A DNA stretch of 64,000 nt from Endomychus coccineus (taxonomy: Eukaryota; Arthropoda; Insecta; Coleoptera; Endomychidae). The DNA lies in NCBI GenBank assembly GCA_958510875.1, contig OY294069.1, positions 167,357,075 through 167,421,074 of the forward strand, read 5' to 3'. This document shows positions 1-64,000 of the stretch, piece after piece (within the stretch, counting starts at the first letter, position 1; the number at the start of each line of letters is the position of its first letter). Made by a program: the position numbers and the translations under genes. A model generated the notes under the pieces. The model saw only the letters and a list, made by a program, of their open reading frames with translations. It was not told where the DNA came from and made no database searches.

Positions 1-224
1 ATACCCACATCACAAGGTAATTGAGTTCTATTTTAATTCAGAGCAGTTCAACAATGAAGTAGCCATATAAAAACATACTCGTCCCTATCTGACAGAAATT
101 ATATTACTTTTACTCTAGAACAGGCATACACGGTAATTCTGATGATTGGGACAGCATATTTTGAAGGCTCAAGCTCTAATATCATATCGACAATATACTC
201 AATGTGTGGCTTTTTTGTTTTTAG

Positions 225-386
225 GCCTAGCAACACAGACAATCTTAACAATCCCAGTAAATCATGTGAATAGTACAGATCAAATGGTTAATTTAGCTTT
301 AAATAATGGACAAGTTGTCACGACGTCGTTAGCCAATTTGCAAGCGATGGCGCATACCAACTTATTAACAAACTCGAACAGCTCTG
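225..386 (+). CDS. pdm3: pdm3 exon (N-terminal region)
   Basis: The acceptor is a T-rich tract ending ttttag at 224 and the donor is gtgagt at 387. The exon is 162 nt and starts and ends after codon base 1. It encodes a segment reading LATQTILTIPVNHVNS followed by a hydrophobic/Asn-rich stretch like the region ahead of the POU domain in POU6 proteins. It is read from the splice site, not from the upstream ATG at 146, which lies in the intron. Confidence 0.8.
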
Positions 387-3300
387 GTGAGTAGACACAT
401 TATCCATTTGTCGTAACTTATTCATTAAGGGTATATTTTCTATTCAGCTCATGAATATAGGATTATACCCGATAACTTATTAATATTAGCTACAACCTCC
501 AAGAATCTGGTGAATCACATGACCAGTCCTTTCTTCAAGAAAAGGAATATTATACAATGGGCATGGTTGGAAATATAACGCCAAGTTATTACATAGCGAT
601 CCTGGCAGGATCGCCATGTAATAACAAGGCTCTTAGTAGGTTTCAGTTGGTTATAATTAGGTCGGGAGGTAAGTCATAGCTGATTTCATGGTTTATTGTG
701 ACACACATATAATTCATAGCATTACATACACAGTAGTCACTCGTTGAGACGAACCTAATAACTTGTTAAGACTTCTTAATGACTTTATCAATAATTTTGT
801 AGAGATTTATTTAAACTTTATTATAGAGGGATTCCAAGATCATCGCCTTGTTGTTCTACCGGTCAATGCAAATCAATAAAGTTGTAACCTCGCCTTGACT
901 TCAAGTATTATAACAACTCGACCCTGTTGATGTTACGTTTGATAATCATCACATAACTTTGTTTACTATTTGGATATCGTTACCTTTTATGTTCACTAGG
1001 CCACGATTCAGAATTCCTCGGAGATAGCTCCTTCATCATTCAATTACACTTTTCCAACCAAGTCGAAAATCACGAATATACGAAATTGTTCTTCGCTGAT
1101 AATGTCTCCATATGTTAGATCGATCCCAAAAATAGAATGTACGTACTAATTCCATCATTATTCGTAGGTCCCACCACGAACGGAACAATAGGACCCGGTC
1201 TCCTAGGAACAGCAACTCTCTCACATCTCCTGTCGAACGGAACCTCACCTCCACTCCTTCAGAATCTACCACAGATGATGACCGCATCGCATGCTCAAAA
1301 CCCATCGCCGCTCCTTAGTACCTTGAGTCAAGCCCTTCTGCCTTCACAACCTAGTTTGCACCCGTCGCCGCCCACGCCGCCTCACCGAAATCATTTGAGT
1401 GGAGCGAATCATTATCCAGAATCGAAGTTACACCAACAGTCGATACCCAGCAATTCCACGTCACCCAATGGACTCAACACCAGTCGGATGTCGTCGACAA
1501 ATGGAGAACTAACTATTACCACAACACATGGTCCTAATTCTAGTCAAAGTGGAAAACGTTCGCCGCCACGATCACTATCGCCCAATTGTACTGACAATTC
1601 AACGGCTGATTTGCTGGTCGACTCACCAAGTAAGAAGAATGTTCAAACTAGTGAGATTTATTCAGTAATAATATAACAAGAGAGTGAGAATAAATTGAAA
1701 ATAATTTGACAGATTTTTTGAAAAAATGGCAAACAAGTTTGAACAAAATCTGTCAAATTATTTTCTAATTTATCTAACTCGCGAGTTATATTTGACTAGA
1801 TTATTTTTTGATTCACAAATTTTTACAATAAAAATATATCAAAACATTCTTAACCTTAATTTTTGAGATGTCATTTTATTTAAATGTCGATCAATAAAAC
1901 TATTGATAAATTTAATTCAATTAACTATCAGAATATACGAAAATATCGTTGGATCTTTGTGAATATATTAAAAGACTGATTACTTATCAGAGTGTTTTTC
2001 GAAGTAGTTTCTAAAATATTTTTTGTTATTTCGGCATCAGAAAAGGTACTAAACCGATGATTTGCACTCATTTTATATAACGCGCTGACACATTTAAGTA
2101 ATTATTTTGACAACTATCTGACACTTGCTAAGCAAACAAAAGCTACAGTGATTATTCCCGAGAATAATCACAAGAGATTTATTCCCACTATAATAATGAT
2201 ATAATTGGCTGAAATGTACCCTTGCGACAAATAAAAAAGCATTTCATTGGTTTTAAGAAACGTCAAAAAATAATCATTTGACATTATTAAATTCAGAAAT
2301 ATGACACATCCATTCGTATTTTGGTTTTATTTCCAAAAATTAATCAATCAGTCAATTGTTAATCAATCAAATATTATATCACAAGGCCTATGAAATAATA
2401 AAGATTCTTGACCCAGTATGAATTATATATAAAAATTCTCGGGAAATAGGTCACATTAACACTCTGTTTTAAATATTTTCGTCTTTACGTACGTTTCGGT
2501 CTCATGACCATCATCAGAAGACTTATTACTTCAATAACCCGATTACTTAGAACTAATTACATTAACACAAAGCGTCCTTATCGCAAAAATTTCGTTTAAA
2601 TGCCAACGTCGCCGAAACGAGCAGAAACATGAAATCGGAATTATAACACAGGAATGTTACAGCGTAATATTAAAAATCCCCTAGTTAGTAGAATTATCAA
2701 CAAATACGACCGCATTTCTTAAATGTCTACAAGAGACTAACAGACGAGACCATCTCAAGTGTTCATTTATGAACCAGATGTCATGATTTATTAGGTAATA
2801 AAAGAAGGTCTCTGGCCTCTGAGAAATATTTTAGACAATTCTACCTAAAATAAACTTTTAACATTATAAGGACGCAAGTAGGAATTTGCAAGAATATTAA
2901 TTAATTAAATTAGTATAAATATGACTCAGTGTTTGAACGTCAGTCCTATGATTTACAGAATTGGAGTCACGTTTTATGTGAATCGTCTCCAAAATAGATC
3001 TTTCATAATAATTGGTTTCCTTAGCTAAAATATTAATATTTTTGTAATCAAATTGATGGTTATAATCAAAGCAGTGCTTAGCTAGGGCGGTGAAATTTTC
3101 TAAGTTATTATTTCTTGTGCTATACTTATGGCCAATTCTACTAAATAGTGGATTTTTAATATTACGCTGTAACATTCCTGTGTTATAATTCCGATTTCAT
3201 GTTTCTGCTCGTTTCGGCGACGTTGGCATTTAAACGAAATTTGTGCGATAAGGACGCTCTGTGTTAATACAATTAGTTCTAAGTAATCGGGTTATTGAAG

Positions 3301-6300
3301 TAATAAGTCTTCTGATGATGGTCGTGAGACCGAAACGTACGTAAAGACGAAATTAAAACAGAGTGTTAATGTGACCTATTTCCCGAGAATTTTTATGTAT
3401 AAAGGCCTATAAATTTAATCGATTAAACCATCCAACATATTTTGAGCATGATTTCGCTTGGAAAATAGTTGAATGAACAATAATTTAATAAAAACCCAAT
3501 GGTTTTTATTTTAAAATTATTGTACATGAAAATGTTTGCCAAGAAGCACATTCATGCATATCTAGTGGCATATGGCCAGATTATTTCCTGAATAATTTAG
3601 ATTGATGCCAACAACAAAGAATTGATTTCATTGACAATAAAATTTGACATTTTCTAACAATTTTTTCACAAACATCCTGAATTTAGTATTTTTGCTGAGA
3701 AGCTTTCTAAAGAATCTTACAGCACATATTTTTGTTTTATTCCGAACCAACCATTTGTTGTCCGTGAGCTTTTTGTAACCTCCCTGTGCAGTTTTAATGG
3801 ATATCGGGTTGTAATCTATTCTATCAACAACAAGACAAAAATCAAAACGAAAACGAATTTGGAGGAAGGATCTAGGAATTTAATCACTTATCCAAACAAC
3901 ATTTATTCAGATAATGGTGTTGTCTGATTGGTCTATTTCATAATGAGGGAAATAATCACTCCAAAGTACTACCTGCTCTAAGCGATGACACCATAACTAT
4001 GCAACGGAGGTTGATGTACAAGAATTTTACAAATTAGGCAGAAAGGGTAATTCGAAATATGCATCTAATTTCAAACGCTTCGAATCGAATTGTATAAGGT
4101 AATGTCACTAATTGTACAGACATATTCAGGCTCTGGAATAATCATGGAGAAGTAGGTGTGATGGAAGCTTTCGATCGTGATGTAAATAATAATTAGATCT
4201 AATAAAGCGTCTGGTAAATACGCATCGACCACTTTAATAATGAAATTGGGTAATTATCAATAAGAGATAATAAAAATTATAAGTAATTTATTTAATCGTC
4301 AATTAAGTTTATTACATGAAGAACATTAATAATAATTAAATAGCAATTTGGTTTTTGATATAACAATATTCCATAATTAATCATTTTATCATTTGCAGTT
4401 GTTTTAATTAAGGCTTTATAGGAACACAACGCCAGTTCTATTATTATAAAAGAATTAATTGGCTATTCAGGGTTCAGCCTGAAAGAAGATGTATAATTCC
4501 CAATCTTAAAAACTTTTCGTAGCATAATAGCCTTCATATGTTCCTTTTATATTCGATTAGTTATTCCGAACCATCATAAGCGAATTCATCAACTAATTAT
4601 ACCTTATCTAAATGAGTTTCGGAATTAATTCATTGTAATCGTGCACAAATCAGATCTTCTCCACATCAATTAATGTTTTCTTGACCTCATCGACGTAAAT
4701 GAGGTGTTATTTTACACGAAACATTGGCATTCAGTTCTGAAATATGATATAATGAAGTATTATTGAATTGGTATTACCCAAATTTGTGAAATATTGGGAA
4801 CATTGATGTTTGATTTTCATAATCCATATTTCCAGATAGTCGCGAAGTGCGAATAAGCAACTCTCGCTACAAGAACAAGAGCGGGAAGTTGCCAGTTCTA
4901 GCTCTTATTTTCGTTACTCTCGTTGTTGCTTAACAACAAAAGAATATACCTCTTGTCATTCTCTACGCGCGCTCGAAATGTCACACCATGCAAGTATGCA
5001 GCAAACCATTGACCTACGGTGCAGTAGTGTTGCCAGATATTATGGGTTTTCCCCCCAAAATTTATTTTTTGTCGTCTTTGGTAGGTAAACATCGAAAGAA
5101 AAGTAAAGGAAAGTATTTTATTCTGGACAAGATAACTAGTCACCTTTTGGCATCCCAAAGTTTATCGTCAATCATGGGTTTCCCCAATTCTATATTTCTA
5201 TTAAGACCATCACATACTAGGTTGATGCTATCAGAAGTTATAATGTTCGTTATTTTGCAGATCAACCCACAATAAACCAGACGAACAGCAATGTAATAGA
5301 TGGAATCAATTTAGACGAAATAAAAGACTTCGCAAAAGCGTTTAAACTGAGAAGATTATCGCTAGGGCTCACGCAAACACAAGTAGGCCAAGCTCTTAGC
5401 GTCACCGAAGGACCGGCATATAGTCAAAGTGCAATTTGCAGGTAATTAACACAACCTTGAACTTGAAGCCAGGACACAAACATACTTACTAAAGGCGCAA
5501 CTAAGCTCACGTATTATTCAATTATTAATACTCAATTTCCAATAGTTTTTAGCGAGATGGGCCATTTAGGAATTCTTAGTTTAGAAAATTAGCAACGACG
5601 TACGTTTCGTTAAACGAGTTCTTGATCGAAAGAAAGCCTCATACCCAGTTAATAGAACATGCATTTATTTTGAAAAAATTTTGGTACACGAAAAATTGCT
5701 TGTCATTTATTGTTGTTCTTATTGTAAATATTTTTTCAAAATTAAGGCCTTCTCCAACGAACGACCTATTTCGGATCGTTGTTTGGATTTGAACTATCAC
5801 TTCCATTCCAGATATGTTTCAACTAACAACGATCAACCTGTAGCAGGATCCGAATTCCATTAACGATCAGAGGAACATCCAAGGACTAAATATTACATAC
5901 AATATCATCGAATATCATTTGTGAATACCTACGCATAGTCACTTGGAAAATTATTCTTCTTCTTGATTTGTATATCTCTAGACAGGGAATTTGGCGTACA
6001 AGGTGAAATATAATTATAGAGTCATCTTATATTCTCAATAATCTTATTACTGCACTCTCTACATCCTCAATAATCCTATTAAATGATGATTTACCAAAAC
6101 ATTGCCATTAAGTGGAAGTGTGTAAGAAAAAATTGATTCAAATGCAAACTCTTGAGGATGATAGTGATACTAAAACATAATTAATTATAAACAATGAATT
6201 TCTATTTGACATCTCCAAAGAAATTATTAGAATTGCATACAAGGTCAAAAAATGTACTGACTTTATCCTAAATTTGGAATGTGATAGAATACTATTCTTC

Positions 6301-9300
6301 AATTCCAAATCTGATTGTCAGTAAGGGCAAGCAAAAGATTCTTATAAACATTTGCCATTCTTCGCATTTTTAGATTTTCGTTTCCAGGTAAAAATTATCC
6401 AAATTGTGCTTGCAAAGGAATGATAATTCCATATGAAAAATTCAATTTAAATATTTGTGTCACTCGCGCAGTCACTATTCTCTTTCCGCCTAATTTACTC
6501 AATATTCTGACTTGCTTGAAGATCTCAATATTTTATAATAGAGAGCTTTTTAGTTGAGCTTCCTCCTCTATCTTTAGGATTAGAGATCAAACGATGGGAC
6601 TTATTCAAACTGGGTCAATTCTAGGATGATTCACTGTCTAATCTCATCCCGTTGGTGTTCAGTCAGGGAAACATTCATGCCAATCCATATTTTATTGTAA
6701 AATACTTTTTCATCCTCAAGAATCAAACAAAATGGCTATGAATCACCTTCCAACATATATTTCCTACGATAGAAACCCAATTCCTAAAAAATATATAATT
6801 AATATCTTATTCAGTCTGTATTTTAATACAGTAGCAATGTTTCCATGAGTCGAAAACCCCAACTTTTTTCTCCAACTCCCTTGAAAATTTGCTCATTGAT
6901 TCACCGGTGATTGAAAGTCTTATTTGACCATGTACAAGAGTAGTTCATGGGCAATTTGTTGAACTTATATATCTCAACCACTTTCAATAATATTTCAAAT
7001 AAACATATAAACAACTTAAACAATAAATTCGAAATATATTCTAGTCATTGATGACACCATAACAGAAGCATCTAACTAGTCATTATTTAAACAGTACCGC
7101 CAATTGGATCATTGAAATTTCCTAATATACTCACATCGTTATATGTATCCCCAATTTTAGCAGAATGTATCACTTCCTGGTACATGTTCATGCATCAGTG
7201 CTATTACTTGTTGCATATTCATGAACGTAAATGAAATAATTCATCATCATCATCATCGACAGATCAATAATAACTCAAGCGGTTCCTAATTTTGTCTTCA
7301 GGCTACATCAAAGCGAAAGAATTCAGGACTTAATTAATACAACTGAATGTCCCGACTCTCTATATAAATTGGCATACTGTGCGTTATACTGGATACAATG
7401 AATCATTGGACAGAAAAATCTCAGGCACTGTCGAGTACATTTGTTATTTTCACACATACGTGAGGCCTGAGTTTCTTAGTTGCGCCTTGAATTAGTAATC
7501 TGATCTTAGTAATGTAATTGGTTTTTTCCCAGTGCCCTGGCATCTCAGATGTTTGCAGCCGCGCAACTATCCTCACAGCAGCAAGCAATGTACGTAGACA
7601 ATTATTTGCACTATGATAGATTCAATTTTACACGTATATGATACTGAGTGTGCTCAGCTAAGAGCCAGGGCACTGGCATCCTATAACTTCTGTAGAGCCA
7701 ATTGAAATTTGATAAATTATAGTATGTCAGTGTCCTGTGCCTCTGTTACTTTTGGATTAACATAATAAACTTTTCCTGGGTCAAGTAGGCTTCGTTTTTA
7801 TTCGACACATAATTGATGAAGCGTTTTGTTCTTAAATTATTAGGGTGTGCTTAAGCTGTTAAGCAAAAAACCAGCAAAAGAAAATGGTAAATGAGATAAA
7901 ATTTAGAATTCCAGTTAGAAACTTCGCCGTTTGATAGGTGAAGGAAGTTTGACAAGTCCTGAGCTTGACAATTATTATCAAGCTGTGACCAGTCTGAGCT
8001 AGTCTGCCTAGGTGAAATCGCTCCTGGTGGAATAACGACGTGAGAGGTCGTTGGCAGACAAGTTAGCTCTCTTTTGAATAGAGTTGGATAATTTCAGCGT
8101 TATTTGTTTGGGAACTGAATATCAACATGTGAGCAGTACTCAAAAACAGATTGAATAGTGTGCTCTGTAGATCATGAGGAGCTGCTGGGAAGCGAAGTGG
8201 CTCTTGACACGGAATGATAAACTGAGTTCCGTTGAAGCATTTTTCGCAATGGACCTCACTTGATCGTCCTATGAAAGGGCGCTGCTAGTGATGATACTGA
8301 GCATAGATATTGTGAATTCCACAGGAATAGACATCATCATATCAGGAATCCACGTTCTTGGATAGTATACAAACTTGAATTTTGGTTTCATGAAGTTATT
8401 GCATGACTTGTCCTACGTCTTGCACCTCTGGCTTTATTGCATGATATAGAGGCTCTGGAGTAGAATGCGGTATGAAGTGTAACATCATCTGAAAAGCTAT
8501 GGAGGAGGCAGGACACTACCACCAGATCGTTGATATGTAATAAAAACAAATTTGGCACCAAGACACATCTCTGTGAAACACCAACGTTGAAGGTCTTTCT
8601 ATCATCTTTGGTTAGGTTTATGATTAATTTTCAGAGGACTTTGATATTTGTCGATAAGTGTGATATAGGTAGTGGATGAGAGGCGCATTGCCCAGTTCGA
8701 TTGATGAATTTTCCAAATTTTGCAAAACGGGTATTCATTGGGTAAAACAGATGGAAGATATTTAACTCTCGTTCCCCGAGTTTTCTGTTTGGTGTACAAG
8801 TGCATTCATTTTTCTGTGTTGGCTTGTTCACGATACACAAGATGCCAAAGAATGCCACTGGACTTGTTGACAAACTGAGACCTTAAGGAAAGAGAGTTAA
8901 CATCGCGATTCAAGCTCCAAAGAGAATACTTTTCAGTGATCTCAAGTCAGATCTGGGAATGGAAATGATAGTTTTAAGTTCATAATAATTTTTATCATCA
9001 AATAAAACCAAATCATTGTATGCTCCTATAGGTTCGAGAAATTGGATATAACTCCAAAGAGTGCACAGAAAATAAAGCCAGTTCTAGAACGATGGATGAA
9101 GGAAGCTGAAGACAGGTTAGTATTCGAAATTCGTTTGAGGTTCAATTTGCCATTATCTGAGTTTGATAGTTACATTTACTGTTTCTATAATCAACTGAAA
9201 AATACCTATCTGCTCAATGATTATAAGATCTTGACTCTCTTGGTTGGAGGCTTATAGAATGTGCAATATCCATTAGAAGGATCTACCTTTCGGCATATGT

Positions 9301-11399
9301 ATCATCCATATCTATGTTGGATGGATGATATATGATATCGCTTACTACTATTTGATAAATTTGTTCACGCTAACTCATGGAACCTATTACAGTATCTTCT
9401 CAACATAAACTCTACTCCTCAATGAAAATGGTTTCACGTTATTGTACCAATTATTCGAAAATGAAGAAGACATCTAATAATGCGTATAAGTCTTTCTTAT
9501 TTCAGATACAAAAGTGGGCAGAACCATCTCACGGACTTCATAGGAATAGAGCCATCGAAGAAAAGAAAACGAAGAACGTCTTTTACTCCTCAAGCCCTAG
9601 AACTGCTGAACGCTCATTTCGAAAGAAATACACATCCCTCAGGTATTTACATTACATTAGCTTCGAAATTATACTCTAATAGTTTCTCCTAAGAATGCTA
9701 TTCAAAATATTTTTTTGCGCTTTTTCGAGCGATTGATTCCTACATGTTCACGCCGTTTAAATACCCAGGCGAAGATGGAATCTTCCCAGCTCTCCTACAA
9801 GAGGGTCAGGAAATTACCATCAAGTTATTGGTGAAAATCTTCCGATTTTACATTGCCACTGGCTATGGCGTGCAGTAACAGTCATGTTCATTCCAAAGGC
9901 GGGTAAAACCCAAGCTAAGGCATCCCGCCCTATCAGTCTAACTGACTCACTGACGGACTATCCCTTACACTGTCGTCAATACGCCTACCAAACTGGCCTC
10001 TCAACTGAAACGGCCTTGCATCATCAAATCAGACGATAGCTCGAGAGGAATACGCCCTGGGGTATTTATGGGCATCGAAGAGGCGTTGAGAAGCAAGGAA
10101 TCGGTCCGACACTAGTCCGGTGGATTGGGGCCATGCTATGTAGGCGTACGATAAAGGCGCAACATAACAGATGCGTTGTACAAACCACCACTACAGAAAA
10201 GGCTGCCCACAAAGAGGTGTCCTATCTCCGCTTCTGTGGTGTCTTGTAGTCGATGGACTCTTGGAGAAGTTGGAAGAGGCAGGGTTTTATGCCGATGACT
10301 TGGTTGGCGTCACCTTTGGACGGCACTTAGGGTCACTGTGCGAGCTGCGAAACACTCTGCTCGTATGGTTCACAGGCTGGTCCAAGGTAGGTCAGGATTA
10401 GCAGATAATCCTATATGTAGAAAATGCAGAGAGGTGGAAGACAATGCCTCTCACATCCTGTTGGAATGCTCTGCTTTGACATCCCTCAGTCACCGTTACT
10501 TCGGCGAAGCAAAACTACCCCCAGAAGAACTTATGGAAGCCAGCATTAGCAATATTCTGGGTTTCTGGCGGGCCACAAACCTGCTAGAATAGAATAAGCT
10601 TCTGACCACGGGGTGCACAATGGGTCCAACTAAGTGACCTAAAAGTGTAACTGGGGGTTAAGCCCCTCCCCTCAATTGATGATGATAATGATGATGTTCA
10701 ACATAGTTGATGTCATATCTGACAGGAACCCGATTTGTTCTTCAATAATTTATTACTAGGTGATCAGTGTTCCTGATTTGAAGTGATTTATTCTATATGT
10801 AGGCTGCACATACTTGCACTTGAATGTGCTGCAGTTTTACAACTGAACATAGCGAATATTCTAATTAGACTATTTGTTGCTTTTGCTGCCACCATCTAGT
10901 GAAATATATGTCTCCGACAATCATACATTATATCATATTTTCAACCCCGTTCTACCCAAAAACACAAGGTGGTGACACTGGATCTTCCTCTCATTGAGAA
11001 ACATTTCTCAGTAACTGTTCATCAATTGTTATAACAGGCTTCTTTTATTTTTGTGAATAGTATTGTCACTATTTGCACTGGAAAACTAGTGGGAAGCAGT
11101 TTCATTTGAATCATTGGTTATGGTTATGTCGAATGGAGAATAAATAACCGATTGATTCTTTTAGGATTTCTTTGAATCGATAGTTGGCTATAATTTATTA
11201 ACTAGACACTCACTATTATTGAAATGAATACTGAAAATAAATATAATTATAAATCCATTATTTTCAAATTTTAGGTACAGAAATAACTGGACTTGCTCAC
11301 CAATTGGGATATGAACGAGAGGTCATCAGGATATGGTTTTGCAATAAGAGACAAGCTTTGAAAAATACGGTCAGAATGATGTCAAAAGGCATGGTCTAA
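225..11399 (+). CDS. pdm3: pdm3 / POU6F-type POU-homeobox transcription factor, 3' part (multi-exon, 5' exons outside the window)
   Basis: Nuclear DNA-binding transcription factor of POU class VI; the fly ortholog acts in neurons. Exons are 225-386, 1168-1629, 5261-5441, optional 7533-7589, 9032-9115, 9506-9642 and 11275-11399. Every acceptor and donor is AG/GT and every split codon joins in phase. Without the optional exon the visible part encodes 383 residues. In order these are a low-complexity N-terminal region rich in S, T, N and P; the POU-specific domain (from DEIKDFAKAFKLRRLSLGLT through FEKLDITPKSAQKIKPVLER); a short linker; and a homeodomain starting KKRKRRTSFTPQALELL and ending with the recognition helix REVIRIWFCNKRQALKN. 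The C-terminus MMSKGMV just after the homeodomain is typical of POU6. The first visible exon begins inside a codon, so the start lies upstream of the window. Family assignment is strong; the N-terminal exon set is incomplete. Confidence 0.93.
1168..1629 (+). CDS. pdm3: pdm3 exon (Ser/Pro/Asn-rich linker region)
   Basis: The acceptor is attcgtag at 1167 and the donor gtaagaag at 1630. At 462 nt it is a whole number of codons, with phase 1 on both sides. The phase joins the exon ending at 386 (giving SSGPTTNGTIG) and the exon starting at 5261. The product is low-complexity, rich in Ser, Pro, Asn and Thr, as expected of a poorly folded activation or linker segment. It has no recognisable domain of its own. 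Confidence 0.8.
1688..1775. repeat. Near-perfect 31-nt stem hairpin in a pdm3 intron
   Basis: The arms at about 1688-1717 and 1745-1775 are near-perfect reverse complements around a 27-nt loop; the inner 21 nt (GAAAATAATTTGACAGATTTT) pair exactly. The hairpin lies about 60 nt after the donor at 1630. It could be a short palindromic MITE remnant or a hairpin RNA. Neither can be decided from sequence alone. Confidence 0.5.
2431..3400. mobile_element. Foldback Penelope-like element (inverted arms around a GIY-YIG fragment)
   Basis: Two near-identical arms of about 265 bp (2431-2697 forward and about 3136-3400 reversed) flank a short core. Each outer end starts with TTCTCGGGAAATAGGTCAC and contains the ACGTACGTTTCGGTCTCA block seen at the 3' end of the long Penelope element at 52.8-55.1 kb. 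The core encodes, on the - strand (about 2897-3120), the end of a GIY-YIG endonuclease domain whose last ~80 residues closely match that element, ending SHIYTNLI. It carries no RT and is a non-autonomous relic in a pdm3 intron. Confidence 0.75.
3410..5260. other. pdm3 intron, nothing coding recognised
   Basis: A+T-rich intron. Open frames on both strands around 4898-5275 have no recognisable motif and overlap each other. No transposase or RT motif was seen. Confidence 0.4.
5261..5441 (+). CDS. pdm3: pdm3 exon: first half of the POU-specific domain
   Basis: The acceptor is tattttgcag at 5260 and the donor gtaattaa at 5442. It encodes the first helices of the POU-specific domain, including LGLTQTQVGQALSVTEGPAY, and breaks off at QSAIC plus two bases of the next codon. 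That is inside the helix that contacts DNA. Confidence 0.95.
5442..7532. other. pdm3 intron upstream of the optional exon, no gene seen
   Basis: A+T-rich intron containing only short frames without motifs. No transposon hallmark was recognised apart from short ATC-rich microsatellite-like sequence near 7240. Confidence 0.4.
7533..7589 (+). CDS. pdm3: Optional 57-nt pdm3 exon inserted in the POU-specific domain
   Basis: This 57-nt exon has a strong pyrimidine tract plus cag acceptor (7522-7532) and a consensus gtacgt donor (from 7590). It enters and leaves after codon base 2, exactly like the exons at 5441 and 9032, so it can be included or skipped without a frameshift. Inclusion replaces the Arg after SAIC with a Ser and adds 19 residues rich in Ala, Gln and Ser (LASQMFAAAQLSSQQQ) before FEKLD. 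It is too short to appear as an ORF. The mammalian paralog POU6F2 is known to have an alternative insert at the corresponding place. Transcript support is not visible here. Confidence 0.72.
7780..8600 (-). pseudogene. Non-LTR retrotransposon reverse transcriptase fragment (decayed)
   Basis: On the - strand, 8460-8575 reads VSQRCVLVPNLFLLHINDLV then FSDDVTLHTAFY. These are the conserved RT blocks normally written GVPQGSVLxPxLFLLHINDL and (F/Y)ADD. Farther along the same strand, near 8130, FEYCSHV matches the usual EYCSHVW block at the end of the RT. Stops and frameshifts interrupt it. Jockey/CR1-like RTs share these blocks, but the clade is not certain. It lies inside a pdm3 intron. Confidence 0.6.
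9032..9115 (+). CDS. pdm3: pdm3 exon: second half of the POU-specific domain
   Basis: The acceptor is cctatag at 9031 and the donor gttagt at 9116. It encodes FEKLDITPKSAQKIKPVLER and WMKEAED, the last helix of the POU-specific domain. Its first base completes the Arg codon left open at 5441, which proves that skipping the 57-nt exon keeps the canonical domain. Confidence 0.93.
9506..9642 (+). CDS. pdm3: pdm3 exon: POU linker and first half of the homeodomain
   Basis: The acceptor is cttatttcag at 9505 and the donor gtattt at 9643. It encodes the short linker ending GIEPSKKRKRRTSF and homeodomain helices 1-2 up to HFERNTHPSG. The basic cluster KKRKRR is the N-terminal arm of the homeodomain and a likely nuclear localisation signal. 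Confidence 0.95.
9760..10690 (+). pseudogene. Non-LTR retrotransposon fragment (RT and C-terminal zinc knuckle)
   Basis: The + strand keeps separate blocks in shifting frames: PGEDGIFPALLQEG near 9770; VMFIPKAGKTQAKASRPISL near 9885; GCPQRGVLSPLLWCLVVDGL then FYADDLVG at 10200-10300; and a C-terminal CRKCREVEDNASHILLEC knuckle at about 10405-10475. The last block is typical of the region after RNase H in I/R1-type elements. The element ends in a GATGAT-rich tail at about 10,678-10,697. It is broken by frameshifts, has a large internal deletion, and sits between two homeodomain exons of pdm3. Confidence 0.75.
11275..11399 (+). CDS. pdm3: pdm3 last exon: homeodomain recognition helix and stop
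   Basis: The acceptor is caaattttag at 11274. The exon reads GTEITGLAHQLGYEREVIRI then WFCNKRQALKN and ends VRMMSKGMV with TAA at 11397-11399. The WFCN motif with Cys at homeodomain position 50 is diagnostic for POU homeodomains. A 3' UTR follows, with a candidate AATAAA at 11563-11568. Confidence 0.95.
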
Positions 11400-11600
11400 A
11401 ATCTGTGATTTAAATCTATTATTCATAGTTGTATTTAGTGTAAATAACATTTGTACCCGGACAAAAACTAAGCTGTAACATATTATGTAAGATATATTTA
11501 TAAAATAATTGATCAGTTCTAAAATGTGTTCAGAAACATGCAAGAATTGTTAAGTGCAACTCAATAAATAATTCCAGATATATGTACAATTTGGGAATTA
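11400..11600 (+). terminator. pdm3 3' UTR with candidate polyadenylation signal
   Basis: A+T-rich sequence after the stop codon. AATAAA at 11563-11568 is the first clear poly(A) hexamer. Further AATAAA hexamers occur downstream, so a longer 3' UTR is possible, as is common for neural transcription factors. No coding signal was seen. Confidence 0.4.
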
Positions 11601-12010
11601 AGCAATCCTGAAGGAGGGTTGACGGATTTATCTATTCATCACCATCAATAAGGCATTTGAAATGTTGAAAATCTTTTAAAATTTGTCAAAATTTGAAAAA
11701 CGGATTAATATATGTTCATTTTCGTCTTAGAAAATGATCCTATATGAACTGAATAATATAATGATGTTTTAATTTCTGGAACATTGACCCCAATAACTGA
11801 ACTTCTACATTTATAAATTGTCTAATATCCAAGAAGTTACTTGCTCAAGATGCCTAATCTCCTCAAGTGTGTATCCATAATGTTTCAATTATGAAATCTA
11901 TTAGTATAGCCTATTCATTTGATGTAGTTCCATTAGCGTTCTCATCTATTGAACCAACTCATTGCAGGGAATCTATATTTCAATTCTGAATTATTAGGAA
12001 CTTATTTCAT
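11600..12010. other. Intergenic sequence, nothing recognised
   Basis: A+T-rich sequence after the pdm3 3' UTR. No open frame with a motif and no repeat structure was recognised. Confidence 0.35.
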
Positions 12011-12039
12011 TATATGGGGCGTGTCACGACGTTTTGACA

Positions 12040-13040
12040 ATTCATTATCTTAGTAGAGAAAATAATGCCGGAAAAAGGTCAAAGTAGAAAATAAAAAAAA
12101 TGTAATTTAAAACACATTTTACCAGTTTGTTTTTGTTTACATTCATTTTAGCATTTCTACAAAGAAAAATACACTTTCAAGAGCTAAAATTTAGAGTGAA
12201 AAAAAGTAGCCAAATATAGTCGGAATATGCCAGAATTTCTTGCTCGGGGGTTTTGGGGTCGCTGATAACGATTCTGGAGTTGGAATCAATCGACGATCCA
12301 TCTTATGAATAGATCTGTGATGTCGACAAGAATTCAAAAAATACCTGTTGCAATCAAACTTCAGTTGATTGAGTTTTTCAAGTGCGAAAAAAATAACCGG
12401 CAACCTCAAAAGAACCTCCCTCACAAGTTTCACGAATTCCCTGGAGACGACGTTAGTACCAGGATGCCCTGAGCCCCAGGTGCGTCGTAGTTTGAATCTG
12501 ACACCGGAATCGTGATCATGAACCCCAAAACAGTCCAATAGACGATTTTGGTTGCATTTCTGAGCAGTCCCCGGAGATGATCTAAGTAATCAGAGTATCC
12601 TGACCTCCAGGTGACTATTGAGACTCATGGTCATGACAGGCAACCTCAAGATAACCTTTCTAACAAGTTTCACTCCATTGCAGAATATATCTTCACGAAT
12701 TTCCTGAGGACGCCGTGTGTAACAGAATGCTCTGGCCCCTATATGTGCATCGTTGCACCAATCTGACTTCACAATCGTGATCAACGACCCCGAATAAGAA
12801 ATGCTGTCCTATTCCAGCTACATTTGATCATTTTTTTCTTCACGTTGAATTTCAGCTCCTGAAACTGCATTCAAAAAGGCATTTATTTTCTTCTGTAGAA
12901 ATACTAAAATGAATGTAAACAAAAAACAAACTGATAACATTTTTTTAATGAGTTCTAGAATCGATTAAAAGCAGCGTCAAAATAGGTTCAGCCGCTTTTT
13001 CATTCGACCTTTTAGGCTTTATTTCCTCGAGTATCTTAAA
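12040..13040. mobile_element. Long inverted-repeat (foldback/MITE-like) element
   Basis: The block around GTTTGTTTTTGTTTACATTC at 12126-12165 is matched in reverse complement at about 12895-12935, and the similarity extends outward on both sides to about 12040 and 13040. Inside, two directly repeated segments (about 12388-12540 and 12640-12800) share GGCAACCTCAA, CACGAATTcCCTG and a gATCGTGATCA motif. No transposase frame was found. It is probably a non-autonomous DNA element; its target-site duplication was not identified. Confidence 0.6.
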
Positions 13041-13049
13041 AACTATTCT

Positions 13050-14600
13050 ATTGGCAAATATCAAATTTGGCAGTTATAACAGTTGAAATTGATGCTTACA
13101 TCTACTATAAAAACACTTTCGCCTTCTTTTGCATTTCCAGTCAGGTGACACCAGTCAGTATTATAAATGAGATAAGCTGTATATTATTATCTCAAAGGAC
13201 CAAATTCAACGATACCAAACAAATTTTATTGAAATGACTTAGATAACTTGAAAACAATAAATAAATAAAAAATATGTATAACAAATGTTCAAATTTGATG
13301 ATCATTATAATACAATGTTCAAAACTGGTTAACAGATTTCGTGTATAAACTGCTCTAATCATTTCGGGTGTTCATGATTCTCTGTTTTTATTGTTGGAAT
13401 AATGCAAATCCCCGAGGGGTATTGCATAAGCCAAAATTTTCAAATATCCCCAGGGGGACAAATCCAAAGCAGTAATATTTGAAGAACAATTAGTTTAAAG
13501 AATGGTACCATTTATTCACCCAAATCATTTTTACGGAAAGGCGATATTACGATATTCTCTAATTATTTTCCCAAAAAAGTGATAAATATACAAGTTGTCT
13601 CATTTGAAATTCTGATGTCATGTGATCCGAAATGCAAAGGAAAGCGGGGACGTGTTTATTAGTAGATGCAAGCATCAGTTTTGACGGTTCATACCTCTCG
13701 AAATTGATGTGTGTCATTTGAACAGTTTTCAAATTATTGGATGGTCCAAACGTCGTGAGAAGACGCAAGCAGCGGGTATGTAACGAGAATTGATTTTGAA
13801 GAAAATGGTGCAACTGGTCTAATTCCCAAATTGATAAGATCCATTATCATGGATATCTTCTGTTACTCTTATTTTCCTATGAATAATCCAGAATATACGA
13901 GATAATAATTGAGTAGTTAAGGTTGTACATTAAGCCACTCTTCTTGGATTTAGAGCCAACAGCCGGTAATAAAAATATTCTGGGATGTTTATCGAAGAAA
14001 TATTAGTAACTGATGAAAAATTCCTGTATTGTAACTTGAAGTATACGACTTTTTAACCTGAAGATATATACCTATATTTTTTGTAAGAGTAATGAAGATT
14101 GTCTATCCTAATCATCATATATTGTTTGTGAATGCGTCGATTCAACTATAAAGAGAAATGTTGAGAAATCTTTCGGTTTCACTATTAAACTATCCGAAAT
14201 TTGAAATATCAGTGTCACCTTACAATACCATATACATGGTTATTATTATTTCAACATAGCAATAAGAAGAACCATCTGAAAGTTCAATAGGTATACTGGG
14301 TATTCCCAAAGATGACTTTTACAGATATCGATACCATACCATTTAGCACACAAATAAGAAGCTCACTGTTTACACGTTCCATGGAACACTACCAATACCA
14401 TTCTTGAAAGTTTTTCTGCCAATGCGAGAGGGATTATCCAAGCAAGCTGGAAATCAGATTTGAACATGAAAAGAGCTCATGTTGTCAAGCTAATCAATTT
14501 TAAGGCACTTATTGACAGGCTTTTTCGTTAAAGGGTTCATCATCGTGCTAGCCCAGTGTTTGGTTCATTCTAAGTTTGATACAAACTATACTTATTATTA
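13050..14600. other. Intergenic sequence, nothing recognised
   Basis: A+T-rich. The open frame on the - strand at 13559-13813 has no recognisable motif. No RNA gene or complete element was identified. Confidence 0.35.
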
Positions 14601-14619
14601 GCGGTGGATCCAGTATAAC

Positions 14620-15290
14620 AAGTGTTTGTGATATTGCTCTCATCATCCTTTTCCTCAGGTCCCCTTTCATTATGTAATGAATAATCTATGTTTACTATTT
14701 CACAATTAAACTGACAAATAAGTTTTCTGTAGTCAGCTTAGTGAAATGACTTCGAGAGGAAAATCCATAATGAACGTTGAGCCAGCGCTGGAATATTGGG
14801 AGAAGAGATAGGCATTGGGATTTGCCTTGGAAGTTAAGAGCTTGTGAACAGGACCATCTATTATGTGCTTTCTAGATCATCATGAGAAGCTTCTGGGGTA
14901 TAAAGCAGTTATTGGTATGGGATAGAAAACCAAGTTTCAAATTTCGCAATAGCACCAGCTCCAGTGATTTGAATAGTTTTACCTGGCATCATATTAGGAA
15001 TTGTGGAAAAACACAAGCTCGAGTTTTGGTTGCGTTAAACTCTACTAGCTTATTAGATCCCCATTTCAATTTTTTTGTCAGATTGATTTGCACCGACTTG
15101 CTTCTGTATTGCCCCCCTGGCTGAATTGGATGATATAGGGCCTTTAGAGGATGCCTGAAATGTACAATCATCCGCAAGGCTGATGTGAGCGGAACATAAG
15201 ATCACTTCCAACAGATTGTTGATATGAAGATGAAACAAAGTTGGTGCCGAGACAGGCCCCTCGGGAATACCAGCTTTGATAATCACATGA
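14620..15290 (-). pseudogene. Second copy of the decayed non-LTR RT fragment
   Basis: On the - strand at about 15230-15290 the frame reads IPEGPVSAPTLFHLHINNLL, then LADDCTFQA, aligning block for block with the RT fragment at 7780-8600; farther along, the stretch around 14860-14890 also matches it. This is a second truncated copy of the same family. It has lost the 5' half and is unlikely to be active. Confidence 0.6.
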
Positions 15291-15419
15291 AGTGTGGCAT
15301 GTACAAGGTGAACAGTTTTTTCTTCGAATTATCTCAGTATCTGAAACGAATCATCGACGTTATATCCATCTTTGAACATGATTCACTAAAGCAACTAGTT
15401 TTTTTGTATATTTAAACCT

Positions 15420-17090
15420 ATTGATCATTAAATAAATCAAGTTCAATAATTTCGAAATATTTAATTTCTTGTCAAAATATAATGGAAAGTCTGTTTACGT
15501 CTTGATTTTGAAACTCAAATATAAGGAGTATTCCCTGATCGATTTGTAATCATATACCAGAGAATATCACATTGTACAATATATAATGAAAAAGTTTCAT
15601 TATGGGACTGTGCTGACTGGTAAATCCCAACAGCATCTTTGAAAATGATAGCGAATAGTTTGCCTTATGTATTTGGAAGAAGTAATAGTGAACTAAATTT
15701 GGCGAATTCTACGAAAAAATTTTAAGGTACCAAGGAATATCAGAAAAAATGCATATTCCTACTTGAGATAAAAGAAATTTGTTCATTACATTTAGCCTCA
15801 ACTCATAGTAAAGTGCATAATAGAACGATTTCAATGAATCAATCATAGGAAGTATTATATCTGAATTGTACAAATTTCTCAGTTACATGATAACTTTGAA
15901 TGTCACACGGCATACAAGAATTTCCAAATCAATATACACCAAGTAAGATATTTTCTGGTGAAACCTAAGAGACATACGATGAGATGTTGAGGAACTATTA
16001 TATATTTTATAATTTTATGGAAATATTCAGATCAATAGTAATTTATTAAATCGCATAACAATAGTTATATAAGTTGAAAGAATTGTCAAAGGCATTATCC
16101 ATATTATGTTTTCTCTTAGATATGTGAATCATTCATAACAATTTTCTCTTGTAATAGGCAAATAACAATTTTGTATTGATCTCAAAATATTTAATTTAAA
16201 AGATATAATTATGAGATTATGATAATCTCTGAATGAAACCAAAGTTCCTATTAACTCGTAAGTGAATGTTGTAAATATTATTTGTTATTTATAATTTAGT
16301 GTATTATAAATTTACTAAAAGTCTCTGTCAGAATAGAAATTATCGTGAAATTATTATTATTAGTGATAAACATTACATTAATAGATATGTGGATGAAAAT
16401 TGTAATTGTTCGTTTGTAGGTGTAAAAATAAATCAATGATTGTGGTACAGGACGTTTTTATTGCATCCTTCAACCTTCAAATTGTGTAGGCACTCATAAA
16501 GCAACCTGTAATCACTTTAATTTTCCGTGTTACCGTGGCTTCGAGGCTAAATGTTCCATTTCAATTCCTTATTCTGATTCAATATTTCAAAATATATATG
16601 AAATGAACGGATTATATTATTGTATGTATTAGGTAAAGAATTCCGATCTTCTTCGCTTCTCTAGTTCAGAAACTGGACTGAAGGTAGCGCTAAAAACTAT
16701 GTAAAGTATACTGTCACGATAAAATACTTCATACAAACCTAATATTCAATCTTCCACTAGGTGAATGTTCCTGATGAGTGTGTAGTAGAATCAGTAGAAG
16801 TGGCATCATTACGATCAATAAAACTTACTTCAGAGGCGACACTTAATTTTTTGAAGTAATAAGTATTTTAAACATTTCTTAGTGTTTACTAATGTATAAT
16901 GTAATAGGTAATATGTATTTTGCTTGAAACTGTAAATCTGAATTATTCGGAATGCTTATGAACTAGCTGAATAGGAATTACTGAATTATTGTAAAATTAG
17001 AAATTGCATGCAAGGAAGCACATATTTTGGAAGATTATGCTGCTTACCTTAAACCAAAGGAAAATTTTGGAATAATACATTGAAGTTTCT
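15420..17090. other. Intergenic A+T-rich sequence, nothing recognised
   Basis: Very A+T-rich sequence with no open frame carrying a motif. Several AATAAA hexamers occur (for example near 16430), which might serve a long pdm3 3' UTR. No other support was found. Confidence 0.35.
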
Positions 17091-17099
17091 CCCCAGCAA

Positions 17100-17710
17100 T
17101 AATAAAGACTAATAAACCTATAAAAGTATTCACACTGTGGACACTAAAACGCTATAAATAAGAGTAGATCCCCCTTATCCAATAAAAACCTTTCAGCTAC
17201 CAAGTAACCATCATCAGAGTAAACTAAATTAGAAATAATGTATTTTTAATAACTATTATTTGGGAATAATAATACAAACAAGGAGTTACCCTTAGCTGGA
17301 GATAAATCGAAATTGAAAAAATTGCTTTTTCGCCTTCTAAATTATCTAGATATTTGTCTGTAGTTTTAAAATTGATAACTTTCTTGAGAAATGGTGTGAA
17401 CTGTATTTAAAATATGTTTGGCTAATGCTGATTTTTCACCATTATTTTTCTTAATATGGACGAAATGTTCTTTATACACAGTTAGTTCCTTCTAGTTTGA
17501 CCCACATAGCATTTTGAACACGACTCATGACCGATTTTGTAAATCCAGGATTTGCTTAAGTCGGAAACTTTATTAAAGGTGTTTCAGCTTGTTCTTGCAT
17601 CTGTATGTATGTAAGAACAACGATTATGAGCCGTGTTCAAAATCCTATGTGGGTCAAACTAGAAGAATATTTTCAAATGCATATAAAGGATTGGTAAGTA
17701 AAAAAAGAAA
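17100..17710. pseudogene. Penelope-like element fragments in inverted orientation
   Basis: On the - strand about 17515-17300 reads SKCYVGQTRRN followed, across frameshifts, by KKNNGEKSALAKHILNTVHT, a GIY-YIG endonuclease domain of the Penelope type. The same start (CSKSYVGQTRR) is encoded on the + strand at about 17636-17670, so the two fragments face each other. An ACCATCATCAGA block near 17208 resembles the Penelope 3' end seen at 2.5 kb. Both copies are broken. Confidence 0.55.
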
Positions 17711-17827
17711 AACTATTTCAGGAACAATTTGTTTTATTTTTACATAATATAAGAGAGCATCTTTTAGAAACAAACACCCACTTTTTACAAGATATTGATA
17801 AAACAAAAAATAAACATGAATTCTTAG

Positions 17828-19575
17828 TATGTCTAGGGATGTTGCGAATATTCGCATCCGCAATTGCGAAGCTTCCGTATCGATTTGGACATCTGCATCC
17901 GTATCCGCAACCGCCACAATCAATGCGGATGCAGATGTAGCACAGGTCGCGACAAGGAAGAAATTAGACGGGGCCGGCGACTGGGATGTGACCACGGTCG
18001 GACATACAGGTCTGGAAACTCTAGGCTGTTTCCTATGTGAGAAGTGGGACCGTTAAGCGTCGACTGTCGCGTAGTACCAAAAGACGTCACGTGAGAGTAT
18101 TCTCTGACAACTGCCATTCTTAAGTTGTAAACACAAGGAATACCTGCGTTTTTAGAAACAAATTACGAAACTGTGCATTGTGCCGAAATGCAAAACGTGG
18201 TACAAAAGTGTAAAGCAAGAAACTTCTGTTTTTCAAGTGCCGAAAGATGCGGAAATGCGAAAAAAGTGGATGCTTGCGATTCCGGATAGAAATCGTTTTA
18301 ACGAGGTCTTTTATGTGAGCGAGCATGTATAACGAAAAAGGGGAAGTCATTTTTAAGGTGATTAATACATTTTGACAAGAGTAACAGTTCTATTCCTCTC
18401 TCAAATCAGAATACTTAGTAACACTGCTTGCGATTCCGGAAAGAAGTCGTTTTACCACTTCGATCCAAGCGCTAGCTAGTGGCTGAGCGAGGGACTACGA
18501 GTTTGGCGACGCGTAAGAGATCCATGTCAAACATACGAGTCCCCAGACCTGTATGTACGACCGTGTGTGTGACGCACGCTTGTGCTAATTGACCAATAGG
18601 AGCGCAGATTTCGTTCGGTGAACCCTATTTTTCCAGAAGAGTGGAAAATCATCGAAAGTTGTTTTGTGTTATTGAAATCTTTGGGAAGCCACACGGGAAC
18701 TAAGCAGCTCTCATGCCCTTATTTCATCTGCAATTCCAATAATTCCAATGCTTGAAAAAAAAGTTGAGAACTATTTAACAAGATCACCCGATTTTGATTC
18801 AATTTGACAGGCCGTCACGACTCTGAAAAGTGAACTTTCAACAAGGTTTTCCAACTTAATAGAGAACAATTTAAATGTCATCGCCACCTTAGACCCTCCC
18901 TATAAGCACAAGTTTTTACACCAGACTGAGGAAAAGATTGAAGAAGACATTTTGACTTTGATGATGAGAAAATGGTGAAAATGACGTTCCCGGTTCTCTT
19001 AATTCCGAAGAGGCTAAAAGAATGAGAATGACAGACTACTCGGAAAAAGATACGGAACAACTAGGACCAGGGATGTCCGGTTTGGTCAGAGCCATGCTTA
19101 AAAACCGATCTTGCTATGATGTTGGGTTCGTCAAGTGAAGATGAGTGCCAAGAAACGCCAGAAAATGGTAGTGCTGAAGCTGTACGCAAAAAGCAATTGC
19201 TTTCTAACCGTAATAAAAAGAGGGTCAATGTAAATGAAAATCCTCTTAAAAGGTTCATCGAGAAGAATTGAAACTATCATCACCAATAGCACGCAGATTT
19301 TTATCGACACCACCAGCCAGTGTTCCTAGCGAACAATTGTTCAGTAGCCGCGGGTTTAATTTACGAACCTCTGCGTAACAGACTTGACCCCGAAAAAGCG
19401 GCAATATTACTTTTTAATAAATATAATGCTCCAATTTTTAACTTTTCATACTAGACATATAATAAAATATTAAACATCACTCTTATTATTTTATTTCTGC
19501 ACCCGTAGCTTCTTTTTTTTATAAAGGATGTGAGCCTCCAAAAATCTGCATCCGCGTCCGCGAATGTGAAAAATC
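17828..19575 (+). mobile_element. Decayed hAT-superfamily DNA transposon
   Basis: The left edge near 17828 (TAGGGATGTTGCGAATATTC) and right edge near 19545-19575 (GCATCCGCGTCCGCGAATG) carry related GCATCCGC/GCGAAT sequence in inverted arrangement. Between them the + strand encodes, in broken frames, EEWKIIESCFVLLKSLGSHT (about 18640), KKKVENYLTRSPDF and LSTRFSNLIENNLNVIATL (18750-18890), then SVPSEQLFSS and, after a frameshift, GLIYEPLRNRLDPEKAAILL ending at about 19454. The final block is the hAT C-terminal dimerisation region. The right side abuts degenerate zinc-finger coding sequence, so it appears to have inserted into the end of that gene. Confidence 0.7.
17992..18555. mobile_element. 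THAP-containing element fragment nested in the hAT relic
   Basis: The ends are related inverted repeats: CACGGTCGgACATACAGGTC at about 17992 and the reverse complement of GACCTGTATGTACGACCGTG at about 18548. The same terminal sequence bounds the small element at 24531-24815. Between them the + strand encodes CIVPKCKTWYKSVKQETSVF, QVPKDAEMRKKWMLAIP and a trailing SEH (18174-18340), which is the C2CH zinc-binding THAP DNA-binding domain, cut off by a stop. A second short copy of the LAIPxRxRF-coding segment follows near 18425. THAP domains occur in P and Kolobok transposases; which superfamily applies is unproven. Confidence 0.5.
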
Positions 19576-19579
19576 AATA

Positions 19580-19757
19580 ATCGCAATACCCACACTTTCT
19601 TCTCTTTGATGTGTATAAAGTTGATGCGACTTTTTATATTTCATAGCTGAGAGCTTCCAAAATCGCATAACCCACACTTGTGATCTTCTCTCTTGTGTGT
19701 ATGGAGTTGATGTGACTTTTTAAAATTGACGTCCGAGTGTTTCCATAATCGCAATAT
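19580..19757 (-). pseudogene. Out-of-frame remnant fingers of ZNF-A
   Basis: Beyond the ZNF-A stop at 19758, the - strand still encodes a full finger in another frame (CEYCDYGNTRTSILKSHINS, about 19745-19690). Another degenerate finger follows after a further 1-nt loss. These were once in frame with ZNF-A; the 2-nt deletion near 19765-19775 cut them off. Sequence similarity to fingers stops at the hAT relic boundary. Confidence 0.65.
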
Positions 19758-20904
19758 TCACACTTGTGTATCTTCTCTTGTGTGTATAGAGTTGATATGA
19801 CGTTTTAAAGTTGATTTCCGATTGCATCCATAATCGCAATACCCACACTTGTGTATCTTCTCTTCTGTGTGTATAGAGTTGATGTGACGTTTTAAAGTTG
19901 ACATCTGAGGGCATCTATAATCGCAATACTCACACTTGTGTTTCTTATCTTTAATGTGTATAAAGTTGATGTGACTTTTTAAATTTGACAACTGAGAGCT
20001 TCTAAAATCGCATAACTCACACTCGTGTAACTTCTTTCTTGTGTGTATGGAGTTAATGTGACTTTTTAAAGTTGCCAGCTGAGTGCTTCCATAATCGCAA
20101 TGCTCACACTTGTGTATCTTCTCTTTTGTGTGTATAGAGTTGATGTGACGCTTCAAAGTTGATACCTGAGGGCTTGTATAATCGCAATATCCACACTTGT
20201 GCATCTTTTCTTTTGTGTGTATAAAGTTGATGTGACTTTTTAAATTTGACATCTGAGTGCTTTCATAATCGCAATTCTCGCACTTGTGTATCTTCTCTTT
20301 TGTGTGTCTAGAGTTGATGTGACGTTTTAAAGTTGACAATCGAGGGCTTCTATAATCGCAATACCCACACTTGTGTATCTTCTCTTTTATTTGTGTAGAG
20401 TTGGTGTGACGTTTTAAAGTTGGCATCTGTGGGCTTGCATAATCGCAAAACTCGAACTTGGGTATTTTCTGTCTCTTGTGGGCAGAGTTGATGTGACATT
20501 TTAAACTTGACAACCGAGGGCTTCCATAACCACAATACTCACACTTGTATATCTTCTCTTTTGTGTGTGTGGAGTTGATGTAAACCGTTGGGCATTTGCT
20601 CTCGACATTATTATTTGAAATAATTTCACTTGTGTTACTGGTGTGAGGTACCAAGTTAAAGGATGAAATATTATGAGTGGAACATTCATTTTCACTGTAA
20701 TGTGCAACCACTACATGATTTTCCGTGTTTGTCACATTATCACAATTATACCCACTACATTTCAAAGATTCCTTCGTATCCAGGATTCCCATAGAACTAT
20801 TTATACATTTGTTGTCTGAACAATCAAAATTTTCATGGTCACCTCCGTTTGAATCCTCTTCGATATATTCCTGTGGCAGATCTTCCAATTCCTCATCTTC
20901 AATT
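19758..20904 (-). CDS. ZNF-A exon 2 (zinc-finger exon)
   Basis: The acceptor is cattttcag, just upstream of 20904. It carries the DLPQEYIEED segment, an Asn/Ser-rich spacer and nine finger units. Compared with ZNF-B the first several fingers are missing, and finger two is degenerate. Confidence 0.8.
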
Positions 20905-23900
20905 CTGAAAATGTAAAGATGGAACAATATTTTTACTTGCTGAACCCGACAATGAAGGCTTAAAAAAACATTGGATTAGTGAATCGGCCTAGTTATTCGA
21001 ATCTTCCAAATTGCGTTTTAAACTAAAAGAAGACTTTAATTAACAATTTGTTTGATTGTGAAAACAAAGTCATGAAAAAGGTATAACGTTGATTCCTGCC
21101 ATCCTTTTTTAGTTCCCTTGTTAATTAGATGTCATAATATTTGCAAATTTATCTGCAGAGCAATGTTTTTAATTATAACTGTTTATTGTTTAAACAATGA
21201 CAGATATACACCCGAGATAATAATAATAATTCTTCATCGCCATGAATTTTCAGGAAATATCAGCATTGTCAACGATAAAGTAGAATAGATATTGACAATC
21301 ATAATACAATATCAAAGAGTTCGTTAATTTATAAAATATATAAACAGGATGAAATATGTAAATAATAAAATAACATACCACATGAATAAAAGAAATTTTC
21401 TATTAAAGAACATTTAAACACTGCCTCAAAACCAAATATCGAATCACAATCTTTGGAAGATTGGGGTAGGCAATTATAAGCCTTAACAGATTGGAAGGAA
21501 ACATTTCTTTCAATAAAAGAGGATTTCCGTTTTGATATTCTTAAGAGTGTAAAAGTTTCAGTGTAATTTTACAAATATATCACTAGGAAGTGCCCGATTT
21601 TTCAAAGTACTTCTTGGGTAATGTTCTTGGAGGCAAATTGTAGATACCCCACAATATGCATTTTTGTGAAGAAAATAGTTTTATAGTAAAAGCTGGATAC
21701 CTGAATGAGGTACCATAGGATAAAAGTGATTGTACATATGGAAAGTAAAAGATTCTAGTTATAGTTAATGACCAGTGATGTCTCAAATACGTTAAAAGAA
21801 TCCAAAAGGACACCTAAAAACTGTACGTTATCTACCTCTGGAATTGCTTTTGCATTAAGCAAGTTGTAAAGTGATTCCAAAAGTTTGACTCTACTATCAA
21901 CTTTGTTTTGCTGATGTTGAAGCTAATTAATTGTACACCAATTATTCATTTTGTTTAGTCTCAGAGGAATACCCGAGATCTCGCAGTCTGTCACTATATG
22001 GGACGGGTCATCAGCGAACTAATTTTGTAAGTGATTGTGATGCAAGCCTAAAAAGTCAGTAATCGATTACAAACACGTTTGTCAATTTATAACTCGACAG
22101 ACTCCATTGCACCCCTCGAAAGTTGTTGGTATCTACCGTCGACGACCGAATATTGAACTCATGCGCGGAGTCGCGGCATTTCTGAGAATCCGAGTTCGCT
22201 CACCCCAGCACTAGCGGGTTTTTCCCGGATTCTCACGCTACATGCTAAGCTCCTCCTTCGCTCCATAAGCATAGTGCTTTCGGCTAGACCAATCACAGGC
22301 AATATCGCGACTTTTCCTCCCGACTTTTTGAATAAAAGGTAACTGCATTCCTTCATCGGTATGCATTGCTAGCTTCGTCCCAGCTTTCTGTAGTGGCCCC
22401 TACCCTGGCAAAACCACCTGATCACCATCATCATCATCATCACCAACTCATCAACCGGAGGCTATGCTCCCCAAAGGACATCTCTCTGCGTATCGATAGT
22501 GCTCCACCGTTGACATCTACTCGTTGCCCCCACTCGCAGGCCCTAGCGTCTCGCCGTTCGGCACAGTATGACTGCTCATCGCCCCGCTATCCATCAACGC
22601 TGCTTGCTCGCTCTACCTGTGTTTGCATTCAGGTAAGTTGTTGTATTATTTTTCCCAGTGAATGCCTAGTGCTTATTTATTATCACGTCACTCTATTCAT
22701 TCTATTGTATGTCCAACTATACATAGTGCTGCACTGATATAACTTACATTTGATTTGCTCCAGACTTTACATATACCCCCGGTATATGGACCAGTGCAAC
22801 ATCCTAGTGAACAGTGAATATTTTGTATTGTGTGTATTGAACATTAGATCTGTCTCGCCCTACGCGCTGCGTATACCTGGTATACCAGTCTACGTAGACT
22901 TAGCATCGCCCAGTGCTCCTGCCTGTGTTTATATTTCTGTTCCAGAGCTAGCTGCCGGACGCAACGACCTCACAAGGCCCCCTTGACGGGCCCCACATCA
23001 CCACATATCCAACTCCACGATATCAGCGGTATCAAATTGACGCTCCAACCTAGGACTCCATCTACCTCGCACGATACCCTTCGGTATTAGTTGACGCTCC
23101 AAACATCAAGAATAATAGTGGGTCTCAGAATGAGCCTTGAGGAACCCCTTGTTTGATTTTCTGAGGCGCCGTATAATTCAAATATTTTTTTAGTGTATTG
23201 AATTGTATTGTTTGTAAGTAATCTGGCTGCGTCTTGAAAGGTATGATCAAATGAGATTCAAGCATACTCCTCTCACACCGCAGGATTAAATATATTCCAA
23301 CTACCCTATTTTTCTCATCCAACATTTGATATATGTAATTGAGAGAATGATATATATAGCACTCGGTAGAATTTTTTGACATGAATACATATTGATTAGG
23401 AGCTAACGTATTGTTCTTTCCATGAAACTGGATAATCTATTATACATCACTGTCCCAATTACTTAGAGAAAGCTGACAAATATAGACAAAGGTTAATATT
23501 TTTTTAGAGTGAATCTGTGGTTATAGTTGTTCAAAGACTTCTCACCACTTAAAGCAGATAAATACTGATCTGGATGAAATTTTGTACACTTGATCTTCAA
23601 TTCAAGAGGAGTCACTTTTCACAATTATTGTATTGGTTAAGACTTCATGTCAATCATTGACAGCTTTGTTCATGGCTAAATTAACAGTCTTCATCTCATA
23701 TTTAATAAGGTTGGTAATATGTTATTTCAGTTCATTCAACATCTGTCCCATAATAGGTGTTATCATTTACTTTCAGTTCTATTATAGGTGTTATTATTAA
23801 CTTTAAGTCCCATTATAGACGTTATTATTCACTTTGTTGCATGTCAAACAGTAATAAATAATACATCGATTCTTTAATAGGATAATTCTAAGCTACTTAG

Positions 23901-24228
23901 TGGAAAGTCCTGAGATATAATTTCATTCGATTGAAAGTAATAGATTGTCACCTAAGTATCATAAACAAAAATATATAGGTGTGTACAATTGTGGAGGTGG
24001 CACATTATCACAGTTAAGCAATGAAAATTCCTAGAAATGTTCTATTTGAACTATTAAATCATTCTCGAAATAGTGTTTATTAACATAAACTTACTTTATC
24101 TCGAATTCCTCACAATCTCTAGACTCCTCTTTAATTTCCTTTATATCTATGTATTCAGGAATATCACTTTCGGATTTAATTTCAATCTGATCTTCCCAAT
24201 TCAGATCATTCTTTAGAGTTGATAGCAT
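19758..24228 (-). CDS. C2H2 zinc-finger protein ZNF-A (two exons, truncated paralog)
   Basis: The start is ATG at 24228-24226. Exon 1 is 24228-24095 (donor gtaagt) and exon 2 is 20904-19758 (acceptor attttcag), joined after codon base 2; the product is 426 aa. The N-terminus is acidic (YIDIKEIKEES, then DLPQEYIEED). It is followed by nine C2H2-type units with spacing C-x2-C-x12-H-x4-H and linkers like HTKEKIHK. The second unit has lost its first Cys (now Phe) and last His (now Gln). Likely a nuclear DNA-binding protein; target unknown. The reading frame ends early in the linker after finger nine (HTREDTQV), where a 2-nt deletion relative to other linkers shifts frame. The 3.2-kb intron contains a retrotransposon and another insertion. 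It is a paralog of the gene at 25.8-27.8 kb and may be functional despite truncation. Confidence 0.75.
21430..23400 (-). pseudogene. Non-LTR retrotransposon RT interrupted by a 1-kb insertion (in ZNF-A intron)
   Basis: On the - strand near 23155-23125 the frame reads KIKQGVPQGSF, then LLFLM. After the insertion at 22076-23100 it resumes near 22070, and FADDPSHIVTDCEISGIPLR follows near 22020-21960, then VQFLGVLLD near 21810. These are the RT GVPQGS, YADD and FLGV blocks of CR1/Jockey-type elements. Several stops are present. Removing the insertion and one copy of AAACA restores a continuous LLFLMFVID block like the usual LLFLIYIND. Confidence 0.7.
22071..23105. mobile_element. 1,025-bp insertion with AAACA target-site duplication
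   Basis: The sequence 22076-23100 is flanked by AAACA at 22071-22075 and 23101-23105 and splits an RT fragment at the LLFL block. It is more G+C-rich than its surroundings. It contains an AATAAA near 22330, a CAT-repeat near 22428, and two copies of TTGACGCTCC near its right end (about 23038 and 23091). A 5-bp duplication fits an LTR-type integrase, and the length fits a solo LTR, but clear TG..CA ends are not visible. Class is therefore undecided. The open frames inside it are probably not genes. Confidence 0.55.
23745..23850. repeat. Short tandem repeat, about 31-bp unit, three copies
   Basis: Three diverged units of the form ATTATAGGTGTTATTATT followed by AACTTTAAGTCCC follow one another in the ZNF-A intron. 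Confidence 0.55.
24095..24228 (-). CDS. ZNF-A exon 1
   Basis: 134 nt from ATG to a consensus gtaagttt donor. It encodes an acidic stretch with EIKSESDIPEYIDIKEIKEE, and length and phase match exon 1 of ZNF-B (27762-27629) exactly. Because it is short, it does not show as a long ORF. Confidence 0.7.
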
Positions 24229-24429
24229 GTTTACTGATGATCAAAGTGGTCCAAATTTAATGAAATATAAACTTAATTGTGTACGAGTCATAAAGATGGG
24301 TGAGGTTATCATCGCATAAGCAAACGTAAAATGAGAAAATGACAATAATGTAGTCAGCAGAGAACAACCTATTGGTTGTTCTGTGCTGACTAAATGTAGT
24401 CATAGATTAGATATTAACACATCCTCTTT

Positions 24430-24530
24430 ATGGATATAAATATCCATTATCGTTTCGACGACGTGGCCATTTTTAATTGAAATTAATGCAATACGGACGC
24501 TTTGTGCTTGATACAATTAGTTTTAAGCAC
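24430..24530. mobile_element. Penelope-type 3' end remnant
   Basis: Sequence around CGTTTCGACGACGTGGCC and GGACGCTTTGTGC resembles the terminal region of the Penelope elements at 2.6 kb and 54.9 kb. The similarity continues to TTAGTTTTAAG, where the small TTAA-flanked element begins. Confidence 0.4.
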
Positions 24531-24827
24531 GGTCGTATACACAGGTCTGGAAACTCTTTTGTTTGACATGAGTCCCTTACATGTCGCCAAACTCGTAGTC
24601 CCTCGCTCAGCCACCAGCTAGCGCTTGGATCGATGTATGTTGTCAGGATGTAAGGGTTAGGCGCCATATCGTTCAAACACGGTCGTATACGTGCCAGAGA
24701 ACATTCCTCGAGTCATGCGCCACCCTTTTGGTACTACGCAACAGATGACGCTTAGCGGAATCACTTCACACATAGCAAACAGCCTCGAGTTTCCAGACCT
24801 GTGTATACGACCGTGCGCTTAACTAAA
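24527..24827. mobile_element. Small terminal-inverted-repeat element (MITE) with TTAA flanks
   Basis: The ends CACGGTCGTATACACAGGTC (24531) and the reverse complement ending CGACCGTG (about 24815) form inverted repeats of about 28 bp, with TTAA close outside each end. It shares its termini with the THAP-containing fragment at 17992-18555, and its interior includes the same GCGCTTGGATCG and GGTACTACGC segments in opposite orientation. The TTAA target plus THAP-type relative would suit a Kolobok-like family, which is an inference. Confidence 0.6.
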
Positions 24828-25224
24828 CGCTCTCCCCTCGATCGTTTCGGAAATCGATCCTCACGCATGTTTCATACTGCGCACAATATTTTGAACGTCA
24901 ATTTCTACTATACAGTCTGATGCAATTGCTAGTTCACGAAATAATAATTGTTTCCACAATTAAACCCGTTACATATTGAATCATTCTTCCAACAAAAACC
25001 TTTTTACTCCATCAGGGATTTTTTGTCTCCTGACCATTTATAAGAATGTTTTTTCTGGGCAGAAAATGCTGTAAATTACATATACGGGAAATCTTTTATT
25101 ATAGTATATTATACATAATTCTTACACATACACTATGTACATCTAATTGTCTCAGTAATCAGTGTACCAATTCTTTATTTGGCTTACCTTCTGTACTTTA
25201 TATGTTATTAAAGTGAACAAAGAT

Positions 25225-25340
25225 TCTTATTATGAAAAGATCTGCAATGTCTGTCAATTTGGGTGCTAGATTTGTTCGCTTCCAAATGGTCCAAGACATC
25301 AACATTGTTATTGCGACGCTTGATATAAGACTAGATCTTT
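25225..25340. repeat. Short interspersed repeat, copy 1
   Basis: About 100 bp beginning GAAAAGATCTGCAATGT and ending GACTAGATCTTTGTATT, matched at 29855-29957. The ends contain the palindrome-like AAGATCT/AGATCTT, so it may be a short MITE. Confidence 0.5.
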
Positions 25341-25781
25341 GTATTGTTTTGTTTGGTTCTTCATTGCATTACATTTTTGTTTAGTTTGGTAAAATTAGGA
25401 TTAATATTAGCGTCACGGCTATTTGACTTTTACAATATCGTATGTGCCGGCAGGCAGTGGCTGGTTTGCTGGGTCAGGTAAAGGTAACTTTCGTTATTCA
25501 AAAGATGCAGAACGCAAAACGTGATGGGCAATATTTACCGACGATCAAGTATTTGCAGATAAAGGAAGTGGTTAGTGGAATATAATTGAGATATTTTTTA
25601 AATTATTTTCCAAGAACCATTTTTTTAAAGAACCCATGTGTATATCTTTTATTCCGCCCAATTTTGAAAGGTTTTTCCGCCATCCAACTTCATTTTTTCA
25701 ATACATTTTCTGTTCCTACATACATTTCCACACATTGGCAGGAGTGTCCAAAAGCTATTTTCCTAACAAAAGTGAGGGAAG

Positions 25782-27255
25782 TCACGTTATCAAATGATCA
25801 CAGTTCATGTGTATAGAGTTCATATGACGTTTTAAAGTTGACTTCCGATTACATCCATAATCACAATACTCACACTTGTGTATCTTTTCTTCTGTGTGTA
25901 TAGAGTTGATGTGACGTTTTAAAGTTGACATCTGAGGGCATCTATAATCGCAATATTCACACTTGTGTCTCTTCTCTTTTATGTGTATAAAGTTGATGTG
26001 ACTTTTTAAATTTGACAGCTGAGAGCTTCCAAAATCGCATAAGCCACACTTGTGTATCTTCTCTCTTGTGTGTATGGAGTTGATGTGACTTTTCAAAGTT
26101 GACATCTGAGTGCTTCCATAATCGCAATATTCACACTTGTGTATTTTCTCTTTTGTGTGTATAGAGTTGATGTGACGTTTCAAAGTTGATACCTGAGGAC
26201 TTGTATAATCGCAATATCCACACTTGTGTATCTTTTCTTTTGTGTGTATAAAGTTGATGTGACTTTTTAAATTTGACATCTGAGTGCTTTCATAATCGCA
26301 ATACTCACAATTGTGTATCTTCTCTTTTGTGTGTGTGGAGTTGATGTGACGTTTTAAAGTTGACAACCGAGGGCTTCCATAATTGCAATACTCACAATTG
26401 TGCATCTTCTCTTTTGTGTGTGTGGAGTTTATGTGACGTTTTAAAGTTGACATCTGAGGGCTTGAATAATCGCAATACTCGCACTTGTGTATTTTCTCTT
26501 TCGTGTGTGCAGAGTTGATGTGGCGTTTTAAACTTGACACCCGAGAGCTTCCATAACCACAATACTCACACTTGTATATCTTCTCTTTTGTGTGTGTAGA
26601 GTTGATGTGACGTTTTAAAGTAGATATATGTGGGCTCCCATAATCGCAATACTCGCACTTGTGTATCTTTTCTTTTGTGTGTGTAGAGTTGATGTGAATT
26701 TTTAAAGTTGACAACCTAGGGCTTCCATAATCGCAGTACTCACACTTGTATATCTTCTCTTTTGTGTGCATAGAGTTGATGTGACGTTTTAAAGTTGACA
26801 TCTGAGGGCTTACATAATCGCAATACTCACAGTTGTGCATTTTCTCCCTTGTGTGTTTACAGTTGATGTGAACTTTTAAGCAAGAGACATAATCGCTTTC
26901 GAAATCGCAATGTTTACATTTATTTATCTTTGCCCTGGGGCATTTGCTCTTAACATCAGTTTTAAAAGTAATTTCACTTGGGTTACTGGTGTGAGATGCC
27001 AAGGATGAAATATTATCATGAGTGGAACATTCATTCTCCCTGTTCTGTGCAACCACTACATGATTGACCATGTTTGTCACATCATCACAATTATACTCAC
27101 TATATTTCAATGAGTCCTTGGTATCCAGAATTCCCATAGGACTATTCATACATTTGTTATCTGAACAATCAAAATTTTCATTTTCACCTCCATTTAAATC
27201 TTCATCATCTTTGATATATTCCTGTGGCAGATCTCCCAATTCCTCAGCTTCGATT
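25782..27255 (-). CDS. ZNF-B exon 2 (zinc-finger exon)
   Basis: It runs from the acttccag acceptor to a TGA/TAA-bounded end after finger 13 (KRHMNSIHMNCDHLIT). The repeated DNA unit is 84 bp. The last fingers are nearly identical to the matching ones of ZNF-A. Confidence 0.88.
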
Positions 27256-27762
27256 CTGGAAGTAATAAGATTAATCACCTAAATATCATAAACAAAAATG
27301 TATGGGTGTGTACAATTGTGAGGGTGGCACAATATCACAGTTAAGCCATGAAGAATTCCTATAAATTTTCTAATGAAGATACCGAACACTTCCCAAATAA
27401 GGTTCATCATTTAATTGTTTTTGTTATCTATAATAGAACTAAAACTTGCCTCAAGACTGTGATTCTAGTTTTTATTCCACACTCTTTCAAAATTTTACAT
27501 GTATTCTCCATAACTTGTTAAACAGAGCAAATTATGAAATTTAACTCTATAAAAAGAACATTATGCCCAATATGCCATTCCTCTTCTATTTGAACTCTCG
27601 AAATATTGTTTTTTATTGACATACTTACTTTATCTCGAATTCCTCAAAATCTTCAGATTCCTCTTTAATTTCCTTTATATCTATGTATTCCAGAATATCA
27701 CTTTCGGATTTAATTTCAATCCGACCTTCCCAATTTGGATCATTGTTTACAGTTGATAGCAT
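25782..27762 (-). CDS. C2H2 zinc-finger protein ZNF-B (two exons, 13 fingers)
   Basis: The start is ATG at 27762-27760. Exon 1 is 27762-27629 (donor gtaagtat) and exon 2 is 27255-25782 (acceptor acttccag), joined after codon base 2; 535 aa. The N-terminus is acidic (YIDIKEIKEES, then GDLPQEYIKDDEDLNGG) with no zf-AD Cys pattern, SCAN or KRAB. A Ser/Asn-rich spacer follows, then 13 consecutive C2H2 units with C-x2-C-x12-H-x4-H spacing and near-uniform linkers of HTKEKIHKCEYC type. All zinc ligands are present in each finger. Probably a sequence-specific nuclear DNA-binding protein; target unknown. It is a tandem paralog of ZNF-A, and the copies share promoter-proximal and intron sequence. The product name is only a class assignment. 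Confidence 0.85.
27629..27762 (-). CDS. ZNF-B exon 1
   Basis: 134 nt, ATG to GT donor. It encodes an acidic N-terminus (IEIKSESDILEYIDIKEI). The exon, its donor and about 70 bp upstream of the ATG are closely matched at ZNF-A, which supports the start codon. Confidence 0.75.
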
Positions 27763-27907
27763 GTTTACTGATGATCAAAGGGGTCCAAATTTATTGAAAT
27801 ACTAACTTAATCGTGTACGAATCATCAATATATAAATATTAATAATATTTTACTATTCATGGGAACTTTCGCATCCTTCATTTATTAATTTTCTTGTAAG
27901 AACTAAG

Positions 27908-27926
27908 GAAGGGTTAGGGTTAGGTT
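27908..27926. repeat. Short telomere-like GGTTAGGGTTAGG patch
   Basis: About three overlapping copies of TTAGG-type sequence, upstream of ZNF-B. Too short to call an interstitial telomere tract. Confidence 0.3.
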
Positions 27927-28039
27927 AGAATTGCATAACCTAAAGTAAAATGAGAAAATGCAAATAATATGGTCATAGATAAGTTACGAACACATGAAGT
28001 ATAACTCTTATAATCAACGAGGTATAGGGCAATCAACAC

Positions 28040-28060
28040 CACGTGACCCAATATGGCGGT
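28040..28060. promoter_or_regulatory. Candidate promoter motifs upstream of ZNF-B
   Basis: An E-box CACGTG (28040-28045) is followed by CAATATGGCGG (28049-28059), which matches the core of YY1/Pleiohomeotic sites. They lie about 290 bp upstream of the ZNF-B ATG. A reverse-orientation CCGCCATATTG occurs at 28596-28606. Function is inferred only from motif match. Confidence 0.3.
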
Positions 28061-28109
28061 TGGGGGCACACAATTGATAATCGCCATAAGCACATCATCG
28101 TCGGTGTGG

Positions 28110-29850
28110 TCATTGGGCTAGTGAAATTGTATTCTTGGATATATTCGAAGTTTTAGAGTTGTTAGTCAAAAATATTCACTTATTCAGATTGAAAAGCAGA
28201 GACGTAGTGAACGATTTGCTTAAAAATACATCCCTATCTTGTGCTCTTTATTAAAAAATAGTATTATGTCTTTACATGAATCTATATATACTGTTTGTTT
28301 GATAAGAATACTATTTATATTTTATTTAAGAACTGATTTCATGACTTAATCTCTTATTATCAATTTTTAGTTGTTTGTGTCAATAAATAAAAGGTTGTTC
28401 ATTCCTTGTTTTACTAATTCAGTAGAGACCCACAGCCAACAACAATGCAAGTAACGGGCATTTTTCTTCAGCTCAAGCACTGATAATAATAATAATAATA
28501 AGTTTAAAAACTATTCAAATTCGCACAGGAAATAACAAAACTAGGCACTTTTATCACTATGGTCGTTTATGACAAAACACAATGTTTGTCCTCAGCCGCC
28601 ATATTGCTCTCGCTTTGACAGATCGCTGGATTGCCTTAATACTCTTTGCAATGGTTGCACAAATAACAATTTTGTCAAACTGTCAAAGTTGCAAGTTAAC
28701 TTTAATGGTGTGAAATTGTATAGAGAGTTGTACAAAAATGTTATTTGTATGTTTTGTGAAATTCTTGTTTTAATGTTACATTCGACTGAATTTTTGGCCT
28801 CGACCTGCGGCCAAGTCAAAAATTAACACTCATATGCTATTAAAAACACTCATTTCACTCACTTAATAAGAAACAAACTATTTTTATTCGAATATCCCTC
28901 ATGCATTCGCAAATTAATGGATACAATTTTGTTTATAATAATTACACTATCATAAATCTGGAAGGAGTTCTATTATTGATGTTTATGAATTCACGATAAA
29001 TGTTGGTGTAGACAAGCAAAGCTATGTTCAATAGTTATATTTAAAATAATTAAAACTATATGTAAAATATGTTATTCTAGTTATTATTATAACTATTTCT
29101 AACATAATATCCCTCGTACATTAGCAAAATAATGACTAATATTTCAAACCCATATTCAGTCAGGATAATGAATTTTTATTCTGTATCGCTGTTTTTTGAT
29201 AGGAGATTATGATTTAGAGAATCTAATCCTTATCTTTTAAATAATACTTATATGCAATTATGGCTCGTTAGGATAGGCGAATAACGTCCACATTATCATA
29301 AGCTTCAATAAAATAATATTGTAAATTATATATAGCAGAAATTATGCAACAATGTTTTTAATCTTGAATTGTTTCCAAGTATTCTTCTATGAAGGATGGA
29401 AGGTAATAAAACAGAATGATATTACAATGTCAAATTGCTGAATCGGGTGAAATATTGTACTTGAAAAATTTAATCAAGAGTTTGCCAGCATGGATATTTA
29501 TTTGTCAGTTTGATAAATTACCTGAAAATACAATTAAGTAACTACTATTCCACTGTTATGAGTTTTCAAAGATCGTGTTTCAAGAAATGAGAGAATTATA
29601 GATTACCCACACCACATTGAGTATATTAATCAATGCCCACCATGATCTGTAATTCTTGGTGAAATGAGTCCAAACATTTTCATTCATCTATTTCATGCAA
29701 TATGCCATGGAGTAGAAATATTGGGTCTCGATAATGATGCAGTTCGATTGAAGTATTCAACTATTTAATGCTTGATATCAAATACAAACCGGAAAAGTTT
29801 TAAGATTATAACATAGTTATTACAATATAGTGTCGCCCAGTAGTTGTCCA
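28110..29850. other. Intergenic sequence, no gene recognised
   Basis: A+T-rich. Overlapping open frames on both strands at 28569-28826 have no motif. A short TAA/AAT microsatellite lies near 28482-28500. Confidence 0.35.
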
Positions 29851-29854
29851 AATA

Positions 29855-29957
29855 TTATGAAAAGATCTGCAATGTGGGACAATTTGGGTGCTAGAATTGT
29901 TCGCTACCAAATTGTCCAATTGCGACGCTTGATGTAAGACTAGATCTTTGTATTATG
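29855..29957. repeat. Short interspersed repeat, copy 2
   Basis: The second copy of the repeat at 25225-25340, with the same AAGATCTGCAATG start and GACTAGATCTTTGTATT end and a small internal deletion. Confidence 0.5.
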
Positions 29958-30189
29958 ATCAATTTCAGCATTTTTAAAATATGTAGTTCTTTTCAATTTG
30001 GATAGGGGAGGGTGAGCCACAATGAGACGCTGGGCACACTGAGACAACAGACGAAATAAATTCGAATAGCTCGGGTTTCTTCAATCATCGTTCATACTCC
30101 TCAAGTTGAAGTTTGGTCTAGTCGAGGTGCAACTATCAACAAAGTTCTTTTTTACAAAATTGGAAACCAACTTATCTTCTACAAAATAA

Positions 30190-30321
30190 CCCGTATATGC
30201 CACCCCTTGTAAATATTGTGATAAAGCATACATAGGTCAATCTGACAGAAATATTATCTATTGCAGATTGAATGATGAACACAAATATACAAAGAATTTA
30301 TCCACTGCACTAAATAAATAG
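30190..30321 (+). pseudogene. Penelope-like GIY-YIG endonuclease fragment
   Basis: The + strand frame reads CKYCDKAYIGQSDRNI followed by RLNDEHKYTKNLSTALNK and a stop at about 30320. CxxC ahead of a YIG-type motif and a downstream Arg is the GIY-YIG endonuclease pattern of Penelope-like elements. No RT is attached. Confidence 0.55.
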
Positions 30322-30659
30322 TTGTTCAGTTTGATTCAATACATTATGAACCATTTTTTTTGCAAACAACGTGAAATAGTTCCGAACTTCCATCCGTCCG
30401 AACTAATGTAATGTTTCTGTTGATTTCTGAATTTCTCTATGACAGTAGGCCCACATTTTAATTCTTCCTTCCTCCTGAAAATAATGCCTGGAACAAAACA
30501 CAATGTACTTTGGTTCTAATAACATTTTCAGTAGCAGTTCTTAGAAAACTATTGCCACGAATGGCAACAAATTTGAAAAAAAATATCTGGAGAGTTATTT
30601 TCAAATTCAAACTCTCATGTGGTATTCTATAGATTATTTTTGAATAATAAATGCGGGAC

Positions 30660-31800
30660 CTTCAATCAATCAATCAATCAATCAAAATGAGGGCGGACAA
30701 GTCCGGAGCACCTGGACCGCTTGATTGGTTCCATTGTGCGCCCCTTAATACAATAATCAGTCAAGCAGGCCTAAGGCAGTCCCGAAGCCTAAGATTTAAC
30801 ATGAACTGATTTTTCTTATGGCTTCAAGCGGCATTTGTGGGCTGGCGAGGTGTTGTAGCCTAAGAGAAGCCAGTGCTGAACATTCCACTAGGATGGCAGT
30901 CTTACCCGCCACATCTACTACAAATTGGCTCTTCAACAATGCACATTGTGTGTAGATGTTTATTTAAATGACAGTTCCCTGTGAGGAGTACTGTCACCAG
31001 TTTTAGGCCTCTTTGCTCATATAGAGTGGGGTTTTATAGAGTTTAGGCGAGAACTCCCTAATGAGGAGCTTCGCTTGCCTCATACCGGGGGCACCACGCC
31101 AGAACAAGAGGCACTGTTCATCCAGTAGCTCCTTGAGGGCCAGAGTGGTCAATACCCACACTAGCGGGAGTTTGTTCCTTCTGGCTAATTCAGCCAGAGT
31201 TTCCCTGCACTTCAAGATATCTATAGAAGTCACTATGTGGGCGCGAAGTGCTCTCAGGGCCGCTCGGCTGTCAGTGCAGATGTAAATCCGCTCACCTCGG
31301 TAGTTCAATCTCAGGTTTTCCAGGGCAAATGTCCGTATTGCACAGACCTCAGTCTGGAAACCTGTTGCTGGGCACCTAGGGCAACTGAAATCTCCCTTCT
31401 GGGTGTACACGAGTAGACTCCGGCTCCGCTTGACTCGTCAATCTTATACCCTTCCGTAAACCACACGAGTCTCCCTGGCGGAAGCGGCCCAAAGTCCTTG
31501 TTCTCTCTGTCCGTCCTATATGTTATGAAGACGTCTGGTGTATGAAACCTGGGCTGATCAATCCCAAATTTTTCCATGACCGCGAGGCACAGACGCAGGG
31601 ACCCACTGGCTAAGACCAGCCCCAGCCAGAGCTGTAGAGGTACGATCCTCACCAGAACCTCTAGAGCCCTGGTGGGGGCGATCATCATAACCTCCGTTAT
31701 TCCCAGGCCAGTCATTGGGCCTTGTCCAGCGCCAGATGGGACAGAACCGTTTCCTGAGCCGGCCACCTCTTCGTAGGTTATGATTGGGCGGATCATGACC
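30660..31800 (-). pseudogene. Non-LTR retrotransposon 3' end with RNase H (I/R1-type), decayed
   Basis: On the - strand the frame around 31470-31420 reads WFTEGYKIDESSGAGVYS, where the first RNase H Asp is replaced by Glu. After a frameshift, YICTDSRAALRAL at about 31290-31250 carries the TDSxAAL motif. The remaining C-terminus runs to about 31003. The 3' end is at lower coordinates and finishes in a TTGATTGATTGATTG-type tail (30661-30685). RNase H is found in I-, R1- and LOA-like clades, and the tandem-tetranucleotide tail fits these. Frameshifts and the substituted catalytic residue make it inactive. Confidence 0.7.
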
Positions 31801-33050
31801 GTGTAGATTCAGTGTAGTAGTGTGTGTGTATCCACGATGGAAAGTGCAGTGTTCTGAACCTCACACAAGGTAGCCGCGTGCCTTCCGAATGTTCTTGATG
31901 GAATAGGATCCTATGAATGTCTTCAACATTAAAACCAACCATCGACGAGATTTCCAACATCAACAGATGAAATAGTAAAGTTTGCCACATCCAGCGAAAA
32001 TGCAACATTCGTTATAGTTAATCCTGATTGATTTATGCAGGATTGATCTACTATGTATGATATTCCCATGAGGAATAGAATCATTTTAATCTAATTTCCC
32101 AGTTCATATTGAAATTGAAATGCACCATCTGCAACTAAACTCGATGTTGCACGTTTGAATAAATGCACGAAAGCATTCCTCCAATTTAGCCCGGAATCGA
32201 TGCCTTTGGATTTTATGAAAGAGATGTATCACAACGTAGAAATAATGGTCCGATATCGAATATGTCAAAGTTTGATATGTTCCCGTTGTACTTTAGATTT
32301 CCCAATAGATTCCTTACCATCAACACTACGTTTCAAAACAATCTGCTATTTATATACATTTCCTTCAAATTTATAGCCGGATATAAAGACCTGAATTGGA
32401 AATAGAAACTCCATAAAGTTTGACGAGTAACGACGATGACTCTGGGATATTAAAACTTTTCTATTGGCAGCGTTGAGCGTTTTATAACCGAAGACGATAA
32501 TTCTTAAATAAAATATATCTCTTCGACTTTATGAATATCCATATTGAACACAACACTAAGTTTTGAATTATGACGTGGAAATCATTATTGATATTTTCAA
32601 TAATATGTTAGGGAGTGATTGGTTTCTAGGATTGCATGGAAATTTTGCAGAACATATGGCAATCCCAAAACGCCATCATCATGCATAAGTCATCCAGAAC
32701 TATTCAAAAATGAGGAAAATTAATCATGTTATCTAATACAATTAGGTAACCAAAAGTGGAAAATATAACATACAAAAATGCACTGGATACTTGTCAATGT
32801 CTTTCTATTCTAGAATTTTAGGAAATATACATTAGAAGATCAAAACAACCTATAAACTACTAACTAATTTTAATTGATGGGTATAGTCAATGAACGGATA
32901 GACTTGATATGTTTTTCAATAATCCAGATTTATGCTGGATGAGTTGTGACGTGATTATGAGCTACGACGTGATCTCTTCTTCTGAGATTATATGTGGTCT
33001 GTCACGGACAGTCTAAGCTGTGATGATCCATAAATCTGCGAACTCTGCCC
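31800..33050. other. Intergenic sequence, no gene recognised
   Basis: A+T-rich. The small open frames have no recognisable motif. No RNA gene seen. Confidence 0.35.
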
Positions 33051-33052
33051 TC

Positions 33053-34650
33053 TGCCATGTAAACGTTATGTCATTATATGAGGTCTCAAATACACACACT
33101 CGATTGTCTACCTAATTGCCCATTTCAAGTTTGTTCTATAGTTCCGGGGATTTCGTGGTAAGGAGTGTGTTATATTTCTACTACCTGTAGTCCCAAATAT
33201 TATTGAGACCCGTAGGGATAGTTAGTGGCGTCGGCTACGCTTCCTCTCGAAACAATATATTGCAACTGATTGGAAATAGCTTTACAGTCTATGTCATGAC
33301 TTTGGAAGTTTATTCAAATTCACAGAGTTTGTGGTGGTCTGCTACAGACTGCGTCAACAAACAGTGAATTTATGCTAAAGAATGTTACGTAAGATTGATA
33401 ACCTAACATCAAGAGCTGTATTATTAAGAAAATTTTCCACAGTAGGTCCATCAATTAATCAATCAATCAATGAAAACGGGGAGGGACAAGTCCAGAGCAC
33501 TAAGACCACTTGATTGGGTTCATTGTGCGCTCCTTGATACAAGATTTTCTCCAGCAGGCCTAAAGCACCGCTGGAAGCTAGGGTTCTAAGTATATGCAAG
33601 GTCTAAATCACAGTTGGTATTTTCTTAAAATTAATTAACCAGTTTCTCTGAATGTCATACAGATATTTACAAGTGTTGAGTACATATCTGAAGACTTATG
33701 TTATCATTATGAAGACTTAAAATGGAATGTATTCGATAATGAACTCCAACAAATTTAAAACAACCGAACTATTTTTACGTTTGTTTGTTTGTAAAATACG
33801 AAATTTTGTTGTGCCTGCATAATATATATGATTTCATTACACTCCAAAAATTCGGGCCCGATTTTAACAGAGCTCATGGTAGATTATATTGAATTGATCG
33901 TCAAATGTCAACGTTCAGCTGATATCTATTTTATTATAAGTTCCTAGAACAAATATTTGTTATCACAGTTCCTTCATTCTGTTAATTCGTTGGTTTTAAC
34001 TTTATTGTCGATCAAGGTGAATTTTCCTCTAGCATCTAATTCATTATTTTGCGTTTTCGCTTTCTTTTTGGATTCCAAATATTCGATGATAGTATATCCA
34101 GAACTTGCGATGATCAGTAAGCCCATCAGTAGATATAATTTCACTGAGGTACACAGATATGGACTATAAACGAATATAATCACAGATCCTAAAGCCTGCC
34201 ACAATAGGAAGTGGCTATAAGCGGCTTCTTCTTTACCAGCGAAAAGCATGCCGCTCAAAACTGAAACAGAAAAAACATATACAGCTATTTTCAACAGTTA
34301 CCTATTTTATGCAATTTGGAAGAGAAACTATTTCAAAAATTATTTGTGGTAACTATCATATAGTAGGAAATAATGGCGAGATTTCTCTGGAGGATATGAA
34401 TAACCTGACAGAATTCTGGTGAGAAAAATAATAGCTAACGCCATCTACCAAAGAATATGAGTTGCACTAAGCAATGGGCAACATTGAATGATTGATTCCT
34501 CTAAAAAAAGTTGCAGAGAATGTTAAGACACATGAGTGCCAGATGCCAATACCCAACCAATGTAACAATTGAGAAATAAATGAATATTTCTTGTTGTCTT
34601 TTGCGAGATAATATTGCTAAATATTTTCTAGTCTAGATGGATCAGTAACA
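33053..34650. repeat. Segmental duplication, copy A (contains the distal UNC93 last exon)
   Basis: A direct repeat of the block at 35,435-39,713. Matching stretches include the sequence around GTAAACGTTAtGTcATTATA, GGGGATTTCGTGG, the last-exon coding sequence, and the TAGGAAATAAtGGcGAGATT segment up to GATGGATCAGT. Copy A lacks the two solo LTRs found in copy B. It includes a 3'-tail fragment of the I/R1-type element (33447-33590), partly retained in B, so that insertion predates the duplication. Confidence 0.8.
33974..34260 (-). CDS. UNC93-like last exon, distal duplicate copy
   Basis: Same length (287 nt) and phase as the proximal copy, with the same acceptor (ctgtttcag), intact frame and stop. 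It differs by nine residues, including EAAYSHFLLWQAL for RLWEAL, VIIFVY for VITYVY, IIASSG for IIAISG and KKKAK for KRKAE; the split codon becomes Ile instead of Thr. It could be a true alternative last exon or a silent duplicate. Confidence 0.6.
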
Positions 34651-37600
34651 TTATAAACTAATAGCTCCTGAAAAAACATTCGGAATAAAGCATAAAATAC
34701 TTCGTCGACTTCAATATTACAATAAAATAATACTTCATTCATTCATTTCAATAAAAAATGTTTTATTGCTACCACACTTCATTAGGCAACACCGTTTCAA
34801 CCAAGCACGAGGGCAAAGTCCTTGAAACATGAAACAAGAAATCATTTAGTACGTCAAAACTTATTATATTTCTCAACATAATCTCCTTGTAGTTCAAACC
34901 TGGAAAATATGGTGGATGACGAACCGATTCTTGCAATTTTGACATTACGATTGCGAAACTGCGCGTTGTCCTGGTGAAAGAGCACCATTTTCTTAACCAA
35001 ATGCGGCCGCTTTCGCTTCAAATCGGCGTCGAATCCATCCCACAGCCCAACATAATATACGCTGTTGATCGTTTTGCCCTTTCCAAGGTAAACCATATGA
35101 ACGATACCGTGTATATCCCAAAAAGCAGTGACCACGACTTTATTTTGTTTTTTTTTGGCTTTGATTTGCCAAGACAAGATCACTGTTCCGACTGTTCTTT
35201 AGTCTCTGGTGTATTGTGATAAAACCATGTTTCGTCCACGGTTACGAAACGGCGCAAAAAGTGCTTCTAATCGCGCTTGAACATCGCCAAACACTCCTTT
35301 GAAGTTGCTTGTTGTCATAAGAGATGCGGCACCCATCTGGCAGATAGCTTTCTCATATTCAAAAATGTATGCAAAGTGTTCCGTACCCGTTCGGTTGAGA
35401 TGCCCATGAACTCAGCAATCTCGTGCTGTTCAACTGCCATGTAAACGTTACGTGATTATATGAGATCTCAAATACACACACTCGATTGCAAATGCTTTAA
35501 CCCCCATATGGATCTCATTTCTAAGAATCCTGTCTTTGCGGATGCCTACTTCGCTTATTATGTCTACCTACTTGCCCATTTCAATATATTTATACATATA
35601 TTGTTATGATTTCATTTCCTACTTAACATAAAATGATAAAATTTGAACTTACCGAAACATTAAAATAAGAAAAGATTAATAAAGTATATAAAATATGAAA
35701 TTAAAAACATTATTAAAAGTTAAATTATAGGTAGTATAAGGTATTGAACAATGTATAACAAAATTAAACCAGAAAATATAGAATAAGAAGTGTGAACAAG
35801 AAACAGTAAAAGTGGATAAACGTACAGTGATACGAAGGAGGAAATCTTTATTAAAATGAATCAAAGACTATCAGAAGATAGCACAAAATATTAAAATATG
35901 TTATAGATTTAAGATAGAATTGGGAAATTTGAGTTCTACAATGTTATATAATTGTTATTTATATTTTATATTATGTATTAGATTTAAGAATTGACAAATG
36001 TCAAAATTGACATAAATATTGGAATAATCAAGTCAATATGAAGCTAATCATAGGTTATCTTATACCAAAATATGTGGAAAAATGTAGGCAATATTAATTT
36101 AAATAGGAGGATGCATAATCACTTCAAATAATTTGAAAATCTTCAATAATTCCAAATTTCAAGAATATTCAAATTTGATTGGTCGAGACAATTTAGATAC
36201 TTCAAATTGGTCAACAATTAAAAAGTTCTGTCAAAATCCAACAATGACCAAAACATCCTAGATTAAGAAAGGAAGCACCTCATTGGTTAGAAATGACATC
36301 AACTGGCATCCTTTTGGAAGTCCTATAAAAGTAAATCTGAAATAGAAGCTAGGACAGTTTGCATTTACATCTGAGATCCAAAGCATCTTCTGCAGCTCAA
36401 GTATATTTCCATAACCTTAGATTTTGGTAACATCGGAGAACTCAAGTAGTGTCTGTAGCTTCGACAAGTTAAAGTAACCGAAGCAAGTAAATAATTCCTA
36501 CGAATCAAGTAGTGTTCCTGAGTATTCGAACAAAGTTTAAGGTTATAATAGTTAATAACAGTTAATAAGTAGCATTATTGGATATAACTAAAAGTAAATT
36601 TAATTATAATATCCTCATTGTATCGTTATTTGTATATCTGAATGTAAGATTGTCGTTTGTAAACAAGAATTAATATTAAGTAGTTTTGAGGTTAAACATA
36701 GAAATTTTAGAACACAAAATATAAATCGTAAAATCTGTAACCTGAGATAATAACATAGAGTCATTAATATTAAAATATAGAAACTTTTAACATTCAAACA
36801 AAATATTGTGTTTAAGTCCATATAATATAAAAAATTCATTTTCATCCAAATCAATCAAAACAAATCAAACATATAACATATAAAGTAAAATCAAACTAAA
36901 ATAAATAAAAAGCTAGCCGGAATAAAATAAAAGTAATATTAGAATTCAAACATAATTATCATTAATTAATAAACTCATTGGAAATTAGTTAACAATATAT
37001 ATATATTTCTATAGTTCCGGGGATTTCGTGGAGTGTGTTATATTCATACTACCTGTAGTCCCAAATGTTATTGAGACCCGTAGGGACAGTTAGTGGCGTC
37101 GGCTTCGCTTTCTCTTGAAACAATATGTTGCAACTGATTGGAAATAGCTAAGACTTGGAAAGAAATGAAATTACAGTCTATGTCATGACTTTGGGAGTTT
37201 ATTCGAATTCACAGAGATATATACATGTTTTGTGGTGGTCTGCTACAGACTGCGTCAACATACAGTAAATTCATGTTAAAGAATGTTACATAAGATTGGT
37301 AACCTAACATCAAGAGCTGTATTATTAAGAAAATTTTCCACAGTAGGTCCATCGATCAATCAATCATTCAATGAAAACGGGGAGGGACAAGTCCATAGCA
37401 CTCAGACCGCTTGATTAGGTCTAAATCACAGTTGGTTTTGTCTTAAAATTAATTAAACAGTTTCTCTGAATGTCATACACATATTTACAAGTGTTAACTA
37501 CATATATAAAGACTTATCTTATCATTATAAAGACTCAAAATGGAATGTATTCGATAATGAACTCCAAAAAGTTTTATACAAATTTAAAACATATTTCTGA

Positions 37601-40600
37601 TGCAATTTATTGTCCATAATATCAAAGCTCTGCCAAATGTGGCTCAAAGAAATAGGTAGGTATTAGAGTCAAATCTGAGGTTTCCCTCATAACCGAACTA
37701 TTTTTACGTTTGTTTGTTTGTAAAATACGAAATTTTGTTGTGCCTGCGTAATTTATATTATGATAATATCATTTCATTTTAATCCAAAAATTCCGGCCCT
37801 ATTTTAACAGAGCTCATGGTAGATTATATTGAATTGATCGCCAAATGTCAACGTTTAGTTGATATCTATTTTATTCTAAGTTCTTAGAACACATATTTAT
37901 TATCACAGTTTCTTCATTCTGTTAATTCGTTGGTTTTAACTTTATTGTCGATCAAGGTGAATTTTCCTCTAGCATCTAATTCATTATTTTGCGTTTCCGC
38001 CTTCCTTTTGGATTCCAAATATTCGATGATAGTATATCCAGAGATTGCGATGATCAGTAAGCCCATCAGTAGATATAATTTCACTGAGGTACACAGATAT
38101 GGACTATAAACGTATGTAATCACAGATCCTAAAGCTTCCCACAATCGGAAGTGGCTATAAGCGGCTTCTTCTTTACCAGCGAAAAGCATGCCGCTCAAAG
38201 CTGAAACAGAAGAAATACAACATATACAACTATTTTCAACATTTAGCTATTTTGTGTAAATTGGAAGAAAGACTATTTCAAAAATTATTACTGTGCTAAC
38301 TATCATATTGTAATAAATCGGAATTAGGGAAATCGTAGCTTCTCATTATTAAGGTGGCCTGTGGTATGTGCGATAATCTTATCGAGTTAAGGCGGTAATG
38401 TTAGTCTGGATTGAAACAATGAAAGTCCTTTGCCGCCGAAGATATGAACCGATACTCTGAACTCACACGAAGGTTTTATCAATAAAAAATATAACATCAG
38501 CGAAAACAGGGAGCTGAGAATAAATATAAAATCGGGTTGGGAAGTAAGGGGGTATAGAGCTGTTTTGATAAAACTCTTTCTTCAAGAGGGAAGAAGGCAG
38601 TTCGGGCCGGTCCATACCCAAGTCGTGTATTATTAAAGCTGAAGTAAATTCATTCCTTTCTCAAAAAGATAAAATTTGGTGATTAAGGTGTAATATGGTA
38701 ATTAAATTAAATTGTTAAGTAGTTCAGTTCAGAGGACAGCCGGGGACTCCGATGTGTTATCATCGTTAAAATAATTAAATTCGTTCCATATCATTGGCAC
38801 CGACTCGTCCGGTGAATTAAAAGTAGTGAGTGTTAGGGGAAGGTTAAACAACAAGGGGGATAAGTCTTAGATCTAGATAATTACAACTGTTTGGGTTGGA
38901 CTGATACTGCATGATTTCCGCTGAGTAGAGTATTAATGTGGTGAAAGGTTGTAAGGAACTTTTGTTTGAGATCCAATCCAGAAACCACTATTCCTCTTGA
39001 TTATTTTTCCACAACGGTAAGGGTTAGTAACCATTCAGTTTAGTTGTAATATTCTCTAAATATCCATATAATTATATTCGTCATACTCAAATTATTGACA
39101 ATAAATCCAGGTCATAAGTCGATTGGTTTGATTTAATAAACGAAACAACCCAAAGTTTATCTATAAAGTGATAAGCATTGATAGTACCGAAGGGTTCCTG
39201 CTTAACCTCTCAATTAAGTAGGTGGTGGCAGCATATGATAATAATGAGTAAAGTAGTTGAAAGTTAAGATTAATTCCTGAATGCAAATTCCGATTATTTG
39301 CTGGAAGCCGTGAGGACACGCACTACCAGAGGAGCGCTGTGAAGTTGACAGTGGAGAGGGTCAGTAGTAGAAAGTTAATAAATTACAAGAATTAAAACAA
39401 AGTAATAGGTGTATATTACAATATAGTAGGAAATAAAGGTGAGATTTCTGTGGAGGATATGAATAACCTGACAGAATTCTGGTGAGAAAAATAATAGCTA
39501 ACGCCATCTACCAAAGAATATGAGTTGCACTAAGCAATGGGCAACATTGAATGATTGATTCCTCGCATTTAAAAAAAGTTGCAGAGAATGTTAAAACACA
39601 GTGCCAGATGCCAATACCCAACCAATGTAACAATTGAGAAATAAATGAATATTCCTTGTTGTCTTTTGCGAGATAATATTGCCAAGTATTCTCTAGTCTA
39701 GATGGATCAGTTACAGCGGCGACCTTACCCATTGCGAGGCTCCGGGCGGCAGGTCTTTGCGAGGCCCTTTGTCCTACGGAAAAGTACCTATGTGATGCGA
39801 AAGTAGGTCTGGTTGTTTGGTAGGTATTCGTTATGTTTGACGAGAAATGCTAAAGTTATACAAATAAATAAAATTTGAGTTTTAAAATATTTTACTTACA
39901 TTGAAAGATTTATAAAATTAACAAATACAGAGCCTGTCAAGCTTTTCACCGTTAACTAATATCTTATTATAATGATATTCACTGAATCGCCGTCCATTAT
40001 CATTTACGGGAAATAACTCAACTTTAATCCGGATTGGACCTCTTAATACAATCTCAGTTCGGTCTACATCAGTAATTGTTATGGGCCACAAACCGGGGTC
40101 ATTTTGAGGGTTCAGAATCTCCATTCCAGCAGTCATGGATATAGACTCGGGCTCAGATTCGTGTTCTTGACTGCAGCACCGGTGACCTAAGAGACAATGA
40201 TGTAGTTAATTCATCATCATCCTCGCTGTTTTTACTTGATGACGGCGGCGGCACCCATAATGATGTGGAAGGAATGTTTTCAGCTGAATCAGGATTAAAG
40301 TCACTTTCAGTCAATAAATGTTTCGTACAGGTTTCTTGATCATCACTTTTCATATACTTATATAAAGATCCACGTAGATTTTCTTGTACCAGCTTTCTTT
40401 TGATAGCTCGTTTCCTTTTTGAACTACATGACTTTTTTTTTCTACCGGCATCACGATCACGCGAACTCATTTCGTAAATCTTGTTTTGTTTCGCACAATC
40501 AGTCAGAAATAATTTTTAAGTAGGTGTCACACAGTTTTTTTACACTTTATCAGCTTACTCAATACTTGAAATACTATAATTTACTCTTTTCCAGCTCACT

Positions 40601-43600
40601 CAATACTTGAAACACTATAAGAACGTAATATTAAATATAATTGAAAGATGTGGACGGTGCAGCAACGATTTTGTAACTCGTACTGCAAGCAAAATAATTC
40701 CAAGGTGACAAAAGTTGACGAACGAAATGAAACAAGAGAATTCCTCTAGCGACGGGGATTCTCCGATAGACGAGCAGAACATTATGTCCCGACTCCCGAG
40801 TCACAGACTATATAATACTATACTAGTCCCGAGTGCTATGCTTTTAAAAAACCGATCTTCAAGTGTTTCGAGGCGCGATATTCAAGTACTACAAAATGAA
40901 TTCATCAATTATGATTTGAATGAATGAATTAGTTAACTAACTTTATTTTAATTTACCGTTATTTTATAATCTTAATAAATAATTAAGAATCAAAAGTTTT
41001 AAATAAAAAAAAATCTGTATTTTTTTTAAATTTGCTTGACGCGAGGCCCCTGCAAGAACTTCCTTGTTTTCAGTCAGCCAGTTATGCAACCTTTGAAGGT
41101 ACTCTTTATAATATTATTAATAATACATAATAATAAGACATTTTAGTCAATTCATAAAAATATTCATTGAGAATAACTTAGAATGGCAAGTAGTAAGGTT
41201 GTGAAATAATAATGACTTATAAATTCTCCTATAAGAGTTAAAAGTTTCAACGCTGCTTCAAATAAATAGAACTTATTCAAATTATTTATAATCTTATTTT
41301 TACGAACCGGAAATGAAACTAGTCTAACTTAACAACAAACAGTCCCTTCTTTATCCTCAGAAAAATTTTGAAGATTGAGTATGAACTTTATTATTTGCCA
41401 CAAGCAAAGTACGACGTGGTAATTTGTAATGGAGAGACGAGCTTATTTATCGCATGGAAAATTTCGGATTACAGTTTCTTTCCTTCCGCAATGCATATAA
41501 AGATCAATACAACATATATATATCGAGTTAACTCACTGTGAATCTGCACCAGCCATATAGCATCGCAAACTCCCCAGAGGCCAGAGAGCAGGAAATAGAT
41601 GTACTGATTCCTCGAACCAGGCTGCCACACCAATAACACTATTATCAAAGCCGCATGAAGCGCTAAAGCGCCACACATAAATAAGTTCCTTCCAAATATT
41701 TTCGTTAAAGCTCCTGATGAGCTCGAAGCTATTGCGTTACACACTCCAAAGCAAATCATAACAAATCCAATATTCTCGATACCCCAGCCGCAGCTCACGA
41801 ACGCCTGTAACATATTATATAATAGCAAAACAACATCGGCAAAGCTAAAGGTTGGAGTGAATCTAAATATCCAACTTGCATTTAAATTGAATGTGAACTT
41901 CGCGATTATTATTTTGGAGCCTACGCTTCCGAATATTAACCATTTCTACCCACAACAGTATTTCATTATTTCAAAATTGGCTTCACCGAATTGCCTGGTT
42001 CCAGTTCCAGATTGCCTTCGGCAAAAAATATAATTGTACGAATTCCGTGTTATGATAAAACACATCGAGAATCTAAATTTAGCGGGAGAATTAATAGTAG
42101 CTATTCATAATATGTGACATTTTATTATGAGAGCCGACCAATTTGGGACACAATATTGAGCGAATGAAAATTTTTTCCAACACATACATATCATACTAGC
42201 CCTGGATTTATGTATTTGAAAGGGTGCGCGAATAAGACATCCCACGAAATGATTTCGGTAAAAGTTCCGCATATAGCAAAGCTGCCTTATTAATTATCAA
42301 TTACAATTCATTTAGACATAAAACAAGTTTCTAAAATTCGAGCTCGTCTCAAGAACACCCATGAACGTAAATAGTAATAGGAAGTTCTTTGTTGCCTTAA
42401 CTTACGGACAAGTCAAGTACATGACTTCATTCCTTAGTGCGACCGTCCCATCATTAATTAATACAGTTTGTTTTTTAAATCTGTTGGGAGGAAACAAGAT
42501 GTGTAGTTTCTGAATTATTGTCAAGGAAGGGTCATTATAAATTGTACAATATCGACAGAGTCCGCGATGTTCCTCAAAGTTTCAATAGGAAATCATAAAT
42601 TACGAAGTTAACACAAATGGTTATAAAGGAAACAAGTGCTTCACAGTATATTGGTAGTTAAGACATATGTTTATGATCTGATTTGTAATGGCAGGTTGAT
42701 CCCTTACTATGGCTCAAGTAGAGGTTTCTCAACCTGTCTTTTCCTTTGAAGCTATAATCTATTCATTTAATTATAACATAAGACATACAGGACGCAGTAG
42801 TTCCTCATTAAACACGTAATTAGAATATTAAATTGATATAATTTTCATTCATAAATAGAATAGTTCTTTTGCATCCAGCTCACTAGACTGGGGCAAGTCT
42901 CTCTCTTATTGGGTAAAAGTTACTACCACCAAACATATTACTCAAATAGGAGTGGTTATCCAAGATTATAAGAAACCAAACTCACCACACTAAAGTCAGT
43001 TATATTCTAACTTCTTGAGTTGAATCTTGCTTTGACTATTTCACAAATCACTTAAATCATATTCTAGAAAACTTTCTAAGTTTTCTAGTTAACCTGCGTT
43101 GTGGTGTTTATGATAGAATTTTTGCTAAGTTTATTCAGAATCAAGTCATATTGCTGAATACATGACATTTTTAATTCCTTGAATGATTAAATCATAATAG
43201 TTTTGTTCAACTCCTTACCCTGGTACATCCGGGCTGAGTTAAATTAGTTTTCACTTCATATCTAGGTTCTAATAAGGTTAATTTAAAATTAAGGATTGAT
43301 TAATTGTTTTCTAAACTTAACATAATGTCTTAATTAATCCTTTAGTTTTACTTAATCTTTTAACTATTATTTCATTTTTATAATTGTTTTATTTCTGTAT
43401 TATTATTAAAGATTTGATATTAGTTTTTCTACTTAGCGTAATTTACCATCTACCCTCGAACATACTGCTTAATTGATGTTTTAGTCTCTCAAGCAAAGAA
43501 AAGTGAGTATTACATATATCTATTGACAGTATTGTTGCCTGATTTACCTAACTAATGGGAAACCCGTGATATCGGGTCATTTCCTGGTTATTGGTACACG

Positions 43601-46600
43601 TACTGCAAGCTGTATTGATATTAATTAATCAAGGCAAATGTTATATACGAACGAGTATGATAAAATAAGTAAATTGATAGCCTTTAGTAAACAAAGAAAA
43701 CCAGAGAAGGGCTCGTTATTACACCCATGAACAAACATTCTAACATTCAAAAAATAATGAAATTCTTGAAGGAAAACAGATATATTCATTTGAATCTTGA
43801 TTCCACTAAGAAGTTCAGAGAAATTATCTACCATTAAAAATTGTAAAAACATTTTTAACTCATTTAACCTCACGGTGATGCACCCACAGGCTCCTAAATT
43901 ATATTCTTCCGTTAATATATCTATGGTTTCGGCGTTTACGTAGTGTAAATTCATAATACTTCAGAAGTTGGAGAATAAAACTCAAATTTTACACAAAACT
44001 TTTAACATTTAATTTAAAAATGCTGACAAATTGTTTCACCACACTGTGGCATTATCAAAGCGAGGAGTTATCAACTAAAGCTAAATCTAAAAATATGTCC
44101 TTAAATATCAGGGATCAGAATGTGATGCAAATTGAGGGATGGGGGTGGATAATGGTGGGAGTGTGTTTACAAAATTGTTAACAAGCGGTGAATTATATGT
44201 GTCGATTTGATCATTTAATATTACATTATTATTGTTTTTTGCGTGTTTCAAAATTTCTATGGATTCTAATATATTAAGTTTATGTCCTTTTTCCTGAATA
44301 TGTAGAATATCAGGATTAAGGGTGAAATTGTGGTTATGTTCTAACAGGTGATTTGCGTAATTAGAGTCTTCTTTTTTGAGCCTGTAACTTCTCAAATGTT
44401 CATTGAACCTTACGCTGAAACTGCGTCCAGTTTGTCCTATGTACAAAGCACTACAGTCATCACATCTCAGTCTGTAAACTCCAGATTTCTTTAAGTTATC
44501 TTTTTTAGATTTCGAGTTATTAATATACGAGCATAGGTTATTTGTTGTTTTAAAGGCGACGTTTTTATTCTGTTTTTTAAGGAATTGAGATATTTTTAGT
44601 GAATGTTTACCTAAATATGTTAGACATGTGAAATTTGATTTTGTATTATTATTAATTTGCGGATAAATTATGCTTAAGGCTTTTTTATTGAGTTTATTTT
44701 GGAGTATTTTATTAATTATCTTGACATTATAACCGTTATTTTTGGCAATATCTACGATTCTGTTTAATTCTAAATGGAAATTATCTTCACTTAATGGGAC
44801 ATTAATTAATCTATGTATCATACAATTATATGCTGCTAGCTTATGTGATTGTGGATGTAAAGAAGTGTTGTGTATTGTGGTATCTGTGTGGGTGGGCTTG
44901 TGATAAATAGCGAAAGAAAAGTAATTATTTGTGTGTGAAATTGTCAGATCTAAAAAGTTTAAGGACTTGTTGTTTTCCATCTCTAATGTGAATTCTATAT
45001 TTGGGTGTAAGTTGTTGATATAGGTGAGAAAAGAATTTATTTGACGGTTACTGCCTGTATATATGACGACGTAATGGTGAATAATAGACATGGCTTTTCA
45101 ATTTTCGCAAAACTTCTCATACAGATATTACTATAAATAATTATTCTAACCATCCAATTTGTCACAAACTACCAGCATATCATAGCATGGTCCATAGACT
45201 TGTTTCAAATCCAAAATTTCCAGATGGAGTTAGATATTATAAAACAGACAGCAATTAACAATAATTTCGACCACAATCTGATAGATAGTATGTTGAAAAA
45301 AGGTGAATGTAATATAGAAAATTTCCTTCTTTATCTCAATGAATCGGAAAGTTATAGAAGAATTATATATTTTGGTATACTTTCGAATGAAATAAGTCAT
45401 GAAAAGAAGTAAAATCTGGAATCTATAACTTAACTTGTGGAAGCTTATACAAGGGAAAGGTGAAAAGTTCCTGAGAAATGATTTATTTGATCAGAACTCA
45501 TTCTATTTCTCAACATAATCTCCTTGTAGCCCGTTACACTTCACTCAACCTTTTTCTAATTTCTCGATCCTTTCCAAATAATACGATTTCGGCAGTCCTT
45601 CAAAATAGGCGTTTGTTTAAGCGATGACCTCATCGTTGGAGCCAGATTTCTTTCCGCCGGACCATTTCTTCACGTTTGGAAATGATAAAAAATCGCAGGG
45701 GTCCAAATCTGGAGAATATGGTGAATGACGAACCAATTTGTAGCGCAATTTATGCAATTTTGCCATTGCGACTGAGGACATGTGCGTCAGTCCGTTGTTC
45801 TGGTGAAAGAGCGCTTTTTTCTTTGATAAATGCGGTCGATTTTGCTTCAAGTCGGCGTCGAATCGATACAACATCACTGCATCATATACGCCGGTGATCG
45901 TTTTGTTCTTTCCAAGGTAATCGCAATAGACGATACCGTGTGCATCCCAAAAAACTGTCGCCATGACTTTGTTGGCCGATAAACCCATTTTGGCCTTTTT
46001 CGGCTTCGATTCGTCAGAACAAGTGCACTGTTTCAACTATTCTTTGATCTCTGCTGTGTTGTGATGGAACAATGTTTCGATCACGGTTACGAAACGATGC
46101 AAAAAGTCTTTTTTATCGCGCTTGAACATCGCCAAACACTCCTTTGAAGTTGCCAACAGAGAGCAAATGCGGCACACATCTGGCAGATAGCTTTCTCATA
46201 TTCAAAAATTCATGCAAAATATTCCGTACCTGTTCATTCGAGATGTCCATAACCGCAACAATCTCGTGCACTTCAACTCGCCGATCCTCCAATATCAAAC
46301 CATGGAATTTATGGAGAATTTTTGGCCTTGTAATCTCAATTGAACGACCAGAACGTTCGGCGTCCTTCGTGGTCCTACTACCATAACGAAAATCAGTAAG
46401 CCACTAGTGAATCGTTCCAATTGATGGTGAGGAGTTTCTATGATGTTCAATAAGCGATGCTTTGGTTTGCGTAATGTTCTTTTCATGCAAGAAATAATGT
46501 TTAATAAAAGCGCGAAATTAATTTTTTCCCGTGTTTACAATTATCTTCAAGGCTGCTTGCTTTTGACATATCAGTCTGAATATTTCAATGTGTTCTAGTT

Positions 46601-49600
46601 AAAGTGGCCGAGGGTTTACCAAGGGCGGTGGAAATTTCTATTTTTATTTTTAGAACTATGATATTTACGGCCATACTTTCTGTTTCATAAATATTGTTCA
46701 GAGATTTCTGTATAAGTCTTATCGCAATCTAAACAATTTGATTTATGTACCTTGTGGGCTTATATAACTCAGTTAGTAGCTTTATGCTACTAGCTTTAAG
46801 CTATTGCATAGCTTTTATCGCGGACTTTGAGCGCGGCGACCGAATCAAGAAATTCCGTAACGAAAATAACCTAACACCCCCCACTCCTCCTACCATGTAG
46901 CTCGGCCGAGCGCTCGCTCAACGTGTATGTATATGGTACGACTGCACGAAGCTCGCACGGATCGAGACGAGCTGCTCCGAAATCGAACGAATACGTAAAC
47001 AGCTTATTGTGAGAAAGTATATAGGTGTATAGTTATCTATCATATCTTTATAATGCCACACTCACCGCATGTGCGCCCCGTAAGTATACATGTAGGTATA
47101 TATACTGTTGTAGATACTGTTCCAAAAGGTGGAGTAGCTATTTACCAAAATAATAATAATGTTACTAATATTATGACTCCGAGTATTGAAATAAATATTG
47201 CACACGTTAGCGATGTTAATGTTAGGCGCTCATTTGTTGGAGATATTTGTGCGTGCTTATGCAAACTTAGAAATGGCCTACACATAGTCATGGTAGCAAT
47301 TTACATTTATCCGAATCCAAAATTGGACGAGGTAGAGCATTTTATTCATCACACTTTACTGAAGTACACTGAAGAAGGGTCGAAAATACTTGGTACAATT
47401 GGTAATAAATTTCCACTTATCTTGGCTGGCGATTTCAACATCAACTTCGCTGATAAAAAATCAGAGCGGTTGACAACTTTTCTTTCGGAAAAATTGAATT
47501 TGAAAATGAATAATGATCCACAAGAATTCACAACAAAATATGGGACCACCATTGACGCGGTATTTTCCAGATATTTAGAGGATATCAAGTCTCAAACTTA
47601 TGTTTCTTATTTCAGTTACCATAAACCTATAGTTTCAATGATAAAAATTCCTGAATAATCTACATGTATTGTAAGATAATAAAAATATTTTAAACGATAT
47701 TAACTTCTCATTTATTCAATAAAAGAAAAAAAATTGTTTTCTTATCGGTCACCACGCTCAAAAAGTGTAACTTGAATTAATATCGAAGAAAAAAAAATAC
47801 TGCATAAATAAAAAATAAATAAATAATTATAATTGCATAAGTTGATAAAAAATGCTATGCAATAGCTTTACCGCGGCAGTCCAAGAGTGCCACACGTTTT
47901 TTTTTTCAATTTCTCAATTTCCTCTTAGGTCTCGGGAATGTATGATAATGTTATACATTTATTTTTATTACCGTTTATATTATTCATATACGATGTACCT
48001 TCATTGATTTGGCTTATTCTTCCTCTATTGATGAGCTTAAAAATGTATTAAATAACCATTCAATTCCAGTGTATTACGAACTTTTCTAAATTTTCGGACG
48101 GTTTTCTGAATGTGACACATTACTGTGTAGTGATTTCCTAATACATAGTAATATATTTCAGACATTAATGTGCTACATTTTCAATTATCCGTTGTTAAAT
48201 TGATAATATATTGTTAACTTTCAGTTTTATTCACATTTTTTACTATTCAATTAGAATAGATTTACACTTACTAAAAGGTCAAACTATAGAATTATTCACA
48301 TCACATCTCATATTCTCTCCCACAAGCGTTATTAAAATAGAAATAAATGAATGTAGAACTTATAAAAATATAAAATTACTTATTATGAGACGGTTTTTCC
48401 ACTGCAATCATTGTTATGATGTGGAAATCCAAAGAAAAAGTCGTAATGTGATACGTTTTAATAAAGTAAACAATGAGCAAGAAAATGAGCTGAAGCAGAA
48501 AATCAGGTCAGTGCCCTAGCAAATCCATGCTGACTTATATTAGCCAATTTAGCTGACATTTTGTCATTCTGAAACACCAGATAAACATTAGATTATAATA
48601 GTGTTACGAGTATCATTAATTACGGGATATGGACGAAGTGAAGCTTTGTTGACAACTTACTGCATTATAATCCGCTGCAATGAAGGCTTGTTCTGCTCCT
48701 ATGAACATCATAATAGGTATCATCAACAGTTGATAACGATTCGAAAGATGATTGAAAGTTACCGCCAGTAGTTTCCATGTTGACAGGCGATTCGTGTCAG
48801 ACTTCTTCTTGGTGTACCTGTAAGATGTATCTATCATTGTATGTACTAGTAAGATATATCTATTATTGGAATTGACGCATTGGGTAGGATTACTAGTTCG
48901 AAAGAAATGATCACTAGCCCTGCTGCTTCAGCTGGGTTCAGTAGTTAGTCAATCAGTCGTCCGAAGAGGTTTTACAAGAGTTTGGTATTCCAAACAGACG
49001 AAAATATCTTGTGTAGTTTTCATGTCTACATCTTACATCGTATCCTGACCTCAAAATGCTAAAAATTATAATACCATCCATATAGTCCAGTCGATAAGCT
49101 GAGGAACTTTCTGAAAAAACAGTAGGGCATCGTATTGGAAAAATTCTTTTTGCATGATGTTCCGTAGCCAATATGGATCATTCATGAGGCTTGAAAATTT
49201 CGTAATTTCCATACGAAATTGCTCATTTTTCACGCGATTATCGTTTTATATATGAAACATGATGGCAGTCGCGTATTTAAATCCAAAGTAGACCAAAAGT
49301 TGGAAAATGTACGGAAAACTGTGGAAAACCAGAAAAGAAAATCTTTCCACGTCAAAGTCAAGTCGCCATAGGGGTTTTTGTGGTCGCTGATTACGAATAT
49401 GATAATTAAAAAATTGAAAAATATCATTTTCCGGAAAACCGAAGAAAATTTGTTGAATTCTCATTTTTGTTTAAATGTAATATCTTGAGTGTCATGTTGA
49501 TTAGCATCTGTGTGTTCGATGTACACGTTAATTTACAAAAATCGAAAGTAATAAAAAAAAAACAATTGTTCGAAAATTCCGGAAAAATTGAAGAAAATTA

Positions 49601-52600
49601 CAAGGAAAATTCGACATTGACGACATTGAAATTATCGTGTGATAAGTCGCTATAGGGTTTTTTTTGGTCGATTATTACGAATTTGACATCAACAATTTTT
49701 GAAAGTAAAATTAGGATTATGTGGAAAATGGAGGAACTTTAAAAAAATACAAGCATCTTTGTTCTAATTTATACAAACTTATAACTGTTTATTTAAAGCT
49801 ACAATATTGAAATTTGTAATTTTCTTGGATTTTTCCGGAATTTTCAAACCATTTGTTTTTTTGACATTACTTTTAATTTTGCAATTTACCATGTACAGCG
49901 AAAACACAAATACTAATCAACACGACACTCAAAAAATTACACTTGAAAAAATAAGAATTTTTAAAGAAATTTTCTTCGTTTTTCCGGAAAATGATAAGTT
50001 TCACACTTATCACACGATAATTTCAATGAAGTGGAAATATTTTCTTTCTTGTTCTACAGTTTTCCGCAAATGTTACTATTTTTGGTCTACTTCGGATCGA
50101 AATACGCGATTGCCAATATCTTTCATGTATAAAACGTGTGAAAAATGAATGCAATTTTGTATGAAAAGGGCGAAATTTCCCTGATTTTCAGCCCATTGAA
50201 TGAGTTTTCCGGGAAAATGACCTCGGTTCGTGTTCAGCGACCCAAAACACCCCATAGAATCCATTTAGGAGACCTCATTTGAATTTTTTTATGAATTAAA
50301 AATTATTTTGAAAAAGGGGGTGAAAAAACGGGGGTTAATCTAGCGTTCAGGGGTGAATTGGAGGCCGTCATTGATCAGCTTGCTATTCACGAATAATCTA
50401 CGTGGACTATAGAACATCATCCAAAAAGAATTTTCCGATGATACGACACCCCGCTTTTTCTTTAGAAAGTCGGCCAAATTCCCCAGCTTATTGACTGGAC
50501 TGATACAAATGGCTGACTTGATTCCATTGTTGAGTACAATTACGATGGTGATACTCCCTTTATAGGTTTATAGATTGGGTCGGGTCGGATCGCCTTTGTC
50601 TGAAAACAATCGAACATCGTAAAGTGACATACCTCGATATGGGATCGACGCCGAATGCGATGATCAGCGTGGCCAGAATCATACAAGCCAAGTAAATACC
50701 GGCAATCCGATGAATCTTATACGTTTCCGGTGGCGCTAAGTTCGGATTTTCCGCCACCGCCACATCTCTAGTGCAGAATTTGGCGCCGCATATATCAGTG
50801 GAACGCTCCGCTTTCATTCCCTCCGCGACTATCGTGTTAGAGAGTAGAGTCGTTATATTGAGAACGGTGGTCTGGTTACTCGTTCCCAGTACGGTTTCTG
50901 TCCCGTCGGATAACAAAACTGGAACAGAACATTTAATATAGGGAAGAGTTTCGATAGGGGATAATGACGAGGGACCATTTCATTCCTTATTCGACTGACA
51001 GACATGAAAATAAGTCATAATATAATGCGTGTTTGCGAATTTGATCTGAAGAACTAACTTCACAAAACTCATCTTGTCCACTTTTCATTTATACACCAAT
51101 AAAATGAGGTTTTACATTGGTTAGAGTAGTGTATTCGTGATTACTTCAAAATGTTTTCTGCATCTTGTTCCTAATACCCCATAGATCATTCATGACTATC
51201 AAGACCGTGGGGGACTGGGGGTCGACCTTTCTACCCCCCAAAACGGGGTTTCCACCCCTCAGAGGAGCATTCTTTTAAAAACAATCCAAAATTTTAGAAA
51301 ATTTATGAATTAAGAGCCATAAATGACCCCCAGTATGCTTTTCGGGTGGCTGATCACGATTCTGCAGTTAGTTTTCTCGAAAAACTCACTCCAGATGGAA
51401 TGAATGACCTCTAGTCATTTTTGCAACAAAATTATACTTTATTATTCATAACCGTCTCTGGAAACTCTCAAATTTCCCGAATTTTCCATCTGAAGAGAGT
51501 TTTTTCGGAAAAATAGCAGCGGAATCTTAATCAGCGACCCAAAAAGGTACTAGAGATAATTTTTGCAACAAAATTATAAATCACATATTATATATAGATT
51601 TTCCAAATTTCCCATCTGAAGTTTTCAGTTAACTAATTGCGAAATCGTGATCAGTGACCCAAAAAACATACTGGGGGTCATTGTCGGCTCTTAATTCATT
51701 AATTTTCTAAACTTTTGGATTGTTTTTATAAGAAAGCTCCTCTGAGGGGTTGAAACCCCGTTTTGGAGGGGTAGAAAAGTCGACCTCCGTGGTCTTAATA
51801 GACCTGAATGATCTATGGGGTATTAGGAACAAAATGCAGAAAAAAATTTGAAATTCTAGCATACTCAATTTTTTTTTCGGTTCGTTGCCTGGACTACGAA
51901 TCCCCTGAGAATCCGGCAAAATTTGATGTGGCTGGAATGTGATCAAATACTTTTTTTTACAGATTAATGAATAAAAAGCACTCTAATTTTATCAGAAAAT
52001 GCCGCTAGAAAAGCTATGGTCATTTTGTCAAAAAAAAAACCTGAAAATTTTCCAGGCTTTTTCATTTATTCAAATTAATTCTTAAATAAAGCCTCTAATG
52101 CGTCTAAAGCGTCAAATGAGCTAAAGTGGAAGTTATTTGAAGGTTCACATAATATCTTTTTTAATGGAAGAGAGATTGTGAAAATATTTTGTTTGCGTGT
52201 AAAGTTGGCATTTTTAATATTTTTTTTGTGGTCGTCAAAATATGAATTTCGCGGAAAAACGTGAAATTATTGGCTCATTCGACGCGTATTTCAATCATCT
52301 ATGACTTTGATCTCTTGGATTGTTTTGATTGGAGGCTTCATTTCAAAATTAATTTAAATAAATGAGAAAACCAGGACCATATTTCCAGTTTATCCGCAAA
52401 GGAAATGGACATAACTCTTCTAGCGGCACTCCAGGAATTCTTTAACTATTTTTCCCGTTTTTAAAGCACCCAAAAGCATGAGATAACATACAAATTAGCC
52501 ATATCAAATTTTCAAATCAACTTTTGTGACCTTGCGACTGGACTAGTTGTATACAGATTGAATTCTACCATTGAACAGAATCAGCCATTACGTGATGAAA

Positions 52601-55600
52601 TTCTATTCTAAACTTAAATAAAATAACTACTGAATGTTCGATTTTTACTAGTTATTAAATAGATGTAACTATAATTTCGCTAACACCGTAGCTTCTCCAA
52701 ACAAAGTATTGAAGAAGTTATTTATTAAACTAACGAAGATCGAAATTTCCAATTCTACCAAGCATTAGATACCAGACTACTCTAGTATTGGAATATAGCC
52801 ACATGTATATTCTATTTAAATTAGAAATAAAGTTTGTAGAAACAAAGTTTGTAACATCTTGACAAACAAAAAGAACAAACAGAAGGCAGAAGTAGGGATT
52901 GCAAAGAATCGTTTTAACTATCATACAAAAATAACAAAAGATTTCTTAGATGCTAACCCTCAAATATTAGTTTTGAACGCGGATAAATGTAATAAAACCG
53001 TCATAATGCATAGAAATGACTATGAAAACAAAATAGGAAACCTTTTAAATGATGAAACAACTTATAAAAAATTAAAATCTGATCCTACTTTATCAGTACA
53101 AAACAACATGAATAAATTGATAAATAAATGGCATAAGAATAAGATAATCCCTATTGAATTAAAAAATAAATTAATTTGCCATAATGGGCTAGCACCTTAT
53201 ATCTATGGGCTTCCCAAACTACATAAAAATGATATACCTCTAAGACCCATTGTTAGTAATATTGGAGCGCCTACTTACAATTTATCAAAATTTCTATCAA
53301 AATCTATCAATAATATAATAGGAAAAAATGAATTCTATGTAAAAGATTCATGGCACTTTAATGAATTTATAAAAAATCAATCCGTACCCGTAAACCATCA
53401 ACTGATTTCCTTGGACGTTGTTTCTTTATTTACAAATATACCTGTTGTTTTGGCATTGAATAGCATCAAAAAACGTTGGGCAGAGATTAAAAACCACACA
53501 CCTCTAGATCAATCGGAATTTATAAATGCTGTAAAATTTTGTTTAGAATGCACATACTTTCAGTATGGTGAGCAATTTTTTGGACAAATATTCGGCACAG
53601 CAATGGGATCTCCTATTTCTGCTACCATTGCTAACCTCGTTATGGAGTGCCTAGAGGAATCTGTTATGAGTTCATTAGATTTTCGGCCTGTATTCTTTAA
53701 ACGGTATGTAGACGATTGCCTTATGTGTGTTCCCAACGATAAAATTCAATATGTAATTGATAAATTTAACAATTTTCACTGTAAACTTCAATTCACTTGT
53801 GAAATAGAATTAAACAATAACATAAATTTCCTAGATATGAACATTAGGCATGATGCAGATGGAAAAATAAAAACCTCTTGGTTTACTAAAGAAGTATGGT
53901 CTCAACGTTATCTTCACTTCAATTCCGTTGCACCAGCTTGTTATAAAAAAAGTGTCATAAACAGCCTTACAGATCGCGCGATAAAATTGTCCCATGCAGA
54001 TGACCGCCCCAAAAATTTAAAAATTGTTCGTAATACACTAGAATTGAATGGCTACCCAAAAACTTTTTTCAATCCTATCATTAAAGAAAGAATAAACAAA
54101 ATCTATAATGGTTCGTCTAATAAAAATAACATAAAAGGTAATACAGACAATTTTATAACTCTACCTTACATTCCGGAGACCTCAGAGAAAATCAAAAAAT
54201 GTTTGAAAAAGTATGATATAAATGTTGCGCATAAACCTACTAACTGTGTTGGAAAATATTTCTCAAATCTAAAACCTTTAATACCCAAAGATAAACAAAC
54301 CCACACAGTGTATAAATTGAATTGTTCAGATTGTGATGGAACCTATACTGGAATCTCTAAACAATATTTACAAAAAAGAATGTACGGCCATAAATATAGC
54401 ACAAGAAATAACAACTTAGAAAATTCCACCGCCCTTGCTAAGCATTGCTTTGATTATAACCATCAATTTGATTACAAAAATGTTAATATCTTAACTAAGG
54501 AAACCAATTATTATAAAAGATCTATCCTGGAGATGATTCACATAAAACGGGACCCCAAATCTGTAAATCATAGGGTAGACACACAAAATCTAAGTCATAT
54601 TTATACTAATTTGATTAAATAATCTCTTGCAAATTCTTACATACGTCTTTATAAGTGTTGAAAATGTTTTTAGGAAGAATTCGTAATAGTAATTTCCCAG
54701 TACAGGTCTGTAACATTTCTTAAGTACCTAGTCATAAATCCTACACATCTGGTTTCGAAAGTAGATACTTTACAAATAACTTCGTTCTTCTCATTTGTTG
54801 TGAGAATACCAATCAATATGCACTCATATATTTTAATAATATTACTGAATAGCGGATTCTTACTACAAAAAAATTTTTTATACTTTAATTCTGACGATAC
54901 AATTTCGATTATTCGTGGTTCTGTTCGTTTTGACGGCGTGGGCTCTTTTGATTGAAGTTAAATTGTGCGATTTGGACGCTTGTGCTATAATTAGTTTTAA
55001 TAAACCCCCTTTTTAGACATAGTGAGTCTTCTGATGATGGTCGTGAGACCGAAACGTACGTAAAGACGAATATTCAAAACAAAGTGTTATTGTGACCTAT
55101 TTCCCGAGAATTTTTATATATAATTCTATTTTTACGAGAGCAAGGGGGAGGAAAGACGGTGAAACCCCTACACTCACAGACATTGGTTATTTTTAATAGC
55201 GAATCGAACACCTGCATTACGTTTAAGCTTGTATTGTCTGTTAGGACTTTAGTAAGGAGAATGCTTTGAGAATTAAAATAGAAATTCTTGTTTTGAAATT
55301 GTCCAATAAGTCATTCATCCTCGCATATGAAGATCGCCCTCTAGCCTGCAACTGAAACCGTATTGCGAAGTATTATGAAAGATTTTCAAACTTATGGATA
55401 CCTTACCCCATCCAGTGATAAAAGTCCTCGAGATGCAATGATGAGAATACATTAATTCACAAACATTAGGTTTGCCGCCTCGACTTTGCCGTTACTATCG
55501 AGTTTTTTCTCACATAGTATGTGTTAAAAGTATCACAGGGTGCCATTATGAATCTATTGCTATTCTTCCTCTTTATAAATGATTTACTTTCCACATCTAT

Positions 55601-56655
55601 GAATTTATAAGTAAACCGAATCTAAATTGTTTGAGATACCTCATAAAAGCTATTCGGAATATTAGTGGAGTAAATCTGGCAAATGGTTAGCGAAAATCTT
55701 ACGACGCTCAGCGACCCGGTGGAAAATGTTTGTTGTGATACCAGTAACAACTCCCTGATATTTCTATTTCCCAAAGTGGGTGCAACCCCTTTTTTTGGCC
55801 AAAAAGGGGTTTTTTGACATTTTAAAGGGTAGCTTATCAAAAAAAAAATTAATATCTCCGGTTGTATTGAAAATTGAGAAACCAAAGTAGAACCCTTTTA
55901 TTGTCCAAGAAATGTCCAGTCCAAATTTCAAGTTGATCCGACCTCCCCCCTCCCCGTAATAGAAATATATATTCATATATGCTAGGAATCTTGCGTAACG
56001 GCTAACTCGGTAATTTTTCGACCGATTTGGCTGAAATTTAAACTGAAGATACGGTCCCAACATAACAGACCGAGGTAAAATGTATAAACTCTAACTGACG
56101 CGTAGCGAGCTTCTCGAGGGAAACGTCAAAATGATTACTTCCGTAGCTAATTAAATAGGACGTCTAGCGTTCATGCAATTGTGTTTTCATACAATTTGAA
56201 CCTTTTAATTTCGAAATCTCGGAACCTAAAGCGCTATCAACTTCTGAGCCTCACAATATTCGTATGAAATTGCGAAATTTCGCACTTTTAGAAACTTCAG
56301 ATTAATTAATTTGACACAAGTTTTGGGGATATTAATACCGAAAATGAAATGGCCAATATAGGCCGGAAAAATAAATAAATAAAAAAATGAGTTCCATGAC
56401 ATAAAACTATATGCGAATACCTACATTTTCCGCAAAGCAGATCCAGATCGGATGTACGTGACATGAGATATCTTAATTTGAAAAATAACTAAAAACTTGA
56501 GTTAATGTTGAATTTCTGGAATACTATTCAATATTTTCACTAGAAATTCAGAGATCAGTTTTGAGACCATAACACCTATCTTCAGTGCAAATTTCAGCCA
56601 ATTCGGTTGAAAAATGACCGAGTTAGCCATTACGCAAGATTCCTTGCATATATGA

Positions 56656-56696
<41 letters not shown>

Positions 56697-57569
56697 GAAC
56701 TGGATTCTCGGGTATTGATCCGCGTTGTGTGGTTTCGGTCCTCAAAAGGACCAATTTCACGACGTTTCGGCAAAGTCGCATTTGCCATCTTCAGGTGATT
56801 CGACCGTAGAGTCTGGAAAATCTAGGCGAACTGACGCTTACTTGGAGGGACAGGTATTCATATCCCCCGTTATGCTTGACCTTTGGACTTTCGAACTATT
56901 TCACGCTTGGTTGATTTCTACGTGTTTGGCTCCGAGTGACACGTTTGGATGACGTCATTGCGACGCTGGAATCAGCCGGAAAGTTTCCGTGACCTGTTGC
57001 ACGTGCACTGGATACCACGTTCTCTCTTGTTTTTGGTTGTATCTTCCGACTTTCTAAAGCGGGTTTCCATGTTGCTGGTAATCTTAGTCCGTCATCTCGT
57101 TTGTTAAGACTATGTGGACGTTTCTCGATCTCTATTGCCTCCCTGGTTATTCTGGTGTAGAAGTGTTCAATGTTGGCTAGAGTCTTTGTGCCGCTAAAGT
57201 TGATCATATGGCCCGTACTTCTTACATGTTCAGCTAGTGAAGACGTGGTTTCGTTTTTCGACACAGCGTTTGCATGTTCAGTCTTTCGCACATCAATGCG
57301 TCCTAAAAGGACGTCATCCAAACGTGTCACTCGGAGCCAAACACGTAGAAATCAACCAAGCGTGAAATAGTTCGAAAGTCCAAAGGTCAAGCATAACGGG
57401 GGATATGAATACCTGTCCCTCCAAGTAAGCGTCAGTTCGCCTAGATTTTCCAGACTCTACGGTCGAATCACCTGAAGATGGCAAATGCGACTTTGCCGAA
57501 ACGTCGTGAAATTGGTCCTTTTGAGGACCGAAACCACACAACGCGGATCAATACCCGAGAATCCAGTTC

Positions 57570-57634
<65 letters not shown>

Positions 57635-60600
57635 ATTACGAGGAGGGGGGAGGTCGGATCAACTTTGGTTTCTTAATTTTCAATACAACCAGAGATATTA
57701 GTTTTTTTTTGCAAAACTACCCTTAAAAATGTCAAAAAATCCCTTTTTGGCCAAAAAAAAGGGGTTGCACCCACTTTTGGAAATAGAAGGTTGTTATTGG
57801 TACCCTAACAAACACTTTCCACCGGGTCGCTAAGCATGGTAAAATTTTCGCCAACCTTGTCTTTTTACTCGCCAGATTTACTCCACTATATTATTTCCAT
57901 ATTAAGTCAGTGTTGATATGATTTTCAGTTACAATTATAATCATTTCAGTCCATAAATGTTATTGTTATAGATTTTTTCTTACCTGCTGAACTGATCAGA
58001 TTGCCCCACACTTGAGAAAGCTCGTAAAACATGTAAAATATTCCGAAGAATTTCGTCATATTGATCTCCGTGGCGATGCCAGTAATCTCATTATATGCCC
58101 GAGATACCACAGTAACATATGTACATTTGGCACACCACAAAGGTCCACCACCAAGTCCAACAGCCAATCCTGCAGGTATCATCGTATAGAATTTGGGATA
58201 AAATTGAGCCATGATGAAGGGCATGTATGTAATCAAAGCGAAACACATGGTCCATTTGCAACCCAAAAGCCTGAAACACATTTAATTCCAATATATATTG
58301 ACAATTCCGCGTTTAATCTGATGGACTCAAGTGCAAAATGTATCAACACAGGTCTGAATAGGTGCATAAGCATGGCAAATGTTGATACACCGGAGAATAA
58401 AAAACATTGTATAATGCCTCTAGTCTAAGTAGATTATCTACCATACTCACTATGCACTCACGATAGTCTAAATATAAAAAAACAGATGGAGCTGGAGACT
58501 GTATACTGGAGAAATGAATAGTATGGTAATGGAAGCCAAATTGTAACAATACTTTTCACAACATGGCAAATCACAAAGTAATGGTTTTCGCAATTACTAT
58601 TCTACTTTCAATTTAAAAGTTTACGAGGCTAAAATAGTACATAATTGTTATTCCATTTCAATGGATTAATTTCCAAGTTGAGGATAGAACCACGTTTGAA
58701 TTCAAATCAAGAGGGGGATGAATAAATTGAAATGCGAGTTTAGCAACTTAACAATGCTATCAACAGTAACTGCCTTCGCATAGATATCTCGTTTTGATGG
58801 ACTATTGCAAGATCAACATCATGCAGAAACTTGAAACAGAATAATGCTGAAAGGGAAGTTCCTATTTAATAAACAAACCAATAGCAATTACCAGCTACGC
58901 TGTACTCTTACCACGTAGTTTCGAATTCAGTTAGAACAAAATTGTAGATTCGTTTTTGATACTTCTTACCAAAAAAATGAACATTAAGAACGAATCGTAA
59001 TAGGGAAAATGTTTCTCTATCCCTTATTATTCCATGAGTTTTTATCTCATGTTGAATACACAAGTGAACTGCGATGCTTTTCATTGGTTATAGTCATGTA
59101 GTTCAGGCAATAAGCCGGGAAAAAGCCATAATGAAAATAAATATGTAGTAATCTAGAATTTCAGAATTTTTGTTACATTTTGCTCCTGATACCCCATAGA
59201 TCATTCATGAGTATCAAGACTGCGGGGGTCGACCTTTCGATTCCCCCAAAACGGGGTTTCAACCCCTCAGAGGAACATTCTTATAAAAACAATCCAAAAG
59301 TTTAGGAAATTAATGAATTGAGAGCTGAAAATGACCCTTAGTATGTTTTTTGGGTCGCTGATCACGAATCCGCAGGTAGTTTTGTCGGAAAACTCCCTCC
59401 AGATGGGAAATTTGGAAAATTTATATAATTTATAATTTCGTTGCAAAAATGACCTCTAGTAGGTTTTTTGGGTCGCTGATCACGATTCCGCTGTTATTTT
59501 TCTCAAAAACTCTCTCCAGATGGAAAATTCGGAAATTTGAGATTTTCTGAGACGGTTATGTGTAATAAAGTATAATTTTGTTGCAAAAATAACCTCTAGT
59601 AGGTTTTTCGGGTCGCTGATCATGATTCCGCTGTTATTTTTCCCAAAAAACTCTCTCCAGATGCAAAATTCGGAAAATTTGAGATTTTCCTGAGACGGTT
59701 ACGCATAATAAAGTATAATTTTGTTGCAAAAATGACCTCTAGAATTTGTTTTTGGTCGCTGATCATAATTCCGCTGTTATTTTTCCCAAAAAACTCTCTC
59801 CAGATGGAAAATTCGGGAAATTTGAGATTTTCCTGAGACGGTTACGCATAATAAAGTATAATTTTGTTGCAAACATGACCTCTAGTAGGTTCTTTGGGTC
59901 GTTGATCATGATTCCGTTGTTATTTTTCCAAAAAACTCTCTCTAGATGGAAAATTCGGGAAATTTAAGATTTTCCTGAGACGGTTATGCATAATAAAGTA
60001 TAATTTTGTTGCAAAAATGACCTCTAGAATTTGTTTTTGGTCGCTGATCATGATTCCGCTGTTATTTTTCCCAAAAAACTCCCTCCAGATGGAAAATTCG
60101 GGAAATTTGAGATTTTCCTGAGACGGTTACGCATAATAAAGTATAATTTTGTTACAAACATGACCTCTAGTAGGTTCTTTGGGTCGTTGATCATGATTCC
60201 GTTGTTATTTTTCCCAAAAGATTCGTGATCGTGATCAGCGACCCAAAAAACATACTAGGGGTCATTTTCGGCTCTCAATTCATTAATTTCCTAAACTTTT
60301 GGATTGTTTTTATAAGAATGCTCCTCTGAGGGGTTGAAACCCCGTTTTGGGGGAGTAGAAAGGTCGGCTCACGCGGTCTTGATAGTCATGAATGATCTAT
60401 GGGGTATTAGGAACAAAATGCAAAAAAAAAATTGGAATTCTAGCCTACTATATTTTTGTTTATTTTCCTGTTCTTTGCCTGGACTAATGTATTCTTTGCT
60501 CCATTACATGGAGACACTGATAAATAGAACAATATTTTGACAAAGTTATGAATAAACTACCGGAACATCCAAACGAAGTTCAATGTTATCCATAGTAACA

Positions 60601-61613
60601 GCCTCCTAAGTTAGTTTCAAATCAGAATTAACTATATAAGGAGCTACAGAGGTAAAATAAACATTGAATACTTCAGGAGATATAGAAGTCTTTGTAGATA
60701 ATAAACGCTTATTGCGTTCAGAGTTAATTAGGTTCCAGCAAGTTGATAAATACACACACGCACACACTCGCACACACACACGTACACACGCACACGCTCA
60801 AACACACGCACGTCTGGGGCGGTATTTCAACCCTCCCACATCGGAACTGTATTTATGGTTTACTATGTCTAGTCTTAATGAGCAATAAATATTCAATTAG
60901 CCGTAATGATGAACATCCGTTCATCCTTTCTGTTCTTACCAAAGAAAGCTCTGTGTGACGAGTTTCAGGCACCCATAAAATTTACCTGAGACCTTGACCG
61001 GACCCCGTAATCAAATTGTGACGAATATCTAGCCGTCCGATAATTTTTACAAATTCCGGACACATACGAATCTACAAACATTTTCATGTTTCTCCATTAG
61101 TGGAAGTCGCAATGCACTTGCAAAACTTGATATTCAGGTGATCTGAATGTTACTTTGTCTTCTGGGCGTTCAATGGTATTACGTCAGAAAATCTCGGAGC
61201 ATGTCTTCTGATGATATTTATGTGAATAAAAGTGTTCAGTGAGTATGTTAAATTAATTGGTAGAATAAATTCAGTACTTACTTAATGACAAAAGAAGGCA
61301 GGAATATATTTGAAAGGATAAGTGATCCGTAGATAGCGGCCAACGTGAACGTTCCAAGAGCCTGATCGGCATTTATCGAGCTTTGCAAGTTAGACGCACC
61401 CCAGAAGGCGGTAAAGTGAAGCATAAATGCAAATCCTAATACGAGCACATTCTTCCACACCCGCCATTTCTCATTGGGTCCATATTCGTCTTCCGTCTCC
61501 TTGGTTCTCACTCGCTGAAACTTGCTGTCCATGACCTGCTGTCCCCTAGAAATCAACCAGTCTCTTACTACTACGCTTTTATAGATCAAATTATCGGGTG
61601 AGAATGTAGACAT
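33974..61613 (-). CDS. UNC93-like multi-pass membrane protein (major-facilitator type), six exons with two alternative last exons
   Basis: Predicted polytopic membrane protein of the UNC93 branch of the major facilitator superfamily. In worms UNC-93 is linked to K+ channel regulation, and other members act in trafficking; the role of this insect member is not known. Exons on the - strand are 61613-61282, 58270-57984, 50918-50633, 48817-48661, 41804-41537 and 38200-37914 or 34260-33974. All borders are GT/AG and all phases match; either last exon gives 538 aa. Recognisable blocks include FAFMLHFTAFWGASNLQSSI, a GLGGGPLWCAKCTY segment, FIGAEQAFIAADYNAAFVSC and AGKEEAAYSHFRLWEALGSV. The loop encoded at 50,900-50,650 has several NxT/NxS sequons (NQT, NIT) and Cys residues, suggesting a glycosylated extracytoplasmic loop. 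The ATG at 61613 follows open upstream sequence; a cryptic acceptor at 61546 plus Met at 61532 is an alternative start. Introns of up to 7 kb are full of transposons. Confidence 0.88.
34740..35430 (-). pseudogene. mariner-type transposase fragment
   Basis: On the - strand, KVVVTAFWDIHGIVHMVYLG, TINSVYYVGLWDGFDADLKR and VLFHQDNAQ match the middle of mariner transposase. The conserved second Asp (HQDNA) is present, but the sequence then frameshifts. The element is cut off at about 35,434 exactly where segmental duplication copy B begins. Confidence 0.65.
35598..36998. mobile_element. Solo LTR, 1,393 bp, ATAT target duplication
   Basis: The element 35602-36994 starts TGTTATGATTTC and ends GAAATTAGTTAACA. 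The first and last five bases (TGTTA/TAACA) are inverted repeats. ATAT flanks both sides (35598-35601 and 36995-36998). Copy A lacks it. A possible core promoter CTATAAAAG lies near 36324. No internal retrotransposon coding sequence remains, so this is a solo LTR left by LTR-LTR recombination. Confidence 0.72.
37914..38200 (-). CDS. UNC93-like last exon, proximal copy
   Basis: The acceptor is ttctgtttcag at 38201. It encodes LSGMLFAGKEEAAYSHFRLW, two further helices and a hydrophilic C-terminus ending KTNELTE with TGA at 37916-37914. It is the nearest acceptor downstream of exon 5, so it is the default last exon. The split codon from exon 5 becomes Thr. Confidence 0.85.
38305..39424. mobile_element. 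Solo LTR, 1,112 bp, ATAT target duplication
   Basis: The element 38309-39420 starts TGTAATAAATC and ends GTATATTACA, with a perfect 7-bp inverted terminus TGTAATA/TATTACA. ATAT at 38305-38308 and 39421-39424 is the target duplication. The empty site is preserved in copy A (tatcATATagtagg at about 34,350), which proves the insertion boundaries. It has an AATAAA near 39,100. Confidence 0.82.
39714..41065 (-). mobile_element. hAT-like element fragment with TTF-type zinc finger N-terminus
   Basis: On the - strand, 40470-40153 encodes a Lys/Arg- and Ser-rich leader (MSSRDRDAGRKKKSCSSKRK). The stretch 40136-39918 encodes DPGLWPITITDVDRTEIVLR, GPIRIKVELF and SEYHYNKILVNGEKLDRL, the pattern of the TTF-type finger at the start of many hAT transposases. 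Both outer ends carry GCGAGGCcc motifs (about 39735-39775 and 41040-41050) in inverted orientation. No catalytic domain was seen. It lies in intron 5 of the UNC93-like gene, directly at the end of duplication copy B. Confidence 0.55.
41537..41804 (-). CDS. UNC93-like exon 5
   Basis: The acceptor is atatgttacag at 41805 and the donor gtgagt from 41536. It encodes AFVSCGWGIENIGFVMICFG, further helices (FMCGALALHAALIIVLLVW) and IYFLLSGLWGVCDAIWLVQI, ending after one base of a codon. Confidence 0.9.
41810..44040. other. UNC93-like intron, no gene recognised
   Basis: A+T-rich. The open frame on the - strand at 43625-43954 has no motif. The sequence around 42,850-43,600 might be another retroelement LTR, but ends were not found. 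Confidence 0.35.
44040..45110 (-). pseudogene. 5'-truncated Penelope-like element (RT end plus GIY-YIG)
   Basis: The - strand frame (45091-44108, 327 aa) starts at the RT catalytic region: HHYVVIYTGSNRQINSFL corresponds to the usual YVDDxxxI block, but the two catalytic Asp are absent. NKSLNFLDLTISHTNNYF and HKLAAYNCMIHRLINVPL follow. A Cys-containing GIY-YIG domain ends the protein (GVYRLRCDDCSALYIGQTGR, then RFNEHLRSYRLK). It is a different family from the element at 52.8 kb, and 5' truncation removes most of the RT. Confidence 0.75.
45165..45415 (+). pseudogene. Second Penelope-like fragment in opposite orientation
   Basis: On the + strand, KLPAYHSMVHRLVSNPKF, then in another frame MELDIIKQTAINNNFDHNLI, align with the HKLAAYNCMIHRL region of the element at 44.0-45.1 kb. 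It is read divergently from that copy, making a head-to-head pair, and has a frameshift near 45,225. Confidence 0.55.
45460..46500 (-). pseudogene. mariner-type transposase gene, inactivated
   Basis: On the - strand, frames from about 46490 down to 45617 cover most of a mariner transposase: VHEIVAVMDISNEQVRNILH (DNA-binding HTH part); KVMATVFWDAHGIVYCDYLG; TITGVYDAVMLYRFDADL; and RHSPYSPDLDPCDFLSFPNV. The second catalytic Asp of the D,D34D triad is changed, with HQNNG for the usual HQDNA. Frame breaks separate the N- and C-terminal halves. It lies in the UNC93-like intron and is related to the fragment at 34.7 kb. Confidence 0.75.
46770..47930 (+). mobile_element. Small element carrying an endonuclease-fold ORF, with related terminal motifs
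   Basis: The left side near 46796 has AGCTATTGCATAGCTTTTAT followed by CGCGGACTTTGAG. The right side near 47862 has GCTATGCAATAGCTTTACCG followed by CGGCAGTCCAAGAG. GCTATTGCATAGC is itself palindromic, and the two ends read in the same direction. Between them lies a single intact ORF (47053-47658). The element class is unknown; Helitron/Helentron-type elements sometimes encode such endonucleases. Confidence 0.5.
47053..47658 (+). CDS. Endonuclease/exonuclease/phosphatase-fold protein (element-encoded)
   Basis: 201 aa. A mid-protein stretch LILAGDFNINFADKKSERL has the GDFN motif of DNase I-like (EEP) enzymes. IDAVFSR and YFSYHKPIVSMI near the end correspond to the usual catalytic D-x-V and SDH blocks, but the SDH Asp is replaced by Tyr. 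The upstream stretch GVAIYQNNNN, then VAIYIYPNPKL, fits the first half of an EEP domain, yet the typical N-terminal Asn/Glu metal-binding residues are not clearly visible. At 201 aa it is short for this family. It may be a piece of a larger element protein, and the start could be upstream. The ORF is intact. Confidence 0.6.
   Translation: MPHSPHVRPVSIHVGIYTVVDTVPKGGVAIYQNNNNVTNIMTPSIEINIAHVSDVNVRRSFVGDICACLCKLRNGLHIVMVAIYIYPNPKLDEVEHFIHHTLLKYTEEGSKILGTIGNKFPLILAGDFNINFADKKSERLTTFLSEKLNLKMNNDPQEFTTKYGTTIDAVFSRYLEDIKSQTYVSYFSYHKPIVSMIKIPE
47940..48650. other. UNC93-like intron, nothing recognised
   Basis: A+T-rich. The open frame at 48211-48519 (+) has no motif. Confidence 0.35.
48661..48817 (-). 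CDS. UNC93-like exon 4
   Basis: The acceptor is catcttacag at 48818 and the donor gtaagttg from 48660. It encodes a basic loop (YTKKKSDTNRLS) and a helix with LLMIPIMMFIGAEQAFIAAD, a very characteristic UNC93 block. It ends on a codon boundary. Confidence 0.9.
48950..50280. mobile_element. Foldback element with long diverged inverted arms
   Basis: The stretch from 49175 to about 49400 (including ACGAAATTGCTCATTTTTCA and GTAGACCAAAAgTTGGAAA) is matched in reverse complement at about 49960-50185. Each arm carries a GG(T)nGGTCGCTGATtACGA motif. No transposase frame is present, and terminal duplications were not resolved. Confidence 0.6.
50633..50918 (-). CDS. UNC93-like exon 3 (large loop and following helix)
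   Basis: The acceptor is tctgttccag at 50919 and the donor gtatgt from 50632. It encodes a Cys- and NxT-containing loop (SNQTTVLNITTLL, then DICGAKFC) and a membrane helix (GIYLACMILATLIIAFGV) ending DPIS plus two bases. The phase fits exons 2 and 4. Confidence 0.88.
51140..51905. mobile_element. Foldback element with long inverted arms, family FB-1 copy 1
   Basis: Arms at about 51145-51420 and 51640-51860 are inverted repeats: CCTAATACCCCATAGATCAT at the left and ATGATCTATGGGGTATTAGG at the right. The right arm extends to GTTGCCTGGAC|TA. No coding sequence. It is the same family as 59101-60484, but the leftmost end appears deleted. Confidence 0.7.
52820..55125 (+). mobile_element. Long Penelope-like retroelement (RT + GIY-YIG)
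   Basis: The open frame runs from about 52820 to TAA at 54622, followed by about 500 bp of 3' sequence ending in TTCCCGAGAATTTTTATATA. That is the same end as the foldback copy at 2.4-3.4 kb. The 5' end is not resolved. It lies in the UNC93-like intron. Confidence 0.8.
52859..54622 (+). CDS. Penelope-like element polyprotein: reverse transcriptase and GIY-YIG endonuclease
   Basis: 587 aa, uninterrupted. The first 140 residues are basic. RT blocks follow, with HNGLAPYIYGLPKLHKNDIP, LRPIVSNIGAPTY, LISLDVVSLFTNIPV, FGTAMGSPISATIANLVMEC and the catalytic box FKRYVDDCLMCV (two Asp present). FLDMNIRHD is the C-terminal RT block. At the C-terminus a GIY-YIG nuclease is seen as VYKLNCSDCDGTYTGISKQY, then QKRMYGHKYSTR. 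RT copies RNA at the target DNA that the nuclease nicks. The frame stays open upstream to 52820 with no clear ATG, so the N-terminus is truncated or the start is non-AUG. Because all key RT residues are intact, this copy was active recently. Confidence 0.85.
   Translation: MTNKKNKQKAEVGIAKNRFNYHTKITKDFLDANPQILVLNADKCNKTVIMHRNDYENKIGNLLNDETTYKKLKSDPTLSVQNNMNKLINKWHKNKIIPIELKNKLICHNGLAPYIYGLPKLHKNDIPLRPIVSNIGAPTYNLSKFLSKSINNIIGKNEFYVKDSWHFNEFIKNQSVPVNHQLISLDVVSLFTNIPVVLALNSIKKRWAEIKNHTPLDQSEFINAVKFCLECTYFQYGEQFFGQIFGTAMGSPISATIANLVMECLEESVMSSLDFRPVFFKRYVDDCLMCVPNDKIQYVIDKFNNFHCKLQFTCEIELNNNINFLDMNIRHDADGKIKTSWFTKEVWSQRYLHFNSVAPACYKKSVINSLTDRAIKLSHADDRPKNLKIVRNTLELNGYPKTFFNPIIKERINKIYNGSSNKNNIKGNTDNFITLPYIPETSEKIKKCLKKYDINVAHKPTNCVGKYFSNLKPLIPKDKQTHTVYKLNCSDCDGTYTGISKQYLQKRMYGHKYSTRNNNLENSTALAKHCFDYNHQFDYKNVNILTKETNYYKRSILEMIHIKRDPKSVNHRVDTQNLSHIYTNLIK
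56657..56692. repeat. (TA)n microsatellite
   Basis: About 18 TA units directly left of the Penelope-like foldback copy. Confidence 0.8.
56691..57575. mobile_element. Foldback Penelope-like element with identical 266-bp arms
   Basis: Arms 56691-56956 and 57310-57575 are reverse complements; in the coding-like frame they translate identically over 75 residues, so they have hardly diverged. The core (- strand, about 57300-56960) encodes the end of a GIY-YIG protein (ETTSSLAEHVRSTGHMINF, then TREAIEIEKRPHSLNKRDDG). (TA)n tracts abut both ends. The family differs from the elements at 2.4 kb and 52.8 kb but has the same architecture as the former. Confidence 0.78.
57573..57632. repeat. (TA)n microsatellite
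   Basis: About 28 TA units directly right of the Penelope-like foldback copy. The two tracts probably come from one split (TA)n target. Confidence 0.8.
57984..58270 (-). CDS. UNC93-like exon 2 (central membrane helices)
   Basis: The acceptor is tgtttcag at 58271 and the donor gtaaga from 57983. It encodes LLGCKWTMCFALITYMPF, MIPAGLAVGLGGGPLWCAK and FFGIFYMFYELSQVWGNLIS. Its first base completes the codon left open by exon 1. Confidence 0.9.
59099..60486. mobile_element. Foldback/MITE element, family FB-1 copy 2, with internal tandem array
   Basis: The element 59101-60484 starts GTTCAGGCAA and ends TTGCCTGGAC, flanked by TA on both sides (59099-59100 and 60485-60486), the hallmark of Tc1/mariner-type mobility. 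The arms (59101-59390 and 60215-60484) are inverted repeats. The centre holds about five tandem copies (about 59,440-60,215) of a unit near 140 bp containing TTTGTTGCAAAAATGACCTC, GGTCGCTGATCATGATTCCG and GAAAATTCGGGAAATTTGAG. No transposase, so non-autonomous. It lies in intron 1 of the UNC93-like gene. Confidence 0.78.
60750..60812. repeat. CA-rich simple repeat
   Basis: ACACACGC/CACACTCG-type imperfect dinucleotide run; the open frames over it are artefacts of the repeat. Confidence 0.7.
61282..61613 (-). CDS. UNC93-like exon 1 (N-terminus and first membrane helices)
   Basis: It encodes a hydrophilic cytoplasmic N-terminus with DEYGPNEKWRVWKNVLVLG, then a membrane span and the UNC93 signature FWGASNLQSSINADQALGTF. 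The donor gtaagt follows base 61282 after codon base 2. The upstream start is the first ATG, but a tctag acceptor at 61546 leaves open a later start at 61532 if there is an upstream exon. Confidence 0.82.
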
Positions 61614-61619
61614 AACGTA

Positions 61620-64000
61620 AAAGAGAACGTCGGCTCACATTTCATTCCGACGCAGTCATTTCGAAGTTGTAGGTAGCCTTCTTTATTTATTGAAAATATT
61701 AAATATTTGTCACGGGAGAAAACCAGTTGGCGAGAGCAATATGTGTCCATGTCAACACGATGCTTCGCGAAACATTTTATATTGAGAAGCATTTCAATAT
61801 TTCCGATTCCAAAGTCAATATGTTCGGAAAAATCGGCGCCACGCTTCGATTCCGCATTATATAGCTCCATATTACATGAATATGTCGTAATAAAGTCGAT
61901 CAACTATATTCAAAGGTTTATCTGGGTCGAACGTTGCATCACATCTATCATTCCCTGACAACATTTTCGCTCTCTGTGGAATGAGTTGGACGATATTGTC
62001 ACTATTCGAGCAACTCCGCACGAGGAATAGAAACCAGATTTGGAGATGTTGGAGAACCAAGTAATTTCAAACTCTATCTAGTAGATGCATCCTTCGCAAA
62101 GCAATGCATTGATTCAAATATGTGACGCGAGACAGGAACTCACTGTTCGACCTGGAGAAACCTTAACTCCGTGAAGGGACATCTAACATGTAAAGTTTTT
62201 TTTTCACCAGTAGAAAACTCTTATGATGATGAGTCATCATCTTCGACTTACCAAGGCCACAGAAAAATTACCTATTCATGTGAAGGCGAAATAGTGGTTG
62301 AATGGACCGTAATTTATTTTCAAACAAAGCCGGCTGTTGAGTGGATTCAGTCAATACCATCTTAGTTACGGCAGTATCGCTTAATCCTAATGGCGCGTAG
62401 CCAGTACTGAGTGACATGTGATAAATATTACAATTTAACATATATTTCTTGTGTAAAACACTTCGAAAACAATGGATATCGGTTGTCCATGTGAAGGATT
62501 TTAAGGTTACAACAATAAAAGAACAAAAATCTCGTAGTGCTACCTTAGTGAGTGTAACTTTTGTCATTTATTTTGAAATTACAACAAATTGGATACAAAA
62601 TATTCTGCATTATAATTGACAATAACGCACTCAACTAAAGCTTCATCCAATTTCTCTAAGCATAACAAGTTAAGTATTCTGTATCCTCATCTAGTTGATA
62701 ATAATTCAAGATAATTTTAACTATTCGATTCGGCTCATATTCTCAAATGTATATGGAATAATTGACTAAATTCAAAACTCAATAAAATTGAGCATTATCC
62801 CAACTTTGACTCGGGAGACGAGAACATCGCCTCATTTTATGCTTAACAGCATGCATGGACTAGAATATGAAAAATTGTTAAAATTTGGTTATTCTTTGGA
62901 TTTGAAAGACCAAAATTTGGAAAGTCAAAATGTTTAAGGTGCCCTTAAGGTATTCAATGAATATATTATACAGGCTTTACTTCAATTTGGTTCAAATATA
63001 GAGCATTCCATATTCGCAGACCAGCTTATAATTATTATATTAATTTAATGGAAAATAATGAATGTGAACATTCCCCTCAAAAGGCAAGGATTAAGGGACA
63101 TTTTCAAAGGTATCGAAAATCAAGTTTTTAAGAAATTCATTATATTGGTTAGTTACGTGGAGGTATAGTTCGGCTTCGAATATATCAACAACACCGACAC
63201 ATACTGCATGTTTACACGGTTCACGAGATTTCGAAAATAATTTCGTATTGTTCCAACGAAATTAATTTAAAATACATATTCTTAGGGAAATTTCAAACAG
63301 AACCATGACTCGACAGGTTGTCCACATTAATAAGAGCAAATGGGGTGCAACTAAGGACTCAGTCCACATCTGGCAAACCCAATTTAAACAGAAAAACCTT
63401 GTATAAGTCCTAAAGGATGATGAATGAAACTTCTGTTTTGCTGTCGTTACTGCAGCATTGCGCCCTATAAGGGTGATGAGTTGCAACATAGCGTCTGGCT
63501 TTGTGACGTCAAAATTGAGCGTTCAGGCCTTGTACTGTAGAGGGTATTGATGCAGTGCGTGAAATGCTTCAATTGGTTGCATGAAACTTGTACAATGTAG
63601 TTCCACAGATGGAACATGTATGGAAAAGAAGAAAAACGTGATGAAATTGGGTACTTCAAGAAATTTTGTTCCTTGTTCAAGTAATACAACCTCATTGATT
63701 TGCAATTAAAATTTCATCGGAAAATGTAACATTTTCTAGATATTCGGGACCCAATTTGGTATTAAAATGGCCAAAATATGATTTTGCAAAAAAAAAATGG
63801 CAAATAATCTGTCGTAACATCCAAAATTTCGAATGTGTGGGTCCTTATTCTGAATTGAGTTTGTTGTGCAATAACGTTTTCTTCGAATTTTGAAACTCAA
63901 AAGCCAAATAATATCACTGTCATTTAATTTTCAGACTTTACGAGTGGCAACTGTCCCAGAATTATCTTCCATCAATAATATAGATAGGTATGCATTTTTA
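61620..64000. other. Region upstream of the UNC93-like start, no gene established
   Basis: It should contain the UNC93-like promoter or 5' UTR, but no promoter motif stood out. A short AG..GT-bounded stretch at 63935-63987 might be an exon of another + strand gene but is unsupported. Confidence 0.35.

What the first reader, a model, noticed from the sequence alone, without database searches (positions are those of the whole stretch)
5261..9115. Optional 57-nt exon would insert 19 residues in the DNA-recognition helix of the pdm3 POU-specific domain
The exons at 5261-5441 and 9032-9115 split the third helix (QSAIC|R|FEKLD). The 7533-7589 exon has consensus splice sites and the exact phase to be included or skipped. 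Inclusion breaks the recognition helix with an Ala/Gln/Ser-rich insert, so the isoform would bind DNA mainly by its homeodomain or not at all. The mammalian paralog POU6F2 is known to carry a splice insert at the corresponding position, but with unrelated sequence as I recall it, suggesting either deep conservation of the switch or convergence.
Basis: partly seen in the sequence, partly recalled or inferred. Interest (0 to 1): 0.82.

Follow-up and report, generated by a model that had tools for sequence, protein, structure and literature searches.

The report
Insect splice insert splits POU recognition helix
A beetle nerve-cell gene regulator carries a small optional exon, shared by insects from mayflies to flies, that inserts about 19 amino acids into the helix it uses to read DNA, at the same point where a related vertebrate gene has its own, different optional insert.

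Summary
The window holds the last exons of a beetle pdm3 (POU class 6) gene. The 57-nt exon at 7533-7589 has good splice sites and is phase-neutral: skipping gives QSAIC-R-FEKLD, inclusion QSAIC-SALASQMFAAAQLSSQQQAM-FEKLD. Of 221 POU6 proteins retrieved, 147 carry an insect-type insert at this site, across 11 insect orders from mayflies to flies, and 73 are plain. In 13 species both forms are in the records. Five insert-bearing proteins sit on 2.1-3.9 kb contigs that look like spliced transcripts. Inclusion splits the Pfam Pou domain, replaces the DNA-contacting arginine (Oct position 49) in 143 of 147 cases, and goes with low AlphaFold confidence around helix 3 (42-46; 81-89 in a plain control). 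Human POU6F2 isoform 1 has a 36-residue insert, described in 2023 as found in no other POU protein; it falls at the same codon, with unrelated sequence and a different splicing mode. Best reading: an old insect splice switch that weakens POU-specific DNA reading and leaves a homeodomain-led, probably repressive isoform. DNA binding and tissue regulation are untested, and a published model lets the vertebrate insert isoform still use its POU-specific domain. Ten searches found no description of the insect exon.

The parts
225..386 (+). pdm3 coding exon A (N-terminal, LATQTILTIPV...)
   Evidence: AG/GT borders, open frame joined to exon B; exons A+B 57-66% identical to the 15 best of the retrieved proteins, 14 from named beetles
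1168..1629 (+). pdm3 coding exon B (low-complexity N-terminal region)
   Evidence: AG/GT borders, frame continuous with A and C
5261..5441 (+). pdm3 exon C: POU-specific domain helices 1-2 and first half of helix 3, ends in codon AG|
   Evidence: matches POU6F1 3d1n
7533..7589 (+). optional cassette exon, 57 nt, phase 2/2, encodes S-ALASQMFAAAQLSSQQQA-M
   Evidence: splice sites and phase; exact peptide in nine retrieved proteins and a recognisable version in 147 of 221
9032..9115 (+). pdm3 exon D: second half of helix 3 (FEKLD) and helix 4 of the POU-specific domain
9506..9642 (+). pdm3 exon E: linker and first part of the homeodomain; an upstream in-phase acceptor at 9491 would add SLSYF to the linker
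11275..11399 (+). pdm3 exon F: homeodomain recognition helix, C-terminus, stop TAA 11397-11399

Best explanation
The exon at 7533-7589 is a genuine, ancient insect cassette exon of pdm3. Shown: splicing it in replaces the recognition-helix arginine with about 20 residues, leaves homeodomain and frame intact, and in other insects both forms are on record in one species. Inferred: the insert form cannot read the POU half-site (TGCAA/T) normally because helix 3 is interrupted and Arg49 is gone, so it relies on its homeodomain (TAAT). It would then work as a repressive or competing isoform against the plain form, with the splice ratio setting the output of pdm3 targets. The conserved, Ala/Gln-rich insert probably does something of its own as well, such as packing on the domain or binding a partner, because a purely disruptive insert would not need to keep its sequence. 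Confidence in the anatomy and in conservation across insects is about 0.97; the figure below is for the whole mechanism. I lowered it from 0.55 to 0.5 on rechecking, because published modelling lets the vertebrate insert isoform use its POU-specific domain at one site.
For: Phase-neutral exon with good splice sites. Insert at the identical site in 147 of 221 proteins and 11 orders (names; orders assigned by me). Both forms in 13 species, 11 of them with the same longest-contig length listed for both forms. Insert-bearing proteins on short contigs that look like spliced RNA: P0010, P0027, P0081, P0126, P0135. Insert mean pairwise identity 0.67 across one representative of each of 11 orders, against 0.24 for the N-terminal half and 0.72 for the linker. 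First insert residue Ser in 143 of 147, last residue never Arg, so Arg49 is normally lost; Arg49 is listed as a DNA-contacting residue of Oct4 (PMC4720428, passages). The Pfam Pou match breaks into two stretches at the insert, against one in a plain form. AlphaFold pLDDT 42-46 around the insert versus 81-89 in the plain control, homeodomain blocks 90-97 in both (different proteins and alignments). Drosophila authors conclude that the Pdm3 Hox motif contact is repressive and the Pou contact is needed for activation (PMC4356613, passages). Vertebrate POU6F2 isoform 1, with its own insert here, lowers GNRH1 expression in cells (PMC10436210, passages).
Against: No binding, reporter or tissue data for the insect isoform. 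The AlphaFold insert model still aligns to the POU6F1 POU-specific domain over 86 residues at 1.6 A, so partial POU-specific function may survive. PMC10436210 (passages) says isoform 1 was earlier reported to act at a FSHbeta promoter region, and that modelling placed its POU-specific domain on ATGC of an octamer-like GNRH1 site, although docking to the plain octamer failed. Many protein records are gene predictions. Four halictid bee proteins begin the insert with RLFP and so keep an Arg. Insert length varies from 14 to 24 residues, and some species (Megachile, Polyplax, Trichogramma) have diverged inserts.
Confidence: 0.5

Rival explanations
1. The insert retunes rather than disables the POU-specific domain: the fold stays, helix 3 runs on into the insert, and the isoform prefers other sequences or spacings.
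For: Insert model aligns to 3d1n over 86 residues at 1.6 A; its range 71-175 leaves 19 residues unaligned, presumably the insert; helix 106-122 runs from SQSAIC into the insert. Insert is conserved. QSAIC before the insert is present in all 221 proteins held. Published modelling placed the POU-specific domain of POU6F2 isoform 1 on an ATGC site (PMC10436210).
Against: Confidence under 50 for residues 114-138; Arg49 lost; FEKLD displaced by 19-20 residues in most inserts.
Confidence: 0.28
2. The insert is mainly a protein-interaction or regulatory peptide placed on the DNA face; loss of POU-specific binding is a by-product.
For: SALA start and Q/M positions strongly conserved in the 94 inserts of 20 residues while overall length varies.
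Against: No partner known; no motif match was sought beyond Pfam.
Confidence: 0.12
3. Splicing noise or prediction artefact: a tolerated exon with no function.
For: Many records are predicted proteins; no RNA from this species.
Against: Conservation across 11 orders, contigs that look like spliced transcripts, same-species pairs.
Confidence: 0.03
4. On origin, whatever the function: the insect and vertebrate inserts descend from one ancestral bilaterian alternative segment at this intron and have diverged beyond recognition.
For: Same codon in the same gene class; best local alignment SALASQMFA/SAIASSLSA.
Against: 169 of 2000 shuffles score as high (541 and 396 for bug and mayfly inserts); cassette exon versus alternative acceptor; the five crustacean proteins and one rotifer protein listed are all plain.
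Confidence: 0.15

Closest known systems
Vertebrate POU6F2 (RPF-1) isoform 1, 36-residue insert
   Same: Same gene class; same codon of the POU-specific recognition helix (fish P0121, net 36 residues between QSAIC-R and FEKLD; the isoform-2-specific primer in PMC10436210 reads across AIC-R-FE); in-frame; both isoforms expressed in mouse; isoform 1 lowers GNRH1 expression
   Different: No significant sequence similarity and about twice the length; made by an alternative 3' acceptor of the last exon, not a cassette exon; keeps an Arg at both ends (fish), whereas the insect insert normally loses it
Plain Pdm3/POU6F1 (Brn-5) POU domain, PDB 3d1n
   Same: Closest solved relative of the window's POU domain; plain-form model aligns to 3d1n over 85 residues at 1.2 A
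   Different: No insert; continuous recognition helix
Neuronal microexon programme of flies and mammals
   Same: Small, in-frame, deeply conserved alternative exon in a neural gene
   Different: 57 nt, above the limits of 27, 30 and 51 nt given in abstracts listed; neural regulation not tested

Membership tests
POU class 6 / pdm3 | POU-specific domain plus POU homeodomain of class 6 type | tested here: met
   116-residue region of the window's plain form 100% identical to Cryptolaemus POU protein P0149; best solved structure for the window's insert-form POU domain is POU6F1 3d1n, 216 bits against 100 for the next; Pou and Homeodomain Pfam hits on the relatives P0081 and P0157
Alternative cassette exon | own acceptor and donor, skipping keeps frame | tested here: met
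Alternative cassette exon | both inclusion and skipping occur in one species | tested here: met
   13 other insect species in protein records; many of these records are predictions
Alternative cassette exon | expressed and regulated in the window's species | not testable with these tools
   no RNA data at hand
POU6F2 isoform-1 type insert | in-frame insert at QSAIC|R|FEKLD | tested here: met
   P0121 fish and 147 insect-type proteins share the site
POU6F2 isoform-1 type insert | insert sequence related to the vertebrate insert | tested here: not met
   no significant similarity to the fish insert: 169, 541 and 396 of 2000 shuffles reach the score for beetle, bug and mayfly inserts
POU6F2 isoform-1 type insert | made by an alternative 3' acceptor of the downstream exon | tested here: not met
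   7533-7589 has its own donor GTACGT and lies 1.4 kb upstream of exon D; vertebrate mode from PMC10436210
Neuronal microexon | length of at most about 30 nt (27, 30 or 51 in different abstracts) | tested here: not met
   57 nt; limits from abstracts

The most novel reading that the evidence does not exclude
Insects and vertebrates have each installed a splice-controlled insert in the same recognition-helix codon of the same neural POU6 gene. Each would convert a two-part POU/homeodomain reader into a homeodomain-led repressor, so POU6 would carry a convergent, splicing-operated switch of DNA-reading mode.
Probability: 0.35. Interest if true: 0.78.

Novelty: new variant of a known kind. Interest (0 to 1): 0.62.

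Why it matters
To my knowledge, splice inserts inside a DNA-recognition helix are rare. A 2023 paper describes the vertebrate POU6F2 insert as found in no other POU protein (PMC10436210, figure legend); insect POU6 has one at the same codon, conserved from mayflies to flies. The papers I saw link Drosophila Pdm3 to odorant receptor expression, axon targeting and sleep maturation, and none of the passages I read distinguishes these isoforms. If the switch works as proposed, Pdm3 RNAi and ChIP results mix two proteins with different DNA reading. It also gives a genetically easy insect model for the poorly understood POU6F2 isoform 1.

Tried and rejected
Own-genome search for paralogues or duplicate exons: the identical request was sent eight times and never answered. 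Mechanical exon scan alone: 58 candidates, so not decisive. Vertebrate homology of the insert by shuffling: not significant. A degenerate DNA pattern for SALA..QM was badly written (its first codon is split by the intron) and found nothing; not used. Papers that I hoped would describe the vertebrate insert in detail (PMC6578531, PMC4139503) or pdm3 itself (PMC2572001) are not held. Passages of PMC4245813, PMC7185995, PMC7993999, PMC11373662, PMC4407788 and PMC5784889 were seen for isoform or insert statements; none of those shown mentions the insect insert. PMC4245813, a POU family phylogeny, says that unique insertions were removed from its alignment, so it could not have shown one. Literature absence rests on the ten searches, in a CC-licensed library only. 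Protein searches list only the best 120 rows of 1689, 1221 and 1619 matches and only certain lengths, so absence in crustaceans and other groups is weak evidence. Predicting the fish insert form was considered and left out in favour of a plain-form control. VIA-align rows for the insert model are mostly homeodomain matches; besides 3d1n, four whole-POU entries (9pfn, 9pfo, 9pfp, 1oct) and 1hf0 appear at 7.1-7.5 A, too loose to say anything about helix 3.
Full report
What is there. The + strand of the window carries the 3' exons of a POU class 6 gene of pdm3 type: A 225-386, B 1168-1629, C 5261-5441, optional O 7533-7589, D 9032-9115, E 9506-9642, F 11275-11399 with the stop at 11397-11399. The window's plain form is 100% identical to a ladybird POU protein over a 116-residue region (P0149). 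Its N-terminal exons A+B are 57-66% identical to the 15 best of the retrieved proteins, 14 from named beetles and one unnamed. I therefore take the species to be a beetle. The nearest solved structure is human POU6F1 (3d1n).

The optional exon. Exon C ends in AG and exon D begins with G, so skipping writes codon AGG (Arg) between QSAIC and FEKLD. Exon O begins with T and ends in AT, so inclusion writes AGT (Ser) ... ATG (Met) around ALASQMFAAAQLSSQQQA. Acceptor and donor score like those of the other exons (11/15 pyrimidines, 7/9 donor matches; others 10-12 and 7-8). The intron contains 58 open, phase-neutral candidate segments, so the frame alone is weak evidence. O is the only one reaching both of its own scores, a cut-off chosen after the fact.

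Conservation. A protein search focused on the insert listed 120 proteins: 119 carry an insect-type insert at exactly this site, and the last is a fish POU6 with a different insert. A search from a sand fly added longer proteins, including Drosophila montana, Hermetia, Anopheles, Aedes, Cloeon and Periplaneta. A search with the plain form supplied plain proteins. Of all 221 proteins held, 148 have an insert (147 insect-type: 142 from named insects and 5 unnamed; 1 fish) and 73 are plain. These are proteins, not species; several species occur more than once. By the names (orders assigned from my own knowledge), insert bearers come from 11 orders: mayflies, cockroaches/termites, stick insects, lice, thrips, bugs, Hymenoptera, beetles, caddisflies, Lepidoptera and Diptera. 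Across one representative per order, chosen by me, the insert averages 0.67 pairwise identity, against 0.24 for the N-terminal half, 0.72 for the linker, 0.89 for the homeodomain and 0.95-0.98 for the two halves of the POU-specific domain. Length varies between 14 and 24 residues.

Both forms are on record. Insert and plain forms are listed for 13 species: Tribolium madens, Tenebrio molitor, Leguminivora glycinivorella, Ostrinia furnacalis, Harpegnathos saltator, Cardiocondyla obscurior, Temnothorax curvispinosus, Vollenhovia emeryi, Dinoponera quadriceps, Pogonomyrmex barbatus, Trachymyrmex septentrionalis, Diachasmimorpha longicaudata and Polyplax serrata (names, forms). In 11 of them the same longest-contig length is listed for both forms; Harpegnathos and Polyplax differ. 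Many are predicted isoforms. Other support for RNA inclusion comes from source 'lgn': P0010 (655 residues, longest contig 2412 bases), P0027 (624, 2904), P0081 (247, 2104), P0126 (1047, 3942) and P0135 (797, 3013). In this window the exons A-F alone span 11 kb, so these short contigs are most simply spliced transcripts. That is my inference; the tool does not say what 'lgn' is. Plain forms also occur in that source (P0169, P0183).

How it probably works. In Drosophila, Pdm3 binds a TAAT Hox motif 2-3 bp upstream of a Pou motif. Mutating Hox motifs of the Or59b cluster gave ectopic expression and mutating the Pou motif lost it; the authors conclude that Hox interactions are repressive and Pou interaction lifts heterochromatin suppression (PMC4356613, passages). 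An isoform without normal POU-specific reading but with an intact homeodomain would thus be expected to repress or compete. The vertebrate parallel partly fits: POU6F2 isoform 1 failed to dock on the octamer in silico, yet lowered GNRH1 expression in cells (PMC10436210, passages). The same paper cuts the other way: it cites earlier binding of isoform 1 to a FSHbeta region, and its modelling put the POU-specific domain on ATGC of an octamer-like GNRH1 site. The mechanism is inference for insects. Sequence conservation of the insert argues that it does more than interrupt.

Insects and vertebrates. PMC10436210 states that isoform 1 arises from a second acceptor of exon 11 and calls its 36-residue insert unique among POU proteins (figure legend). 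Its isoform-2-specific primer reads across AIC-R-FE, which places the insert at this junction (translation mine). Fish P0121 shows a net 36-residue insert, R...R, between QSAIC and FEKLD; I take it to be the same insert without having compared it with the human letters. Insect and fish inserts are not significantly similar (169, 541 and 396 of 2000 shuffles reach the score for beetle, bug and mayfly; beetle against louse, as a control, 1 of 2000). The five crustacean proteins and one rotifer protein listed are plain. The searches are length-limited and show only the best 120 rows, so absence outside insects is provisional. I favour separate origin at a shared, probably old intron position, at modest confidence.

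Status. The insect insert exists in database isoforms but I found no description of it in ten literature searches (listed under Tried and rejected); subscription journals are largely not covered. I rate it a new variant of a known kind.

Noticed in passing
9491-9506: Tandem in-phase acceptors (9491 and 9506) before exon E; [quoted passage not shown] Retrieved proteins show variable short peptides there (SLLNS, SLFNS, SASDS, SHWN, SHSS), so pdm3 may make four POU-domain isoforms.
   Followed up: partly
P0111, P0115-P0117 (halictid bees): Insert begins RLFPSALA, as if an acceptor 12 nt upstream were used; this keeps an arginine before the insert.
   Followed up: no
2423-3402: Long inverted repeats in the B-C intron (233 nt arms, 94% complementary; 50 nt arms, 98%), probably a mobile-element terminal structure.
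   Followed up: partly
44108-45097 (-) and 52820-54622 (+): Long open frames that look like Penelope-type elements to my eye; only a GIY-YIG match just under Pfam's cut-off for the first and no Pfam match for the second.
   Followed up: partly
19758-20975 (-) and 25782-27278 (-): Two open frames on the opposite strand with arrays of C2H2 zinc fingers, similar to each other by eye.
   Followed up: partly
about 9740-10680: Intron E-F appears to hold decayed non-LTR retrotransposon sequence (read by eye).
   Followed up: no
P0123, P0134, P0142, P0143: Records named ecdysone-induced protein 74EF, pumilio homolog 2 and nubbin-like are in fact POU6 proteins with the insert (P0123 also has an extra Pfam domain): mis-named or fused gene models.
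   Followed up: no
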